64,000 bases of DNA from Ephemerocybe angulata (lineage: Eukaryota > Basidiomycota > Agaricomycetes > Agaricales > Psathyrellaceae): NCBI GenBank assembly GCA_013368325.1, contig JAACJK010000006.1, positions 124,001 to 188,000 on the forward strand. The letters run 5' to 3'. Under the pieces are notes generated by a model. It saw nothing but the letters and a program-made list of their open reading frames with translations, was not told where the DNA came from and did not search any database. Shown piece by piece: positions 1-64,000 of the stretch (the first letter of the stretch is position 1; every line of letters starts with the position of its first letter). Position numbers and translations under genes: made by a program.

Positions 1-1700
1 GTACCGTCGCCCTCTTCTTCTGCTACGCACCCTGTTGCACCACCGCGTGGTTAATTGTCCCCATGGATCGCCCCGAGATTTCATCAACCTCCTCGGTTGC
101 AGTAACTTGCAGTCGAACCTCCAAGCCTCCCAGGTTGCGCGGTGTGGCCGAATTTCAGGTCGCCACCGCCGACGAAGGACTTCTCGCGCTCGGTGAGCTC
201 TGCAGCACCAGGAAAGAACGTGTTTTGAGGGGCATTGTTGAGGTGAGGCTCGCCCTCAAGAAACACGGCGACCGCTGAGATGGGTCTTGATGGCGTTCAA
301 GAAGTTGTCGGCAGTGTCGTTGACGTCGAGGACGGTGTCGGTGCGATGTCATGGTTGAGCTGGTAATCTTCGTAATCTGGCGCTGCAAGTCTAAGCCAGT
401 CGGGGCGAACGATGGGAGGAGGTTGGGAACGGGGACATAGGTGTCCTCGCCAGTAGCGCCAGTACCTATGCTACAGGTGGAGGCGTGGGTGAGGAAGCCG
501 ATGCTTGGGGATCTGCCGGTAAGGTCGGGCTTCAATGGTGGACGGTTAGTTCTGCAGTTGGGCTTGCTCGGGGCAACCGACTCACCTAGGGCATAGTACG
601 GTGAGGAGAGCATACTCAACATGAGCGTGGTACAGGGTAAAGGGGAGGAGAGTTCACAGCGTCTGGCTCCGCAGAACGACATGGAGAGGAGAAAACGAGC
701 GCGGTCACAGCGAGAATGAAGAGAACGCGCGAGGGAATTTCCGGTACCGGCAGGCCGGCATCTCGGAGGTTTCCGAGGCATGTGACCGTGCAGTGGCCTC
801 CCGGGCCAACCGCGGCCGCCGTGACGCCGTCCAAGTGTCCGCTTTCCTTTCTGCTCATGTGCCCATCCCTCACCACCATGCAACCACCACAACACACCAG
901 CAATTAGTGGAAATAAGTCTTGTGCTAGTTTCCCTACGACACCCAGTGCGTGACGAGGATTATACCGAGCTGCCAAACAACTATGCGGCCACCTATTGAC
1001 ATATGTCCACCGAGGTGAGTATCCTCCTATTATCTGCAATCTCCTGGGCCTACAATCACTTCTTAATCCTCCAGCTACTCTATGCCCTTTAAGATCACTG
1101 TCACTCGCACCCCCGTGGCGCGCTGAGCTACACCAGTCCGCCCGTCGCTTCAAGTTCTAGCCTTGTAGCGCGCAGTCCAGAATCGTCTTCCCCAAGCTCG
1201 ATCATCACCACCTCGCTGGCCACTCCTCCAGCAATGTCACGGTAGACCCCCTGTATTCCATCGCAAGCACGCTCACCAGCATCTCCGTCGAGCAGCGCCG
1301 ACTGCGGTATTCTTTACCTCGCCTGCCGAATCCACCTCACTCGACAGCCAATCGTGTTCTGGACACTCGCCCCGCGAGCGATGTCATTCTCTTGCAGAGG
1401 GCGTGGGTGTGAAAGTCGGTGGGGCGGAATGCACGATACCTGACCATGACCAGCAGTGACTAGGTGTCTGACACTAGCGAAGTAGACAGGTCCTCCCATC
1501 GGAGATGTAGCCACATGTGCCCCGCAATCAACCACCATTTGTTCCTCTTGAGCTGGTCGTACTTGGGCGAAAGGGCGTCCATCAGCTCCTCTTCTTCCTC
1601 CATGCCAGCTTATGTGTGCCGCTTATCAGTTCTCCGTGCAATTAAGCGCTCAGCGCTTGTCAGCCGCCCTTTCCATATTGGGACCGCGGGAGAAACACCC
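1..1700. other. No gene resolved
   Basis: Several overlapping frames are open on both strands here, but none shows a recognisable domain, a good start context or a consistent splice pattern. The longest (155-1153, minus) is Arg/Ser-rich. A minus-strand stretch near 84-330 could be the end of a decayed gene, but I cannot join its pieces. The region just upstream of 1787 would be the 5' region of the F-box-like gene. Confidence 0.4.
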
Positions 1701-1786
1701 GCGCGATGTCGCGCACTCAAGGATTGAACGGCAACAGATGTTTCTGTGTCATTCCTGACTCCCACACTCACCTCAAACCCAACGCA

Positions 1787-3293
1787 ATGCCACTAGAACT
1801 CCCTGAGGAACTCTTGGCCCTTATTGTCGACTTCGTCACGGAGAACAAGGACAAGCGCACCCTCTCCCGCCTCGCCCTCGTCAGCCGCGCTCTCTTAACC
1901 CACGTCCGCCAGCACCGATCAGCAGAAATTAAAATTATAATCACCGCGGGCGCCTGCACCTGCTTAACACGCCGATACGTTCGGAGGCTGCGCGATATCA
2001 TCGTCGCAGACCCGAGCTTCGCGGCGTGCATCACAAGCATCCACCTTGTCGAGCAGTCGACGCGGAGGATGGGTGGCGGCTCGTTCGAATGGCTAACGCG
2101 AAGCGATGCTGATGGGCTTGCAGACATCCTGCAGTCGCTGGTGTCGCTGAGGAGGTTATCGGTGATTAATGAAAGCGATGACTTCGTGTTTGACTCTACA
2201 TCTACTGACTGGCGTCTTATTGACGTCGCCGTTCAGAGAGCCCTGCTCGACTTGTTCAGTCTTCCGAGTCTCGAAACCCTCGTTCTGAAAAGGATCACAA
2301 ACATGGAGCTTACCCCTCTCATTGGCCGTTCCAATCTCAAGGAGCTCACCCTCCGTTCTGTATCTCTCTCCGACCGTGACTTGGAGCGCATGCAAGCTGG
2401 GGGACCTGTAGCCAGCCTGAGTGTGGGCGAACGCGCAAGCAAAGGACGACTGGAATCCATCGAATTTGCCGGTTGTGGCCTCACCCTGCAGAAGCTGCTG
2501 ACGAGCTTGGCCAGAGACGATGCTCAGTTGGACGCGTCTTATTTACGCAGACTGCGCGTGCACTCCTTTCTGTACGATAGCGCTGCGGAGTCCGCGATAC
2601 AGGAACTCCTCTTGAAGTGCGCAGTCCACCTTGAAAGGCTTTCGTTTCATGTGTATCTCCGACTCCTCCCCGAACGTCCACAAGGGGAGTTGCGAGCTCT
2701 AGGTTAGTCTCTTCGTTCTTCCAAAAATAATGAATACAAATGCTTATTTTGAGCTAGACTGTCTACGGTTGCACCAATTGCCACTCGTTCAAACTCTCGA
2801 TGTCGAGTTCCAGATCCTGTGGTATTTCAAACCGATACCTCAACCATACACAGACGCCATCGTCACTGCCCTCCGAAACTTGAGCCATGAAAGTTTGCAA
2901 GTTCTGCGCTTGACGTTTACACTACAATGTCTCGGACCACCCACGTTGCTCGCAACCGACGCACGCAACACATCGAAGGCCATCCTCGAAGTTGACCTTT
3001 GGGAGCAAATGGACTCGATGGCAGGGGAGTGCCTCGCTGGGATGGAGTCTCTTGAGATCGTCATCCAGGGGAAGAGGAGGAGCCCGGACTTGGCAAACCA
3101 GGTCAATAATCTTTACTCAAGGATGCCCACTCTATCGTCTAAGAACATTTTGCATGTCAATTGGTACGTCGACCTTGCAGTCATCCTCTTTGACTTTGTC
3201 GAAAGAAATACCGATAGGATCGACGAGGCTGAAACGTTAATGTGGGGGAACCTTGACTTTTACTGCTCGGGAAGATGCAAGGAAGATGTATAA
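1787..3293 (+). CDS. F-box-like protein, 483 aa, 2 exons
   Basis: The protein opens with PLELPEELLALIVDFV followed by LSRLALVSRALL, the helix pattern of an F-box-like domain (residues about 2-45). The rest is leucine-rich and irregular, as in the many mushroom F-box-like proteins thought to recruit substrates to SCF ubiquitin ligases. Exons are 1787-2702 and 2758-3293; the intron starts gttagt and ends ctag, splitting a GAC codon. An in-frame ATG at 1706 would add 27 residues that look unlike a domain, so 1787 is preferred. The substrate is unknown. Confidence 0.75.
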
Positions 3294-3579
3294 ACAGTTC
3301 CACCGAGTGCTGTACACAAGCTGTACATGATGATCTTATGGAGCTTGGAATCTTGAACTTTCTGAGCAGTTGATGATATCTACTTCGTCAATCCAATCAA
3401 CGGCCCCGAATTTCTTCGCTCAGGTCCCTCTATGTACAACCACAGGATCTCACGAAGAGATGGAAACCCAAAAATTTGTGAAGAAACAGGACTATCTGTT
3501 TGCTGAATTCCGCTGCAACATCAACAAGATGCGCCATAGAAAGATCCAGCAAAGAGAACGGTCCCAGAAAGAAGGGATC

Positions 3580-3768
3580 CCCCGACGACGCAAGCCGGTA
3601 CTGCAATGGCAAGGTCATCGTGTCCCCGGGTTGCAAGCAGAGCCCGAGGAGCTGGGGCGGCAAAAATAAGATAACCAATAATGAGGGCGGTGCCCTCATA
3701 ATAGTGGTTAAACTATTAAGAACAGATACTACACTTGATCTAAGCCAAAAGGCCAGAGTGGTAAGGAT
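3580..3768 (-). ncRNA. U2: U2 spliceosomal snRNA
   Basis: Reading the minus strand from about 3768, GGCCTTTTGGCTTAGATCAA and then GTGTAGTATCTGTTCTT match the universally conserved 5' part of U2. GTAGTA is the branch-point recognition element, and the window's own introns contain matching CTAAC-like branch sites. Downstream are a stem-loop with GAGGGC/GCCCTC arms, an Sm site ATTTTTG (about 3662-3668) and a stem-loop IV-like CCATTGCAGTACCGG. The 3' end is approximate, set by the usual fungal length of about 190 nt. Confidence 0.9.
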
Positions 3769-3787
3769 TCAAAATGATGGGCGGCGG

Positions 3788-3795
3788 TTTATATA
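3788..3795 (-). promoter_or_regulatory. TATA box of the U2 gene
   Basis: TATATAAA on the minus strand lies about 20-25 nt upstream of the inferred U2 5' end, as expected for RNA polymerase II transcription of this snRNA. Confidence 0.65.
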
Positions 3796-3799
3796 GGAA

Positions 3800-4257
3800 A
3801 TCGGATGACGCGCACGGACCATGGCGCACTTTGTTTGCGAAGTTGAGAGGGTCTTGCCAAACACTGTAACGTCCTGAGCTTGCGCGCCTAATTTCAAGAA
3901 TTCAACTCTCTCCTCAACTCTATCGGTGGCTAAGTACCTTCTCGACTATTTCCTGGGATGCTCTCTGGGCTTCTACCTGACGGAGGAACGGCTGCGCCGT
4001 GCCTCCTCACAAAAAGACTTCTGACCATTCAGTTTAGCTTTCCAAATTACGCTGAATGGTCGAGACTCGACGCATGAGGCTAAGATTGCCTTCAATAGAG
4101 GCTTCGGATAAGCTCCTTCAATATACCTTTCCATTCGTTACCGCGGCTTCTTCTTGAGGCTTCACTGCATCCCGGCTTTCCATTGGTTCGCTGGACACCG
4201 TCGCCTAGCTTTAAGCTTAGGGTTTCGGGAGAAGGCCGATGAAGGTGGAAGCCAATC
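3800..4257. other. Intergenic region between U2 and an F-box-like gene
   Basis: No supported gene. It holds the U2 5' flank on one side and the 5' flank of the next gene on the other. Confidence 0.6.
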
Positions 4258-4265
4258 TATATAAA
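4258..4265 (+). promoter_or_regulatory. TATA box of F-box-like gene
   Basis: TATATAAA lies 43 bp upstream of the ATG at 4308. Transcription would start near 4290, so the in-frame ATG at 4293 would leave almost no leader. This favours 4308 as the start. Confidence 0.6.
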
Positions 4266-4307
4266 GTATGACTCCCAGCCTTCTACGAGTCCTTGCCTTT
4301 CTGCACC

Positions 4308-5818
4308 ATGTCGCCTGCCACGTCTCAGGGCGATCCCACTGTAGCCCTCGAGGGGTCCACCGCTCAAATGGTGCCCTTTCCACAGGAGATCAACGACCAA
4401 ATAGTGGACGCAGCTCAAGACGACCACGAAGTCCTAAGGGCGCTTGGACTCGTTTCCCGTTCCTGGTGTGAACGTACCAGGGAGTATCTCTTCCACTCCG
4501 TGTCCCTGGATGCGGGTGATACGAGCGCGAACGGGACTGGTCAAGCACTCGCGCTCCTCATGAATGAAAGGCCCACCATACGGAACTACATACGGGATCT
4601 CAGTATCGGGGTAAAGGAAACACCCTCGCCACCTCCAGATGCCCCGGGAACCGTGGATGAAGGCGTAGCGACGGTTCTGCCCCTCCTTTCGTCGATCACC
4701 GCTCTGTCCATCACAGGCAAGGACGACGAGGTTATATCGACCTGGGAGAGCATTCCATCCCTCGTTCGTGATCGTTTATTGGACCTTGCCTTGAGGGCCA
4801 AGATCCAGTACCTCCACGTCACCGACATTGCCGACATCCCAATCATGCTTTTCCTGCATTTGCCTCACCTTCAGGATCTGACCCTGTGGTCCGTGTCAGC
4901 CTTGTACATTGACCAAACAGCGTTCCGCCACTCCCTCAGCCCTGTTAACAATTTGCCTTGGCCCTATCCATCGATTAAGACACTCGACACATACAACTCC
5001 CACGTCCTCGCCTTTGCACTCTTCTGGCCGCACGCTTCACAGGATGGTCCCAGGTCGAAGATAACCTTGTCTCAACTCCACGATCTCACAATTTACACCG
5101 ACTTCGACGACGAGAAGGAGGGAAAGGCTTGGTTCGCTCTCCTCAACCGTTGCCCTCAGATTGAGAAGTATACAATCGTTCAAGACTCCAAGTACCCTCC
5201 GACGCGTAAGTGATATGCTATTAAAACGTCTACATACTTGACGAGCTCCGATTCAGGCCATTTTCCGCTGTCTGTTCTCTATCTCAAGCGATTTTCTAAC
5301 CTCCAGGAGGTCAGTTTGACCTGGTATTACACCGTGGTGCCCCCGGACGGCGGCTTCGACCACAACCCATTCCCGAAATTCATTGATGGCCTGGCACATC
5401 TCGGCGACGGCAATCATCTTAGGAGGGTGGAAATTTGCGTCAGGTGCGAGCACTACAACGAACTGATGTTCAACTTCTGCACTATCCCCATGCCCGGGCA
5501 ACCTCGATCAATCGTCCAGACGTGTTTATTCGACAAGTCCTGGGCGAAACTCGACTGGGTGCTATCGAGACCTGTATTCTCACAGCTGGCTGAGATCCAC
5601 GTTCACTGGGTATCTCCGCGCCATCCATTTCATGATGCGGAGCATGAAGTTTACTTGCGGCAAGCAATGGGACGAACCATCGCAGCTGGGGTCCGCGTCT
5701 CTTCGAGTATTGAAAATGTGAGTTTTTCGCCATGCTGGTCACTGTCATAGCGTATGCTTATTGTTCACTCTTGCAGATGCGTAATCCCAAAAAAGATGAC
5801 CTTTTATCATTCTTTTAA
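4308..5818 (+). CDS. F-box-like protein, 466 aa, 3 exons
   Basis: Near the N-terminus, VPFPQEINDQIVDAAQDD and then LRALGLVSRSWCERTREYLF give the F-box-like helices (about residues 22-65). The remainder is the leucine-rich, weakly conserved body typical of these mushroom proteins, presumably a substrate-binding surface of an SCF-type ubiquitin ligase. Exons are 4308-5205, 5257-5717 and 5777-5818. Donors are gtaagt and gtgagt, acceptors ttcag and gcag. The last exon codes only 13 residues. Read-through of the second intron would also stop quickly, so the C-terminus is the least certain part. Confidence 0.75.
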
Positions 5819-6327
5819 CGATGGATTAGAGTTAGCAGATTAAATGAGTTTCACATCTCGAGAAGTATCGTTCTGTACCTATAGCTTGTTACTCTTGTTA
5901 CTCTTCCCGTTCGCGAGCTGGGTTGCAAAGGCGCGCCAAAGAATGCAACTTTGTTGCGACTCGCATCGGTTTGTTTCGCCAGAGGCTCTTAAGCTTGTGC
6001 GCTGATGCCACCTTCCTCTCTTTCTTTTTCACCACCCTGGAACAATTGAGAAAAGTCCTGGGGAATAAGCTATGGCACAGTATCTTCTGCGTATCTCAGG
6101 CTTCATGGAAGCCTATTCTGCACGACCTCGGCAGTACACCTGGCATCCCCGAAAGCTTGAGGTTAAATTGACGATCTGACTCGTGGATCGGTTGCCTCAT
6201 GATATGCTTTTCTTGGCAATTGGACGTCTGTGGACTCTGGGAGCCCTTGTGGACGGATTATAGGCGCTAAGTTTTGCACAACAACATCTTAACCCTTATT
6301 GTTGCGTGACTTAGCCTGTACCGCAAG
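5819..6327. other. Intergenic region
   Basis: I see no convincing gene here, only short unsupported frames. Confidence 0.55.
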
Positions 6328-6413
6328 GTCCTTGTCGATTAGGGGTTAAATCATCTCGTTGTGGTTCTCTAATCTGCTCCGAGAAGCCGGAAGTTCGAAT
6401 CCTCCCTGGGACA
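6328..6413 (+). tRNA. tRNA-His (GTG), 14-nt intron, copy 1
   Basis: The cloverleaf can be traced as acceptor GTCCTTG/CTGGGAC with discriminator A, D-arm GATT/AATC, anticodon stem TCTCG/CGAGA and T-loop TTCGAAT. The anticodon GTG is at 6361-6363, followed by G37 and an intron at 6365-6378. Removing it leaves a normal seven-base loop, TTGTGGC, identical to the loop of known eukaryotic tRNA-His. A T-run follows at 6415-6420 as a Pol III stop. Position 6-67 is a T-T mismatch and one T-stem pair is A-C. Confidence 0.75.
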
Positions 6414-6908
6414 GATTTTTGCCTGGATCGACACCTTCCATGCCTCTATATACAGGCTACTATGCACACAGCTCGCGGGTTTCTCTTTATTTTGCACATC
6501 TCTTGTTCTCCTTACCACTGCGTGACGAGTGAGGTTCCCTGTGTGTCCGGTAACCGGGCGCCACAGATATACTACTTGTGGACGACGTCAAAAAAGCCAA
6601 CCGCCGCGTGGTACTGAGTCACAAAGCTTGCGCCATCTCACCTCGACCGAGGAGAAGCTTGAAAAGAAGTTGAGCAACGGGCGCAGTGTGGATACGTCCT
6701 CTACAAAGATATGGACTCGGACACAGGCTCTGAGTATTGCGTACATACGTTGTGTAGCCATCCGTCTGGACAACGTCTGAAGTCATTGAATCGAGAATTA
6801 CATTAAAGTACCGTTGAACGTAAATGCGCGTGAGGGGAGTCCCAAGACATAATGCAGGGTATCGTAAAGATGACATGAGGGAAGATAAGAGTATGAGCAA
6901 GAATCACA
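6414..6908. other. Intergenic region
   Basis: No supported gene. It contains the 3' flanks of the tRNA and of the convergent membrane-protein gene. Confidence 0.5.
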
Positions 6909-7744
6909 CTATGCCGTTTCCACCTTCTCTTGCTGGACGACGCTCTCTTTGGACCCATTGACGGAAGCCGGTTTTGCGACTCCCGGGGCTGGTGTCGAGG
7001 CGACGGCAGAGGCTGCACGTAACAGCACGATCACAGTCGGGATCGCAGCTGCGATTGAGAGCCAAGGGAAGATGGCGAGGAGGCGGACTAGCCGAGAACG
7101 CGTCAGTCAAGAGCTAGGGGGCGCCGAAAGTAAAGATATGACGTACGATACCACATTGTCGAGTACTTGGTACTGTGTCCGCTCTTCGCTACGGATTGTT
7201 GGACCAGTGAAGCGGGGACTGTAATTTGTCCGATGAATGCTTTGACGCCGGCCGAATTATTCACGTAGTAGACCATGAAAGGAACCATTGAGGCGAACAC
7301 CCATGTTGTGGTAAACGCCAAGAGGATGGCTTGAAGGCGGAGGGTACTGTTCGACAGTTTACGAAGCCCAGGGAGGATGGTCATGTTGAGGAAAACGAAG
7401 CTGAGCAAGCCAGTCAGCAGGCAGCCGACCGTGGCGACAATTCCAACGGATTTGATAGCTAGAGGGCACATCTTAATCATACATTGAACGACGAGGAGAG
7501 GGCGCTGGACGTACAATGAGTGTCAATCTCAAGCACCATGGGCGCCTCCACCAGCTTCTTCAGGCTGGATATGGCCTGGTTACTCCTGATGAGAGCATTG
7601 AGACCTGCATACCATGTTAAGAGCTGTCTTCGGAACCACAGGATGTAGTATCGACTCACCAATGCAGGACGCGACAACGCTGAACACGTTCAGAACCAGC
7701 AAGGATCCGATACGGGCGTTCTTGTAGGGAACAGTGGTCGACAT
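6909..7744 (-). CDS. Four-helix membrane protein, 221 aa, 4 exons
   Basis: Exons on the minus strand are 7744-7660, 7604-7515, 7458-7147 and 7087-6909, with donors gtgagt, gtacgt and gtacgt and acceptors gcag, ctag and ctag. The frame stays open throughout. Four hydrophobic segments are visible at about residues 13-33, 62-83, 102-124 and 166-186, followed by a short hydrophilic Ala/Val-rich tail of about 35 residues. The layout resembles the small tetraspan membrane proteins common in mushrooms. I do not recognise a specific family and assign no function. Confidence 0.7.
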
Positions 7745-8349
7745 CTTCCTCGTAAAACTCTGCGTTACAATCTCCAAAGGTGGGCGACGAAAAGTGCCTG
7801 GTGATGACGACCCAAGGAAAAGTGGGGGCAGGAGGAAGATAAAAAAATTACTCCATGCTTGGGAGCCACCTTAAATGGCGTTCAACCATGGTGTTGGACG
7901 TTCCTGGCAGCTTTACGCGGCTTCAGTGAGTATGCATGGGGACGCGAGATCTTCATTCGATCGAGATGCAGTCAAGAATCAAGATGCAGTGGTCCATGTG
8001 GCTCCCCGTCACGAGTGCTGGTTCCCCGCCTCCTTTTCCAATTTGGGTGGACCTTCGTCTTTTCGGGTTCCGGATAGGAGCACACGGAGCACTGGTCCTT
8101 CCCAAGTAGTGTCCTGCCGAGGTTCCGTCACGCAGAGGGCGAAGCCGAGTGCAAGGGTTCGAGGTAAGAAATTGCTAAGACTGCTACATTTGGACCGGGG
8201 GGACCTTCAGGGGCGCTTCGGAGCATGCAGCATATTGAGTCAAGCTTGAAAACAAGGAATGGTTAGTCAGGGTTAGTCATACGTGCCCGAATGCTTGAGA
8301 GTCTTCAGCACATGGTAAGGTACGTTCATTGGAAGTCACCGTGGCAGGC
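7745..8349. other. Intergenic region left of element A
   Basis: No supported coding sequence. It ends at the first copy of the 8-bp duplication AGAGAACG (8350-8357). Confidence 0.55.
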
Positions 8350-8357
8350 AGAGAACG

Positions 8358-8580
8358 GAGGACATCGACACTAGAGAAAATAAGTTCTCTTTGTAAGAAA
8401 GAGAACTGAACTGAACTCGAAAGGGAACTCCCGCGAACTCCTCCGGTTGCACGTGTCCAGTTCTCTTTTCTGGTCGGTTTGTGATGGAGTTCTCTTTCTC
8501 TTTCCCTTATTTCCGCTAGTTCTCTTTGCTCATATCAAGGCTTTCTCTCACAGTACTAGTTCTCTTTATAGAAATATAAC
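8358..8580. repeat. Element A left inverted and subterminal repeats
   Basis: At least seven copies of AGTTCTCTTT, its complement AAAGAGAACT or close variants lie in about 210 bp, in both orientations. The core terminal repeat ACTAGAGAAAATAAG matches the right end. Such arrays are the usual binding sites for a transposase or partner protein. Confidence 0.75.
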
Positions 8581-8651
8581 TGTTGCTACAGCCCGCCTAT
8601 GACGCGCGTCGTGCGGCAATATCCTAATTAGGCGCTGGCCTGTTTCCAGCC

Positions 8652-8658
8652 TATATAA
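8652..8658 (+). promoter_or_regulatory. TATA box of element A transposase
   Basis: TATATAA lies 40 bp before the ATG at 8699 and just inside the left repeat array. Protein binding at the array could therefore affect transposase expression. Confidence 0.55.
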
Positions 8659-8698
8659 GCGCACAGACTGTGCTCTTAGGCTAGGATACCCTTTCACC

Positions 8699-10806
8699 AT
8701 GCCCCCCATCAGCGATCTACCACTCGCCCACCTTCTTAAGCATCTATCTTCCCTATCTACTCATGTATCTGAGAATGTCTCGTTCCGCCAGTTCTGCCAA
8801 TTCAGGAAATTCGCGTGCAGGTTGAAACGCGAGATTGAATTGGCCACAACCTCCAACCTTCTACCTCTGCGCCTTCCGGTATATGTCCACGATTTTCTTA
8901 GAGATGCGGTAGGAATCGATGATAGCTCTGCAATTGAGTTGTGGGACATCACGAGGGACGATGTGGCATCCTCAGATGAGGAGCCGGACTTGACTAAAGA
9001 TGAAGTCGAGGTTTTCCTCCTGCATGGCAGCCAAGATACTAACCGCAAAACAGAGTGTATTGGTAGGTTATATCTATGTATGGTGACTGCTATATGGTAG
9101 CTGATTTTCTGCTCTCAGGTCCTGCGATGTTCTATCCACCCTCCAAGTTTTGTCTAACGTGCAAGGCTCCGTTGAAGGGTCATAGCCGCTACCCCATCAC
9201 CTATTTCTCGCTAAGATTTGGTGCGATCGGGGGCTACAGCTCTTCACTTCACTGCAAAGGTATGTTGACTATTTACCTACATATTTTACCTTGTTGCTAA
9301 TCTGACTACAGCGTGTAAAATTCGCTTTTACCCAACTTACTCCGTCCAATTCACGAAGCGCACCTATTACTCCAGCGCTGTACCTGACATCATTCACTCC
9401 GAAGAGCACACATTCGTTGACCGTACTGTCTGCGAGCTGTTCACTGCCCAGATGGTGCACGCATGGGTGTCTGGGAGTAACTGCGCGAACATATATAATA
9501 TATGCCTCACGCAGGGAATCCCACATCCGGTCAACTGGCCACGGTCCAGTCGCTTGTTAACAGCTGAGCAGGTCTGGAATGCCTTTTTTCTTAATGCTCT
9601 ACTGCGTGACGCATCGGAGAGGGACATAGCGCTCATAATGAACGCAATTGGACTTCACGAGGACCGTATGAAACTCGCAATGATATCGCGGAATGAACGA
9701 ATAAGCCAGTACGGACAACCTCAGCGCATGCATGCCTGTTCAAAATGTGAGATTCCGCATTATAAAACCGGGCGTAAGTTAATTTGCATTTTCGAGTGGT
9801 ATCATGTCTGACGTCTCACTTGTAGAACCTCTCCGAGGTGTTGTCACCGATGGAATCACGCTGGGGCGTCCATGTTGTACAGTGCACAACTGCACTAGGC
9901 CCCTCGTGACCAACCGTGCTCGATTCTGTGCAAAGCATATGAGCAAGCTTCAGCACATATGTGTTGCTGATGACTGTACCGAGGCTGCGGTCAAGGGACG
10001 AAAGACATGTGGTGATCCGAAGCATCAAGCAGGAGAGGATGCTTTTAACAGGAATAGTAAAGCGTTCTTCCAGCTCAAAAAGCGACTGGCAAATGGTGAT
10101 ATGCCACAGCTGCTGGATTCACTCAATGGAAATACTGAACTTATCGCACAAGTCATCGCAGAGAGTGTCGAGTCTGACCTTTCCCATGGTGCAAAGTCAG
10201 ATTCTGGGAACAAGAAAGTCAAATTAAGGCTTGCAAGGAGGAGAACACATAACGAGCAACTCGTCGTGTGTTGTTGTGGTGTTATAGCTGCCAGGGCCAC
10301 AATGTTTGGAGCTGAGGCTATCTCTGGTGTCAAGGTCCGCTCTACCCTGCATGACTCGGCCCAAACTAACAGACTACACACAGGATCTTCTAAAATCTGT
10401 TTATCAGTTTGACAAGCGCCAGTTACCCGATGTCATTTTTTATGACACCAACTGTCAGATGCAGAGTCACCTACAGGCATCGGGGGACACCTTTTTCTCA
10501 AACACCCTTCTCCCGATCGATGTTTTCCACTACACGTCAAAACACAAGGTTACGGATGATTTCTGCCAGAAACATTGTAATCCTGCACAATTCAAAGAGC
10601 TTGTTGACGATGCTGGAAACTGGAAGCTCAACTCTTCAGCAGCAGAGCAAGCAAACGTCTGGATGGGAGGATTTTTGGCTATGACCCGGGAGATGCTGCC
10701 CCATCACTTTGACTTTTTCTTGGACGAAGCCATCAAACGGAGGAACGAGTGGATAGTTGAGGGATTATTCAATGCTGGACATGCACCCTACATTATTCCT
10801 GTATAG
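8699..10806 (+). CDS. KDZ transposase, CxC5/CxC6 type, 632 aa
   Basis: Exons are 8699-9062, 9119-9259, 9312-9773, 9826-10334 and 10384-10806; all joins keep frame. The first cysteine cluster (KFCLTCKAPLKG, then HCKACKIRFYPTYSVQFTKR, residues about 130-185) matches the CxC5 cluster. CSKCEIPHYKTGR and a block with CCTVHNCTRP, RFCAKH and HICVADDCTEAA, spanning roughly residues 315-400, match the CxC6 cluster. The C-terminal part FYDTNCQ, FHYTSKHK, FCQKHCNP and NSSAAEQANVW is the conserved end of this KDZ class, with a probable catalytic Asp near residue 513. It would cut and join element A. No stop or frameshift is visible, so it may be active. Confidence 0.85.
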
Positions 10807-11559
10807 ATTAGATATGACTACATATGCATTTGGTCTGTGAACATGCACTTTCGCGCCATCGGAATTCAACTTCAAGCAAAAATTGCGCGTGCCGCAAAAG
10901 CGACGACTATATCTCTAAATGTGAACATACCAGGGTCCCCATATTATTATGAGTATTTTGAGGTGGCTGTAGGCTACATGAATATATACTTTTCTTCTCT
11001 TAGAATTAAATCCGAGCGAGGTTACGGTCGTCTCAAAATTCGAGCCTGAGTAGTGCCATCAATTTTCCTTCCAACCCTTGTTGACCTTGCTCCCTCCACA
11101 CGTAGCATGACTGGGCTCCTGAAAACCCCAGATTCACATAGAAAGGGTAGCATATACTAATTATATACACTTTTTCTATCTTGCAATTAGACCAATACAT
11201 CGACCCAGGGCAATATACACAGGACGGCGTGCCCATCACACCCCCGGGTACACATCACCATACCCATCTGTTGACGACCATACCTCAGGCACCAGAAATT
11301 CTATGGTCTCAAACTCTTCGATTTCAGGCTCTTATCCGTTATAGCTCTTGATTGAGCTCGTATTTACCACTGTTAAATTTCTCCTTCATGTTCAAATTGA
11401 CTGTTTATATGCGCGCGCTTAATGGGCGCTTACTATAAATGCGCATCAGGGAAGTACATTTTAACCTGAATACATTTAAGGTGCGCACAGCGCAGCATAG
11501 TACATACAATGTAGATATGCGTAGATACTATAATGGTGGGTAACAAGCATTGGAAAGTG
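10807..11559. other. Spacer inside element A
   Basis: AT-rich convergent intergenic region between the transposase and the RTC4-like gene. No coding region is supported. Confidence 0.5.
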
Positions 11560-12989
11560 CTAATCATCAAGTACAAGAATTTCCCGGCCATCTTCTATCA
11601 AAGTTGTGACTGTGCAGGCGCTGTCTTTGATGACCTCAGTCACTTCATCCTCCTCAAGCTTGACTACAGGATGCATAGGTGGTGCGTCTTCGTGCTTTCC
11701 ACTATTCCGTTTGACGACCGCTCGTTCCAACTCAACCCCATCCTCACTCTCATCCTCTGGGTGCATCAAGTACCCGTAGCTACCGCTAGCCTTGATGATA
11801 CTCGTCGCATCTTCACTCGAGATTCCAGGAAGGTCCTCTCGAACCAGCATAACGAGCATTTCTGGGGCAATAATGCACCATAAAAAGCCCTGATAATCCA
11901 GAGCGAGCTCGTCTTCGTGGGTATATGTCTCTTCATCGAAGAGAACTTGAAGAGCATTCCAGATGATAATGAATCCCTTGTCTCCGAAGCTAAGTTAAAA
12001 GTGTATGTGAGCATGCATAATTCTTTCTTATCACTAAAAACGTCGACTTACTATCCAGTCCCAATGCAACTCCTATCCCCTGCAATGCTCGCTGCTTTCG
12101 CGTACGTCCCAAGTGAGTTCACGCGCTCCATATATGGTGCGTAGAAGTTCCCGAGCGATGGCTTGAGCCAGATTGCCTCAATTTCAGCGTGGAAAGCCAC
12201 CACTCGGTCTCCAAGAGCAGAGAAGTCCATGGTTTCAGGCCATCGCATGTCCACTGGATATTGTTCACGGAGCGACTCTGCATTATGCAGCTCGCAGAAT
12301 TTCAGTTGAAGTCTCTCGTCAGAATCGGAGTCCGAGAGCTTTGCCTTGAGCTGCTGCAATAGCTTCGACGGGCGCTCAGGGGTATCCCCTCCGCAGCTGT
12401 CACACACACCAACTGCTGAGCCTGCAGGTTCAGGTGAGGGCGACCGTGACCGTACTTCCACAAGGGCATGGGATGCTGGAGACTTCTGAGTCGCAATCCA
12501 CGTATCCGCTTTGTGGATTGCAGCTGTTGTTGGCTCAGCCTTTCGCTGAGTCGTGTTCGCCCTGCCCTTGCCTGATGCCCCACCCGTGAGGCGACTGTAG
12601 ACGTCTGGATCAGAGCCCTTGTAAAGCTCAAGCACCCTCTTTCGAAATCTTTCCCAGGTAGCTGCATCCGAGTATCCAAGACCCCGAAAGTAGTCTCGAA
12701 GTGCAATAGGTGCGTAGAGGAAGGTGTTCATGTGTTTGTAGTATGCCGTTTTCTTGAATGGGGTGTTTCGGAACTCCTGTTCAAACTTCTCCTGGTTGGA
12801 ACCCGTCAAGTTCGAGGTTCCTTCGTCATTTATGCGCCTAAGCCCATCTTCCATAGGCCGGAAGTACTTCAATGGCCACGGTGCATGCCCAGACAATGGC
12901 TCCGCCTTCAGTTTCTGGACATCGGGAATCCCGGCGGGCAGCCGTGACTTAGGTACACTGAGCTTCGATGGCTTGGTCGCCTTGGACAT
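11560..12989 (-). CDS. RTC4-like domain protein, 455 aa, element A cargo
   Basis: Exons are 12989-12052 and 11989-11560; the donor gtaagtcg follows TA of a split codon and the acceptor is ttag. Residues about 229-400 carry FCELHNAES, a Pro-containing turn, MDFSALGDRV, an aromatic/basic stretch, YFGDKGFIII and a later LDYQGFLWCIIAPEMLVMLV helix. This pattern matches the C-terminal RTC4-like domain of yeast Rtc4 (restriction of telomere capping), common in mushroom genomes. The N-terminal 200 residues are Ser/Pro/Lys-rich and probably disordered, with CDSCGGD as a possible half zinc site. The frame is open upstream to about 13110 behind an acceptor-like atatag, so an extra 5' exon is possible. 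Its role in transposition is unknown. Confidence 0.7.
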
Positions 12990-13089
12990 GATAACGAGTG
13001 CTGGTGGTTTAGGGAGAGGTGTCGGAGATGTATTTGCATGTGTTGCCTTGATTTGTTTGCGCAAGGGCTGGATGTCTTCTTCATCGCTA

Positions 13090-13710
13090 CTTGGTGAGGA
13101 AGAGAACTATATGTATTGTTTTCAATGCTGTGGCCAGGATTCCGCAGGAATGCACGTTTCGGCACGTCGCCCGGCATCACTCATTGTTAGCAAAGCATGT
13201 ACACATTGTGGCAGCTGGCATGAGCGCTTCTGTGTCTCTTATCTCCTACTACCATGTACCCAGGTGGAGTTGTACCCGATTTGCGCTACAACTCCAGATG
13301 GTTCTGTATTCGACTTTCCTGCCCCGACAAACGACTCCCTACTTCCGCACCTCTCCGCGCCTTACCTCCCCTCCCTCGCGAGTTCCGAGTCTTCGGTCCT
13401 ATCGATCCCACTGCAGAACGACCGAAGCCGCGCCCGGTGGGAACAACAAAGCGTCCAGCCGAAACTTCCAAGCCCGTACTTGCTCGCTGCCCCCCCTGAA
13501 GATCATCCCCCCGTGTATATGGCTGATGGGGCGGAAACGAAACAGCCCGTGACATCCCCACTTCCGAATGGACGCATTCTTCGCAGCCAAGTTGCAGCTA
13601 AAGGTACCAAGCGTCCTGGAGCACTTGAATCGACCCAAGGTGGGCGGCGCTGTGTTCGGGTTTGTGCACCCCGTTACTGGGGAGGAGTTGCTGGAGTCAG
13701 AAGTCGATTA
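13090..13710 (+). other. Possible remnant or small gene in element A
   Basis: Plus-strand frames here look partly protein-like: CFQCC and CTHCGSWHERFC, then a Pro-rich stretch, then a short frame from 13571 ending LLESEVD at 13714. They cannot be joined with clean splice sites. It could be a decayed Cys-rich gene or chance frames. I recognise no family. Confidence 0.25.
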
Positions 13711-13799
13711 ATTTGCTTAGATATAGCTAGAATATGTATGTATTTGCTGTTAGTCTCGTACTGTAGTGCTGAGGTCGTTGAAAGATGGTTTTTTTCTGC

Positions 13800-14950
13800 T
13801 GTCCAAGTCACTCCAAGTTAACCCAAGTTAAGGAAAGTAAGACCTAAGTTCAAACTTATGTTAACTTGAATTGAACTTGACGTTAACTTGAAGCGAACTT
13901 GACGTTAACTTGAAGCGAACTTGATGTTAACTTGAAGTGTGGGCACTCATATTTCAAGTTGTGTTGCTATCAGAGCCTGCGTCGAGCCTCAATCAATGTT
14001 TGGACTTAGTGTTGTGTGCCGAGACACACTTTGGAAGTCCTGCAGCTCCTGTATAAGCATACCAGAGTAGTCATCCTACATATATAAGTATCCCTTGTAT
14101 CTTAGTGAAGTCCAGAACTGTGATATTTCTTCACCCTTTCCATCCTGGTGTGCGGCGGCGCACCACTTCCTCGGCGCGCGGTCACATGCCGCAAGCCACA
14201 CTACAAGGTTGATTTCCACTCACGTAAACTTCGTCACTTTGCGTAGCGTAGATATATCTATTTAGACAATCTATTCTACAACATATCAAAATTCTAGAGA
14301 AATTTGTTAGGCGCAGCTCCCTGGGTGAGCAGATTGAGTGTGCGCACTGCGGGTCCATCAGCATCAGGTAAGTGGCATCCCCCCGGTGCCCGGGACATAA
14401 ACTCATGTTTGAAGCGTAATCAGAAATTTATTAGTGAAAAATATAGTTGAAATAGATTTAATAGGTCCCAATGAGTGTATAATTGAAGAGTTTAAATCAA
14501 TAGAAATTCTGGGTGGTGAGGAACAGGCATTCTGTGTAAAGGCGAGCTCCAGCCTAAAGTTTATTGCACATCCAAACTCCATCAGTTGTTACCCGATATA
14601 CTACCATACTAGCGATATTCTCCTAGTCAGTTACTTACTGATTGTGTCATTAATACAGTTCTCCTGGAGGAAATTTGAGTGTCAGTAGAATCCCGAGGTG
14701 GGGAGGCTCGTTCCACCCTTACCTTAGCCATATTCCGGTGTTTAGCCATTGTCCCGCCTAGAATAGTGATAGATCATCGCACCCTTGCTTTGCAAGAACA
14801 AACAATAAGGCTACAGAAGAGAAACGAAACCATATTTACATACATTGTTTTGCCAAGTTTACTTGAGGGAAAGTTAGAAAAACGACCAAGTTACCTCGGA
14901 TAACTTGGGTCGTACTTGCAGGCAAAAAAGTTAGTACTCAAGTAACTTTA
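13800..14950. repeat. AACTTG-rich insert within element A
   Basis: Both edges of this gene-free stretch are dense in AACTTG/CAAGTT (13803-13970 and 14845-14945), the motif that also fills the ends of element C at 59-60 kb. It probably is a second, older element nested in A just past the stop codon of the Cys-rich gene. I could not find a convincing terminal repeat or target duplication. Confidence 0.45.
13860..13938. repeat. 22-bp tandem repeat, about 3.6 units
   Basis: The unit GTTAACTTGAAGCGAACTTG plus 2 bases repeats head to tail with one or two substitutions per copy. There are no spacers, so this is not a CRISPR array. Confidence 0.85.
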
Positions 14951-14957
14951 TTCCCAG

Positions 14958-16533
14958 TCAAGCGCTTGTGGACTTTGGGGTTGAAGGGGTAGGACCGAGC
15001 TCGACAGAGAGTGTGACAGGTCGCTTCCGACTCGGGGCGCGAGTCCCAACAAGCGCGAGAATATCCGTTTCCGCAGAGATTACACTCTGGCTCCGTTTCA
15101 CGAGCGGGTCACGAATCAGCAACACTGGAGGGCCATCTCCCTTCACATTGGCTGGAAACTGGTATGGAATCGAAACCTTCTGCATCGTCCACGACCGCGT
15201 GGCGGAGTCGAAGAAATTTCGCATAGCAGTGTCTGAGGAGATACCAAGGATGACTTTCTCATCTTCCGACAATGAGGAAAGACGACAGAGTGGAAAGGTA
15301 AGAAATTCAGCCTTCAAAATGATAGGCTCATCATCGCCATCCTAGAGAAAATCATAATATTAGCACTGTGCTTCGAAAATTCGGGATTTAACGCACCTTG
15401 GGCCAGTATCTGACTTCAACGCATCGACCGTTTATCTTATCGAGCTCCTTCTGTTCAGCAGCCGCTTTATGGATCGTATTCTCAGCTGTCGCAAGCGCAC
15501 GGCTACGAGCCTCGTAATGCTCGGGCAGTATTAATGGCTTTGGGCCTTCATAGAAACTTGCTGGTGCGTCGGAATCCTCGATGAGAGCGGGCCTGTTAGG
15601 TGCTGATCGAAGCTCTTCTGCTCCTTTGCGGTGGTCCGTCAGCTTGCACGAGCTCTCAGACGCTGCCTGGTGCTGCACACAACACTTCTTACAGCGCATA
15701 AATGTGCACTTTGCAGCACGCTTTGATCGCTTCGCCACATCGGAAATGGCGGTACACAGAGCTCCAGAGCACTTCTGTGAGTTCACAGAATCGACAGCCT
15801 GAGATGTATCTGGCAGTTTCGTGGAGGCAGAACCAGGTAAGTTGTCGAGGCCCAGGGTAGGCCCAGCAGAAGCGTCAGAGTCGTGGGTAGGCCCAGCAAA
15901 AACATCAGAGTCGAGGTTAGGCCCAGCAGCAGCATCAGAACTCAGGTCGTCTATGAGCGTGTTTGATTGCTTGAGGGGCGACGAGATGCGAGGCACGGCC
16001 GAGTCTTGGCCAGCACGATTCCGAACGGGGGTTGATGGGAGAGAAGGGAGAATTCCGGGGAACAGCTGGCTCAGCGAAGGCAGATCAAGTGGCTGGTCTC
16101 CTCGAGGAGGAAGACCTCCATCCTGGCGTGGAGTTATGGGAACATCGAGCAGTGAGTTCACGTTTCCAAATCGAGCCTGAAAGGCATTGCGCTCATTATC
16201 ATCAAGATAAGCGACGCCACAATCATCGCGCCAGCGGCGGAAGTGGGTTTCAACAAAATACGAGGTAGATTCACCACACTATTGAGGAAGAAAGCATCGG
16301 TATCAGATACAACAGATTCACATACAGTCCTAAGTCAATGTACTTACTGCTTCGTAATAGCGCCCAGCATATTCTGGGTTCTCTGTACCTCGGCAGACCT
16401 TCAAGTACAGCTCATTTTCGCAGCGTTTTGCGAACGGGCCAGAGGTAGTGTTCTTGTTGCATTTCTGCCCAAGTGGCATTACAAGCAACTTGTCATTGGG
16501 CTGAGGCAGCCGGAGAGCGCGCTCGGCACTCAT
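14958..16533 (-). CDS. Cys-rich putative DNA-binding protein, 483 aa, element A cargo
   Basis: Exons are 16533-16348, 16278-15397 and 15341-14958 with consensus donors (gtaagt, gtgcgt) and acceptors atag and ctag. The N-terminus has C-x(n)-C, then NPEYAGRYYEAC (about residues 50-63), like the GR-Y/F-x-x-C core of a GRF zinc ribbon; this match is tentative. Mid-protein CTFMRCKKCCVQHQ plus a following Cys and His forms a second likely zinc knuckle. The linker is Asp/Ser/Pro-rich. VEVRYWPKDGDDEP begins a conserved-looking C-terminal domain of unknown function. It lies inside the transposon ends next to the right repeat array and points toward the RTC4-like gene. Confidence 0.65.
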
Positions 16534-16769
16534 GGTGTGTTGAATTGGGGGAAGGGAACCGACGATGTAGTAAGAAAGAAAGAAAGAAAACAAGTGGCTA
16601 CACGTCTTATATATCCCGCATAAAAACATCAGTAAACAGCGAGGAAGAGGACCAACAAGGATAGTCCTGCCGCTGGGCGTTTGTTATCACGTGAGATAAA
16701 TTTAGGCGCCTGCGCAAAGCCCCGGCCCCTAGCAACCCGCCCCGAGGGCGGGCACTGCCATCAATTGTA

Positions 16770-16992
16770 GGAAAGAGAACTCACTGTATAAAGAGAACTC
16801 ATTGTATTAAAGAGAACTTAATAAAGAGAACTACAGGACTATGGAAAGAGAACTGGCACATGAAAGAGAACTCGGCGAGTTCCCTTTCCACGATGGGAGA
16901 AACCAGCACGTGAGGGGGTGAGTTCAGCCGGAGTTCCGTTCTGAGTTCTCTTTTTCGCAGGAGAACTTATTTTCTCTAGTTCTGAAGCTTTG
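16770..16992. repeat. Element A right inverted and subterminal repeats
   Basis: Six AAAGAGAACT motifs occur within 16775-16885, then a mixed-orientation group, then the terminal TTATTTTCTCTAGT that mirrors the left end. Confidence 0.75.
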
Positions 16993-17000
16993 AGAGAACG

Positions 17001-18510
17001 TCCGTTCATCCTGAGAACGCGTCGTGATGGCCTCCGGGCGATGTGGGGGAGAATCGTGTGCTGCGGGTCGTTCCATAAGAATTGATATATTGATACCCCG
17101 ATCAGGCTTGGCGCCGTTGTGGGGTTGAGTGGATTTCAGGCGCGATGCGAGCGCCAGGGGCCTCAAGGGGTCAGGCTTCAACGTTAGAGGAATCCTACAT
17201 TGGCAGACGGGATGTCATCCTGGACCTCTACATTAGCCCAGGTGATAGCCGCATATCAAGACATTATCAAACACCCACAGCAAAGCTGACTGCAATGAAT
17301 GAGCTTTCGTCCAGGACATTGAGCTCTGATCCGTACGCCCCACTGCCTATCTTGACCTGCTGACCTGCTTACCTAGTATTCTTGTCGCATATGTTATTTT
17401 GACTTCAGATTCCATGCGGAACGTGGATTGTTTTGGTGGGTCCTAAGGATGCAATAGTCCCTATTAGTCCGCAGCGGAGATGACGGTGGCAAGGACCGTC
17501 TTCTCTATACTCAAAATCCTATATTTTCCAATTGAGCGAGAGCAAAAAAGCTTAACGATGATCAGAAGACTCACCAGAGAAACAAGATTACCTATATTAC
17601 GCTGGTCAATGCATCTCGACTTGAAAGTAGCAGCAAGATAATGCGTTGTAGGTGTTTCGTGGACCTCGGTGCCGTTCAATTCTCCCGTTCTCATGGTGGG
17701 TTAACGTCAACAGTGCATCCGACGTACTATATGGGGCTGTGAAGAAGCAGAGACAGCTCAGAAGAGGTCAGAAGGATATTAAAGAAGTGTGCTCAGAAAA
17801 TCACAAGTGAGGTGAACAAGAGTAGTTGGGACGATGACAGCGCTGTGCCTGCGGAGCGGAGGCTAGCGGAGGAGGAGGAGCGAAGATTGCGCCGGGTGCG
17901 ATACACGATGTCTTCTTGCGGCCATCGAGAATCAAAAACTTACTTGGCCCCGATAACATCAAGATAAGTAGCGGAAGCACAGCGATATAGGAGGATCTGG
18001 GGCAAGCGCCGGTCATGCTCCTACATACCAAACCGTTCAATACATCAGACCAAAGAACAGAACATTATGCCACTTACGTAGTTAGACTGCTCCTCTAGTC
18101 GATGTCGAGAAAAGGAGGCAAGGCTAGAACCATCGATGGCCTCAACCCATCGCAGCTTCCCAAGCCCAAGCGTTCAGATATGGAGACGGAGGAAAGTCTT
18201 GGTTGGGACTTGGTCATAATCCGAAATCTGCGCCCGGCGTTCTAACGACGGATGGTCCTTGTATGGACTTGGGGCGGCCTGCATATCAGCAAGGAAGGGT
18301 TGCATAATATTTGGGACAAAAACAGGAATATGACGAAGTGAATGCAAGTAAGTATACAAGACGCGGCCGAAAAGAGATGGGCATCGAAATGGTATTAGAA
18401 ACATAACCCCAAGATGCGTGCGTGGTCGACAAGAGACGACAAGGATGAGGAAATCCTTCCGGGTTTGAAATGTTTTTGCCCAGTGAAATTGCAGTGAAAT
18501 TCCCTGGTGA
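17001..18510. other. Region with unresolved short frames
   Basis: No gene can be modelled with confidence. Weak candidates are a 47-codon plus-strand frame at 18103-18246 (starts MSRKGGKARTIDGL, coding-like wobble bases) and a minus-strand frame from 17694 (MRTGELNGTEV). Neither has a recognisable domain. Confidence 0.35.
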
Positions 18511-21500
18511 TCAATCGAGTGCATCAATGGGACTGGAAGTTCGAGGGGCGTGGTCGGTATAATGATGGTCTCGCAGCTCCTGCAGCCACAAGGAAGGAAG
18601 GATCAGCCACTGGCGACTGATAATGAGAAAAGAAAGGGGTTACTCACAGCATGAGTTGCGAAGAGGGTGTTGCACTTTTTGTCGTCCTCCAGCCTCCACT
18701 GACAGCGATAGACCTGGTCGTCATCTTTATCACGATCCTCCTCGTCCTCCTCGTCCTCCTCATCTCGGACCAAAGCCTGAGAGAGCACAACCTCATCATC
18801 CCCCTCAGGGGACCCAGTCTGTGATATTGACCCTGGATCTAGATGCCCATTCTCCACTGGCAAAATCCCCAACTGCTTGCGCAGTTCCTTCACCACCACC
18901 ATCAACTCATCCACCTGCGCCAAAAGGTCATCCTTGTCTTTCTTCAGCTCGTCAATTTGCGTGCTCTTCTTCGCAATACGATACTTATACGTCTGAACCT
19001 TCTCCCTCAGCTCTGGTTCCTCGGCAGCACGTCGTCGGATATCATCGTTCGTCCGGGCGTCTTTCTTCATGATGAATTCAGCAGCCCTCTTCCAGTCGTT
19101 CCGGTCCCGCTCCAGGTCCTTCACCCTATCCCGGAACATCTCCCGCACGGCCTTCACACCCTCGTCCGCTTGGCTCTGCGCAATCGTGAGCTCCTTCTGC
19201 AGCTCCTTCTTTTCCTTCCCCAGCTGTCCGACGCGGTTATACTGTTCATAGAACATAGCCTGAACCTTATCGTGATCTGCTTTCGAAAGCTCAGCGCGCT
19301 TCACGAGTTCCTCTCGTTCCTTCGCCCACGCCGCACGCTCCACTTCGGACTTCTCCAACGCCTGCACGAGCTGTGCGTGCGATGCTTCGTACTTCTCCTG
19401 GTACTCCGCGGCCTGGGCGTCCTGCTCTGCTGAGAGTTTTGCGACGCGCAGTTCTTGTTCAAGGTTCGCAATGGCCAGAGCGTACTGCGCGTTCTTCTCC
19501 CGCTCCTCCTGGAGTTGCTTCGAGAGGTCGTCGATCTCCTCCGACTTGGCGTTGAGAAGGCTCATGTAGCCGATATGCTTCTTTTGATCAGTCGAGTCCT
19601 GGGTGCGGCAAGTTAGCGTGATATTCTTAGAAGTAAACAGATAGAAGTAGGCATACAACAGTGGCATTAGTTTCATTGGATTCCTGAGAATACTCTTCTG
19701 CGGGGACTGGAGCAGTAGCGGGAATTTCTTGAGTGCCTTCGATGACCTGTGCTTCGACAAAATCGGTGAATTCGGGTAGTGGTGGGTCCTGAGATTCGGG
19801 CAGCATTGACAAGTCCAGCGGCTCAGGGTGTGTTCCTGGCTGAGGTTCCATCGACACCTAAGGAAACCCCTGTTGAGCAAACGCCGCGATAAGTAGCACG
19901 GAAAGAGAGAAACATACGTCAGCAACAGGGTCAACGAGCTCTTGACTGTCAGGCTCCGTTATATCTATCGGCTCTTGGGGAGGCGTGGGGGTGCGCGAGG
20001 GGACGCCCTCACTGACGGCCCTCTGAATCTCCATCTCGTGTAGCAGATCCTGTGTAGTTTCCTCATCCTCTTCGGGAACGAATCGCGGAGGAGCTGCCGC
20101 CGTGGGTGGCTGGCCTTGCGTCTCCAGCGTCTGGGAATCTTCGTAGATCGTGGGCTCATCAACGTAAATGTCGTCCAGTTCGACTTCGATCTGCGTTTGC
20201 TCGACCAAACTCACCTCCTCTCCTTCCGGGGAACGCAGCTTCAATGCGTCCTCGACCATGCTCTCCTCCTCTTCCAGCGGTGGCGAAGGGAAGGATGCCG
20301 GCTCCAGTTCTAGGGAGACGCCCTTTCCTTGTTGATGTGACGAAGGTAGAGAAGGTAGAGACTCCAACTCGAAGCTGTCCTCGTTAGCAGGCGGCGGCGA
20401 TGACTGAGCCTCATGCACCATTTCGTCGGCTTCCTCCTCAGGAATAGGCGAGGATCTCGCATGCTGCTGCGGCCCATCGTTCTCCTCGTCTGGAAGCGGC
20501 GATGATCGAGCCTCCTGTGGCAAGCCGTCGGCCCCTTCTTCGGATGGGGGCGAGGGAGACGCAACTGGCAGATCAACGCCCTCTTCAAGCTGCGGTGGCG
20601 GCGAAAGTGATGGCGAACGAGGAGCCGACCGGGTCGAAGCAGCGTTCGAGGAGGCCCGGTGTCTCTGAAAGACCTCTTCAAGTGTGCGCTTGGTCGGCGC
20701 AGGTCCGGTTTGAGCTTTCGCCTTGAACTTCTCGTAAATATCTTCCCCTCTCAGCGCAGGCCTGTCTTCAGCTGGCTCAAGGCCAGGCGAGGACCAGAAC
20801 GGTACAGCGATGTTCGTTGCTCGCTCCTTGCCTTTTTTCCTGTTCGGAGGCGGAGGGATGAAACGGAGCTTGGTGGGTTTTTGGGGCGAATCGAACTGTT
20901 CAATCGAGCTCATTGGTTCCTCAACCTCGGGCTCAGCATCCTCGATTGTGGAGTTCATGATGTTAGAGGAAGATGGCAAGTGGGGATGGAATTTCGAAGG
21001 CGATATTTGGGGGATGGGTCCGAAGATTTTGGGCTTCGACGCGCCGCTCGATCCTGCCTTGTTCTTCTCTGGGGAAGTAGCATCGTCGTCAGCAACCTTG
21101 GTCGAGCTAGACTTGGGGGTGCGGGGCTTCATCCTCGAGATAAGCGATGATCGTGGCGTTAATGGGGTGGGACGGGAGGCAGAAGGAGGAGGGGATGCAT
21201 GATGGGGTATATCTTCAACGGAAGGGTACATTACCCCGGCGGCGACAGTATCGACATCGGATTCGCCATAGGGAACAGTGGCATGGGGCTGTTCGCTGCC
21301 GGAGCCCAACTCTTCGTCTAGCCTCATCATCGAGGCATCCCAATCGGCCAGACGCTTTTGGGAGCCAGGGGAGAGAAGAGCCTCTAGAGAAACAGGGTGA
21401 CCTGCTTTAGGTTCCCGCAGCTCTATTGCAGTTCCAGGATCGCTATCCGAGACGTCCTCCTCAACCGCCGCTTTGCGCTTATGCCCCGACTTCGGCTTCC

Positions 21501-22507
21501 CGGGTGAGCCGCTAACTGGGAGTTTCTGTTTGGCCGCCTTAGCCGGCGACTTGGCAGAGGGTACGCGAGACGGCACGTCGGGTGCTGGATACCAGTCACT
21601 GCCATCCTCGTCGTCAGACACAACGACCACCATCTCCTTCTCCTTCTTTTTCTTCTTCTTGCGCTGCTTTTCGTCTGGCAGATCCTTCGCGCGACCCTTG
21701 CCCTTATCCTTTCGTGGTTCTGTGGTAGACCCCTTGGTATTCAGTCGAGAGCGGGAAGAGCTTGAGGTTTGCTTGGTATTGATGGGGCGCGTCGCCTCAG
21801 CCTCCTGGGTTGTCTCCTCCTCCTCTTCCGGTTGATACACAGCTAAGGTTTTTGGCTTGAGCTTCACGGCTGATGTCGATGCCTGGGATTCCTCTGACAC
21901 CTTGCGTTTCTTCCTCCGTGGCTCTGAGTTGAGGAGTGAAGTCAACGTCACGGGGAAATCATCACTCCCAAATGAACTCGCGATTGAGAGCTTTCGCTTC
22001 CCTTTGGCTTTTCGTGGTGAAGCAGAGATTGAAGGAGCCGGGGGAGGTGACTCGTGACTCCGCGTCGACGGTGAAGCGGTCCTCCCTTGTTTAGCTGTGG
22101 CGGTCATACTGGACCTGCCCCGACGCACGGTTGCGGTCGTAGCGGTCCTATTCGATGCAGTGGAGGGCGTCGACTTCTTCTTCGCGCCGGACTTCGAGAG
22201 ACGTTTCATAGCTGTGATGTTATAAGAACAGCTCACAGCTGAAGTTGAAGTACTGACCGCTTCTCTGAGTTTTCAGCGCTTGTTTCTCCTTCCACTCCTG
22301 CACTACATCCGGCGTCACGTCCTTCTTATCCACCCAGCTATTGCCCCATGGTTTGCCGGTTGCAGGGTCATCTCCAGCCCATCTGACCTTGTACTTGGTG
22401 CGGCTTTCGCCTACGATTCCTAGAATTTCCCAGAGGTTCTCTTCGTCGTCGGATCGTGGTACAAATTGAGACCCTTCGGATTCTTGTTCCGTTTCAGAGA
22501 CTGCCAT
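18511..22507 (-). CDS. Chromodomain / coiled-coil / C2H2 protein, 1254 aa
   Basis: Exons are 22507-22258, 22211-19918, 19857-19657, 19598-18648 and 18579-18511, all in frame. Residues about 24-77 (LWEILGIV, TKYKVRWAGDD, WGNSWV) form a chromodomain, which normally binds methylated lysine on histone tails. A long disordered region follows, with nuclear localisation signals PRRKKRKV (about 180-188) and RKKKKKKEKE (267-276) and Pro/Glu-rich repeats. Exon 4 is a strong coiled coil (about 930-1170), suggesting dimers. The end spells CQWRLEDDKKCNTLF and ELRDHHYTDH, a C2H2-type zinc finger split by the last intron. It is probably a nuclear chromatin factor. The combination is not one I can name. Confidence 0.8.
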
Positions 22508-22900
22508 AGTTCAGATTCAACCAGTCTCCAGTTCCCGACTGAGATTCAGAGTAGATGAGCGGGTTGACGCGCCCTGGAGTCCCAAGTTGGTCGTGGTATT
22601 GGAGAGAGATGAGATTCACTGACGTTGACCGTTGAGGGAACAGGCGCGTTCGTTGATCAGACTCACGTGTATTATTTGATTACATAATTAATTTGCATAA
22701 CTTACGGGACTTAGCAGCCAATTGCCAGCGCTTACCGTTTAACCTCGAACCTTGAAGTTCCCTGAGCGGCTGACATGGATTTCCCCACCCGTTGGGCCCT
22801 TTCTACGATGCGGGGGTGGCTAACTAACCCGGACCTGCTCCTCTCCACCATTCCTGTCTACAAGACTCAGCTTTTTACGCTTTATCTGGAATAAAGCTAG
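22508..22900. other. Divergent intergenic region
   Basis: Shared 5' region of the chromodomain gene (minus) and the Kre9-like gene (plus). I see no other gene. Confidence 0.6.
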
Positions 22901-23935
22901 ATGTACCCGTGGATCTATCTCCTGTTTTTCTGCGCTCTGACGAGTGTTTCTGCTCGCCTTTCTCCGACTAGACCCGCAGAAAACACTCTGCATGCCTCTG
23001 GATCCTCTCTGTCTATCGCATGGGTTGACGATACGCACAGGCCGTCATTGAATGACACTGGACTCGTACAGATTGATCTTTACGCTGGAAACACGGTTAG
23101 TCGCGATGTTCCTCTGTTTTCAAACGAACTGACTGACCCCATGAATTGTCTCACAAAGACTTTCGTGGTCACCCTGGCCACAAACGTTGAACCGAAGTCC
23201 CTTGGATTGACAGTGACGATCCCAGTGGACCTGCCGTTCAGCATAGCCGACTAGTAAGTGCCAGTCCTTCTTCACAACAATCTCCGAATGACCTTCGTCT
23301 GTAGTACACTGCGATTCATCACAAGAACACCCGCAATGACTGTATATTCGGCCGGCTTTCTTATTGTCTCTGCTTCTGGGCCTTCGATCGTCATGGAATC
23401 CAACGATTCTCCTTCGCTTCCCAGTGACCCCATCCCACGAACCATCACCGTGACCAAAACCAGCGTGGCCACACCAACGGTCCAACGTGTCATATCACTC
23501 ACCACAGTAACTCTAACCTCCGTTCCTTCCTTCCCGACATCCGGAGTTTCCCTCGTGCCCCTTCCACCTGACCTGGAACCTGCTCTCGAATCGACATTCG
23601 TCGAAATCACGGACAGCTCTATTACGCTTGCACCAGACTCACTGATCGCCCAAGGCCTGACAACGGACTTTACCACCGTTCGAGCCTATCCAGTCTTTAT
23701 ATCAAGGTTTGCCTCTTCGTCCCCAGCACCAACACTATCGACGTCCTCTTTCGATGCTCCCAACGCTAACACTACGACGGGATCAGCCTCTACAAGTGGG
23801 AGCACGCCTACTATGTCCACTAGCATCGCTAAACCTAGTAGTCTGAAGGACACCAAGAGCTCTGGGCAACGAACCATATGCTCTCCCTTTACCTATACCA
23901 TGCTACTTCTCTTCCTGGTGATTATATATATGTGA
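22901..23935 (+). CDS. Kre9/KNH-like Ser/Thr-rich surface protein, 327 aa
   Basis: Exons are 22901-23253 and 23305-23935 (donor gtaagt, acceptor gtag). A signal peptide covers about residues 1-18. SLSIAWVDD, VQIDLYAGN and then YTLRFITR, VYSAGFLI fit the Kre9/KNH1 N-terminal domain found in fungal cell-wall proteins linked to beta-1,6-glucan. A long Ser/Thr/Pro-rich stalk follows, likely O-mannosylated. The C-terminus ends in a hydrophobic helix (TYTMLLLFLVIIYM) consistent with a GPI-attachment signal. It would act at the plasma membrane or wall. Confidence 0.75.
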
Positions 23936-24575
23936 AGTAACGGAAAGCAAAGCGACATTATCGGCGACCTCTCGGCTGGCAACGCAAAGCTCTCGTTTTC
24001 ATGTGGCACCCTCCTTGGGCTCATGTCATAGGATGTATGTTTAGAAATCGCGTTGCTTCTACTCCATGGTATGATGGGTCGCCAGTAGCCACATCTAATG
24101 CGAAATGTGGATGCATGTAAACACGAGTCTCGCGACTTGCCTAAATGGGACAACGCCCATCAAACAATTTGACTTCCTTCCCCGCGACGTTGGGATCATA
24201 CCCAATCTGGCACTGCACTTACGTCTACCTGACTTCCGCCGTCCGGTGGCTGCGTTTATACCTCGGAACTATACACAAAGAACCGACGTTTGCATGCTGC
24301 TCCTCCTTAGAACTCACACCCTCCAAGCCTACCATCTCGGACCCCCTTGCTCAAAACTGAAGCGAGAAGCTACGTGAGCCTCTGTGATTCTGTCACCTCT
24401 TGAGATCCGCTAGAGCTTGGGCAAAGCTTCGTCGTGTGGGGTAAAGGAAAGTTCTAATCATCCCCCTCAGCGACCAACGCAACCCAGAGCAGGCTGGGAT
24501 GATCTCCTGATGTAAACGCAAGAAAAGCGTGCAACTCGGTTGAGTAATGCGCATGCTGGAATAGTATCGGAAAGG
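23936..24575. other. Intergenic region upstream of GH55 gene
   Basis: No supported gene. It probably holds upstream control sequence of the glucanase. Confidence 0.55.
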
Positions 24576-24582
24576 TATAAAA
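24576..24582 (+). promoter_or_regulatory. TATA box of GH55 glucanase gene
   Basis: TATAAAA lies about 120 bp before the ATG, followed by a C/T-rich stretch typical of the leader of highly expressed fungal genes. Confidence 0.55.
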
Positions 24583-24704
24583 CCGGCCTATGCTTCAGGT
24601 AATCTTTAGAAAGTATCAGTTCCCCCATACTTTTCTACCCCGCTCAGCGCTCTCTTGTTTACCACCCCTCACTTCATCTTCCGTCCAACTCGTCGCACGG
24701 CAGC

Positions 24705-27700
24705 ATGAAGACACGCTCGACGTCGAGATTCGCTTTGGCGCTCGTCGCGCTCTTTGGAGTACTGGCGAACGCAGCAGAGATCGCTGTTCCGCGCAACGCC
24801 ACCCATTCTTCGGTCAACGCAACCGCGTCCGCGGTGAACTCCACCACCACCACCACTCCTGCTGGGATTGCATCCGCCACCGGGAAGCCCAAGGCCTGCT
24901 CGCCTCTTCCCGCTCAAGGAACAGCCGCCCCTGGAGACCCCTTCTGGCTAGAAGCTATCAAGCATCAAGGACGCTCCCCGTTTAACGGGGATCCCGCTAA
25001 CTACCAGGTCTTCCGCAACGTTAAGGTGTGACTTTGTTGGCTTCTATCTATGAAACTCTGGATGCTTACGACTCGGACTCCTTGGTAGGACTTCGGAGCT
25101 GTTGGTGATGGAATCCATGACGATACAGCTGCGATTAAGTACGTGGAACATCTTCCCCCTGCATCGATGGTCGCAAGCTAATCGTATCTCTTTAGCGCCG
25201 CCATTCAATCTGGAGGACGGTGCGGAGGCGGATCGTGCCCATCTTCAACGTTCGTAAACCTCTCATGAGTTAACTGCAATATGTGCTCTAACATTCCGAC
25301 ATGCCTTTCAGCGTCACCCCAGCTGTCGTCTACTTCCCCAAAGGGTATGCTCTTCTAGGTTTCAATCCTACCGAGATTTAAGCGCTAACGGTTTGTGCCC
25401 GCTTGCAGAACATACCTCGTCTCAAATTCAATTATACCCTATTACTATACCCAACTTATCGGTGACGCCAAGAACCCCCCTACAATTTTGGCAGCGGCTT
25501 CTTTCAACGATCTGGCTGTCATTGGTACGTTCCTCGGCCTCGAATTCCAGGAGAGCCGATCCTAACAATTAGGGAAACTTCTAGATGCGGACCCTTACAT
25601 TCCAGGCGGCGGCGGGGCGCAGTACTGGGTCAACCAGAACAACTTGTACGAAGCCTCCTGTTCCTGCTTGTTAACCTTACTGACAGATTGCCTTTTCTTC
25701 TACTTAGCTTCCGTTCTATTAGAAACTTTGTGATCGATGTCCGTCGCGTCCCAGCAGAGAAGCCCCAGGGAACTGGTATCCATTGGCAGGTTTCCCAGTC
25801 CACTTCGCTCATGAATATCGTCGTGCAAATGTCGACGGCCGCCAATACCGCCCATCAGGGTATCTGGATGGAGAACGGAAGGTTCGTACCACTCAAACTG
25901 CTTCAGCCCGATTGTGAGCTGATGGGTGGCTTGTAGCGGTGGATTTATGGGCGACCTCGTTTTCAATGGCGGTAAATATGGTATCTGGGGTGGAAACCAA
26001 CAGTAAGGGGTTATCGCGCCCTCATACCCCCTTTTCTGACAATGAGAACAGGTTCACTGTTCGAAACATTACCATTAATAATGCCCAGACCGGTGTTTAC
26101 AGCCTGTGGAACTGGGGTAAGCATTTCCTTCGACCTGTCGTTCATCACTGTAGCTGATGCATCCATTTTCGTCCGTCCGTAGGATGGACCTATCAAGGAA
26201 TAAACTTGAACAATTGCCAGATCGGGTTCGATATCAACTCTGGTGGCCTTACTGTCGATACCCAGGTCAGTTTCTGCCATCTCTGTATATAATCTCTCAA
26301 GGGACTTACAGCTCTCTACAGACCACTGGCGCCCAGGCTATCATAGATGCCGTCGTGACCAATACCCCTACTTTCATTCGCACTTCTCAGCCGAGCAACG
26401 GCCGCCTCGCTGGCTCCATCGTCCTCAATAATGCAAAGCTCAACAACGTCAATGTTGCTGTTGGCGTTGCGGATGGCTCCGTCGTCCTTGCTGGAGGCAC
26501 CAAGACCATCGCGTCGTGGGGACAAGGCAATGTCTACCACGGATCCAACTCTCAAGGGACGTTCCAGCAGGGGGACTTGCCCAACCCTGCAAAGGCCTCC
26601 AGCTTGCTTGACAGCTCCGGGAAGATCGTGGGCAGGACGCACCCTCAGTACGAGAACTATAAGGCCAGCGACTTCGTCAGCGTGAAGGATCTTGGCGCGA
26701 AGGGAGACGGTGTAAGCGATGACACGCAGGTGCTGAAGGATATCTTCACCCAGGTTCGTGGTTATACACACACCCACTGATTTGTAAATGGACTGAAATT
26801 GCGTCTAGTATGCCGGATGCAAGATAATCTTCTTCGACGCCGGGCACTACATTGTCACTGACACCGTCTACATCCCACCTGGTACTCGCATGGTTGGCGA
26901 GGCTTGGACTGTCCTCGCAGGGAAGGGCGCTGGGTTCTCAGACCAAGCAAACCCCAAGGTCGTCTTCCAAGTCGGAAATCCAGGGGAAACTGGCATTGTC
27001 GAGATTACCGACATCATCTTCTCCACTGTTGGACCCCAGGGTAAGCCTTCCTACCCCATTCATCATTCATATGAATCCTACAATCCTAACCTTCACTTAT
27101 AATATAGTTGCTGGCGCCATCATCGTCGAATGGAACGTCCACGAGCCCGCGGGCACCAAGGCTGGTGCCGGAATGTGGGATTCGCACATCCGCACAGCCG
27201 GCGTCGCAGGCTCCAACCTCGACAACACCAAGTGCCCCAAGTCAGGCGCCGGCGGGATCGACAACTGCTACGCGGGCTTCCTCTCCCTGCACATCACCTC
27301 AGGTGCATCTGCGTACCTCGAGGGCACGTGGGTGTGGCTCGCCGACCACGACCTAGATGGAGACGGTTCGAGCCAGATCTCCGTGTACAGCGGGCGCGGA
27401 ATCTTGAGCGAGAGCCAGGGACCCGTCTGGCTGATTGGGACGGGGAGCGAACATCATGCTGTTTATCAGTACCGCTTTGTGAACGCCGCAGATCATTATA
27501 TGGGCCTTATTCAGACTGAAAGCGTACGTCCCTGAGCCCTTGCGATCGTCGGGGGAGAATCTCATACTGATTCAATTTTGTTTCCTTCAGCCGTACTACC
27601 AACCCACCCCTGCTGCACCGACCCCGTTCAGCTTCAACGCGGCGTACGATCCCCAGCCATATAACGACGCTGCGCCGTCTGCGTGGGCCCTCTCCATCGA

Positions 27701-27953
27701 GAAGTCCAAGGGAATCTTCATCTTTGGCGCCGGGCTCTACAGTTTCTTCAAATCCTACACGCAGCAGTGCATCGATACGCGAAACTGCCAAAGCCAAATC
27801 GCCAACATCGATACAGCCTCCACCGTCAATATCTTCAGTCTTTCCACTGTCGCCGCCACTAAGATGATCAGTGTGAATGGGGTTGGGATCATTGATCAGA
27901 GCGCGAACATAAATGGATTCGCGTCGACTGCGACGTTCTGGAGTACCCAGTAG
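24705..27953 (+). CDS. GH55 exo-beta-1,3-glucanase, 14 exons, apparent frameshift
   Basis: A signal peptide (about 1-23) and an Asn/Thr-rich linker precede two beta-helix halves, opening DFGAVGDGIHDDT and DLGAKGDGVSDDT. DADPYIPGGGGAQYWVNQNN, SLWNWGWTYQG and HDLDGDG are GH55 landmarks. The secreted enzyme releases glucose or short units from beta-1,3-glucan. Exons: 24705-25025, 25089-25138, 25196-25249, 25312-25344, 25409-25526, 25586-25645, 25708-25881, 25937-26002, 26052-26116, 26183-26265, 26322-26753, 26809-27040, 27108-27533, 27591-27953. In exon 5 the frame before the T-run at 25499-25502 (PPTILAA) and after it (FNDLAVIDADPY) differ by two extra bases. Either the allele is broken or the assembly has an error. 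The intact length would be about 824 aa. Confidence 0.8.
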
Positions 27954-28382
27954 GTGGCGGGGAGAGGGACTCGATATAAGTGAATAGATATATACCCATT
28001 CTTCTTCTTGTATGGACTGGATTGTCTAGATGGCAAATACACACTCATTTCAACCTTCAATAAGTGGCTGGGTCAGCCTCCTGGGCATCACCACTGGATG
28101 GGTAATCTGAAGGGACGCTCAAGAGTTGAATATTTGATCCCCAGGCCCTCAGTACTCAGGGCCAAGTCATCGACCAAAAAGGATACCAAGCACGTCTACT
28201 CGAGTGGCAGGAGTGAGCGAGCTGCGACAGGCGGTTGAAGGGGCTCAATGATCGTTTGGGGGCTGTTTCAAGTTTGATGTGGGGAGCACTACGGGCGCTT
28301 AACTCCTCACGCGCATATGGAACGGCGCTTGTGTAATGTAGTCAGGGATCTTGTTCGGGGGTCGTAGCAGGAGTAGATACAG
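27954..28382. other. Intergenic region left of element B
   Basis: No supported gene. It ends with AGATACAG (28375-28382), the left copy of the element B target duplication. Confidence 0.55.
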
Positions 28383-30360
28383 CCGGTGCTGTCAGAGTTG
28401 TGCACCAATCGCGATGATCAATGCAACCCTTGTGGTGCATAAATCCCTTTACCCATCCTGGCAGCTGCGGCTCGCCCTTTAATGCATTACCCCAGAAAGC
28501 ACCCCACCATGCAATGCATTACTCCCTGGAGGTCCCCAGTGCTTCTTATCCCGCCTGCCCTCTGTCAGCTTAATCCCGCCCCCCCGCCTCAATGCCCTTT
28601 CTCGATTATGATGGAATCTGAGATCTGAAGGAAGGCAGCTCCCCGATATGAATCACCCATATCTGGCGGCCAGGCTGATCGTGCCTGCATCGCTTGCATG
28701 GTCAGTTCTCATCGGGGGACATCATCGTAATGCATTATTCGTCGAGAATTGACCTAGCGGGCTCAATTTTCGTGCTTGCGATTTACGCCATTACAGCGTT
28801 GCTCCTCAGGCAGCGACATAAAATTCACGACCATGACAATGGCGAGCATTCGTTGTTAAGTCAGGATCCCTCTCACTGATACGTACTCCGACGCTTTCTA
28901 CCTTTAGTAGATGATTCCGGTCCTCAGTGCCCCTATAATACATCATGAACATTGGCCATAATTAGACCGCGGGATATAATTAGACCGCCATGGCTATCGC
29001 CACCGTAATGCATCGTGAACATTGCCTATAATTAGATTGAACAGCCCTGGCTATTCCCTGCTATTGCACAGTATAATGCATCACAATTGGCGCGCCCTAT
29101 TCCCCCACTACATAATTTCTCAACCGGCTGGTACCGGGACTCAGTGATGCACCAGACTTTCATCGTCCTGTTGGGTGCCTTCGACTCAGTGATGCACCAT
29201 CTTTTCCTCAGCCTCTTCCTGGTTCCGGGCTCAGTGATGCGTCACAATTTTCTCAACCTGTTCATAACCCCTCTCGACATGCCCCACTGTAATGCACCAC
29301 AGATTCACAGCCGGCTGGTGCCGGGGTCAGTGATGCATCACGATGTCTTCAGCCTGTTTGGTCCACTAATCGCTCACGGTAGGTGGCAGATTATTGATGC
29401 ACTAGAAACTAACCCGGACCGATACCGCCCTCCCCCCTCCTTTGTGTGTACAATGCATTAATATCATATCCCTTCCTCCACCTTCCCTCCGCCCCTTCCC
29501 CCCTTTGTTTTTATGATGCATTACCTTCCATCCTCCCACCCTCCGCCCTTCTAATACATCCCTCCCCTTCTCCCGCTATGCAGCAAATCTCGTCCACTTC
29601 CAGTCTTGTCACCCAATGTTCCCTAGGCCCCGGTCTTAGCGCCCAAGCTTACGTGTGCGGCAAGAAACACGAGCGCTCACGTAATATACCCATGCGGTGG
29701 AACTGTTAGGCGCCATGCTTTGTCATTGACAGGTTGATACATTACCATTCACCTCTACCAGCACCATTATCGGGCATGCTCCAGAACCTCCACTTCTGAT
29801 GCATCAACAGTCCCTTGCGCTCCGAGCTTTGCAATCCATAAGAATCTAATAATATTTACCTTGCCCTGACCATCACGTTTAGAAAGCCAATGTATTCCGG
29901 CATTTGGGCGCCTAATGAGGATGGGGGTTCTTCCCCCTCTTTCCCGCTCTCTCAAGAATGCAAGGATGGCCGACGAGAAAAGTGGCCAATGTAGGTCAAG
30001 TAATCTCCTTGATTCACCCGCAGATCCTATACCACCATGAGTCTAAAATGAAGGGCTCCAAGAATAGGCGTATCGTGTATCTCTTTGGGCCCTCATTTTG
30101 ATGCTACTTGTAATGCATCGCTTGACTTTGTCGTAGGAGGATGTTTAGAGGCGCTATTGAAGAAAGCAATGCATTGCGATGCATTGCCAGGCTCTAATGC
30201 ATTGTCAGGCTCTAATGCATCGCTGGACTCGTGTCGTAGAAGGAGCACCGATGTTCTGTGACCACGGTGGAGGAGGTGATATTGCTACCCTAATGCATCC
30301 ACGCCATCCGACGAGCCACTCCTACACGTTTGTTGCATCGTGATGCATCTCTAATTCGCC
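28383..30360. repeat. Element B left subterminal ATGCAT array
   Basis: About two dozen ATGCAT or one-off variants (often TAATGCATTA or TGATGCATCA) are spread over 2 kb, for example at 28730-28735, and as a tight group near 30168-30225. No coding region is supported here. ATGCAT is its own complement, so sites have no orientation. Confidence 0.75.
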
Positions 30361-30568
30361 TTGATCCTCTACTCTCCAGTACCAAGAAGTGGGGGTTTAT
30401 TGACCGTGCGCTACTCAAGAATAACATAGGTAATGGTAGTGCTCGGTAGTGACAATAGGTCCACCCTAAAGAAGGCGGTCAGGTCAAGATCGGGTCAAGA
30501 TCGGGTCAAGATAACAATTCGAACTAGGGTCGAGCCCTACAAACATATATCAGTTGAAAGTCGTCAGA

Positions 30569-33500
30569 TCAGTGAGCTCGTACATACCTCTTTTGGGTGG
30601 TCCTCGTGGGCTGGGTTTCGCATCGACGTTTGACGCCCCGGTTCTTAAGGTTCGGCGCCACGACACTCAGCTCATCGAAAGTGCGGCTGACATCCAAAAC
30701 TAAAGCCCTCCAACTATCTCTCGAGTCGTCCCTGTAGCACGTCGGACCTCCCGCCGCTGCCCGACCCCACCAGAGTATCAAAACCAAGAGCGAAATAAGT
30801 CCGTTTGGACCGGATTTACAGAGCGGGGCCCATGCACTCATGTCGACATTCGGATCGGGGCCAGCATAGACGGGCAGAGGAAGGACTTCGCCGGGGTTGA
30901 GACGGAATGCGGGCTGGCAACGACACCACCACTTTACGATCGCAATGCCTATCTCGGCTGGATCATCGATAAAGGGAGGGGCGACATGGTTCCGAGCGCC
31001 TTTTGACGACTTTGTAGTCCACTTACTCCATTCAGCGGGGCGATCTTGTACAGGGAGAGAACCCTAAATAATAAAGAATCGTCATCAGTTCGACTTGGGG
31101 AGAGGCAAGAAGGACGGCGCACCTTGAGTGACTTTCCAAACCCAAGCGAAGACTCCAATGCACACCACTTATCCACCAGCCCCAGCCACTCGATGCCAAG
31201 TTCAGCGTTTCTGAGATCAGCGACAGCATTAGCAAACCACTCCGGTTCCTTATCGGCGTCCTGCTCGTCCCCAACGGGACATGGCCTCGACGTCTGGGGT
31301 ATGTTGCTCCCAATCAGTTGTTGCTTCTCTCGTTGAGTGGAAGGCTTTGCTGGCCGCGCAGAACGCCTCCGACTTGTATCTTCTTCAGGCAAGGAAGCGG
31401 CATTTACGTCAGAAGTGGAGGTTGCTGGGGCCGGTTTTGCCGCTGATGATTTGGCGACGGGGGCGGGCTTCTCGACATGGGGGTTGGCGATGGGGGCCTT
31501 GATATGGGGGTTGGCGTTGGGGGTGGGCTTCTCGATTTGAACGTCAGCGCTGCGGGAGGGTGCCCCGATGGAGGGACTGGCAATGGGAGCGGGGTTCTTG
31601 ATAACAGCGTTGGCGACCGGGTTGGCGACCGGGTTGGCGACGGGGGCGGGCTCCTTGATATGGGGGTTGGCGTTGGGGGCGGGCTTCTCAATTTGAACAT
31701 CAGCATTGTGGGAGGGTGCCTCGACGTGGGGGCTGGCATTGAGAGCTAGCTGGGGTTTGGCAACGGGAGTTGGATTCACCCATTGTGTCTGAGTGAGAGG
31801 GATCACATCGGTACTACTGGTATGCGCCTCTCCGCGCGATGAGTGAGATCCTGAGGCCGATACCGAGGCAGAGAGATTGACACCTGGGGGTATGTTCTCG
31901 CGATTGGGGACGGTGATGTCGGCGTTGGTGGCGGGATTGAGACTAGATGTGAGACTGGTATCGGGGATGCTGTTGGTGATATCAAAAAGAACCTGACTCG
32001 TGGTGGTGACAGTAGTGCTACGCGTCAAAGGGGATGATCTATTGACAGAGGAGTTGGCGGGTATCCCAACCTTGGGAACCGAATTGGCGTCAGAGGCACC
32101 GCGGTTTACCGAAGCACTTTGATCGGGGAGCTCATGCAGATTGACAGAAGAAAATATTTTGGGCGCAGGGAACGAGGTGTCGACGGACTTCGAAGCAGTA
32201 TCCAAAGCACATTGATGACGGTTGACCGTAGACTGTTCTGGAATGAGTCAGCGTTCTGAGTTAGTAGGGTAATATAACGCACGTTTTTAGTCCGTACAGA
32301 TGGTTCTTTTGCCTTAGCCCTCTCGTCCCAAAGCTTCAGAGCGGCATCCAGCGCTGACCCCGGCCGATAGCTCGGGTTTACGCCCTCAGGTTCCGACTCC
32401 CTCTCCTGCCCAAGTGCAGACATATCGAACTCTGGTTCTGTGTCAAAGTCGTTCACGGGAGGGAGAAGATGGTTATGTGATGGAAGGCGATCATTTCTGT
32501 AGCTAGAATCCTGCGATGTCAAATCCCCTGCAGTACCGGCGAACATGGGATCATCCTTCCAGTTAGCGGTCATGTTCCCCATGCTCACGTCCCACGTAGC
32601 TAGATGAATGCTTAATCAGACTGGTAAGGCGAACGGGTGATATGCACTCACCAGTCTGAGAAGGAGGGATCTGAATCGAAACACCTGCCTGATGAAGATT
32701 GATGTCGCACCACGATGCGGCGGAACCATTCGAAGGCGCGGTATGGTCCGGAAAGGGAAAAAGATTGGACATCGGGCAAGGAAAGTCGCCGCCGTTGTCA
32801 ATGGCTTGATTGGGGAAGGCGGATGAAGACGAAGACAGGGCGGATGAAGACGAAGACAGAGACTGAGATGCGAAGCTATTTTGGGCTCCTACGGTAGATG
32901 AATTGGAGTCACCGCGATTCGGGAAGGCGGACCTCAGCAAGCCAATTTCAGCCCCAGAGCCATTTATGGCGGTAGAGCCAGCATTGGGATGGTTCGCGAA
33001 GGCAGGCGAAGCCGAATCGCCGTGTTCGACTCCTGCACCTTGACTGGTCTCGATGGTTTTGGGTAGGTTCGGAAGGGTAGATAGAAGGTTGGAGGAATTC
33101 GATTGAGGGTGAGGAATCGATTTGGGGGTGTTGGTCTCCGTGGACGTCGTGGAGGCCGTGGGGGCAGGGACTGGTGGGTTCATGGACGGTATCGAGTTCG
33201 GGGAAGCTTCCTTAGTGGCGGATAGTCCTGTCAGGATATCTATCAGAATAATACTACTTCCTAGTGATCATAGGACGCACCTTGTGACCCAGAAGCCCTT
33301 ACATCTTTGTTGAGAGCTCGTTGGGCGCAAAGCTCTGGCGCTGAAAGACAGAAGTCAGAGAGATACGGTGGAAATGGGAAAATGGCGCGTACGAAACTCA
33401 TGGCGCTTAGCAAACTGAGAAAGCGCTGTGACAAAAACACGCTCATATTCGTTCCAAGTAGCGGCGAACAAGGGTGTCTTGTCCTTGTCACCGAACTGCA

Positions 33501-34395
33501 GCCTGAGGTTTGAGATCAGTCCTGACTCCTGATACAGCGATGTCCCAATTTGGGATGCTCACGTGTGGACTTTGATTTGGCCATCAGACGCCGGTTCGGG
33601 ACCCACAATCGTCACTACTGCGAGAACACCTGCCTTGCGGACAGCCGGATCTACAACAGCGGAGAGAACACTGGGAAGCGAGGTGAGGAACCTAGGTCGA
33701 GGTGAGTTAGAACTGGGTCTATCGTTGGAAGGATTTTGCAAAACATACCGATGATAAGTCTCTGGTTCCCCATCTTCACCCTCCTCTTCCTCCTCTGCGT
33801 CGTCCGCAATCCGTTCCTCAACGGCTTGTATCTCTTCTTCGGTAGCGTTATTATACAGTTCCTTACATACGCCGTGCCATCTCGAGACCTTTTTTGCCTT
33901 CTCTATTCCATCCTTCTCACAGCGTTCTTCCAAGGCAGCTGACACTTTCTCTGGGTAGAGCTTGGCGAAAGCCTCGTACGCCTTCAGTCCCCGTGTTCGA
34001 GGCGCGTAGATTTCCTTCAGAAGCTTGGGCGAGACCGATACGGTGTTGTTCCTGCTCCTAGGGTTGAACTGCCATCGAAACCACTCCTTCAACCGCTACA
34101 TTCAGGTGGAGTCTGGAGATTAGTATCCGGTGATGGGACGAAGAGGAACTAGTGAGACCACCTTCTGTAGCTTCCCGAGGGCGATTGAGTACTGCCCCAT
34201 TTGTTCGTCGTTGAGATCTCCTAGCTTTAACCCTGGGAACGTATCCTCGACAAGTGGGAACATCGTGAGGTAGCCGGCGAAGAGCTTAAGCCAAAATTGC
34301 TTGTACCTCTTCTTGACCCGGCATTCAGAGTATTCGGGGAGGAAGGACTCGCAGTAGGTTCGTCGTATTTCTGAAAGCCAGCTTTGAGGCGCCAT
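30569..34395 (-). CDS. Large cargo protein of element B, 1125 aa, 9 exons
   Basis: Exons: 34395-34162, 34095-33749, 33691-33563, 33502-33393, 33340-33281, 33227-32652, 32599-32283, 32232-31123 and 31063-30569; every join keeps frame. The N-terminal third is ordered (WLSEIRRTYC, LKEWFRWQFNPRS, WHGVCKELYN, an acidic run, then TWNEYERVFVTAF-type text). A long Ser/Asn/Pro-rich middle contains imperfect ANPHI-KPAP repeats. A conserved-looking C-terminal domain follows (EWLGLVDKWCALESSLGFG, RPAEWSKWT, IVKWWCRCQPAFR, GPNGLISLLVLILWWG) and a basic tail. I recall similar EW-W/GPNG/WWG proteins as common uncharacterised mushroom proteins, but cannot name the family. The start could lie upstream at 34473. 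Confidence 0.75.
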
Positions 34396-34467
34396 ATTGA
34401 CCTGACCAGGGGACGAGATAGGATCCTGATAGGGCGTCTGAAAAGAGTGGAGAGCTGTGAAACTCCA

Positions 34468-34510
34468 ATGCATCGAAATGCATTATAAATCTAGCTATTT
34501 TCTAATGCAT
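34468..34510. promoter_or_regulatory. Three ATGCAT sites in a divergent cargo promoter
   Basis: ATGCAT occurs at 34468-34473, 34478-34483 and 34505-34510, between the divergent starts at 34395 (minus) and 34756 (plus). This is the motif that fills the element ends. A protein that binds the ends could therefore also control these two genes; that is an inference. Confidence 0.55.
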
Positions 34511-34677
34511 TGTCTTTTTCGGAAGCTCCAAATCTGTCTCTGGAGGCTCTCCATAGCCTTATTTGGGTACTTTCGATCACAAGTTCAACCTGGTCCCGGC
34601 CTTCTCGAGTGTCCACAGATTCGTACTTGTTTGTACAAATTGCCAGACGTAAGTAGGGATCTGTTCCTATATAAACC

Positions 34678-34685
34678 CCCTGATA
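34678..34685 (+). promoter_or_regulatory. TATA box of viroplasmin-domain gene
   Basis: TATATAAA lies 71 bp before the ATG at 34756, with a C/T-rich stretch between. Confidence 0.55.
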
Positions 34686-34755
34686 CAGTGACTAACGCCA
34701 TTATCCCTTTTCCAACACTTTCTCTCTCCAGTCGATTATCAACATTTTTGATCTA

Positions 34756-35854
34756 ATGGTCAACCAAGCCAACACCAGCTCTGAGGGTGTCGCGACCATC
34801 AATCGCGTCGCTATCTCTCCAGCGCTGTTGAGGCTCCTTGGCTCTTTGATCCGTGCTATTGATGATCGTATGTTCTACCCTTATGTCTCCAGCACTGTGC
34901 AACCTCACCCTTGGACAATTAGGCCACCTCATCTTGGATTCTTTCGTCCGTCCTGGTGACGACGAACATGGTATGTGTTACGATTTGTTTCATGCCCGAT
35001 ATTCTGAGATAACCCGCTATTTAGAACTCAGCACTTGCGCTAGGTGCAGGGGAACCGGCATCGTCACTGCACCCATCAGCGTAAGCGATTTCGAGGATGA
35101 GGAGTTCGATCAAGTCTCCCCTCCCCCTAGCACTGGTATGTACTCTTCTTTATTAATCACAGTTACCTTCCATCATATATGCTGACAGATGATGCAGCCC
35201 CTTCTTCTGCTGCTCCTGCTCCCAGCGCTCCCGTGGCCGCTGTCGTGGCTGGAACCACTCACGCCGCCCCTGGTGCCACTCCCGCTGCTGCTGTGGTTGT
35301 TGGACCCTCTCCCGCCGCCGCTGGTCCCATTCCCGCCGCCGCCGCCACCGTTGTGGCTGGACCCAGCCCCATCGCCGCTACTTTGGTGGGGACCGCTCCT
35401 GCCGCCCCTCCCGCCGCGCCTGTGGGGATCGCTCCTGCCGCCCCTCCCGCCGCGCCTATCGAAGTTCCTGCGCCGATCGCACCGACTCCCGGCTTCCACT
35501 CCTTGGGTCCTAATGTTCCTCCCCCTGCACCCGAATCTGCGGTTTACGCCGGCAACGGCTGTATGTACCCTTTCACGGATAGAGTGCTACATTTGGTAAC
35601 TAACTCTCTCGTTTACTCACAGGCGAACGCTACTACACGGTTACCCGCGGAATTAGAGTTGGGGTCTTCGGCGACTGGTGGGTGTATCCCAACTTCCTGC
35701 CTTCTAGCAATTTTTCTGATGCCTAAATAGGATGAGTACCTCTCCTTTTGTCACCGGTGTCCCCGCTGCTAGCTTCACCCGGCACCGCTCTCTCATTGCT
35801 GCGTACGAGGCTTATGTCACAGCCCATGGTAGGGGTTTCGTTACGCATGCTTAG
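34756..35854 (+). CDS. Viroplasmin/RNase H1 N-domain protein, 283 aa, element B cargo
   Basis: Exons: 34756-34867, 34893-34970, 35025-35135, 35189-35560, 35623-35677 and 35731-35854. The C-terminus reads ERYYTVTRGIRVGVFGDW, then a Ser/Pro-Phe-Val-Thr-Gly stretch and ASFTRHRSLIAAYEAYV. This is the caulimovirus-viroplasmin/RNase H1 N-terminal fold (Y-x-V-x-x-G-x-x-x-G-[IV]-[FY]-x-x-W), known in RNase H1 to bind RNA:DNA hybrids. The middle is a long Ala/Pro/Val tract, probably disordered. A CARCRGTG motif sits near residue 70. No RNase H catalytic domain follows. It may bind nucleic acid during element activity. Confidence 0.75.
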
Positions 35855-37357
35855 ACGTCTACCTACCATCACCTCCCTCACCGCTCGCCGCTACTTACTT
35901 ACCCCTTCTTGCTCGAGGCGATGGTATCTCCCCTGCTCTCGTCTTCTGTCTCGTGTGTCGCATCGCTCGCTCTCTTTCGACTTAGTTCTCCCAACTTACT
36001 TGATACCCTGTAACGCAAAAAAATCTCTGTTAAGTTCTGAATCCCCGGACAATATATCTCCCGTTGTTTCTACGTAATATGCATGAGAGGAAGCAGAAGA
36101 AGTGCGCCCAAATCTGTAACTGAAGTCCCTAAGTCGTTCCCAAGAATCACGCTGAAGGCCAGTCAGTGCTCGTGGTATGGAGGTCTTTGGCCTCTGAAAT
36201 CCAGAGTTCTATATGAAGATATCTCAATAATTCGCTATGTGAGCAATAGGTATGTCAAAGGGACAGGCTGAGTAGACGCCGATACCACAATCCAGCCGCC
36301 GGCAGCATCGCGGCCAAGTGCACGTTCGGCAATTGCCGAATTGGACTTAGTCGAATTCAGGTGTGTCGCGAAACGACAAACAGTTGAAAGTGCAGGGCAA
36401 ATCTTGAATGCGACACAGATATCTACTTATACATAGTAACAGAAACCCTACCTCACGTCTGCTAGGATTAGAATGATTGTATATGCCTATATCTGCCTGG
36501 ATATTGACTGATTGGTACGCCTGCGGTGATCAGCAGCGTGAGGAGGTTGCTTTCGCATCGGACTCCATCCACGGCCTAGAAAAGGGTAATAGAGGGCTAG
36601 GTGGCTTAAATTTAAAGCTATGGGGCAGTATAAGCCTCGCGATATTTGTTATTAGCGCTTACCTGAGTGTACTCTTTATGTTTCTGGAATAAAACATAAA
36701 ACACTCCCAGACTGTTCTGAACAGAAGCTCTCCACCTCCCAAAGAGCTCAGCATGTATATTAAATGTCTCTCCGATGTTTGAGATACCTGGGTACCTCGG
36801 TAGTAGATAGATAAAAATGAGTTAGACGGAAATGTTGCAGACGCTTAAGAGTTTCACTGTAAGAACTCGCTGTGGAATGCCTACTTTCAAGACCACCACA
36901 AATAAATCATTGCTACTTATGTACATTGTAAGATCGGATTAGAGCATACGTGTTAGATATTCCTCCCGCACTCATATCCCTTATCGGTATACTCAGCCCT
37001 CAGAAATCGACACATCTATGTCGAGCTTTCAGTCACAGCAGTTCTATTCGCACTCCCATTGGCTAGATGATATCCCTGGAAGGGCGGAGAGATCACAGAT
37101 TGCACCCATATGTAGCTACTGATCGCCAAAGCAAGATCCAATCCACGATCCATCAAAGTTCTGACAACTTCCTTCCTTCACCGTACCCGCGCGCCACAAT
37201 GCCTAAGGGTGGGCTACAAGTAGTCGTGTTTCGCTGGCTTCGTTTCGCAGTCTCCAACCCAGAGCCCCCAAATATCAGCCAGCTGTGAGTACATGCGCGT
37301 TCAGGCCCGTAGCACCCCTCGCCAGCGACGACTGACTCGGTATCTTCTTCTCCAGCC
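35855..37357. other. Gene-poor spacer inside element B
   Basis: 1.5 kb with only short unsupported frames. I see no repeats of the end motif and no recognisable gene. Confidence 0.5.
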
Positions 37358-37852
37358 ATGCCAACTGTCCATACCGATTGGACCATTCCTCAAGAGTGCG
37401 ACCTGATCATTGGCGCGCTTGAATACATAGAAGTCCTCGTGGTCGACGGGGACCTAAAAGCCTTTTGGCTGCTCTACCTCACGCGCTGGTTCCTCAACTA
37501 TCCTCAGTATTTTCGCGCCTCCAGCACTCCGTCGTATCGCCATTGGGTTCTCCGGGACAAGGTCGCTGTATGTCCCCACCCTTACCTCCCGTTCTCCCAA
37601 ACTTGCTTCTTGATCACCTCACTGACTCACGGTTTATTCTAGTCGATTCGCTCCGCTATACGGCGCCTTGCCGGTCGATATAACTCCGGCGGAATCCGAC
37701 GTCCAGCTACCCTCGTTATGTACAACCGCACGGTCCGCAATCTGAAGTCAGACCTCGCGCTGAAGCTTGACACCCTGACCGACCTTGCCGCGTATACTGA
37801 CCGCGCCTTTCCCGTCTCCCTTCGTAGCTTGATCGATCTCTTGTATAGATAG
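37358..37852 (+). CDS. Unknown 139-aa cargo protein of element B
   Basis: Two equal exons (37358-37567, 37643-37852), donor gtatgt and acceptor ctag. The first half is acidic with aromatic helices (DLIIGALEYIEVLVVDGDLKA, WLLYLTRWFLNYPQYF). The second half is basic and helical (SIRSAIRRLAGRY, RTVRNLKSDLALKLDTL). No domain is recognised. It keeps a clean frame inside the transposon. Confidence 0.5.
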
Positions 37853-38499
37853 GCCAAATATATCCCGGCTATCGTGATGCGAGTCTCGAGTACCCCGTCC
37901 CATGCAGTCCCCTAGTTACACGAGCCGTTGGACTTGCTTCTGCCATGACGCACCTTGAGCTCAAGAAAATCTGCGCAGTAGATAGACAGAATAATATAAT
38001 TTATCTTAGGCGCGAGTGTATTGCGTACACACCGGTCTCCAGCTTCCCAACTGATTGTCCTTACGAAGCGTTAATTTAAATCGAGATCTCTGGCCTTCCG
38101 TGAGCCTAATCCGTGCTCCGCACGAATTAGGCGCTGGACTTGTGATCTCTTGGGTCAAGCACGAGAATCCCGCTCCACTGGCGGCTATTTGTGATACCCA
38201 TGCATTAAACAAGAAGGGCGATCTCAGGTATATTCTGATACATCACTATGACAGGACGAGGTCTCCGTACCGATTGATCTGAAAAATGGGCGCCTCAGAA
38301 GGTAGGAGCGGGTGTTCGAGTTGGGGCTTGACTCACGTCCTGTCTCTCCTTCTGTAAATCCTCGTATCCATCGAAACTGCTGCTAGGAATGACCAGAAGT
38401 TCTGCGAGAGCCCTGGGTCTGCATATATAGCGCACCAGGGTAGCCCAGTAACTCCAACATTCGCCTCACGAGCCCACCAAGTTTAACACCCCATCAACA

Positions 38500-39047
38500 A
38501 TGTCCATCCAAATTAAGCAGGTGAGTCCATGCTTCTCTCCACAGCCTTCCTCTCCCATCGGACGCTTATCTGACGGCCCGAACAGCACAGCGACAACCCC
38601 TACCCACCCTTCAACATGCAGAAGACGGCATACATGAAGCAGAAGGTCCCTGAGTATGCGCAAGCCATCTCTGAAGGGCGCGGGGAGGAATACATCGAGC
38701 CCTTCATCGATGGCTGGCTCAAGCGATGGAAGTTCGGTGGCGAGGGGGGAATGAAAAGGGTGGGATACGAAGAGAAGCTGATGGAGGAGAGAAAGGTACG
38801 AGCGCCCACCTGACTAAAGCGTGCTGACTTAGACCATGTTCCTTTCTAGAGGATCCGTTTTGAGATGACCAGGCGCGCGAACAAAATTCTCGACAAGAAG
38901 AGGCAGGAGGAACAGGTCAAAACGGCTATTGCTTTCTGCAACGCCTACAAGGAGTGGCTCACTTACCATGACTCCTTCACGTGTCTCATCCCCGCCTGTA
39001 GAATCTGCTCGCAGAAGGACGATATGTTCGGTAGTCGTTACATCTGA
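38500..39047 (+). CDS. Unknown 142-aa cargo protein of element B
   Basis: Three exons: 38500-38520 (only MSIQIKQ), 38586-38795 and 38850-39047. A TATATA sequence lies near 38424. The protein is highly charged and helical (MKQKVPEYAQAISEGRGEEY, FIDGWLKRWKFG, NKILDKKRQEEQVKTAIAF) and ends with CLIPACRICSQKDDMF, a Cys pattern that might hold a metal. It ends 18 bp before the convergent gene at 39066. No family is recognised. Confidence 0.55.
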
Positions 39048-39065
39048 TTCCGCCGGTCCCGGCTA

Positions 39066-39820
39066 TCATTGGTACTTGCCGAGTTTCCATGTGCGCTCCG
39101 TTAGTGTACGTAATAGAAAGTCTCGGCCCAACTTCAACTCTCTCAACTCCTCCGCCACATCCACCATCCTGCGCGCTGTCCACAACTGATTCTGAGTCAC
39201 AATTGCACCTATCGAAGATATCTCCGCCTCGTTGGACTGCGCCTGCTCAACTGTGATTTGCGTGAGGCGCCGAAAGCGTTCTTCAAGTGACCCATACTCA
39301 TTCCATATCTCTTCCCGCAGCGTGGCCTCAGAGAACCCCCGCAGTGCGGCAACGCGAGAACTCAGGGCGCTGCTATATCGGTGCGTCATATAGCCATGAA
39401 GGGCAGCTCCCACTTGCGGCCACGAGTCGGCGAAGCTCTCAAGGGAGGTGACTGATTCGGGGTATGGGGGCAGGCCGATCATCGCTTCGAAATCTTCTTC
39501 TTCAACTTCCACGGCATCGAGCACGAGGAGGTCGTCTCCCTCTGCAAATCGAACGAAGGTGGACCGGTAGGCTGGATCGGACAGTTCCGCTTCGGCTAGA
39601 TCCAGAACTTGTTGGGATGGGACAGGCGGCTTCTTTCTTTTGAGGTAAGCCCTCCTGTTCTGTTTGCTACGAGCTGCTGCTGAGCTAGAATGTGTCAATT
39701 GCCGCATACAGGGTCTGTCTAATAGAGAACCCACCTGGGATCTTGATTACGGATAGCACGTTGGTCTCGCTGGGCAGCAGCCTTCGCTTCCAAGGTGAAA
39801 TAGAGTGCACGTCGTCCCAT
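39066..39820 (-). CDS. Basic-N-terminus helical cargo protein, 234 aa
   Basis: Exons 39820-39735 and 39684-39066 (donor gtgggt, acceptor ctag). It begins MGRRALYFTLEAKAAAQRDQ and continues with ARSKQNRRAYLKRKK, an Arg/Lys-rich helix like a bZIP-type basic region. The MGRR-LY opening is familiar from many uncharacterised mushroom proteins. The rest is helical with coiled-coil character (SLEERFRRLTQITVEQAQ, ARRMVDVAEELRELKL). It may bind DNA, for example the element ends, but this is inference. It shares a divergent promoter with the transposase gene. Confidence 0.6.
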
Positions 39821-39855
39821 GGACTATGCTGGGCTGCTAGACACCAGACCTTTGG

Positions 39856-39893
39856 ATTTATAGCCTTGTACGTCGTACTGGCCTGCTATAAAT
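39856..39893. promoter_or_regulatory. Back-to-back TATA boxes of a divergent promoter
   Basis: TATAAAT on the minus strand (39862-39856) serves the gene starting at 39820. TATAAAT on the plus strand (39887-39893) serves the transposase at 39950. Only 24 bp separate them, so the basic protein and the transposase are probably expressed together. Confidence 0.5.
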
Positions 39894-39949
39894 TGGTTCA
39901 AGACGCGGGATCCAGATAGTGAGTCGATCCCTGACCAGCCCTTCCCAAC

Positions 39950-42900
39950 ATGTCCAAGCCAGCGAAGTCCAGGAAGCGGAAGATCAAGATCATGAGCTCC
40001 ACTCCCTTGGAAACGCTACGACCATCGGCTCCTTCGACCTCTGCTCAGAACATTGAGATAACTAACTTTAAGCGGCTTTCGACTGGCAACCTGAGGATTG
40101 TCTCGAATAAGATGCACACCCTCGACCTCGACGGCGTCGAAGAGGATCCGCCGCCGGTTGCTAAGATTCGGACAGCGGAAGAAATACTGAGCAGCTGGGA
40201 GGAGAATACGGAACTGAATGGCTGGGATAGAAGCTACTACGAGAGCTTCATTGATCAAGAAGAGACTCCCCCATCTGTTCAGGGTGCCGACGCACGGAAT
40301 CGACCCAAAGGGGAGGGAGTGGGTCATGTTTCTTCGATTGATGCCTACAGGATGCTGATATCCACACTACTTACTAGGATGCTGTCATTCACGAGTGGAC
40401 GAAACAGATTGATGAATACCTTCGGATTCTACTGACACTGGAAGGGCGAGGAAAGAACCCGCCCGAGGTGTGTACACGGTGTCCATTGGCCGAAGAGACT
40501 TTACGGTCAGTAGCGCAGTACCGATGCACCGTTTGTGACAACCTCGGGCTCCTGTGCGGCGAGTGCATGCGGGACTCCCATCAGCACCTCCCTTTACATC
40601 GTATTCAGGTGAGTAGCATGACTTTCCTCGTATACCAGCTACTAATTGTTCTCAGTCATGGAATGGCAATTTTTTTGTCAAGTCATCCTTGAAATCCTTA
40701 GGAGTTCGAATCCAGCTTGGCCACCCACCTGGGGAGATATGTCCATTACCGGACCGAACCTGGGGCGACGACTTCGTAATAATCGACTGCGACGCCGTCC
40801 ACCTTGTCGGGCTCGACTATTGTCGCTGCGGTGCCACGGCTAAGTCCCAAGTGGAACAACTCCTTGAAAGGCGGCTCTATCCGGCTACCATCGAGAATCC
40901 GAAGAGTGCCGCTACCTTCAGGGTTCTCGAAGTATTCGAGATTCTCCAATACGAGTCTAAAGTCTCACCGTTCGAGTTATGGAAGGCACTTTCGCGACTT
41001 ACCGACAACACAGGCTTGAGCCCTGCAAAGGTAATTCATTCATTGTTTCTATATACGAGGTTAGCAACTAATTTGGTCGTACAGGATCGATACCCAAGCT
41101 TCTTGAGGATGGTCCATGAATGGCGCCATCTGAAACTCCTGAAGCGGCATGCGCGCGGGCATGATCCTCTTCGCACATCCGCGCAGACAAATCTGGGTGA
41201 ATGTGCGCTTCTCTGTCCTGCATGTCCCCACCCGAACATCAATATGCCTGATGACTGGGAAAACGAGAGTCAGGCGTTGAGGTATGTTCCATTTGAAACT
41301 TCCTTGGGAAATATTCGAGATATATTACTTCTTCTAGGTATATTCATGCCTTGAACTTGGCGCTTGATGCGTGTTTCCGTCTACGACGGAAGGACGTCTC
41401 AAGCGAAGCAGCGGATCCTGGACTTAGCAGAGGATTCTCCTACTACGTGGAGAATCAGCAGTTCGAGAAATACCTCGAAGCGCATGCGGATGAAGTCGAA
41501 CCCAAAAGTGACTGCTCGCGGCACGACGCGGTCAATCTCGCAGACGTGACCCCTGGCCAGGGCTATGCTTCTTCCGGGGCAGCAACGGTGGAGTGTGCGC
41601 GGCACAACATGAAGCGCCCTTCCGCTGTGTGCGATTTACAAAAGGGGGAGAGGTATGTTTTCACGAATTGGGGACAGAAGCCGTGCTAATTTTATCTAGA
41701 TACTGCAACATGGATTATATCCTTCACTTTGGACTCATGATCTTCGGCCTCAGCCTGCTCAGGACGTTCATAATTTCATATGACATCGCCTGTCAATGGT
41801 CGAAGCACCTACTTGCCCGTTTATTGCTGATGGATGAGAAGCGGGAGTCACCGCTTCTCAAGGCGGATACTCAGATTCGGTTTGTTGTCCCCAAATTCCA
41901 CCTCCCAGCCCATGTTCCACCATGTCAAACGAAGTACGCGTTTATGTTCACCCCTGGGGGCGGCCTTGGAGATGGAGAAGCTCCCGAGCGTGGATGGGGG
42001 GATGCGAATCCACTGGCAACGAGTACGCGGGAGATGGGGCCGGGAACACGCCGTGATACATTAGATTACAACTTTGGCGACTACAATTGGCGCAAGATCG
42101 TAGATCTCGGTACGTCGTTCTAATTTTGCACGGGTGACTCTACACAAAGCTGACCGACTATATCAGGGAACTCGTTAGCGAAGAAGATGGACAACACCGT
42201 CTCCAAGGTAGCGGAGCACACAATTGCGCACCAAGAATTAGAAGCTACTCTAGATGAAGGGAAGCTGGCCTCATGGAAAGCAGCTGCTGAAGCCTGGGAG
42301 GAGGATCCCTCGAAGCCCAACCCCTTCGAATCACTGGTGATTGCGCCCAAGCAAGACGCTACTCGAAAGGCCCTTGCAGCTGTGGAGGCCATCGAAATCG
42401 CACGGGGGAAGGATTTTTCTCTCTGTCCTGATGTGTCTCCGAGCGTGTTGATATCCCGAGGAATGGACTTGGAAGCAGACCAGTACGTATCTGTCAGTCT
42501 ACCGGGATGCACGGCGTACTGACAATTTATCCATAGACGTGCTCTGAGGGCGGAAATGAAGCAAGTCTGGACTCATTCGCGTGACCGCGAACTCACACGA
42601 GTTCAACTTCGTTCCAACGCTTTGGTGAGGAAGATCGAAGCTTGGTATTCCATCCTCCAGCTCTATATCCCCGCCACTGTGACTCTACGACAGCAATCCA
42701 CGGGAACGACCAGTATCCGCCCGTATGACCTCCCTCTTTGGCTTCCTTCCCAGATCGGGAAGAAAGCTCCCGTCGACGGCCGACTGATAGAAATTGAATA
42801 CGAGCTCCGCAACGCTCAGGCTCAGGAAGCTTTGACTACCCTACGGCGCTTCCTTCAACGGCGTACCACTGTTTGGGACCTCAAGGATCGTCATCTGCGG

Positions 42901-43690
42901 GGCCAAGGGCCGAATACGAAGGCGCTTACACTTCTGGACAGTATTCAAGACCGCATCAAGACCGCACGGGATGAATATCGGCAAGCACGTACTGCCTTGC
43001 TCTCCCTTGCGATTCTCCTGGGGAAGCCCGGTGTTGACAAGATATTCTTGCCGTTGGAGGATAGCGACATTAGGTCCATGGCGCGCATCGAGTGGGATGA
43101 AGATAGTATCACGACAAACGAAACAAACAGAACGCTCTCTTGGATTTGGAGACACTCGGGAGCAGCATCTGATAATCGGACGGATTGGGAAGAAGAAAGT
43201 ACGTATTTACACATTGACGTTTCTGGGGGTATATGCTTAATTAATCTCCATAGCAATCAAGGTGGAGTGGGCTAAATCCCGAGCGCGTGCATGCAGGTAT
43301 AATGAAGAAATCAACATCGTCAAGGAGGAAATGAAACGCACTTCGCGTTTCATGTCTTGGAAGGAGAAGAAATGGGTCGAGCATGGTTCAGCAAAACAGG
43401 AACACGCGAAAGCCAATGGACTTCCGGATATCCCAGACGAATACGCGGAAGGCCTTCGTGCATACGCCCTGCGTCAGGCCGCCTTATGCAGCGGGCTCCG
43501 AAGGCGCTTTGAACACACGTGGGAGCCTGTTGATCGCTCAATTGAGGCAGCCAAGAACGAGATAGCTGACCCAAGCCTCTACTATGCGAGGAGAGATCGG
43601 GAGAGTGTTGCATCAGGGATTGAGCCTGTTGACTCTGCACAGGAGGTTCAAAATGGGCCGACCTCACCAGACGACATGGACCTGTCTTAG
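39950..43690 (+). CDS. KDZ transposase, CxC2 type, 1103 aa
   Basis: Exons: 39950-40318, 40378-40608, 40656-41030, 41085-41281, 41338-41652, 41700-42109, 42167-42482, 42537-43198 and 43254-43690. After a basic N-terminus comes the CxC2 cysteine cluster (CTRCP, RCTVCDNLGLLCGECMRDSH, about residues 155-195). The RNase-H-like core shows SYDIACQW (Asp about 523), KFHLPAHVPPC, GDGEAPERGWG (Asp about 586, Glu about 591) and STREMGPGTRRDTLD with FGDYNWRKI. These are the hallmarks of KDZ transposases and their catalytic acidic residues. Helical C-terminal extensions follow. The frame is fully intact over nine exons, so it may be functional. Confidence 0.9.
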
Positions 43691-43811
43691 GTTAGAATAG
43701 TGTGAATATAATGTATTACTGAAATTAGATGAAAGCCGAGAAGTGCGAGTACTTATATAACACCGCCGATGTCAACAGTTAAGCGCCCGTTGCCTCTTTG
43801 GGTGCTAGAAT

Positions 43812-44518
43812 TTATGAAGCATTACATGTTCGATATAACTTTACGGCACGTTCAGTTCGGACAAGAAGTCCGGGTGCCCTTAACCCTTGTCTCCTCGGCG
43901 GTTCCATTCGGTGTGGCTTCTTGCTCGCCGACCTTGACGTTCTTGCAGTGCTCGAGGCGGGGCGGATGGCTGCTGGGAGGGCGGGGCGGATGGATTGTGG
44001 GAGGGCTTGCGGGGGTTTAGCGGCGGTGCTTAGGTATGTTGGTGGTTGAAGGATCGGCAAGTCAAAGCTGCAGTGGAGGGCTGATCGAAGGGCTGGTGGG
44101 AGTGTGTCAGAAATGAAGTATCTAGAGAAATAAATTAACTTTGAGGAGAGCAGTGAACTTGGACATGCACTTACAACGCACGTTGAACATCCCCCCTAGT
44201 GATATCGGCCCCCTCCCAAGCCGGTGCGGTGTCGTCAATCTCGATGGTGTTCGGAAAAACCCAGCCACTTCGATCGTCCTCGCTGTCATCATCGTCACTT
44301 TCGTCGTCCTCCACACTACTATACTCGCCGCGCTCGTGCCTTGCTTCCCTCGCTTTTTGTTCCTTCTCCTCCCGCTTTTTACTTTCCTCGTCTTCCTCCC
44401 TCAACCACTTCCAGTAGGCCTCCGAGCTCGTCCATACCTTCACAGAGTTTCCCCAGCAGTCGTCAATTTCATAGTACCCTGGGTCTTGTCGCGCCGTCGA
44501 TTTGCGACGAGAAGGCAT
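43812..44518 (-). CDS. Unknown acidic/basic cargo protein, 217 aa
   Basis: Exons 44518-44175 and 44121-43812 (donor gtaagt, acceptor ctag). The N-terminal half is charged, with EAYWKWLREEDEESKKREEK and a run of Asp/Ser (SSVEDDESDDDD). The C-terminal half is Pro/Ala/Arg-rich with repeated SIRP/AIRPA text. It lies at the right end of element B, next to the ATGCAT array, and points toward the transposase. No known domain is seen. Confidence 0.5.
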
Positions 44519-44579
44519 GGAGGTTGAAGGAAGGGTTTCTAATAGGGTGATCTGGTCGCCTGCGTTGGTTAATCTGGTC

Positions 44580-45795
44580 TCTAATGCATTACGAGCTATT
44601 GGGTGAGCGCCAGCATATAATGCATCGAGAAAGCCTATGATGCATTAGACCTGGGAGGCGAGAGCGGAAATCATTAATCAGCGACTGGGGACCTGTAATG
44701 CAACAGTTCTCAAATGTTTGTATGAAAAGTAATACATTAAGCTTGCTAAATGTTTCGATTAATGCATTAAAGAGATGGAGAGCCGTTCGGGAAGGAGGGG
44801 GAAGCGAGCGGCGACTGCATGGCCCGTAATGCATCAGCCCTCAAGCCCGTGTACAATAATTAATGCATTAAACATCCCTGAGAGAGGGGGAAGCGAGCTC
44901 GGAGGCTCGGCGATCGCACGCATAGGTCTACCCAGTAATGCATCACTTCCACACCAAGGCTTGATGCATCAAGCCATGGGGTTGCTGTATACTTAATGCA
45001 TTGTGAGTGGAGATCGAAGAAGCTATTTTCAGGAGCGGCGACTGCATGGCCCGTAATGCATCAGCCCTCAAGCCCGTGTACAATAATTAATGCATTAAAC
45101 ATCCCTGAGAGAGGGGGAAGCGAGCTCGGAGGCTCGGCGATCGCACGCATAGGTCTACCCAGTAATGCATCACTTCCACACCAAGGCTTGATGCATCAAG
45201 CCATGGGGTTGCTGTATACTTAATGCATTGTGAGTGGAGATCGAAGAAGCTATTTTCAGCGCCTACGGAGGATAGAGGAGGTACGGAAAGCTGCTTATTA
45301 GGCATGGATGCGGACTTTCCTGGCCGATTTCCTATAATCCTTGAAGCGAATAACGGTTCCGTGCCTAAAACTCCCTGTAGCATGGAGAGCTGGGAACTGA
45401 AGAGGAATCTGTCAGGGGAAGGTCGCCAAAGCACGCCAGTGGGTACGCAAGCCCCTATCCCCCATATGAACGGTGATAGGAACACCAATCAGCTTCCTCT
45501 CTTGACCTGGCAGATCCTGTCAAAGCTAGAAGGAGGTAGGGAAGCACATCAAGAAGTCGTGGACGCCCTGCCCAAAATGGTGGGTCGAGGCGGGAGTGAT
45601 GGCGGCAGACGGGGAGCAAGCGCCAAACCTTCTGATGCATCGTTTTGAGGATGATGCTTCGAGCCCGTTTTGGTGGGCACGGGCACAGGTAAGGCTAATG
45701 CATGACGGAGGATAGCGTTGCGGGGACAACCATTATCGCTGTTAATGCACCTCGCGGCAGACATTGATGATCGACATATAATGCACAACTGGGGC
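44580..45795. repeat. Element B right subterminal ATGCAT array
   Basis: About twenty ATGCAT sites or close variants lie in 1.2 kb, many as TAATGCAT or TGATGCATCA, mirroring the left end. The terminal match to the left end lies at about 45760-45795. Confidence 0.75.
44806..45259. repeat. Perfect 227-bp tandem duplication
   Basis: 44806-45032 and 45033-45259 read identically by eye, each holding six ATGCAT sites. Identity implies a recent duplication. It raises the number of motif sites at this end. Confidence 0.9.
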
Positions 45796-46086
45796 AGATA
45801 CAGGTGGTAGATAGGGAACCCCTGTCACAGGGGGAATGTGTCCCCGCGGAGCTCGGGTTATATGAGTCCCAAGACAATGGAAGCAACCAAGGGCTACTAC
45901 CTGCGACTCCAATGACCACAATCCGAACAATACGGGCACGGAAGTAGGCAAATTAGTCGTCACTTTGTGAAGTTCGCTCCTCAAAGTTGGGAGTGCATCT
46001 ATTTGCATGTCAAAATTGGCGGGTAGATAAGACACATCCGAAGCTGGGATATCGTTGACATTCCAGCCTCAGGGATTTCAATCAGT

Positions 46087-47203
46087 ATGCCGACTACATA
46101 CACCTCCGCCGACCCGCCACAGAGCAGAACAGTGCCATATGTGCGCCTCGCCACAGAAAAGGACTATCCTCAACTCATCGCATTAGGAACGAGGGCCTTC
46201 GCCAAAGATCCGATGTTGTTATATGTGGGATCCGTCCAGCAGGTATGTTGAGGGCTCCTTTGATCTATGCGAACAAAGTCTTCTTAAAGATGAGCTCTTT
46301 CATGGCCCAGGTCCAAGGCCACACCCTAGCGCCCAGTGATGAAGGCTCGCTCCGCATATTCATGGAATTTGTTCTATACTCAACGCTATCGAAGCATGGA
46401 AGAATAACTGTCGCCGCTGTTCCTTCTGACCTTGGTAGATGTTGAAACTGGCGATCCCAGATAGAGACTACTCATTGATCCACTCCTTATAATTAGATAA
46501 TAATGAGATGGTCGCCTCAGCCACATATTGGCTTCCTCCGAGCAAACTTGTTGAGACTCGTCAGGCCACCAAGCCAAGAGATGGCGCCGCTTCCATGCTC
46601 GGAGCATGGGGGGTCGGTGGGACAGCTGTGGGTTAAAACTCTTCACAACCGCCAATACTCACTCGTACTGACTCAGTGGCTTTGATTTCAGCGTATGACT
46701 GAGGATTACCTGAAGAAAGTGCACAATATCATCGTCAACTCTTTCAAACGGCGCGGGTTCCAGGAAAGCGAAGTTGGCTCTAGTGCATGGTACCTCAACC
46801 TGGCGATGACCGACCCAGCGCTACAAGGGAGAGGCTTTCTGTCTATGCTTATGAGAGAACAATTTGCGCACGCACCTGGACAGACGTATATCCTCGAGAC
46901 GACGACTGAGAAAGCTAAGAACCAATATCTGCACTATGGCTTCGAAGTAAGTCGAGGTTCTACATTTTTACTCTCTCTAAAGACGTAAATTCGCCACGCT
47001 GACTTGATCTTTGTAGCTTCAGGAAACATTTTGCGCAGGTGAAGGCCAAATTGGAGTGGATGGTTTACCTGCCACTCATGAAAACGGTGCCGGTGGGGTC
47101 AAGGCCTACCCTATGATCAAGGCAAGTGCGAAGACAATCACGCCTTGCAAGGTTGTGCTGACGAGCAACTGTCTCTCTGCAGTGGGGTGATCATCCCGTG
47201 TGA
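46087..47203 (+). CDS. GNAT-family N-acetyltransferase, 263 aa, 6 exons
   Basis: Exons: 46087-46242, 46311-46434, 46497-46627, 46692-46946, 47017-47121 and 47183-47203. VRLATEKDYPQLIALGTRAF opens a GNAT fold. LAMTDPALQGRGFLSMLMRE (residues about 173-193) is motif A with the Q-x-x-G-x acetyl-CoA pyrophosphate loop (QGRGF). YILETTTEKAKNQYLHYGFE is motif B. The last intron uses a GC donor (gcaagt). The acceptor molecule, a protein or small amine, cannot be read from sequence. A tRNA-His follows 71 bp downstream. Confidence 0.75.
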
Positions 47204-47274
47204 CTCTTGCCCCCACCCAAGGCCCAGAAGTACCTCTGGGACCATGACGGCAAGGGAACCCTAGTCTTTTCAAG

Positions 47275-47360
47275 GTCCTTGTCGATTAGGGGTTAAATCA
47301 TCTCGTTGTGGTTCTCTAATCTACTCCGAGAAGCCGGAAGTTCGAATCCTCCCTGGGACA
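47275..47360 (+). tRNA. tRNA-His (GTG), 14-nt intron, copy 2
   Basis: Identical to copy 1 except for one intron base (TCTACT in place of TCTGCT). It has the same anticodon GTG, the same perfect anticodon stem TCTCG/CGAGA and the same acceptor T-T mismatch. TTTTT at 47361-47365 is the Pol III stop. Confidence 0.75.
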
Positions 47361-47365
47361 TTTTT

Positions 47366-47906
47366 GCATCATTTTGCTCGCCACTCTTTCTGAGTCTTTC
47401 AGAATTCATGATTCTGCGCTCAGCGGCCAGCCTGCTGCAAGCCTGCATGGCCATTGGCACATGCATTTAGAGCCTAGCGGGTATCGTGAGCCCTATGCAT
47501 CCCCCGAAGCTCAAAAATTCAATGTATCGCTATCGCAGAGGATAGCCGGCAATCGTTCATATTGCTGTAGATGCATCACCAGCTTCCAACAGCCTCGGAC
47601 TACATGACATGCATCTGTACTCTTACTCCCAAGTAACCCAGGAGAGGCACATTCATTGCAAAAAGACTGTTTGAATCGCGACGACCCGCCGACTGGGTCC
47701 TGTGCGACTACATACCTTCCAGCGGGCCTCTGTCTCTCAGATAGATGGCGAGAACTCCAATATTCAGATGAGAGCCTTACCGTTCCTGAGCTAGCCACCG
47801 CGTCAGCTTAGATCCGCCAGATCCACGAGAAGGAAGTGGAGCAAAAGAATAGTCTCTGGATTATATTATGGTATGTCTAGGAGGGAATAAAGCAAGAGGT
47901 GGGGCA
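47366..47906. other. Intergenic region
   Basis: Frames on both strands are short and have no recognisable domain. Confidence 0.5.
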
Positions 47907-49881
<1,975 letters not shown>

Positions 49882-50120
49882 CTGGACTATGTGGTTCGGG
49901 GAATACCTTCTTGGGGGACCCAAGTTTTCGCTGAGCTCATACGGGGGACTTAGCACACGTGATGTTATGTAATAATAAGTTAAGTAAATAAATAATCCCA
50001 ATATTGGGCCTTATTTATGTAACTCCACAGCTTTCGAGCGCTCAGGGCTGCATTCCATCGATATCTCTACCTCTGACCACGATTTGAGGATTATACTCCC
50101 GGCAAGACTTTGCCTAATGC

Positions 50121-53100
50121 ATGTCTCTCTCATGGCGCCAAAGGAAGATACGACTTTCGGTCCTCGTCAGCAGCAACGGCGACGAGAACGCAGACGGAAC
50201 GGCCGTCGACCGTCTTATGCATGGCCAGAGTGTTATCGGGAAGACCTGTGAGCGATCTACCTCTACCCGGGGTACTGCAGGAACTCAAGCTGCATCTCAG
50301 CGAAAACCTCAGAAATAGACGGATTAAGATTCCAGGATAAGGATCTTCAGGTCGCTGGAACGCTTGAATACGGCCAGTTTGGCGTTGTGAGTACTCCATT
50401 GAAGGGGCAAGCTCTTGGTTGACCACCGTCGCAACTGTACTTCCCTTTCACGGGGAGAATACCAAGGCCTCGTGCTATGTGGCATCGCCTCCTTGTTTGA
50501 TTGTGGCGAGCTTCGTGCACTGGGAGGAAGAGCTTGCTCTTCAAACACGATTGCTTCCCCAGAGCTAACCTTAAGTCGTACTTTAGATTGACGTCGTTAC
50601 ATGTCGACTCGACAACCGTGTCTACGCACGCAAGTCTATCGAGAAAAGCTTTGCACTCAGAACCCGAGAGCAATGTTCTCCCCAAACGGAAAGGGACATC
50701 CTGCTTCAGGCGACTCTAACCAACTCTCCATGGGCGCCCCATCTCCTTGCAGCCTACCAAATGCCTACACACCTTCACCTCGTGATGGAATATGCTGAAG
50801 GAGGGACGCTCTGGGACGTGCTCGAATCCAGCCCCCTCGATGGAAGGATTCTGGAAGCTGATCTCCGTTGGTGGGCTCCTCAAGCTGTCAGCGCCATACA
50901 CTGGTGCCATACCCAAGGCTTCGCGCACCGGGACATCAAACCCCATAACTTCGTGCTCACGAGGGAATCCCATGTCCTTCTGATTGACTTCGGTTCTGCC
51001 GCGCCTCTGCTACCTCCAGGACCTGACGGTTCTCAGCGACTTCACAGGCAGCATTGTCTCGTGCCTTGTGGTACTTGCGACTATATCTCCCCGGAAATCT
51101 TGAAGGCCCACGAAGAAGCTTTGGTCGCGTTAGAGATGGATGAGGAAGACGACGTCCCAGAGGTCACGCAAGAAACTGAGGGATATGGCCTCGAAACAGA
51201 TTGGTGGTCTCTGGGTGCTATGCTCTATGAGATGGTCTACGGGGCGGCACCATTCTTCGCCAACGAAATTCGACATACGTATCAGAGGATTATGAATCAC
51301 GAGGTGCGCTCATATTCTCGCTCGAGATGTCGTATCTCATGCAAGTACAGAAAAGCTTGCGATTTCCGGACACTGTAGACGTATCTGCTGAGCTACACAG
51401 TCTTCTTCAAGGGTACGCTCTTTTGGATTGGTCATACCCCTCCTCGCTAACCCTTCTGTAGCCTTCTCAGGAATGCCGAAAGTCGGCTTGGACGCAGGAA
51501 CATCTTGGAAATTATCGAACACTCGTTCTTTGACGATGTAGATTGGACCTCTTTGTCTACCGAACCTCCTCCTTCATCGATACATCTGCCACAGTTCACG
51601 TATAACGAACCCCAGAAGGAGCAACCGCCCCCTTCCAATGGCCTCGCCCAATCACAGAGTGAAGCTTACTCTCAAGGATTCGCGTTCTCAGCATTGTTTC
51701 AGTCATCAAGAGCGACTTCGCCTGGCGGTGTGTCTTTCTTACGATCCAGTGGCACTCCGGCAAACGTCCGTTCTCCTGTACGAGACGACCCAAGCTCGTC
51801 GTTTATTGGATTTTCCTGGGGACCAACGATCGATGCATTTCCCGATCAGTCTCCTGGTTCTGAACCAACTCCACTTCCGACTGTCCACACGAGAACACCG
51901 GCGCCTCTTCGAACCTTATCTGTGGTCGGCACTCCTGCGTATTCCTGGCCCGCGAGCAACAACAGGTACCTGACGCCCGGATACGCTCAAACCCTTACGA
52001 CACCGCGACCAAACCCACTTCACTACATGACCCCCGTCCGGGCTTTCTCCTATTCACCTATGCATACAATCCAAAGGACGAGTACTATCCGCCGGACTGC
52101 ACCGAGGAGGACTGTTTCGGATCGAGACGCGATGAAAGAACTCGTCAACTGTATTGGCATGAGCGCGCGGAAGAAGGTGCTGGAGAGCGGTCGCAAACCG
52201 AAGATCCTCACCTCCTTCAGCATGCGCATCAGCCGCGAAATGTCCTCTGATAGGATCTCCGAAGCTCGAACGAAGCCTAAATCTGGGACCGCGACCGCTA
52301 CCAACAGCAACGGCGGGACGCTGCGCAAAGAGCTCCGATTCTTCCCCACGCCCACCGCCATTCCCGTGTCGGACACCAGTATGCGCAGCGACGGGGTGTC
52401 GGGATCTACCTCCTTTCCCAAGTCGCGTCTTGCACCACTGGTGCTCGAGCCCGTCAGCCCCGGCCGTGCGTACCCCCACTCGGCCAGCGAGACCGAGTCG
52501 GAGGGGCCGCCAAGCCCGAGTCCGACGCCCCGCCCGGGGTCGGCGATGTCCAGGAGGAGTGGTACCCCGACGTTGACGGCGACGAGTGCGAGTGCGACGT
52601 TTTCGCAGAGGATTAGGTCGATGTCGGGGAGTAGCTCGAATGGGATGTTGGGGCCGTGGTCTGCTGCGTCTACGGTTTCAAGGGTGGGGAATGTGAGCAC
52701 GGGGAGCGCGAGTGGGACTGCGAGTGCGGTGTTGGGTCCTTTGAAGCGGAAGACGCATGGGCGGACTATGTCTGGGAGTTCTTTGAGGAGGGTCTCGACG
52801 TCGTTTGGAGAGGAGAGTAGGAGGGACGCTTCTCTTGAGGAGGAAAGTGAAGGAGAGGAAGAGAGGGCGGAGGAGAGGAGGAGTAGCGACGAAGGAGGGG
52901 AAGAGGAAGCTGCGGTGACACTAGAACAGCAGGAGCAGGGGCAAGAGGAGATACGGTACGAGCACCAGGAGGAAGGTTGGCATCAGCGCGACGATGCCCA
53001 TGACGAGCACCAAGGACAGGAATATGACGACCGGCCAGAGGACGAAGATGCCGAGGAAGAACAAGACCCCTGGCCGACCAGGCGCGCGTGGGATGACCTC

Positions 53101-53223
53101 GAATACAGGCACAGTCGGATGATGCTCGATATCCGACAGTTGGAGGATCGGCTGGAGCAGATTTCCAGGAGCGTCGCTGAGCGTCCTGGTAATCCTGCGG
53201 GACGGCGGGGTGGGTATAGGTGA
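50121..53223 (+). CDS. AGC-type Ser/Thr protein kinase, 917 aa, 5 exons
   Basis: Exons: 50121-50247, 50301-50386, 50587-51303, 51351-51412 and 51462-53223; the first exon and start are uncertain. Kinase landmarks are all present: glycine loop [10 protein letters not shown] (about 61-71), VAIK-type lysine in YARKS (87), HRDIKPHN (185-192), DFG (205-207) and [24 protein letters not shown] after the core is typical of AGC kinases, so a DMPK/ROCK-like member is likely. The 580-residue C-terminal part is Ser/Pro-rich with Arg-x-x-Ser sites, then a Glu-rich stretch and a short coiled coil ([16 protein letters not shown]). It may act in polarity or cytoskeletal control, by family analogy only. Confidence 0.8.
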
Positions 53224-53779
53224 TGACATTGGGGGTCTGGTTTTGAGGATTGTCTGGTGTATTTTAGTGTCGATATCCTGTGGAGGCATGTCAGTCAGGG
53301 AACTATGAAACGCGTCATCGCGTAGTCAGATAGTGCGAGCTGTCCATGTATGGTGGTTTTAGCCTCTGATATCTAAAGGCCGGATCCACGTTCACTCTAA
53401 TACCGGCGTGTTGTCTTTACTTGCTATATAGGAAGGCGAATTTTCCTGTTTCGTGTGGGTGCGGGCACTCAGGATTCATGGCCAGCCCGGTGTCCCTCAT
53501 TCCACTGTCAGGGACTCGCTTGATAGGAACGTGCTTGATATGTACTCAACAGCTCTCTTGCAGGAAGAGACCCTTTTCCTCGTGGGCTGTGCCCAATTCA
53601 TAAAGCGTCGGAGACAGTATGCATGGCGCTCCCGGCTCCGAGGAAGCAGGGGCTTACTCGTATGCAAATGCTTTGCCGTCGCTGAGGGCTGCGTATAGCC
53701 TCTAAAAACTGAACCTAGATTATAGAGGGTTAAATTGTGACCAGGTAGGGTCCGTTGTTCCAGCGAAATGGTGCAAAAA
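53224..53779. other. Intergenic region
   Basis: No supported gene between the kinase and the tRNA. Confidence 0.55.
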
Positions 53780-53861
53780 TGTCCCAGGGAGGATTCGAAC
53801 TTCCGGCTTCACGGAGCAGGGTGACCACAACGAGATGATTTAACCACTAATCGACAAGGAC
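53780..53861 (-). tRNA. tRNA-His (GTG), 10-nt intron, copy 3
   Basis: Same acceptor, D, anticodon-loop and T-arm sequence as copies 1 and 2, but the D-loop reads AGTGG (the standard A-box) instead of AGGGG. The intron is shorter (TCACCCTGCT), and the anticodon stem TCTCG/CGTGA has one mismatch. Anticodon bases lie at 53828-53826. TTTTT follows at 53779-53775. Confidence 0.7.
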
Positions 53862-54294
53862 CTGGATACCAGGATACTCTTTGTTCCTTCCATCGCACAG
53901 GATCGGGTTTGTGCATCTGTTGGAAGCAAGGAAGGAGACTGGTGCCTCGAGCCATTCGATCCACAAGCTACCTCACAGCCCTTTGAGGAAAGTAAAACTC
54001 TGGGGCACAGGCCTCTGCGAACAAAGGGGCACCAAGCATAATTAACGGTTAGGCGCCCGTGCCCTGTAACGCATGTATTGCTGACGATGTACGATTGTGA
54101 ATCGAGCCAGCTTGCTGTACTAGCGGAGGTAGGCCGGCATTATTAGGGATATTCCTGCAGTTATGGACAAGACTCCAGTAAGTACCATGCACCAAGCAGC
54201 ATGCCAGGCGAGCGGCCCAGGTGTACGTAAACAGTTCCCGGGGTTATTGCTTCAGGTTTTGCCCTTTGTGGCTTAGCCGACCACCACCACCACG
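53862..54294. other. Intergenic region
   Basis: Nothing supported; 5' flank of the F-box-like gene. Confidence 0.55.
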
Positions 54295-56189
54295 ATGAGC
54301 TGTCCACAACTTCAAGTTCGCCCTCAGGCCATGAAGCTCCCGGTTGACGTTCTATCTGAAGTCCTCGACTTTCTCCCCGAGGATGAAGTGCACCCTTTCA
54401 TGACAGTATCTCGTCTCTTCTACTTGGCTTCGGCGAGGCGAATATACAGCTCCCTAGTTCTCGTCGACCTTAACCAAGCCGAAGGGTGCTTAGAAACCTT
54501 GTCGCTCAACCTTACACTGGCCGGGCTTGTAAGAAAGCTATGTATGTATCTCCCGTAGGTCTTCTGCGTTCAATCTCTCCCTTTGCATCCCTGTTAATAC
54601 GTCTACGTGCCAGTAAACCAGTGTCGTCGGCATTTGAAACGAAACTGCGATCTGCCCTCCTGAGTGTCGCACCTGGTATCGTTGAGCTAGACCTCATGAT
54701 CGCTGAGTTCGACACGTCTTCCCATCTGCCACAAATCGAATGCCCGTGGTTGAAGAACCTGAGCATCAGGTGCCCTCTGAGCCCCAGCATCGTGGCTTTC
54801 GTTCGGGCTCAGGCGGACCACCTGGAAGACCTCACGCTAGTAGTAATTGATCCACCGCCTCCCAGCAGCAATGAATCTGGCTTGCGAGGCTTGGATACGG
54901 CAATTAGCATGCCCGCCCTTCGTCGGCTGACTGGACCGGTTGACGCTATGCCGATTTTTCTCGCCAAGTCCCCGCGCGTCTTGGAGCTGGCCTTGGAACA
55001 GCAAGGCGATAATATTCAAGTGACCACCAACGAGGAACTTGCCTCCCTTCTATCCGTGCCTTTCCCATTAACTTCGCTGGCACTTTCTGGGCTCCCGGCG
55101 CAGAGATTCTCGGCGTTCAGTCTGGTCCATCAAAAATTCGAGAATCTGGTCAAGCTGAAGATTACAACTTCTCTTGAAATAGCACAAGTTCGTCTCTCTT
55201 TACTATCATCCTTTTTCGTGATCCTGACCTCGGGACAAGAGCGGTGCTCAGTTCGACCTTATACTTCCCCACTTGCCCAATCTCCGGGAGCTAGTTCTCT
55301 ATTTTCGCCGTCAGGAAAGTTCCCGGCTGACGAGCAACTTTCTCAATGAGGAATACGTCTTCGTTTCACACCTGTCTAAATTGCGAGAATCCCTGTGCAA
55401 ATGCACATTGCCGTGTAAGCTTTGTGTAGCCCCAGCCTCCGTACGATACTAATACACTCTCCATCAGCGTTGACAAGCTGGGGCCGTCTGAAAGCATCTG
55501 GCAAGTGGGTCCCCGTGGTCACGACAGCGGAAGGCATCAAATGGATACTCGATGCAGCGTTACTGCTGCGGCCCCTGCAACTCAACATCTTTCGCACCAT
55601 GACAAGGCTTGCGGCCGAACTGGAGAATCAGGACCCCGCTCCAGGTAGCGACACCCAGATCCAAACCGTACACCGACTGGCGAGCACCTCTAGGAAGATG
55701 GCGCTTTCCATCGGCTACATTATAAATCGCGCTTACAGCCTTCCTCCTGCCTCCCTCCCAGACGAAGACCCTGAGGCTTACTTGGGCCCAGGTCTCTACA
55801 TGGAACAACCCCAGAAGACGGTTCTTGATCTGAAAGGAAACGAACGGAAGCCTTACGAACACTTTCACTGCGAGAGGGCCTTCGCCCCGGAGCTCTCCGA
55901 TCGAACGAAGTGGGACGTGGTTTTCAGCACGGTCGGAATAGCAGCTGTGAGCGCTGCGGAGGAAATTGCGCTCGAGTTTCAGAATGAAGACTTTTCGGTC
56001 CCTGCTGAACCGATTATTCCCGTCCTGGAAGAGTGGCAAAAGGAAGCCGCCGGGGTTGTGCTGGACCTTATGTTCAATTCTAGCCTTGGCTTGACGGGCA
56101 TTAAGGTGGCCAATTACTTTCGAAACCCTGGAGATTGCTGGGGCAAAAGGCACATGGTCACTACCTTCAACTCTGCCTGGGCCAATTAG
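54295..56189 (+). CDS. F-box-like protein, 569 aa, 4 exons
   Basis: Exons: 54295-54545, 54614-55187, 55252-55414 and 55468-56189; joins keep frame. MKLPVDVLSEVLDFLPEDEVHPFMTVSRLFYLASARRIY-type text (residues 13-50) is an F-box-like domain. The middle has leucine-rich spacing (LVELDLMIAEF, LEDLTLVVID, LPNLRELVLYF). The 240-residue last exon is unlike the other F-box-like genes in the window (WGRLKASGKWVPVVTTAEGI, a charged acidic end) and may be a separate domain. It is presumably a substrate adaptor of an SCF ubiquitin ligase. Confidence 0.7.
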
Positions 56190-56655
56190 GATGGCGCCAA
56201 CCTTGGGTACATAGTATTCGTTCAGCGAATAGGTGAGGGTATATCCGATTTGCTGTTGCAGGACTATTCTGACCGCAGACAATGACTTGTAGAGAGGAGT
56301 ACATGACAGGGATATAAGCCGCTGGTACTTAGGCTCCTCGCGATTCGAGGGTGCTAGCACGTATCGCCTGGGTTGCTATTATAATAGAGAGGCACTCACT
56401 GTGTATGCGTTTTGCAGGTGCTCGGACTCGCCGGTCTCAGCATGAATGTCTAAATGTGTTTGCTTTGTGATTTGCGTTGCATTTTCATGGTCTCACTTCT
56501 AAGTGAGTCTCGTTCTTTGTGCTACCGCAATATCTTTCTTCTCTCGAACAAGGGGAAGTTTGAGTCGTCCCCTGAACGCCTTAGAATGCAAAGATGGTGT
56601 GGCGCTTTGCTCTATTTTCTGTCCTCCCGTCGAGAACCTCGTCCTCGCTCTTGCA
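56190..56655. other. Intergenic region
   Basis: No supported gene; 5' region of the following membrane-protein gene. Confidence 0.5.
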
Positions 56656-57885
56656 ATGGCGGCCATCGATACATTGCCTCCCATGTCCTCCGCCAAGAGG
56701 GACCACATTATCCTTTCGAATGGAGAGAGACCAAGGAACAGCCTGTCTCAAATAGGCTGGGTGGTCGTTTTGGTCTGCACAATCTTGACCTGGTGTTGCG
56801 CCGGTGCGTCCATCGGACTTGGTAAGTCAACTGATTCACCTACCTTGTCTGCGTTCAGCTAAAGCCGTTCCATAGCTGCCAATGCATACGTAAAGTGGAC
56901 TCGGCAAACGAACGAGTTAGAGGACGAAGCCCTCGCACTGGGCGTAAACGTTGAGGTGATTTCCCCAGGTCAGTCCTAGTCCAGTCCCCAAGCCTGACTC
57001 GATATTCATATCTTGTTATACACTCCCTTCACAGACCTCCTCCCTGCAGGCATCGCCCTCCTCGCCCTCTGCTGTGTCATATTTGTGATCACAACCTGGA
57101 TTCTGATCCACACCCTCGTTCCGAGCCACCGTCCTTCGACAAGGAAGGTCGCGCATCGAGGCTTCAACGGCGTTCCGACCTTCAACTGGGCCGCGGCTCC
57201 TGTGCTTTTCGTCCTCGCCTGGCTCGTCTTCGGAGATGTCCTTGCATACACCCACGTCCTGCGCACAGGAGCAGCAGTGGTTCGGGGATACCTACCGTCA
57301 GGCCAGTACATCGACGGCACAAGCTCCATCCAGGTTTCTATGACCGACTTTCGGTACCACAAATTCAAGTACTGTGCGTGGTCTCATTCGCTCTGAGTCT
57401 GGTTGGTATCCCTGACCGATTGACCTGCACCCGTAGTGTTGTTGGTGGCCATTCTCCCTTGGTTCACCTTCCTCATGAGCCTCATCACATCGATCGCGCT
57501 CCTCTTTGCCGCAGACGAGGCTGCTCAAGAGCCAGATATTCTAGGAGATATCGAGGCGGCCGCGCAGGGCCCCGTCGACGGGGCTGAGGTCAAACCGACA
57601 GAGGTTGTTGAAATGGGCGGCTCCTTCGAGGAGGCCGGCGGGGAAGGCTCCCTTCAGGAGGGCGATCTTGGGCGTGAGATTCCTCCGGTCGAGAATACAG
57701 AAGGATTAGGCGACACCACTGCTCCTGCCGTGAGTGAAGCGGGCGTAACGGTGGAAGACACTCCCACTCCTCCTGGTGGAGAGCCTACCCCTGTAGAAGC
57801 TCCGGTGCTCTCTGCGACTGACAACGAGGTGCTGAATGCGGATTCAACCGATACACCGGTGGAGAGAGACTCAGGACTGAAGTAG
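56656..57885 (+). CDS. Four-helix membrane protein with acidic tail, 348 aa
   Basis: Exons: 56656-56821, 56876-56968, 57035-57373 and 57437-57885. Hydrophobic segments lie at about 33-56, 88-115, 143-165 and 201-225. The last 120 residues are Glu/Pro/Gly/Thr-rich and acidic, probably a disordered cytosolic tail. The first ATG is set at MAAIDTLPP; an upstream in-frame ATG at 56503 exists, but its extension is Cys/Leu text without sense. The layout is like the gene at 6909-7744, but I see no sequence match. Function unknown. Confidence 0.65.
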
Positions 57886-58513
57886 TTCTAGCCCCGTTCG
57901 ATGTTTTTCAACCTTCTATTCTCTTCTCTATGTATACAAGGTCTGTCAGTTGTTTAGGACACTTGCTCAGATTGTGCGTCGCTCTGGACAGTTGCTCAGG
58001 TTGATCAGTGGTCCTGTATTTATATCAGATGTACGCTTATCTACGCTCTATGTATTCTCTGAGTGTATTTTGCTTAGATCGGTAGCTTGCTTCTTCGATG
58101 TTGTGTGGCCACCCCCGAAAATACCGGGCATCAATCAAATTAGCGCCCATTTCTAGTCCCGGCTTTGCGCCTGCCCCCAACTTGGGAAGGATAGCTTCAG
58201 GTCACCGGGATCTGCTTAACACGGCCGTCCTCGCGCACGCCACGTTGACTGAGCAGCATGCAACGAAGTTGAAGTTGAAGTCCAAGGTCGTCTGAACACG
58301 GAATCGTACAGTCTGACTACGGGAGACAATCTAATTGGGATCGTAGCATGGAGTATATTTATTTTGAAGTTAAACAGGGAAAGAGACGGGAAGAAAATGG
58401 AATGGGCAAGGAACGGGGGAGCTCGAGGCTCAGTCAGAGGAGATAGTCCAATTTAACAAAGGTGGAAAAATAGGCCGTAAGTTTGAAGGAAAGCGATTAT
58501 TGGGGACTAAGTA
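57886..58513. other. Intergenic region
   Basis: No supported gene. Confidence 0.55.
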
Positions 58514-61500
58514 CTAAGCGCTCAATGCATCGACCGGATCCCTGACTACACAATAGTCCACACCCCCTTCAAGCAGATCCTTGCAATCACCCCTTTGACG
58601 AAGCATTTCTATAAGCGTGATGATGTTTGACCTACTTTCTTCGTCGTTCTTAAAGGCGTCTTGCACTTGCTGCGCGTTCAGCAAGTACGCAAGGGCTTCC
58701 GGTCTGTTGTTTTGTCTTTGAGCGGTAGTAATGACTGCATTGCGGATGGTGGGAGGGTTCCACGATTGGTGTTTGAGGAGAATATCGAGAGCATGGAACT
58801 TCCCACAATACACCGCGTAGTCGAACGCTGTCATGCCATGTTGATCACAGAGGTGGAGGTTAAGGGAAGGGCAGCGAGTGAGGAGCTCGACCGATTGTGC
58901 ACCAAACTCCCCAACAGGCTCTTCGGAGAAGAAGCAGGTATACATGAGTGCACATCGTCCATCTCGGTCTTGAGCATTGATGAAGTCTGGGTTGTTTTCA
59001 TTCCCGGAAATGAGGTGCCTGACGGCCACCGGTGGTACATAATTTCGCTTGGGCCAAGTTGACTTGGTCAACTTGGGTCAACTTGGGTCAACTTGGCCCC
59101 GCCAAAACGAGACAAGTTGACTTGGACCAACTTGCAAGTTTGTGCACGTACAAGCGAAGGTCAAGTCAGTTTATTAATAATTGGTATTACTAACTTGCGC
59201 TTTTTTCAATGCATATCATGGTAATTAGAGCCCGAGTTTGTGTGGTAAGGGCCAGGACTACTCGAGGCGGTGATACTAGACGGTAATTAAGCTTCACGCC
59301 GTCTGTCGTTGGTATCCGACCCCTTCCTGAATCTTTTACCAAGTTGTGACCCAAGTTATAACCCCTAACTTGGGGAGCGCCAAGTCGTAGGCAGTACGTA
59401 TTACCTGATGTCAACCTGACGTAGGAGACGGGCTCAGCCTCAGAGTGGGGCCTTGCCGGTACTGATATACTCCGCCTGTTCTTTATTGGCTCCAATTCCG
59501 TCTCCACTGCTTTCTGGTGGTCAAGTAACCGTACAGCGCATACAGCGCCGTTTAATTGATATGACTGTTATTTATTTAATACCTGCTATGTAGAGCTCGT
59601 TAATGGGATTACTTTTTTCTAAATCGGTGAACCCGTTCACGCGCACGAAATGCAAACCACTCAAATGTGCCGAGACTTCCGCCTTATCCTGCTTCCAAAT
59701 TTGGTCTGGCGGAAGTCGGAACGGCGGTAAAGCGACACGGCACAAGCCCAGCATCGAGAAATTTTATTATATATTGTTTAGGGAAAGCCGAGGCCCCTCT
59801 TCGACCCTCAAGGTCCATGATTCAGATGAGACACAATCTCACTTATATTTCGAAGACCCATGTCTTCTCGTCTATGCTAACCCACCATTGAAAATATAGC
59901 GTTGCCTAACAGCAGAATAGTATTCCCCAGTATGCAATCTGCTCGACCCCCCTATAAATACTGTATTGTGAAAAAGCAATGCACATTGGAAATGATAGAA
60001 TAGCAATATAATAGATAAATAATCACAATGGTGCCACTGGACACATCTATTCTCCACCCTCAAATAGCCCCCAGCCGTATTCTCGAGGCCGGAATTTAGA
60101 TTAACAATTCAACTTGCCCCGCCGAACACCCAAGTTCGACCCAAGCGAAGTTGTCGGTCCGTGGGAGTCAAGTTGTCCAGCAACTTGCCCTAACTTGGTT
60201 CGAACTTGGGCTCATTTGGCGGGGGCAAGTTGACCCAAGTTGACCAAGTTAACTTGGTCCAAGCGAAATTATACACGGTCACGGCCACACGGTAGCTGGC
60301 CAGGAGCATCAACGGTGTCCGCTCGTCTTCGTACCGACAGGTACCATCTTTGAGGGAAACGTGGAATGTATGGGATTCTTGGTTCCTAGAATTCCTTAGC
60401 TCATAGACAGGTAAAGCCTCGTGTTCATTCCGCACCACGCGGACATGATCTGCGCGCTCCAGCAGAACCCTCAGAATACGATCTACACCGGAGTCCTGTC
60501 CTGCGAATCGTAACCGGCTGAAATCCATTTTTCTCGCTGTTACCCGACCATCGTACGCCACAATCCGCTCCAGGGTGGTTTTCCCTTCGTCATCTTCCTG
60601 TTGAAGTAATTTGTGACTGCCAGGGTCGCGAGATAAAAACCATCTGACCAGCACTTCGAGGAATGAGTCGCATGCCCGCATGAAAGGCGTTTCATTTCGC
60701 TTATTCTTGGTGTCGATCTTGAGGTTCGGAAATGAGGAAATAAGGAATCGAGGCACGCCGGAGTAGGGAAAGGAACATGCACGAGAGAAAAGAGTGTTTC
60801 CGCCTGAATCTGGAGTGTCAATGTCGAAATCAGGATGTGAGGTGAAAAGCTGCAGCAATCGCCCGGAATCGGTTGTGACGTCAAAGAAAGCTTCGACAGG
60901 GAAGCCGCCAAAGTGAAAGTAGATAAACAGGTTCATGATTGGGGAATCTCCTTCATGGTCTTCTGCGTTTATACCGACGATTTCCAAAGGATAGGCGCGC
61001 CATACGTCAGAGGGGGAAAGGCCCAATAGCCGTTGAGCAACCTCGCACGTTAGCCTATTGGTATGTAGCGGCGTCCGACCGGCTTCGTCACGCACGTGAA
61101 CCCCGCTGTAGCCCTTGAGAAGTGCATCGAGCGCAGCAATACGGCCAAATTGAGCTGCCACATGGAATGGGGTTTTGGTGCCATGCGTAGTGGAGTACAC
61201 CAAGGTTCCCGAGGATATGAGGTGGACAAGATCATAGGCCGCAGCGAGGTGTATACCGGCAGGAACCTCCTCAACATAGTGGTTGCCAACAGGACCGGTG
61301 AGGAAATAGGCGTTGTGCTTGGAGAGGAAGGAGTGGATATAGGGGTTTAAGGCCTGTCGGCCGTCGCAAATCATGGCGTGGTCTCCCCAGTTAAGTAGCG
61401 CATAACGCAAGAGAGGCAGACGGCCAGCTGGGTGCGTGTAAAGTTCGAATTGCCTTTCCCAATTTAACGCAGCTGCGAGCGTTGCCATGTGCTCATCCAT

Positions 61501-63306
61501 GCAAGCGGCGCTGGTCACCGCTAGCAGGTCATGGGGGTCTGGGAGATGGGGGAATTCAAAGCGCTTCAAGTACTCTTTGGCTGAGTAATCTGTTTCGCGA
61601 TCTTGTCAGGCAGCAACGGGGTTTGAAGTGGAACCAACTCAACGTATAAAACGGACGACCATGTACTTTCCCTCTCCTGTTTCTACCACGTCTTCCTTTG
61701 CTTCCCCATTTCCTTCCTCCCCCTCTCCTTGTTTTGTAAGGCCCAAGTATTCTGTTCTGTCCTCTACCGCCACCAGTCCACAACAAATAGAGAGGAGCAC
61801 CGGCATTGAAACCAAGTTATCCCTCAAAAACTTCATATCCTGGTACGAGAACGTAAGAGCGTGCTGCAAATCCTGGGGAGAAAGGGGATCGCGAGCATGG
61901 AGAATCCAGAGAAAGGCCCTGTGCGCAATTGAGACATCCTCTTCGGATTGAGAACCAATCCTATCCATAGTGGCACGGTACATGTCGTTAATACCAGAAG
62001 GTAGAGTTTCAAGCGCCCTGAGAAGAGAGCCGATGGTCGTACATCTCTCGAGAATGAGTTCCATTTGCAGCCGCGCCAGAAGAAACCTAAGAAGTCATTG
62101 TAAACATCGGTAAGGAGTCGAGACGCTCGTAGGCAAAGAAAGAGGCACTCACATTCCTTTAGACTTTTCCACGATCAACCTAGTGAACCGCTCGGCAACG
62201 GTAGGGTTGTCCGACAAGATCCTGGACAGCTTTGTACTCTCTTTCACCCTCTGGGCAACATATATTTCGATATCTTTCGTCCGCGCCTGGACGGGTATGT
62301 GTAGTGCCTCTGGAGTGTAGCGATGCATGAACAGTTCGAGAGGCCGACATGTGAACAGGATATGGATATGGCCCGGGAGTGAGGTGAGAACGCCGAGCAA
62401 CCCATCCTTGGTCGCGTCGCCCACCTCGTCAAGGCCGTCGATGACAATGAAGGCATCCGAGAATAAGTTCAAGCTGCTTTTGAGAAGCTTGATGGCCTGA
62501 GAGCATGAGAGCTCGTCTCGATAATTCTTAGCGCGCTTGTAAGTGGGAAGGATGTGTAGAAATGCGGCTCTGTGAGAGCTGACAAGTTGGGCGAGTAGAC
62601 CTGCGATGATGTCCAGGAGCGCGTGCTTCTCTGAGTATCGGAGAAAAGCGTATATCACGGCAACATCTGTTCGATCAGAGAAATTGTCCTCCAGATGCTC
62701 TACAGATATTGATCTGGAATGGTAGTTCAGCCAGTTAGAAGGCACGGTGAATATGAACAAGTTGACAACGCACGCAAGGATCGTCTTGCCAGACCCAGCT
62801 GTGGACATCGCTTTGTCAGGGTGGAACTACAGGGTCCTGTCTCGGTACTCACGAAGTCCGGTCGCCCAAACCACCGTCCCTTTTTGCCTCACAAACTCTC
62901 CAAACTCGAACGTAGCTACAAGCCAAGACCCGGTGTCGTCCATCCTTGCCTCCAACGACAGCCGATATACAGATCGGAAGTTTGCACCCTTCAACCACGC
63001 CGCAACTTCGTCAATGCTAGCTACTCGAACAGAAGTGAGCAAGCCTAACACCAGAACGGCTCCTACAACGTCCTCACCTTCGGCACTGCTTATCGGCGCA
63101 GGATTCACAATAATGTCCCTTCCGGCATTTTGGATGGTCATTTCATGGGCATTGAAGGTCGATGCGTTCTGAAAGGACCTCGAACCGCGCTCATCTGAGC
63201 GTCCCCTGCCTGCACATAGCCCAGTTAGCTGATTGGATCGATAAGGCCCCGAGCAAAGGTACGAAGAAGACTTGCCGTGATCAAACTGTAAGTTGCGTCG
63301 ATCCAT
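58514..63306 (-). pseudogene. NACHT-ankyrin (NLR-like) gene split by element C
   Basis: Exons: 63306-63276, 63209-62853, 62798-62774, 62713-62153, 62086-61644, then 61589-60281, element C, and 59021-58514. The product shows a short N-terminal domain, Walker A GLPGSGKT (about 131-136), Walker B FIVIDGLDEV (about 226-235), the winged-helix end RFIHYSAKEYL (about 470-480) and ankyrin repeats to the C-terminus. This is a fungal STAND/NLR architecture used in non-self recognition. In this allele the frame runs into element C and stops at 60190, losing the last ankyrin units. Counting the 8-bp duplication once restores an open frame of 1077 codons. Exon 3 is only 25 nt, and intron 1 appears to have a GC donor. 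Confidence 0.8.
59030..60280. mobile_element. Element C: 1251-bp non-autonomous DNA transposon
   Basis: Left end TAATTTCGCTTGG-CCAAGTT-ACTTGG then repeats of GGTCAACTTG and CCCCGCCAAA. The right end carries the same text inverted (about 60 bp). Many further AACTTG/CAAGTT motifs lie inside both ends. ACGGCCAC flanks it exactly (59022-59029, 60281-60288). No transposase frame exists within, so it must be moved by an enzyme made elsewhere. The 8-bp duplication and motif-dense ends resemble elements A and B; hAT elements also give 8 bp. Confidence 0.85.
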
Positions 63307-64000
63307 GCTTCGCGAGGCAGGCGAAAGCAGAAACCCGTCCAGACGTGGACGTCTAAAGCAAGGTGTGCACTTGCAGTATCCCACCGTCTAATCTAACCCT
63401 CTTTGGCGAGTCACTGCCTCCACGGTCCAACGTCCCAGGTGACCGCGGAAGCATTACATTAGGCGCCGGCGAGCGAGGATGCAAACGTGATGAGCCCAAG
63501 GTGGCCTGCAGTATCCGCGGGTAAAAGGCCTGGCACTATAAAGGGAGCCACAGATATTCGGGGACCCGAGAGTTCTAGAAGGCCCCAACTTCCAACTTGG
63601 AGCCGAACATTTCCATCCAACAGATCCAATGTTCAACCTCCTCTCCTCGTTGCTCCCCTACTCGTGTAAGACCGAAAGCCCAACTTCATTTCTGCACTGG
63701 CTAGGGCGTTTCAGGTCGAGGAAAAGACTTTCCAGGATTAGCTTGGAGTTTGGGAGGAGAGGGAAATTTTGGTGGTTGGGTGGAAACGACAGCGAACTTT
63801 TTCTGTGGGCCTGTGGGAAACTGACAAAGGCTTAGTCAGCCGGAGCCGCCCACTCAGGTTAGGGGCACCAATTAGCGCCCATACACGTCCTTCCATCTCC
63901 TCCCCCCACCCATCCCCTCCTACAACCCATCTCTACCGACCTCTGAAGCCCACCAGTCTCTATGCAAAACGACCTTGAGCCGGAGAGGTACCTCGTAATC
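63307..64000. other. Upstream region of the NLR-like gene, possible edge gene
   Basis: Mainly 5' flank. TATAAAG near 63536 precedes an ATG at 63629 on the plus strand, whose frame (MFNLLSSLLPYSCKTESPTS...) stops at 63835. It might begin a spliced gene running out of the window, but support is weak. Confidence 0.25.

Follow-up and report, generated by a model that had tools for sequence, protein, structure and literature searches.

Does a large transposon of a mushroom genome own the genes that lie between its ends, or does it only carry them? DNA transposons usually have one or two genes, and the question arises at a locus of Ephemerocybe angulata where a KDZ transposase gene stands among six other spliced genes. 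The locus lies in a 64,000-nucleotide stretch of forward-strand DNA, called the window below, which is part of contig C11 (GenBank JAACJK010000006.1, positions 124,001 to 188,000) of an assembly of 58.67 Mb in 232 contigs. A sequence-only reading of the window had proposed that the six genes form a functional module that travels with the transposase. We compared the locus with its relatives in the same assembly, and we consider it probable that the window holds a complete, 17,427-bp DNA transposon of the KDZ group, Kyakuja-like, whose six accessory genes are an old set and serve the element.

Results

Borders, Termini, and Terminal Arrays

Comparison with 12 other right ends and three other left ends places the borders of the element at 28380 and 45806, and not at 28383 and 45795 as first read. 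The terminal features are as follows.

28373-28379: left target-site duplication, GTAGATA, from flank comparison
28380-45806, plus strand: whole element, 17,427 bp, 5'-CAG...GTG-3'
28380-30400: left ATGCAT-rich end, 16 sites against a mean of 1.5 in 200 simulations
44500-45806: right ATGCAT-rich end, 16 sites against a mean of 0.9 in 200 simulations
44806-45259, plus strand: a 227-bp unit, present twice in tandem, in the ATGCAT-rich part of the right end; each unit aligns to the other unit in contigs C105 and C106
45807-45813: right target-site duplication, GTAGATA, from flank comparison

Beyond 45795, AGATACAGGTG is common to the window and the 12 other right ends, and it is directly after this sequence that they part. 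These 13 right ends represent 12 distinct flanks, contig C114 and the start of C11 having one flank in common and thus being one locus. Since all of the right ends read AGATACAGGTG and differ only beyond it, the AGATACAG at 45796 is element sequence; lying inside a terminus common to 13 right ends, it was ruled out as a target duplication. The left AGATACAG consists of the duplication (...TAGATA) and, after it, the first bases of the element, CAG. The same CAG precedes CCGGT at each of the three other left ends, and the copy on C107 matches the window from 28380 onward. The 8-bp duplication of AGATACAG previously read at both borders was therefore mistaken, and the true duplication is the 7-bp GTAGATA.

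Duplications of 7 bp fit four insertions: GTAGATA in the window, CTACAAT at C105/C107 (found in the right flank of C105 and in the left flank of C107), GTCCTGC at C207, and GTCGGTC at C117. The length is exactly 7 bp at the window and at C105/C107, where the eighth base differs (A/G and C/G, respectively), so that the 8-bp duplication that is the hallmark of Zisupton and Dileera was not found at either insertion; at C207 and C117 adjoining bases match too, and at least 8 bp can be read. The left flank of the window element had one match in a search of this assembly, namely itself.

The termini of the element are 5'-CA..TG-3'. With the corrected borders the two ends pair in register, imperfectly: 20 of 45 positions match without gaps (shuffle P 0.002), and the local score of 45 exceeds the highest of 500 shuffles, 42. 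The earlier borders give 13 of 45. "Matching" is thus too strong a word for the inverted ends previously described. Within the left end, a 77-bp piece (29638-29714) recurs at 96-97% identity on C76, C74, C26, C25, C23, and C73, and 67 bases of it recur at 81% identity on C208, C157, C70, C69, and C68.

The dense ATGCAT arrays that had been noticed at both ends far exceed the simulated means. In the right ends of seven relatives (C105, C114, C190, C207, C112, and two on C16), the density of ATGCAT is 10.8-14.2 per kb over the terminal 1.2 kb of the element, and the motif is found zero to one time in up to 1.5 kb outside each, the arrays stopping at the border; the left end of C207 has five sites in 1.5 kb inside and one in 1.8 kb outside. 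The right flank of the window element is itself enriched (13 sites against 3.7 expected, the highest of 200 simulations being 11), and the motif is therefore not confined to this element. Four of the window's ATGCAT sites outside the element fall within 1 kb at 47000-48000, where a search for an inverted repeat found none. Sub-terminal repeats of other transposons serve as binding sites of an element protein, and by analogy the ATGCAT pattern would fit such a use.

Seven Open Genes

Splice models were made with a simple script and then refined against relatives. In these models the window copy has an open frame for each of the seven genes, whose order and orientation are g1-, g2+, g3+, g4+, g5-, transposase+, g7-.

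30524-34395, minus strand: g1, 1100-aa Asn/Pro-rich protein, 11 exons; the first 293 codons are conserved in C207
34396-34755: promoter region between the divergent g1 and g2, with ATGCAT at 34468, 34478, and 34505; two sites in the C207 relative
34756-35854, plus strand: g2, 270 aa; its C-terminus has the viroplasmin/RNase H1 N-terminal domain (Cauli_VI, 24.5 bits; cut-off 21)
37358-37852, plus strand: g3, 139 aa, without reliable family
38500-39047, plus strand: g4, 142 aa, without reliable family
39066-39820, minus strand: g5, 228 aa, MGRR protein with a basic N-terminus; a homologue is predicted to be all-helical
39950-43690, plus strand: g6, 1103-aa KDZ transposase with CxC2 cysteine cluster, nine exons
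43812-44518, minus strand: g7, 217 aa, acidic/basic, without family

The transposase scores 188.4 bits for KDZ (PF18758; cut-off 26.6) and 121.9 bits for CxC2 (cut-off 27), and it retains 202 of the 204 columns that are conserved across 90% or more of 45 relatives. The sequence-only reading had described it as an intact CxC2-type enzyme of 1103 aa, with six companion genes whose exons join in frame and a viroplasmin-domain protein among their products, and all of this agrees with the models. Its large Asn/Pro-rich protein exists as well, with a length of 1100 aa, or 1126 aa if an upstream start is taken, instead of 1125 aa. Among the accessory proteins g2 alone has a Pfam family above cut-off, the scan of g1 covering its first 290 residues, which gave no match. 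In the C207 copy, GT..AG is retained at the aligned place in 19 of 22 comparable introns; the exceptions are one g7 intron with GC..AG, and one g4 intron and the g5 intron, whose acceptors are misaligned in the projection.

Elsewhere in the genome, the only PF01693 matches of the search lie at C223:175314-175503, possibly a host RNase H gene. A minus-strand frame at 60193-61605 of the window has ankyrin repeats (Ank_2, 39.8 bits).

Close and Diverged Copies

Three contigs, C105, C106, and C107, belong with the window copy to one sub-family, here called A, and differ from it by 46, 55, and 49 substitutions, respectively, over 15.5-17.1 kb; differences so few indicate that sub-family A moved recently. 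Among themselves the three contigs differ by 10-20 substitutions over the ranges that they share, and they have 35-38 differences from the window in common. The few mutual substitutions, the shared differences, and the single duplication in the outer flanks make it probable that a single insertion has been assembled as three pieces. Both g3 and g4 are intact in all three, and the second exon of g5 is open and 100% identical in all four copies. The transposase and g7 are intact in C105, where g1 and g2 are broken; all four of these genes are broken in C106; and C107 has a broken transposase, open g1 and g2 whose lengths have changed in frame, and no coverage of g7. Part of these frame breaks may be sequence errors.

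Of the more distant relatives, C114 has g2 to g7 in order, the contig ending before g1. The transposase of C207 has stops and frame changes in the projection, and its g1 is cut at the place matching window position 33272, perhaps by a nested insertion. Matching ends lie 45-48 kb apart in two relatives (C207:175451-223202 and C117:2418758-2463662), spans that probably have nested insertions inside; between the ends on C117 there is a second KDZ (2433659) with its own g5 (2431388) and g1 (2425902), in opposite orientation.

Recurrence of the Gene Set

The genome was searched with g5, g1 (first 290 residues), g3, g2, g4, and g7, and the matches were merged by hand into places, without counting a second exon or a second half of a place. 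The results were set against 104 listed KDZ places, an incomplete list for which 150 of 175 candidates were scored. Breaks in the assembly fall at these elements, and some loci are present in it more than once (C105, C106, and C107; C114 and the start of C11), so that the counts of places and copies overstate the number of independent insertions.

About 5% of random places would be expected to fall within 15 kb of a listed KDZ. The MGRR gene g5 was found at 40 places, 36 of which lie within that distance; in every one of the 36 it is upstream of the transposase and in 35 on the opposite strand, mostly 2.3-2.7 kb away. The other four are farther than 15 kb from any listed KDZ; two of them stand at the start of a contig (C115, C208) and two elsewhere (C11:248301, C104:51163). 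For g1, 32 of 37 places are near a listed KDZ by the same measure (31/32 upstream and on the opposite strand); for g2, 32 of 37 (32/32 upstream, same strand); and for g3, 17 of 18 (17/17 upstream, same strand). Judged by eye, the matches of g4 and g7 coincide with the loci of the closer relatives, apart from a few weak ones of g7 that lie elsewhere. Because the identity of g5 to the query drops to about 30-40% at many distant places, the association with KDZ must be old.

Five relatives of g5 were present in the protein collection, one from E. angulata, three from Coprinellus aureogranulatus, and one unnamed. In C. aureogranulatus the locus tag of a g5 relative, NMY22_g16005, directly precedes that of a KDZ transposase, NMY22_g16006, and both are on contigs of 9145 bp; this is the one case of adjacency in another species, the remaining g5 relatives having no transposase partner among the matches listed (the best 120 of 943 transposase relatives). 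The nearest transposase among those listed is D9611_012394, at 75% identity.

On these comparisons we regard it as strongly supported that the six accessory genes form a set co-inherited with the transposase within this genome. The proposal that the set travels with the enzyme thus holds well in E. angulata, where order, strand, and spacing recur and the coding sequences are constrained; in another species, among the matches listed, the one adjacency is that in Coprinellus. As for a "functional module," recurrence and dN/dS bear out that the set is selected and co-inherited, and any function of the module is putative.

Selection on the Seven Genes

The window copy was compared with the diverged C207 relative by the Nei-Gojobori method, with 95% bootstrap intervals, giving the following dN/dS values.

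g1: 0.14 (0.08-0.21), first 293 codons only
g2: 0.38 (0.27-0.52)
g3: 0.15 (0.08-0.25)
g4: 0.26 (0.14-0.45)
g5: 0.25 (0.16-0.37)
transposase: 0.07 (0.06-0.09)
g7: 0.27 (0.15-0.48)

The upper limits are at most 0.52 for all seven genes. Since the C207 transposase is broken in the projection, the constraint reflects the history of the lineage and not the present state of that copy. Against C114 the values are 0.19 for g3, 0.16 for g4, 0.20 for g5, and 0.36 for g7, and the silent sites of the transposase are saturated.

Exclusivity with TET/JBP Genes

Of 30 TET/JBP matches in the genome, 25 are above cut-off, and 20 of these 25 places have a listed KDZ within 12 kb, always on the opposite strand; in 17 of the 20 the TET/JBP gene is 3.9-4.6 kb downstream. 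Among the 104 listed KDZ places, 36 have g5, 20 have TET/JBP, and none has both. The 25 TET/JBP places above cut-off are all more than 25 kb from any g5 place, and the window element has no TET/JBP match. In the elements with the module it is g7 that follows the transposase on the opposite strand, in a similar position.

Discussion

The element most likely represents a TET-less Kyakuja-like lineage whose accessory module would be of service to the element itself. With seven open frames and a close relative at a second site, the window copy is a good candidate for an active element, and it may be mobile at present.

Other origins for the six genes must be weighed. They could be host genes, picked up and carried without use to the element, an idea that draws some strength from the broken g1 and g2 of certain copies and from the fact that most of the six proteins have no known domain and a use to the element that is putative. 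We think this improbable: the same set keeps its order and strand even where g5 identity is as low as about 30%, the six genes have dN/dS values of 0.14-0.38, and nearly all of their places in the genome are beside KDZ, with no separate host copy seen. Alternatively, the genes may benefit the fungus, the element spreading along with them, as has been proposed for the large cargo elements of other fungi; coding constraint would also be compatible with this. The strict tie to the transposase, however, and the presence in one genome of many copies with the same small set of basic or acidic unknown proteins, where varied metabolic or resistance genes might be looked for, make this explanation, if anything, a shade less credible than useless passengers.

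Least plausible, to the point of being very improbable, is a composite, produced by an assembly error or by a nested second element to which the six genes belong. The assembly does repeat some loci, and nested insertions exist in relatives, but the content is collinear at many separate places, duplications flank four insertions, and no inner end pair was seen between the accessory genes and the transposase. An accessory set that belongs to the transposon and serves it is the reading that we carry forward.

How the set might serve the element can be outlined. The transposase would recognize the CA..TG ends, perhaps helped by the ATGCAT arrays, and would excise the element and reinsert it elsewhere. 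The accessory proteins are most likely DNA- or nucleoprotein-binding partners whose targets would be the arrays and the g1/g2 promoter, and they may keep the element expressed and mobile, filling the role that TET/JBP would fill in the other KDZ elements of the same genome. A role in array binding or against silencing is a proposal that we offer tentatively, with the odds rather against it. In a larger context, we speculate that the KDZ elements of this mushroom could be of two mutually exclusive kinds, one bearing the DNA demethylation enzyme TET/JBP and the other, in its place, a six-gene system, one or more of whose proteins would bind the ATGCAT arrays at the ends and in the g1/g2 promoter, either protecting the element from silencing or building a transposition complex; this, too, we hold to be possible but doubtful. 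If true, it would mean that one transposon superfamily has a second strategy for staying active, different in kind and coded mostly by proteins of no known family. The exclusivity raises a question that can be tested, namely what takes the place of demethylation.

Six accessory genes kept in fixed order under selection are unusual for a DNA transposon lineage. Their recognition also explains as transposon parts what would otherwise be orphan families of this genome: the MGRR proteins, the short viroplasmin-domain proteins, and the large Asn/Pro-rich protein.

Comparison with Known Systems

The titles and abstract openings surveyed name no conserved Kyakuja accessory genes other than TET/JBP; an earlier mention is possible, for example in the founding KDZ paper, reportedly that of Iyer et al. 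in 2014. Starships are large fungal elements with many genes, a tyrosine recombinase, and variable cargo; the window element is likewise a large multi-gene fungal element, but it has a KDZ transposase and a fixed set of genes. The VANDAL elements are a transposon group different from KDZ, and a likeness to them would be one of working. In Arabidopsis, VANDAL encodes an anti-silencing protein, VANC, whose targets are often tandem repeats, and the combination of an element-coded accessory protein with arrayed targets may have a parallel here, where binding would be putative (PMC5735166).

Nearer relatives are found among KDZ elements. KDZ1-KDZ3 of Cryptococcus neoformans, of about 9-11 kb, with TIRs of 139-241 bp and 4-8-bp duplications, are, like the window element, large DNA transposons with a KDZ transposase and a cysteine cluster, which is CxC1 there and CxC2 here; the portion of their description considered names no accessory set (PMC12810828). 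The KDZ elements of Pleurotus ostreatus include intact transposons with a CxC2 region ahead of KDZ, as in the window, and differ in that no accessory gene set was found in the consulted part of their description (PMC7641404).

The closest likeness is to Kyakuja, a KDZ lineage of Laccaria bicolor and other Agaricomycetes. In the part of the Kyakuja description used here, no mention of accessory genes of the present kind was found (PMC12730594). That part gives the lineage a 7-bp target-site duplication, CA..TG termini, and no TIRs, and the window element also has a 7-bp duplication, 5'-CA..TG-3' ends, which pair imperfectly, and a KDZ transposase; the families described there bear TET/JBP, whereas the lineage in the window, among the listed places, is without TET/JBP and has six other genes (PMC12730594).
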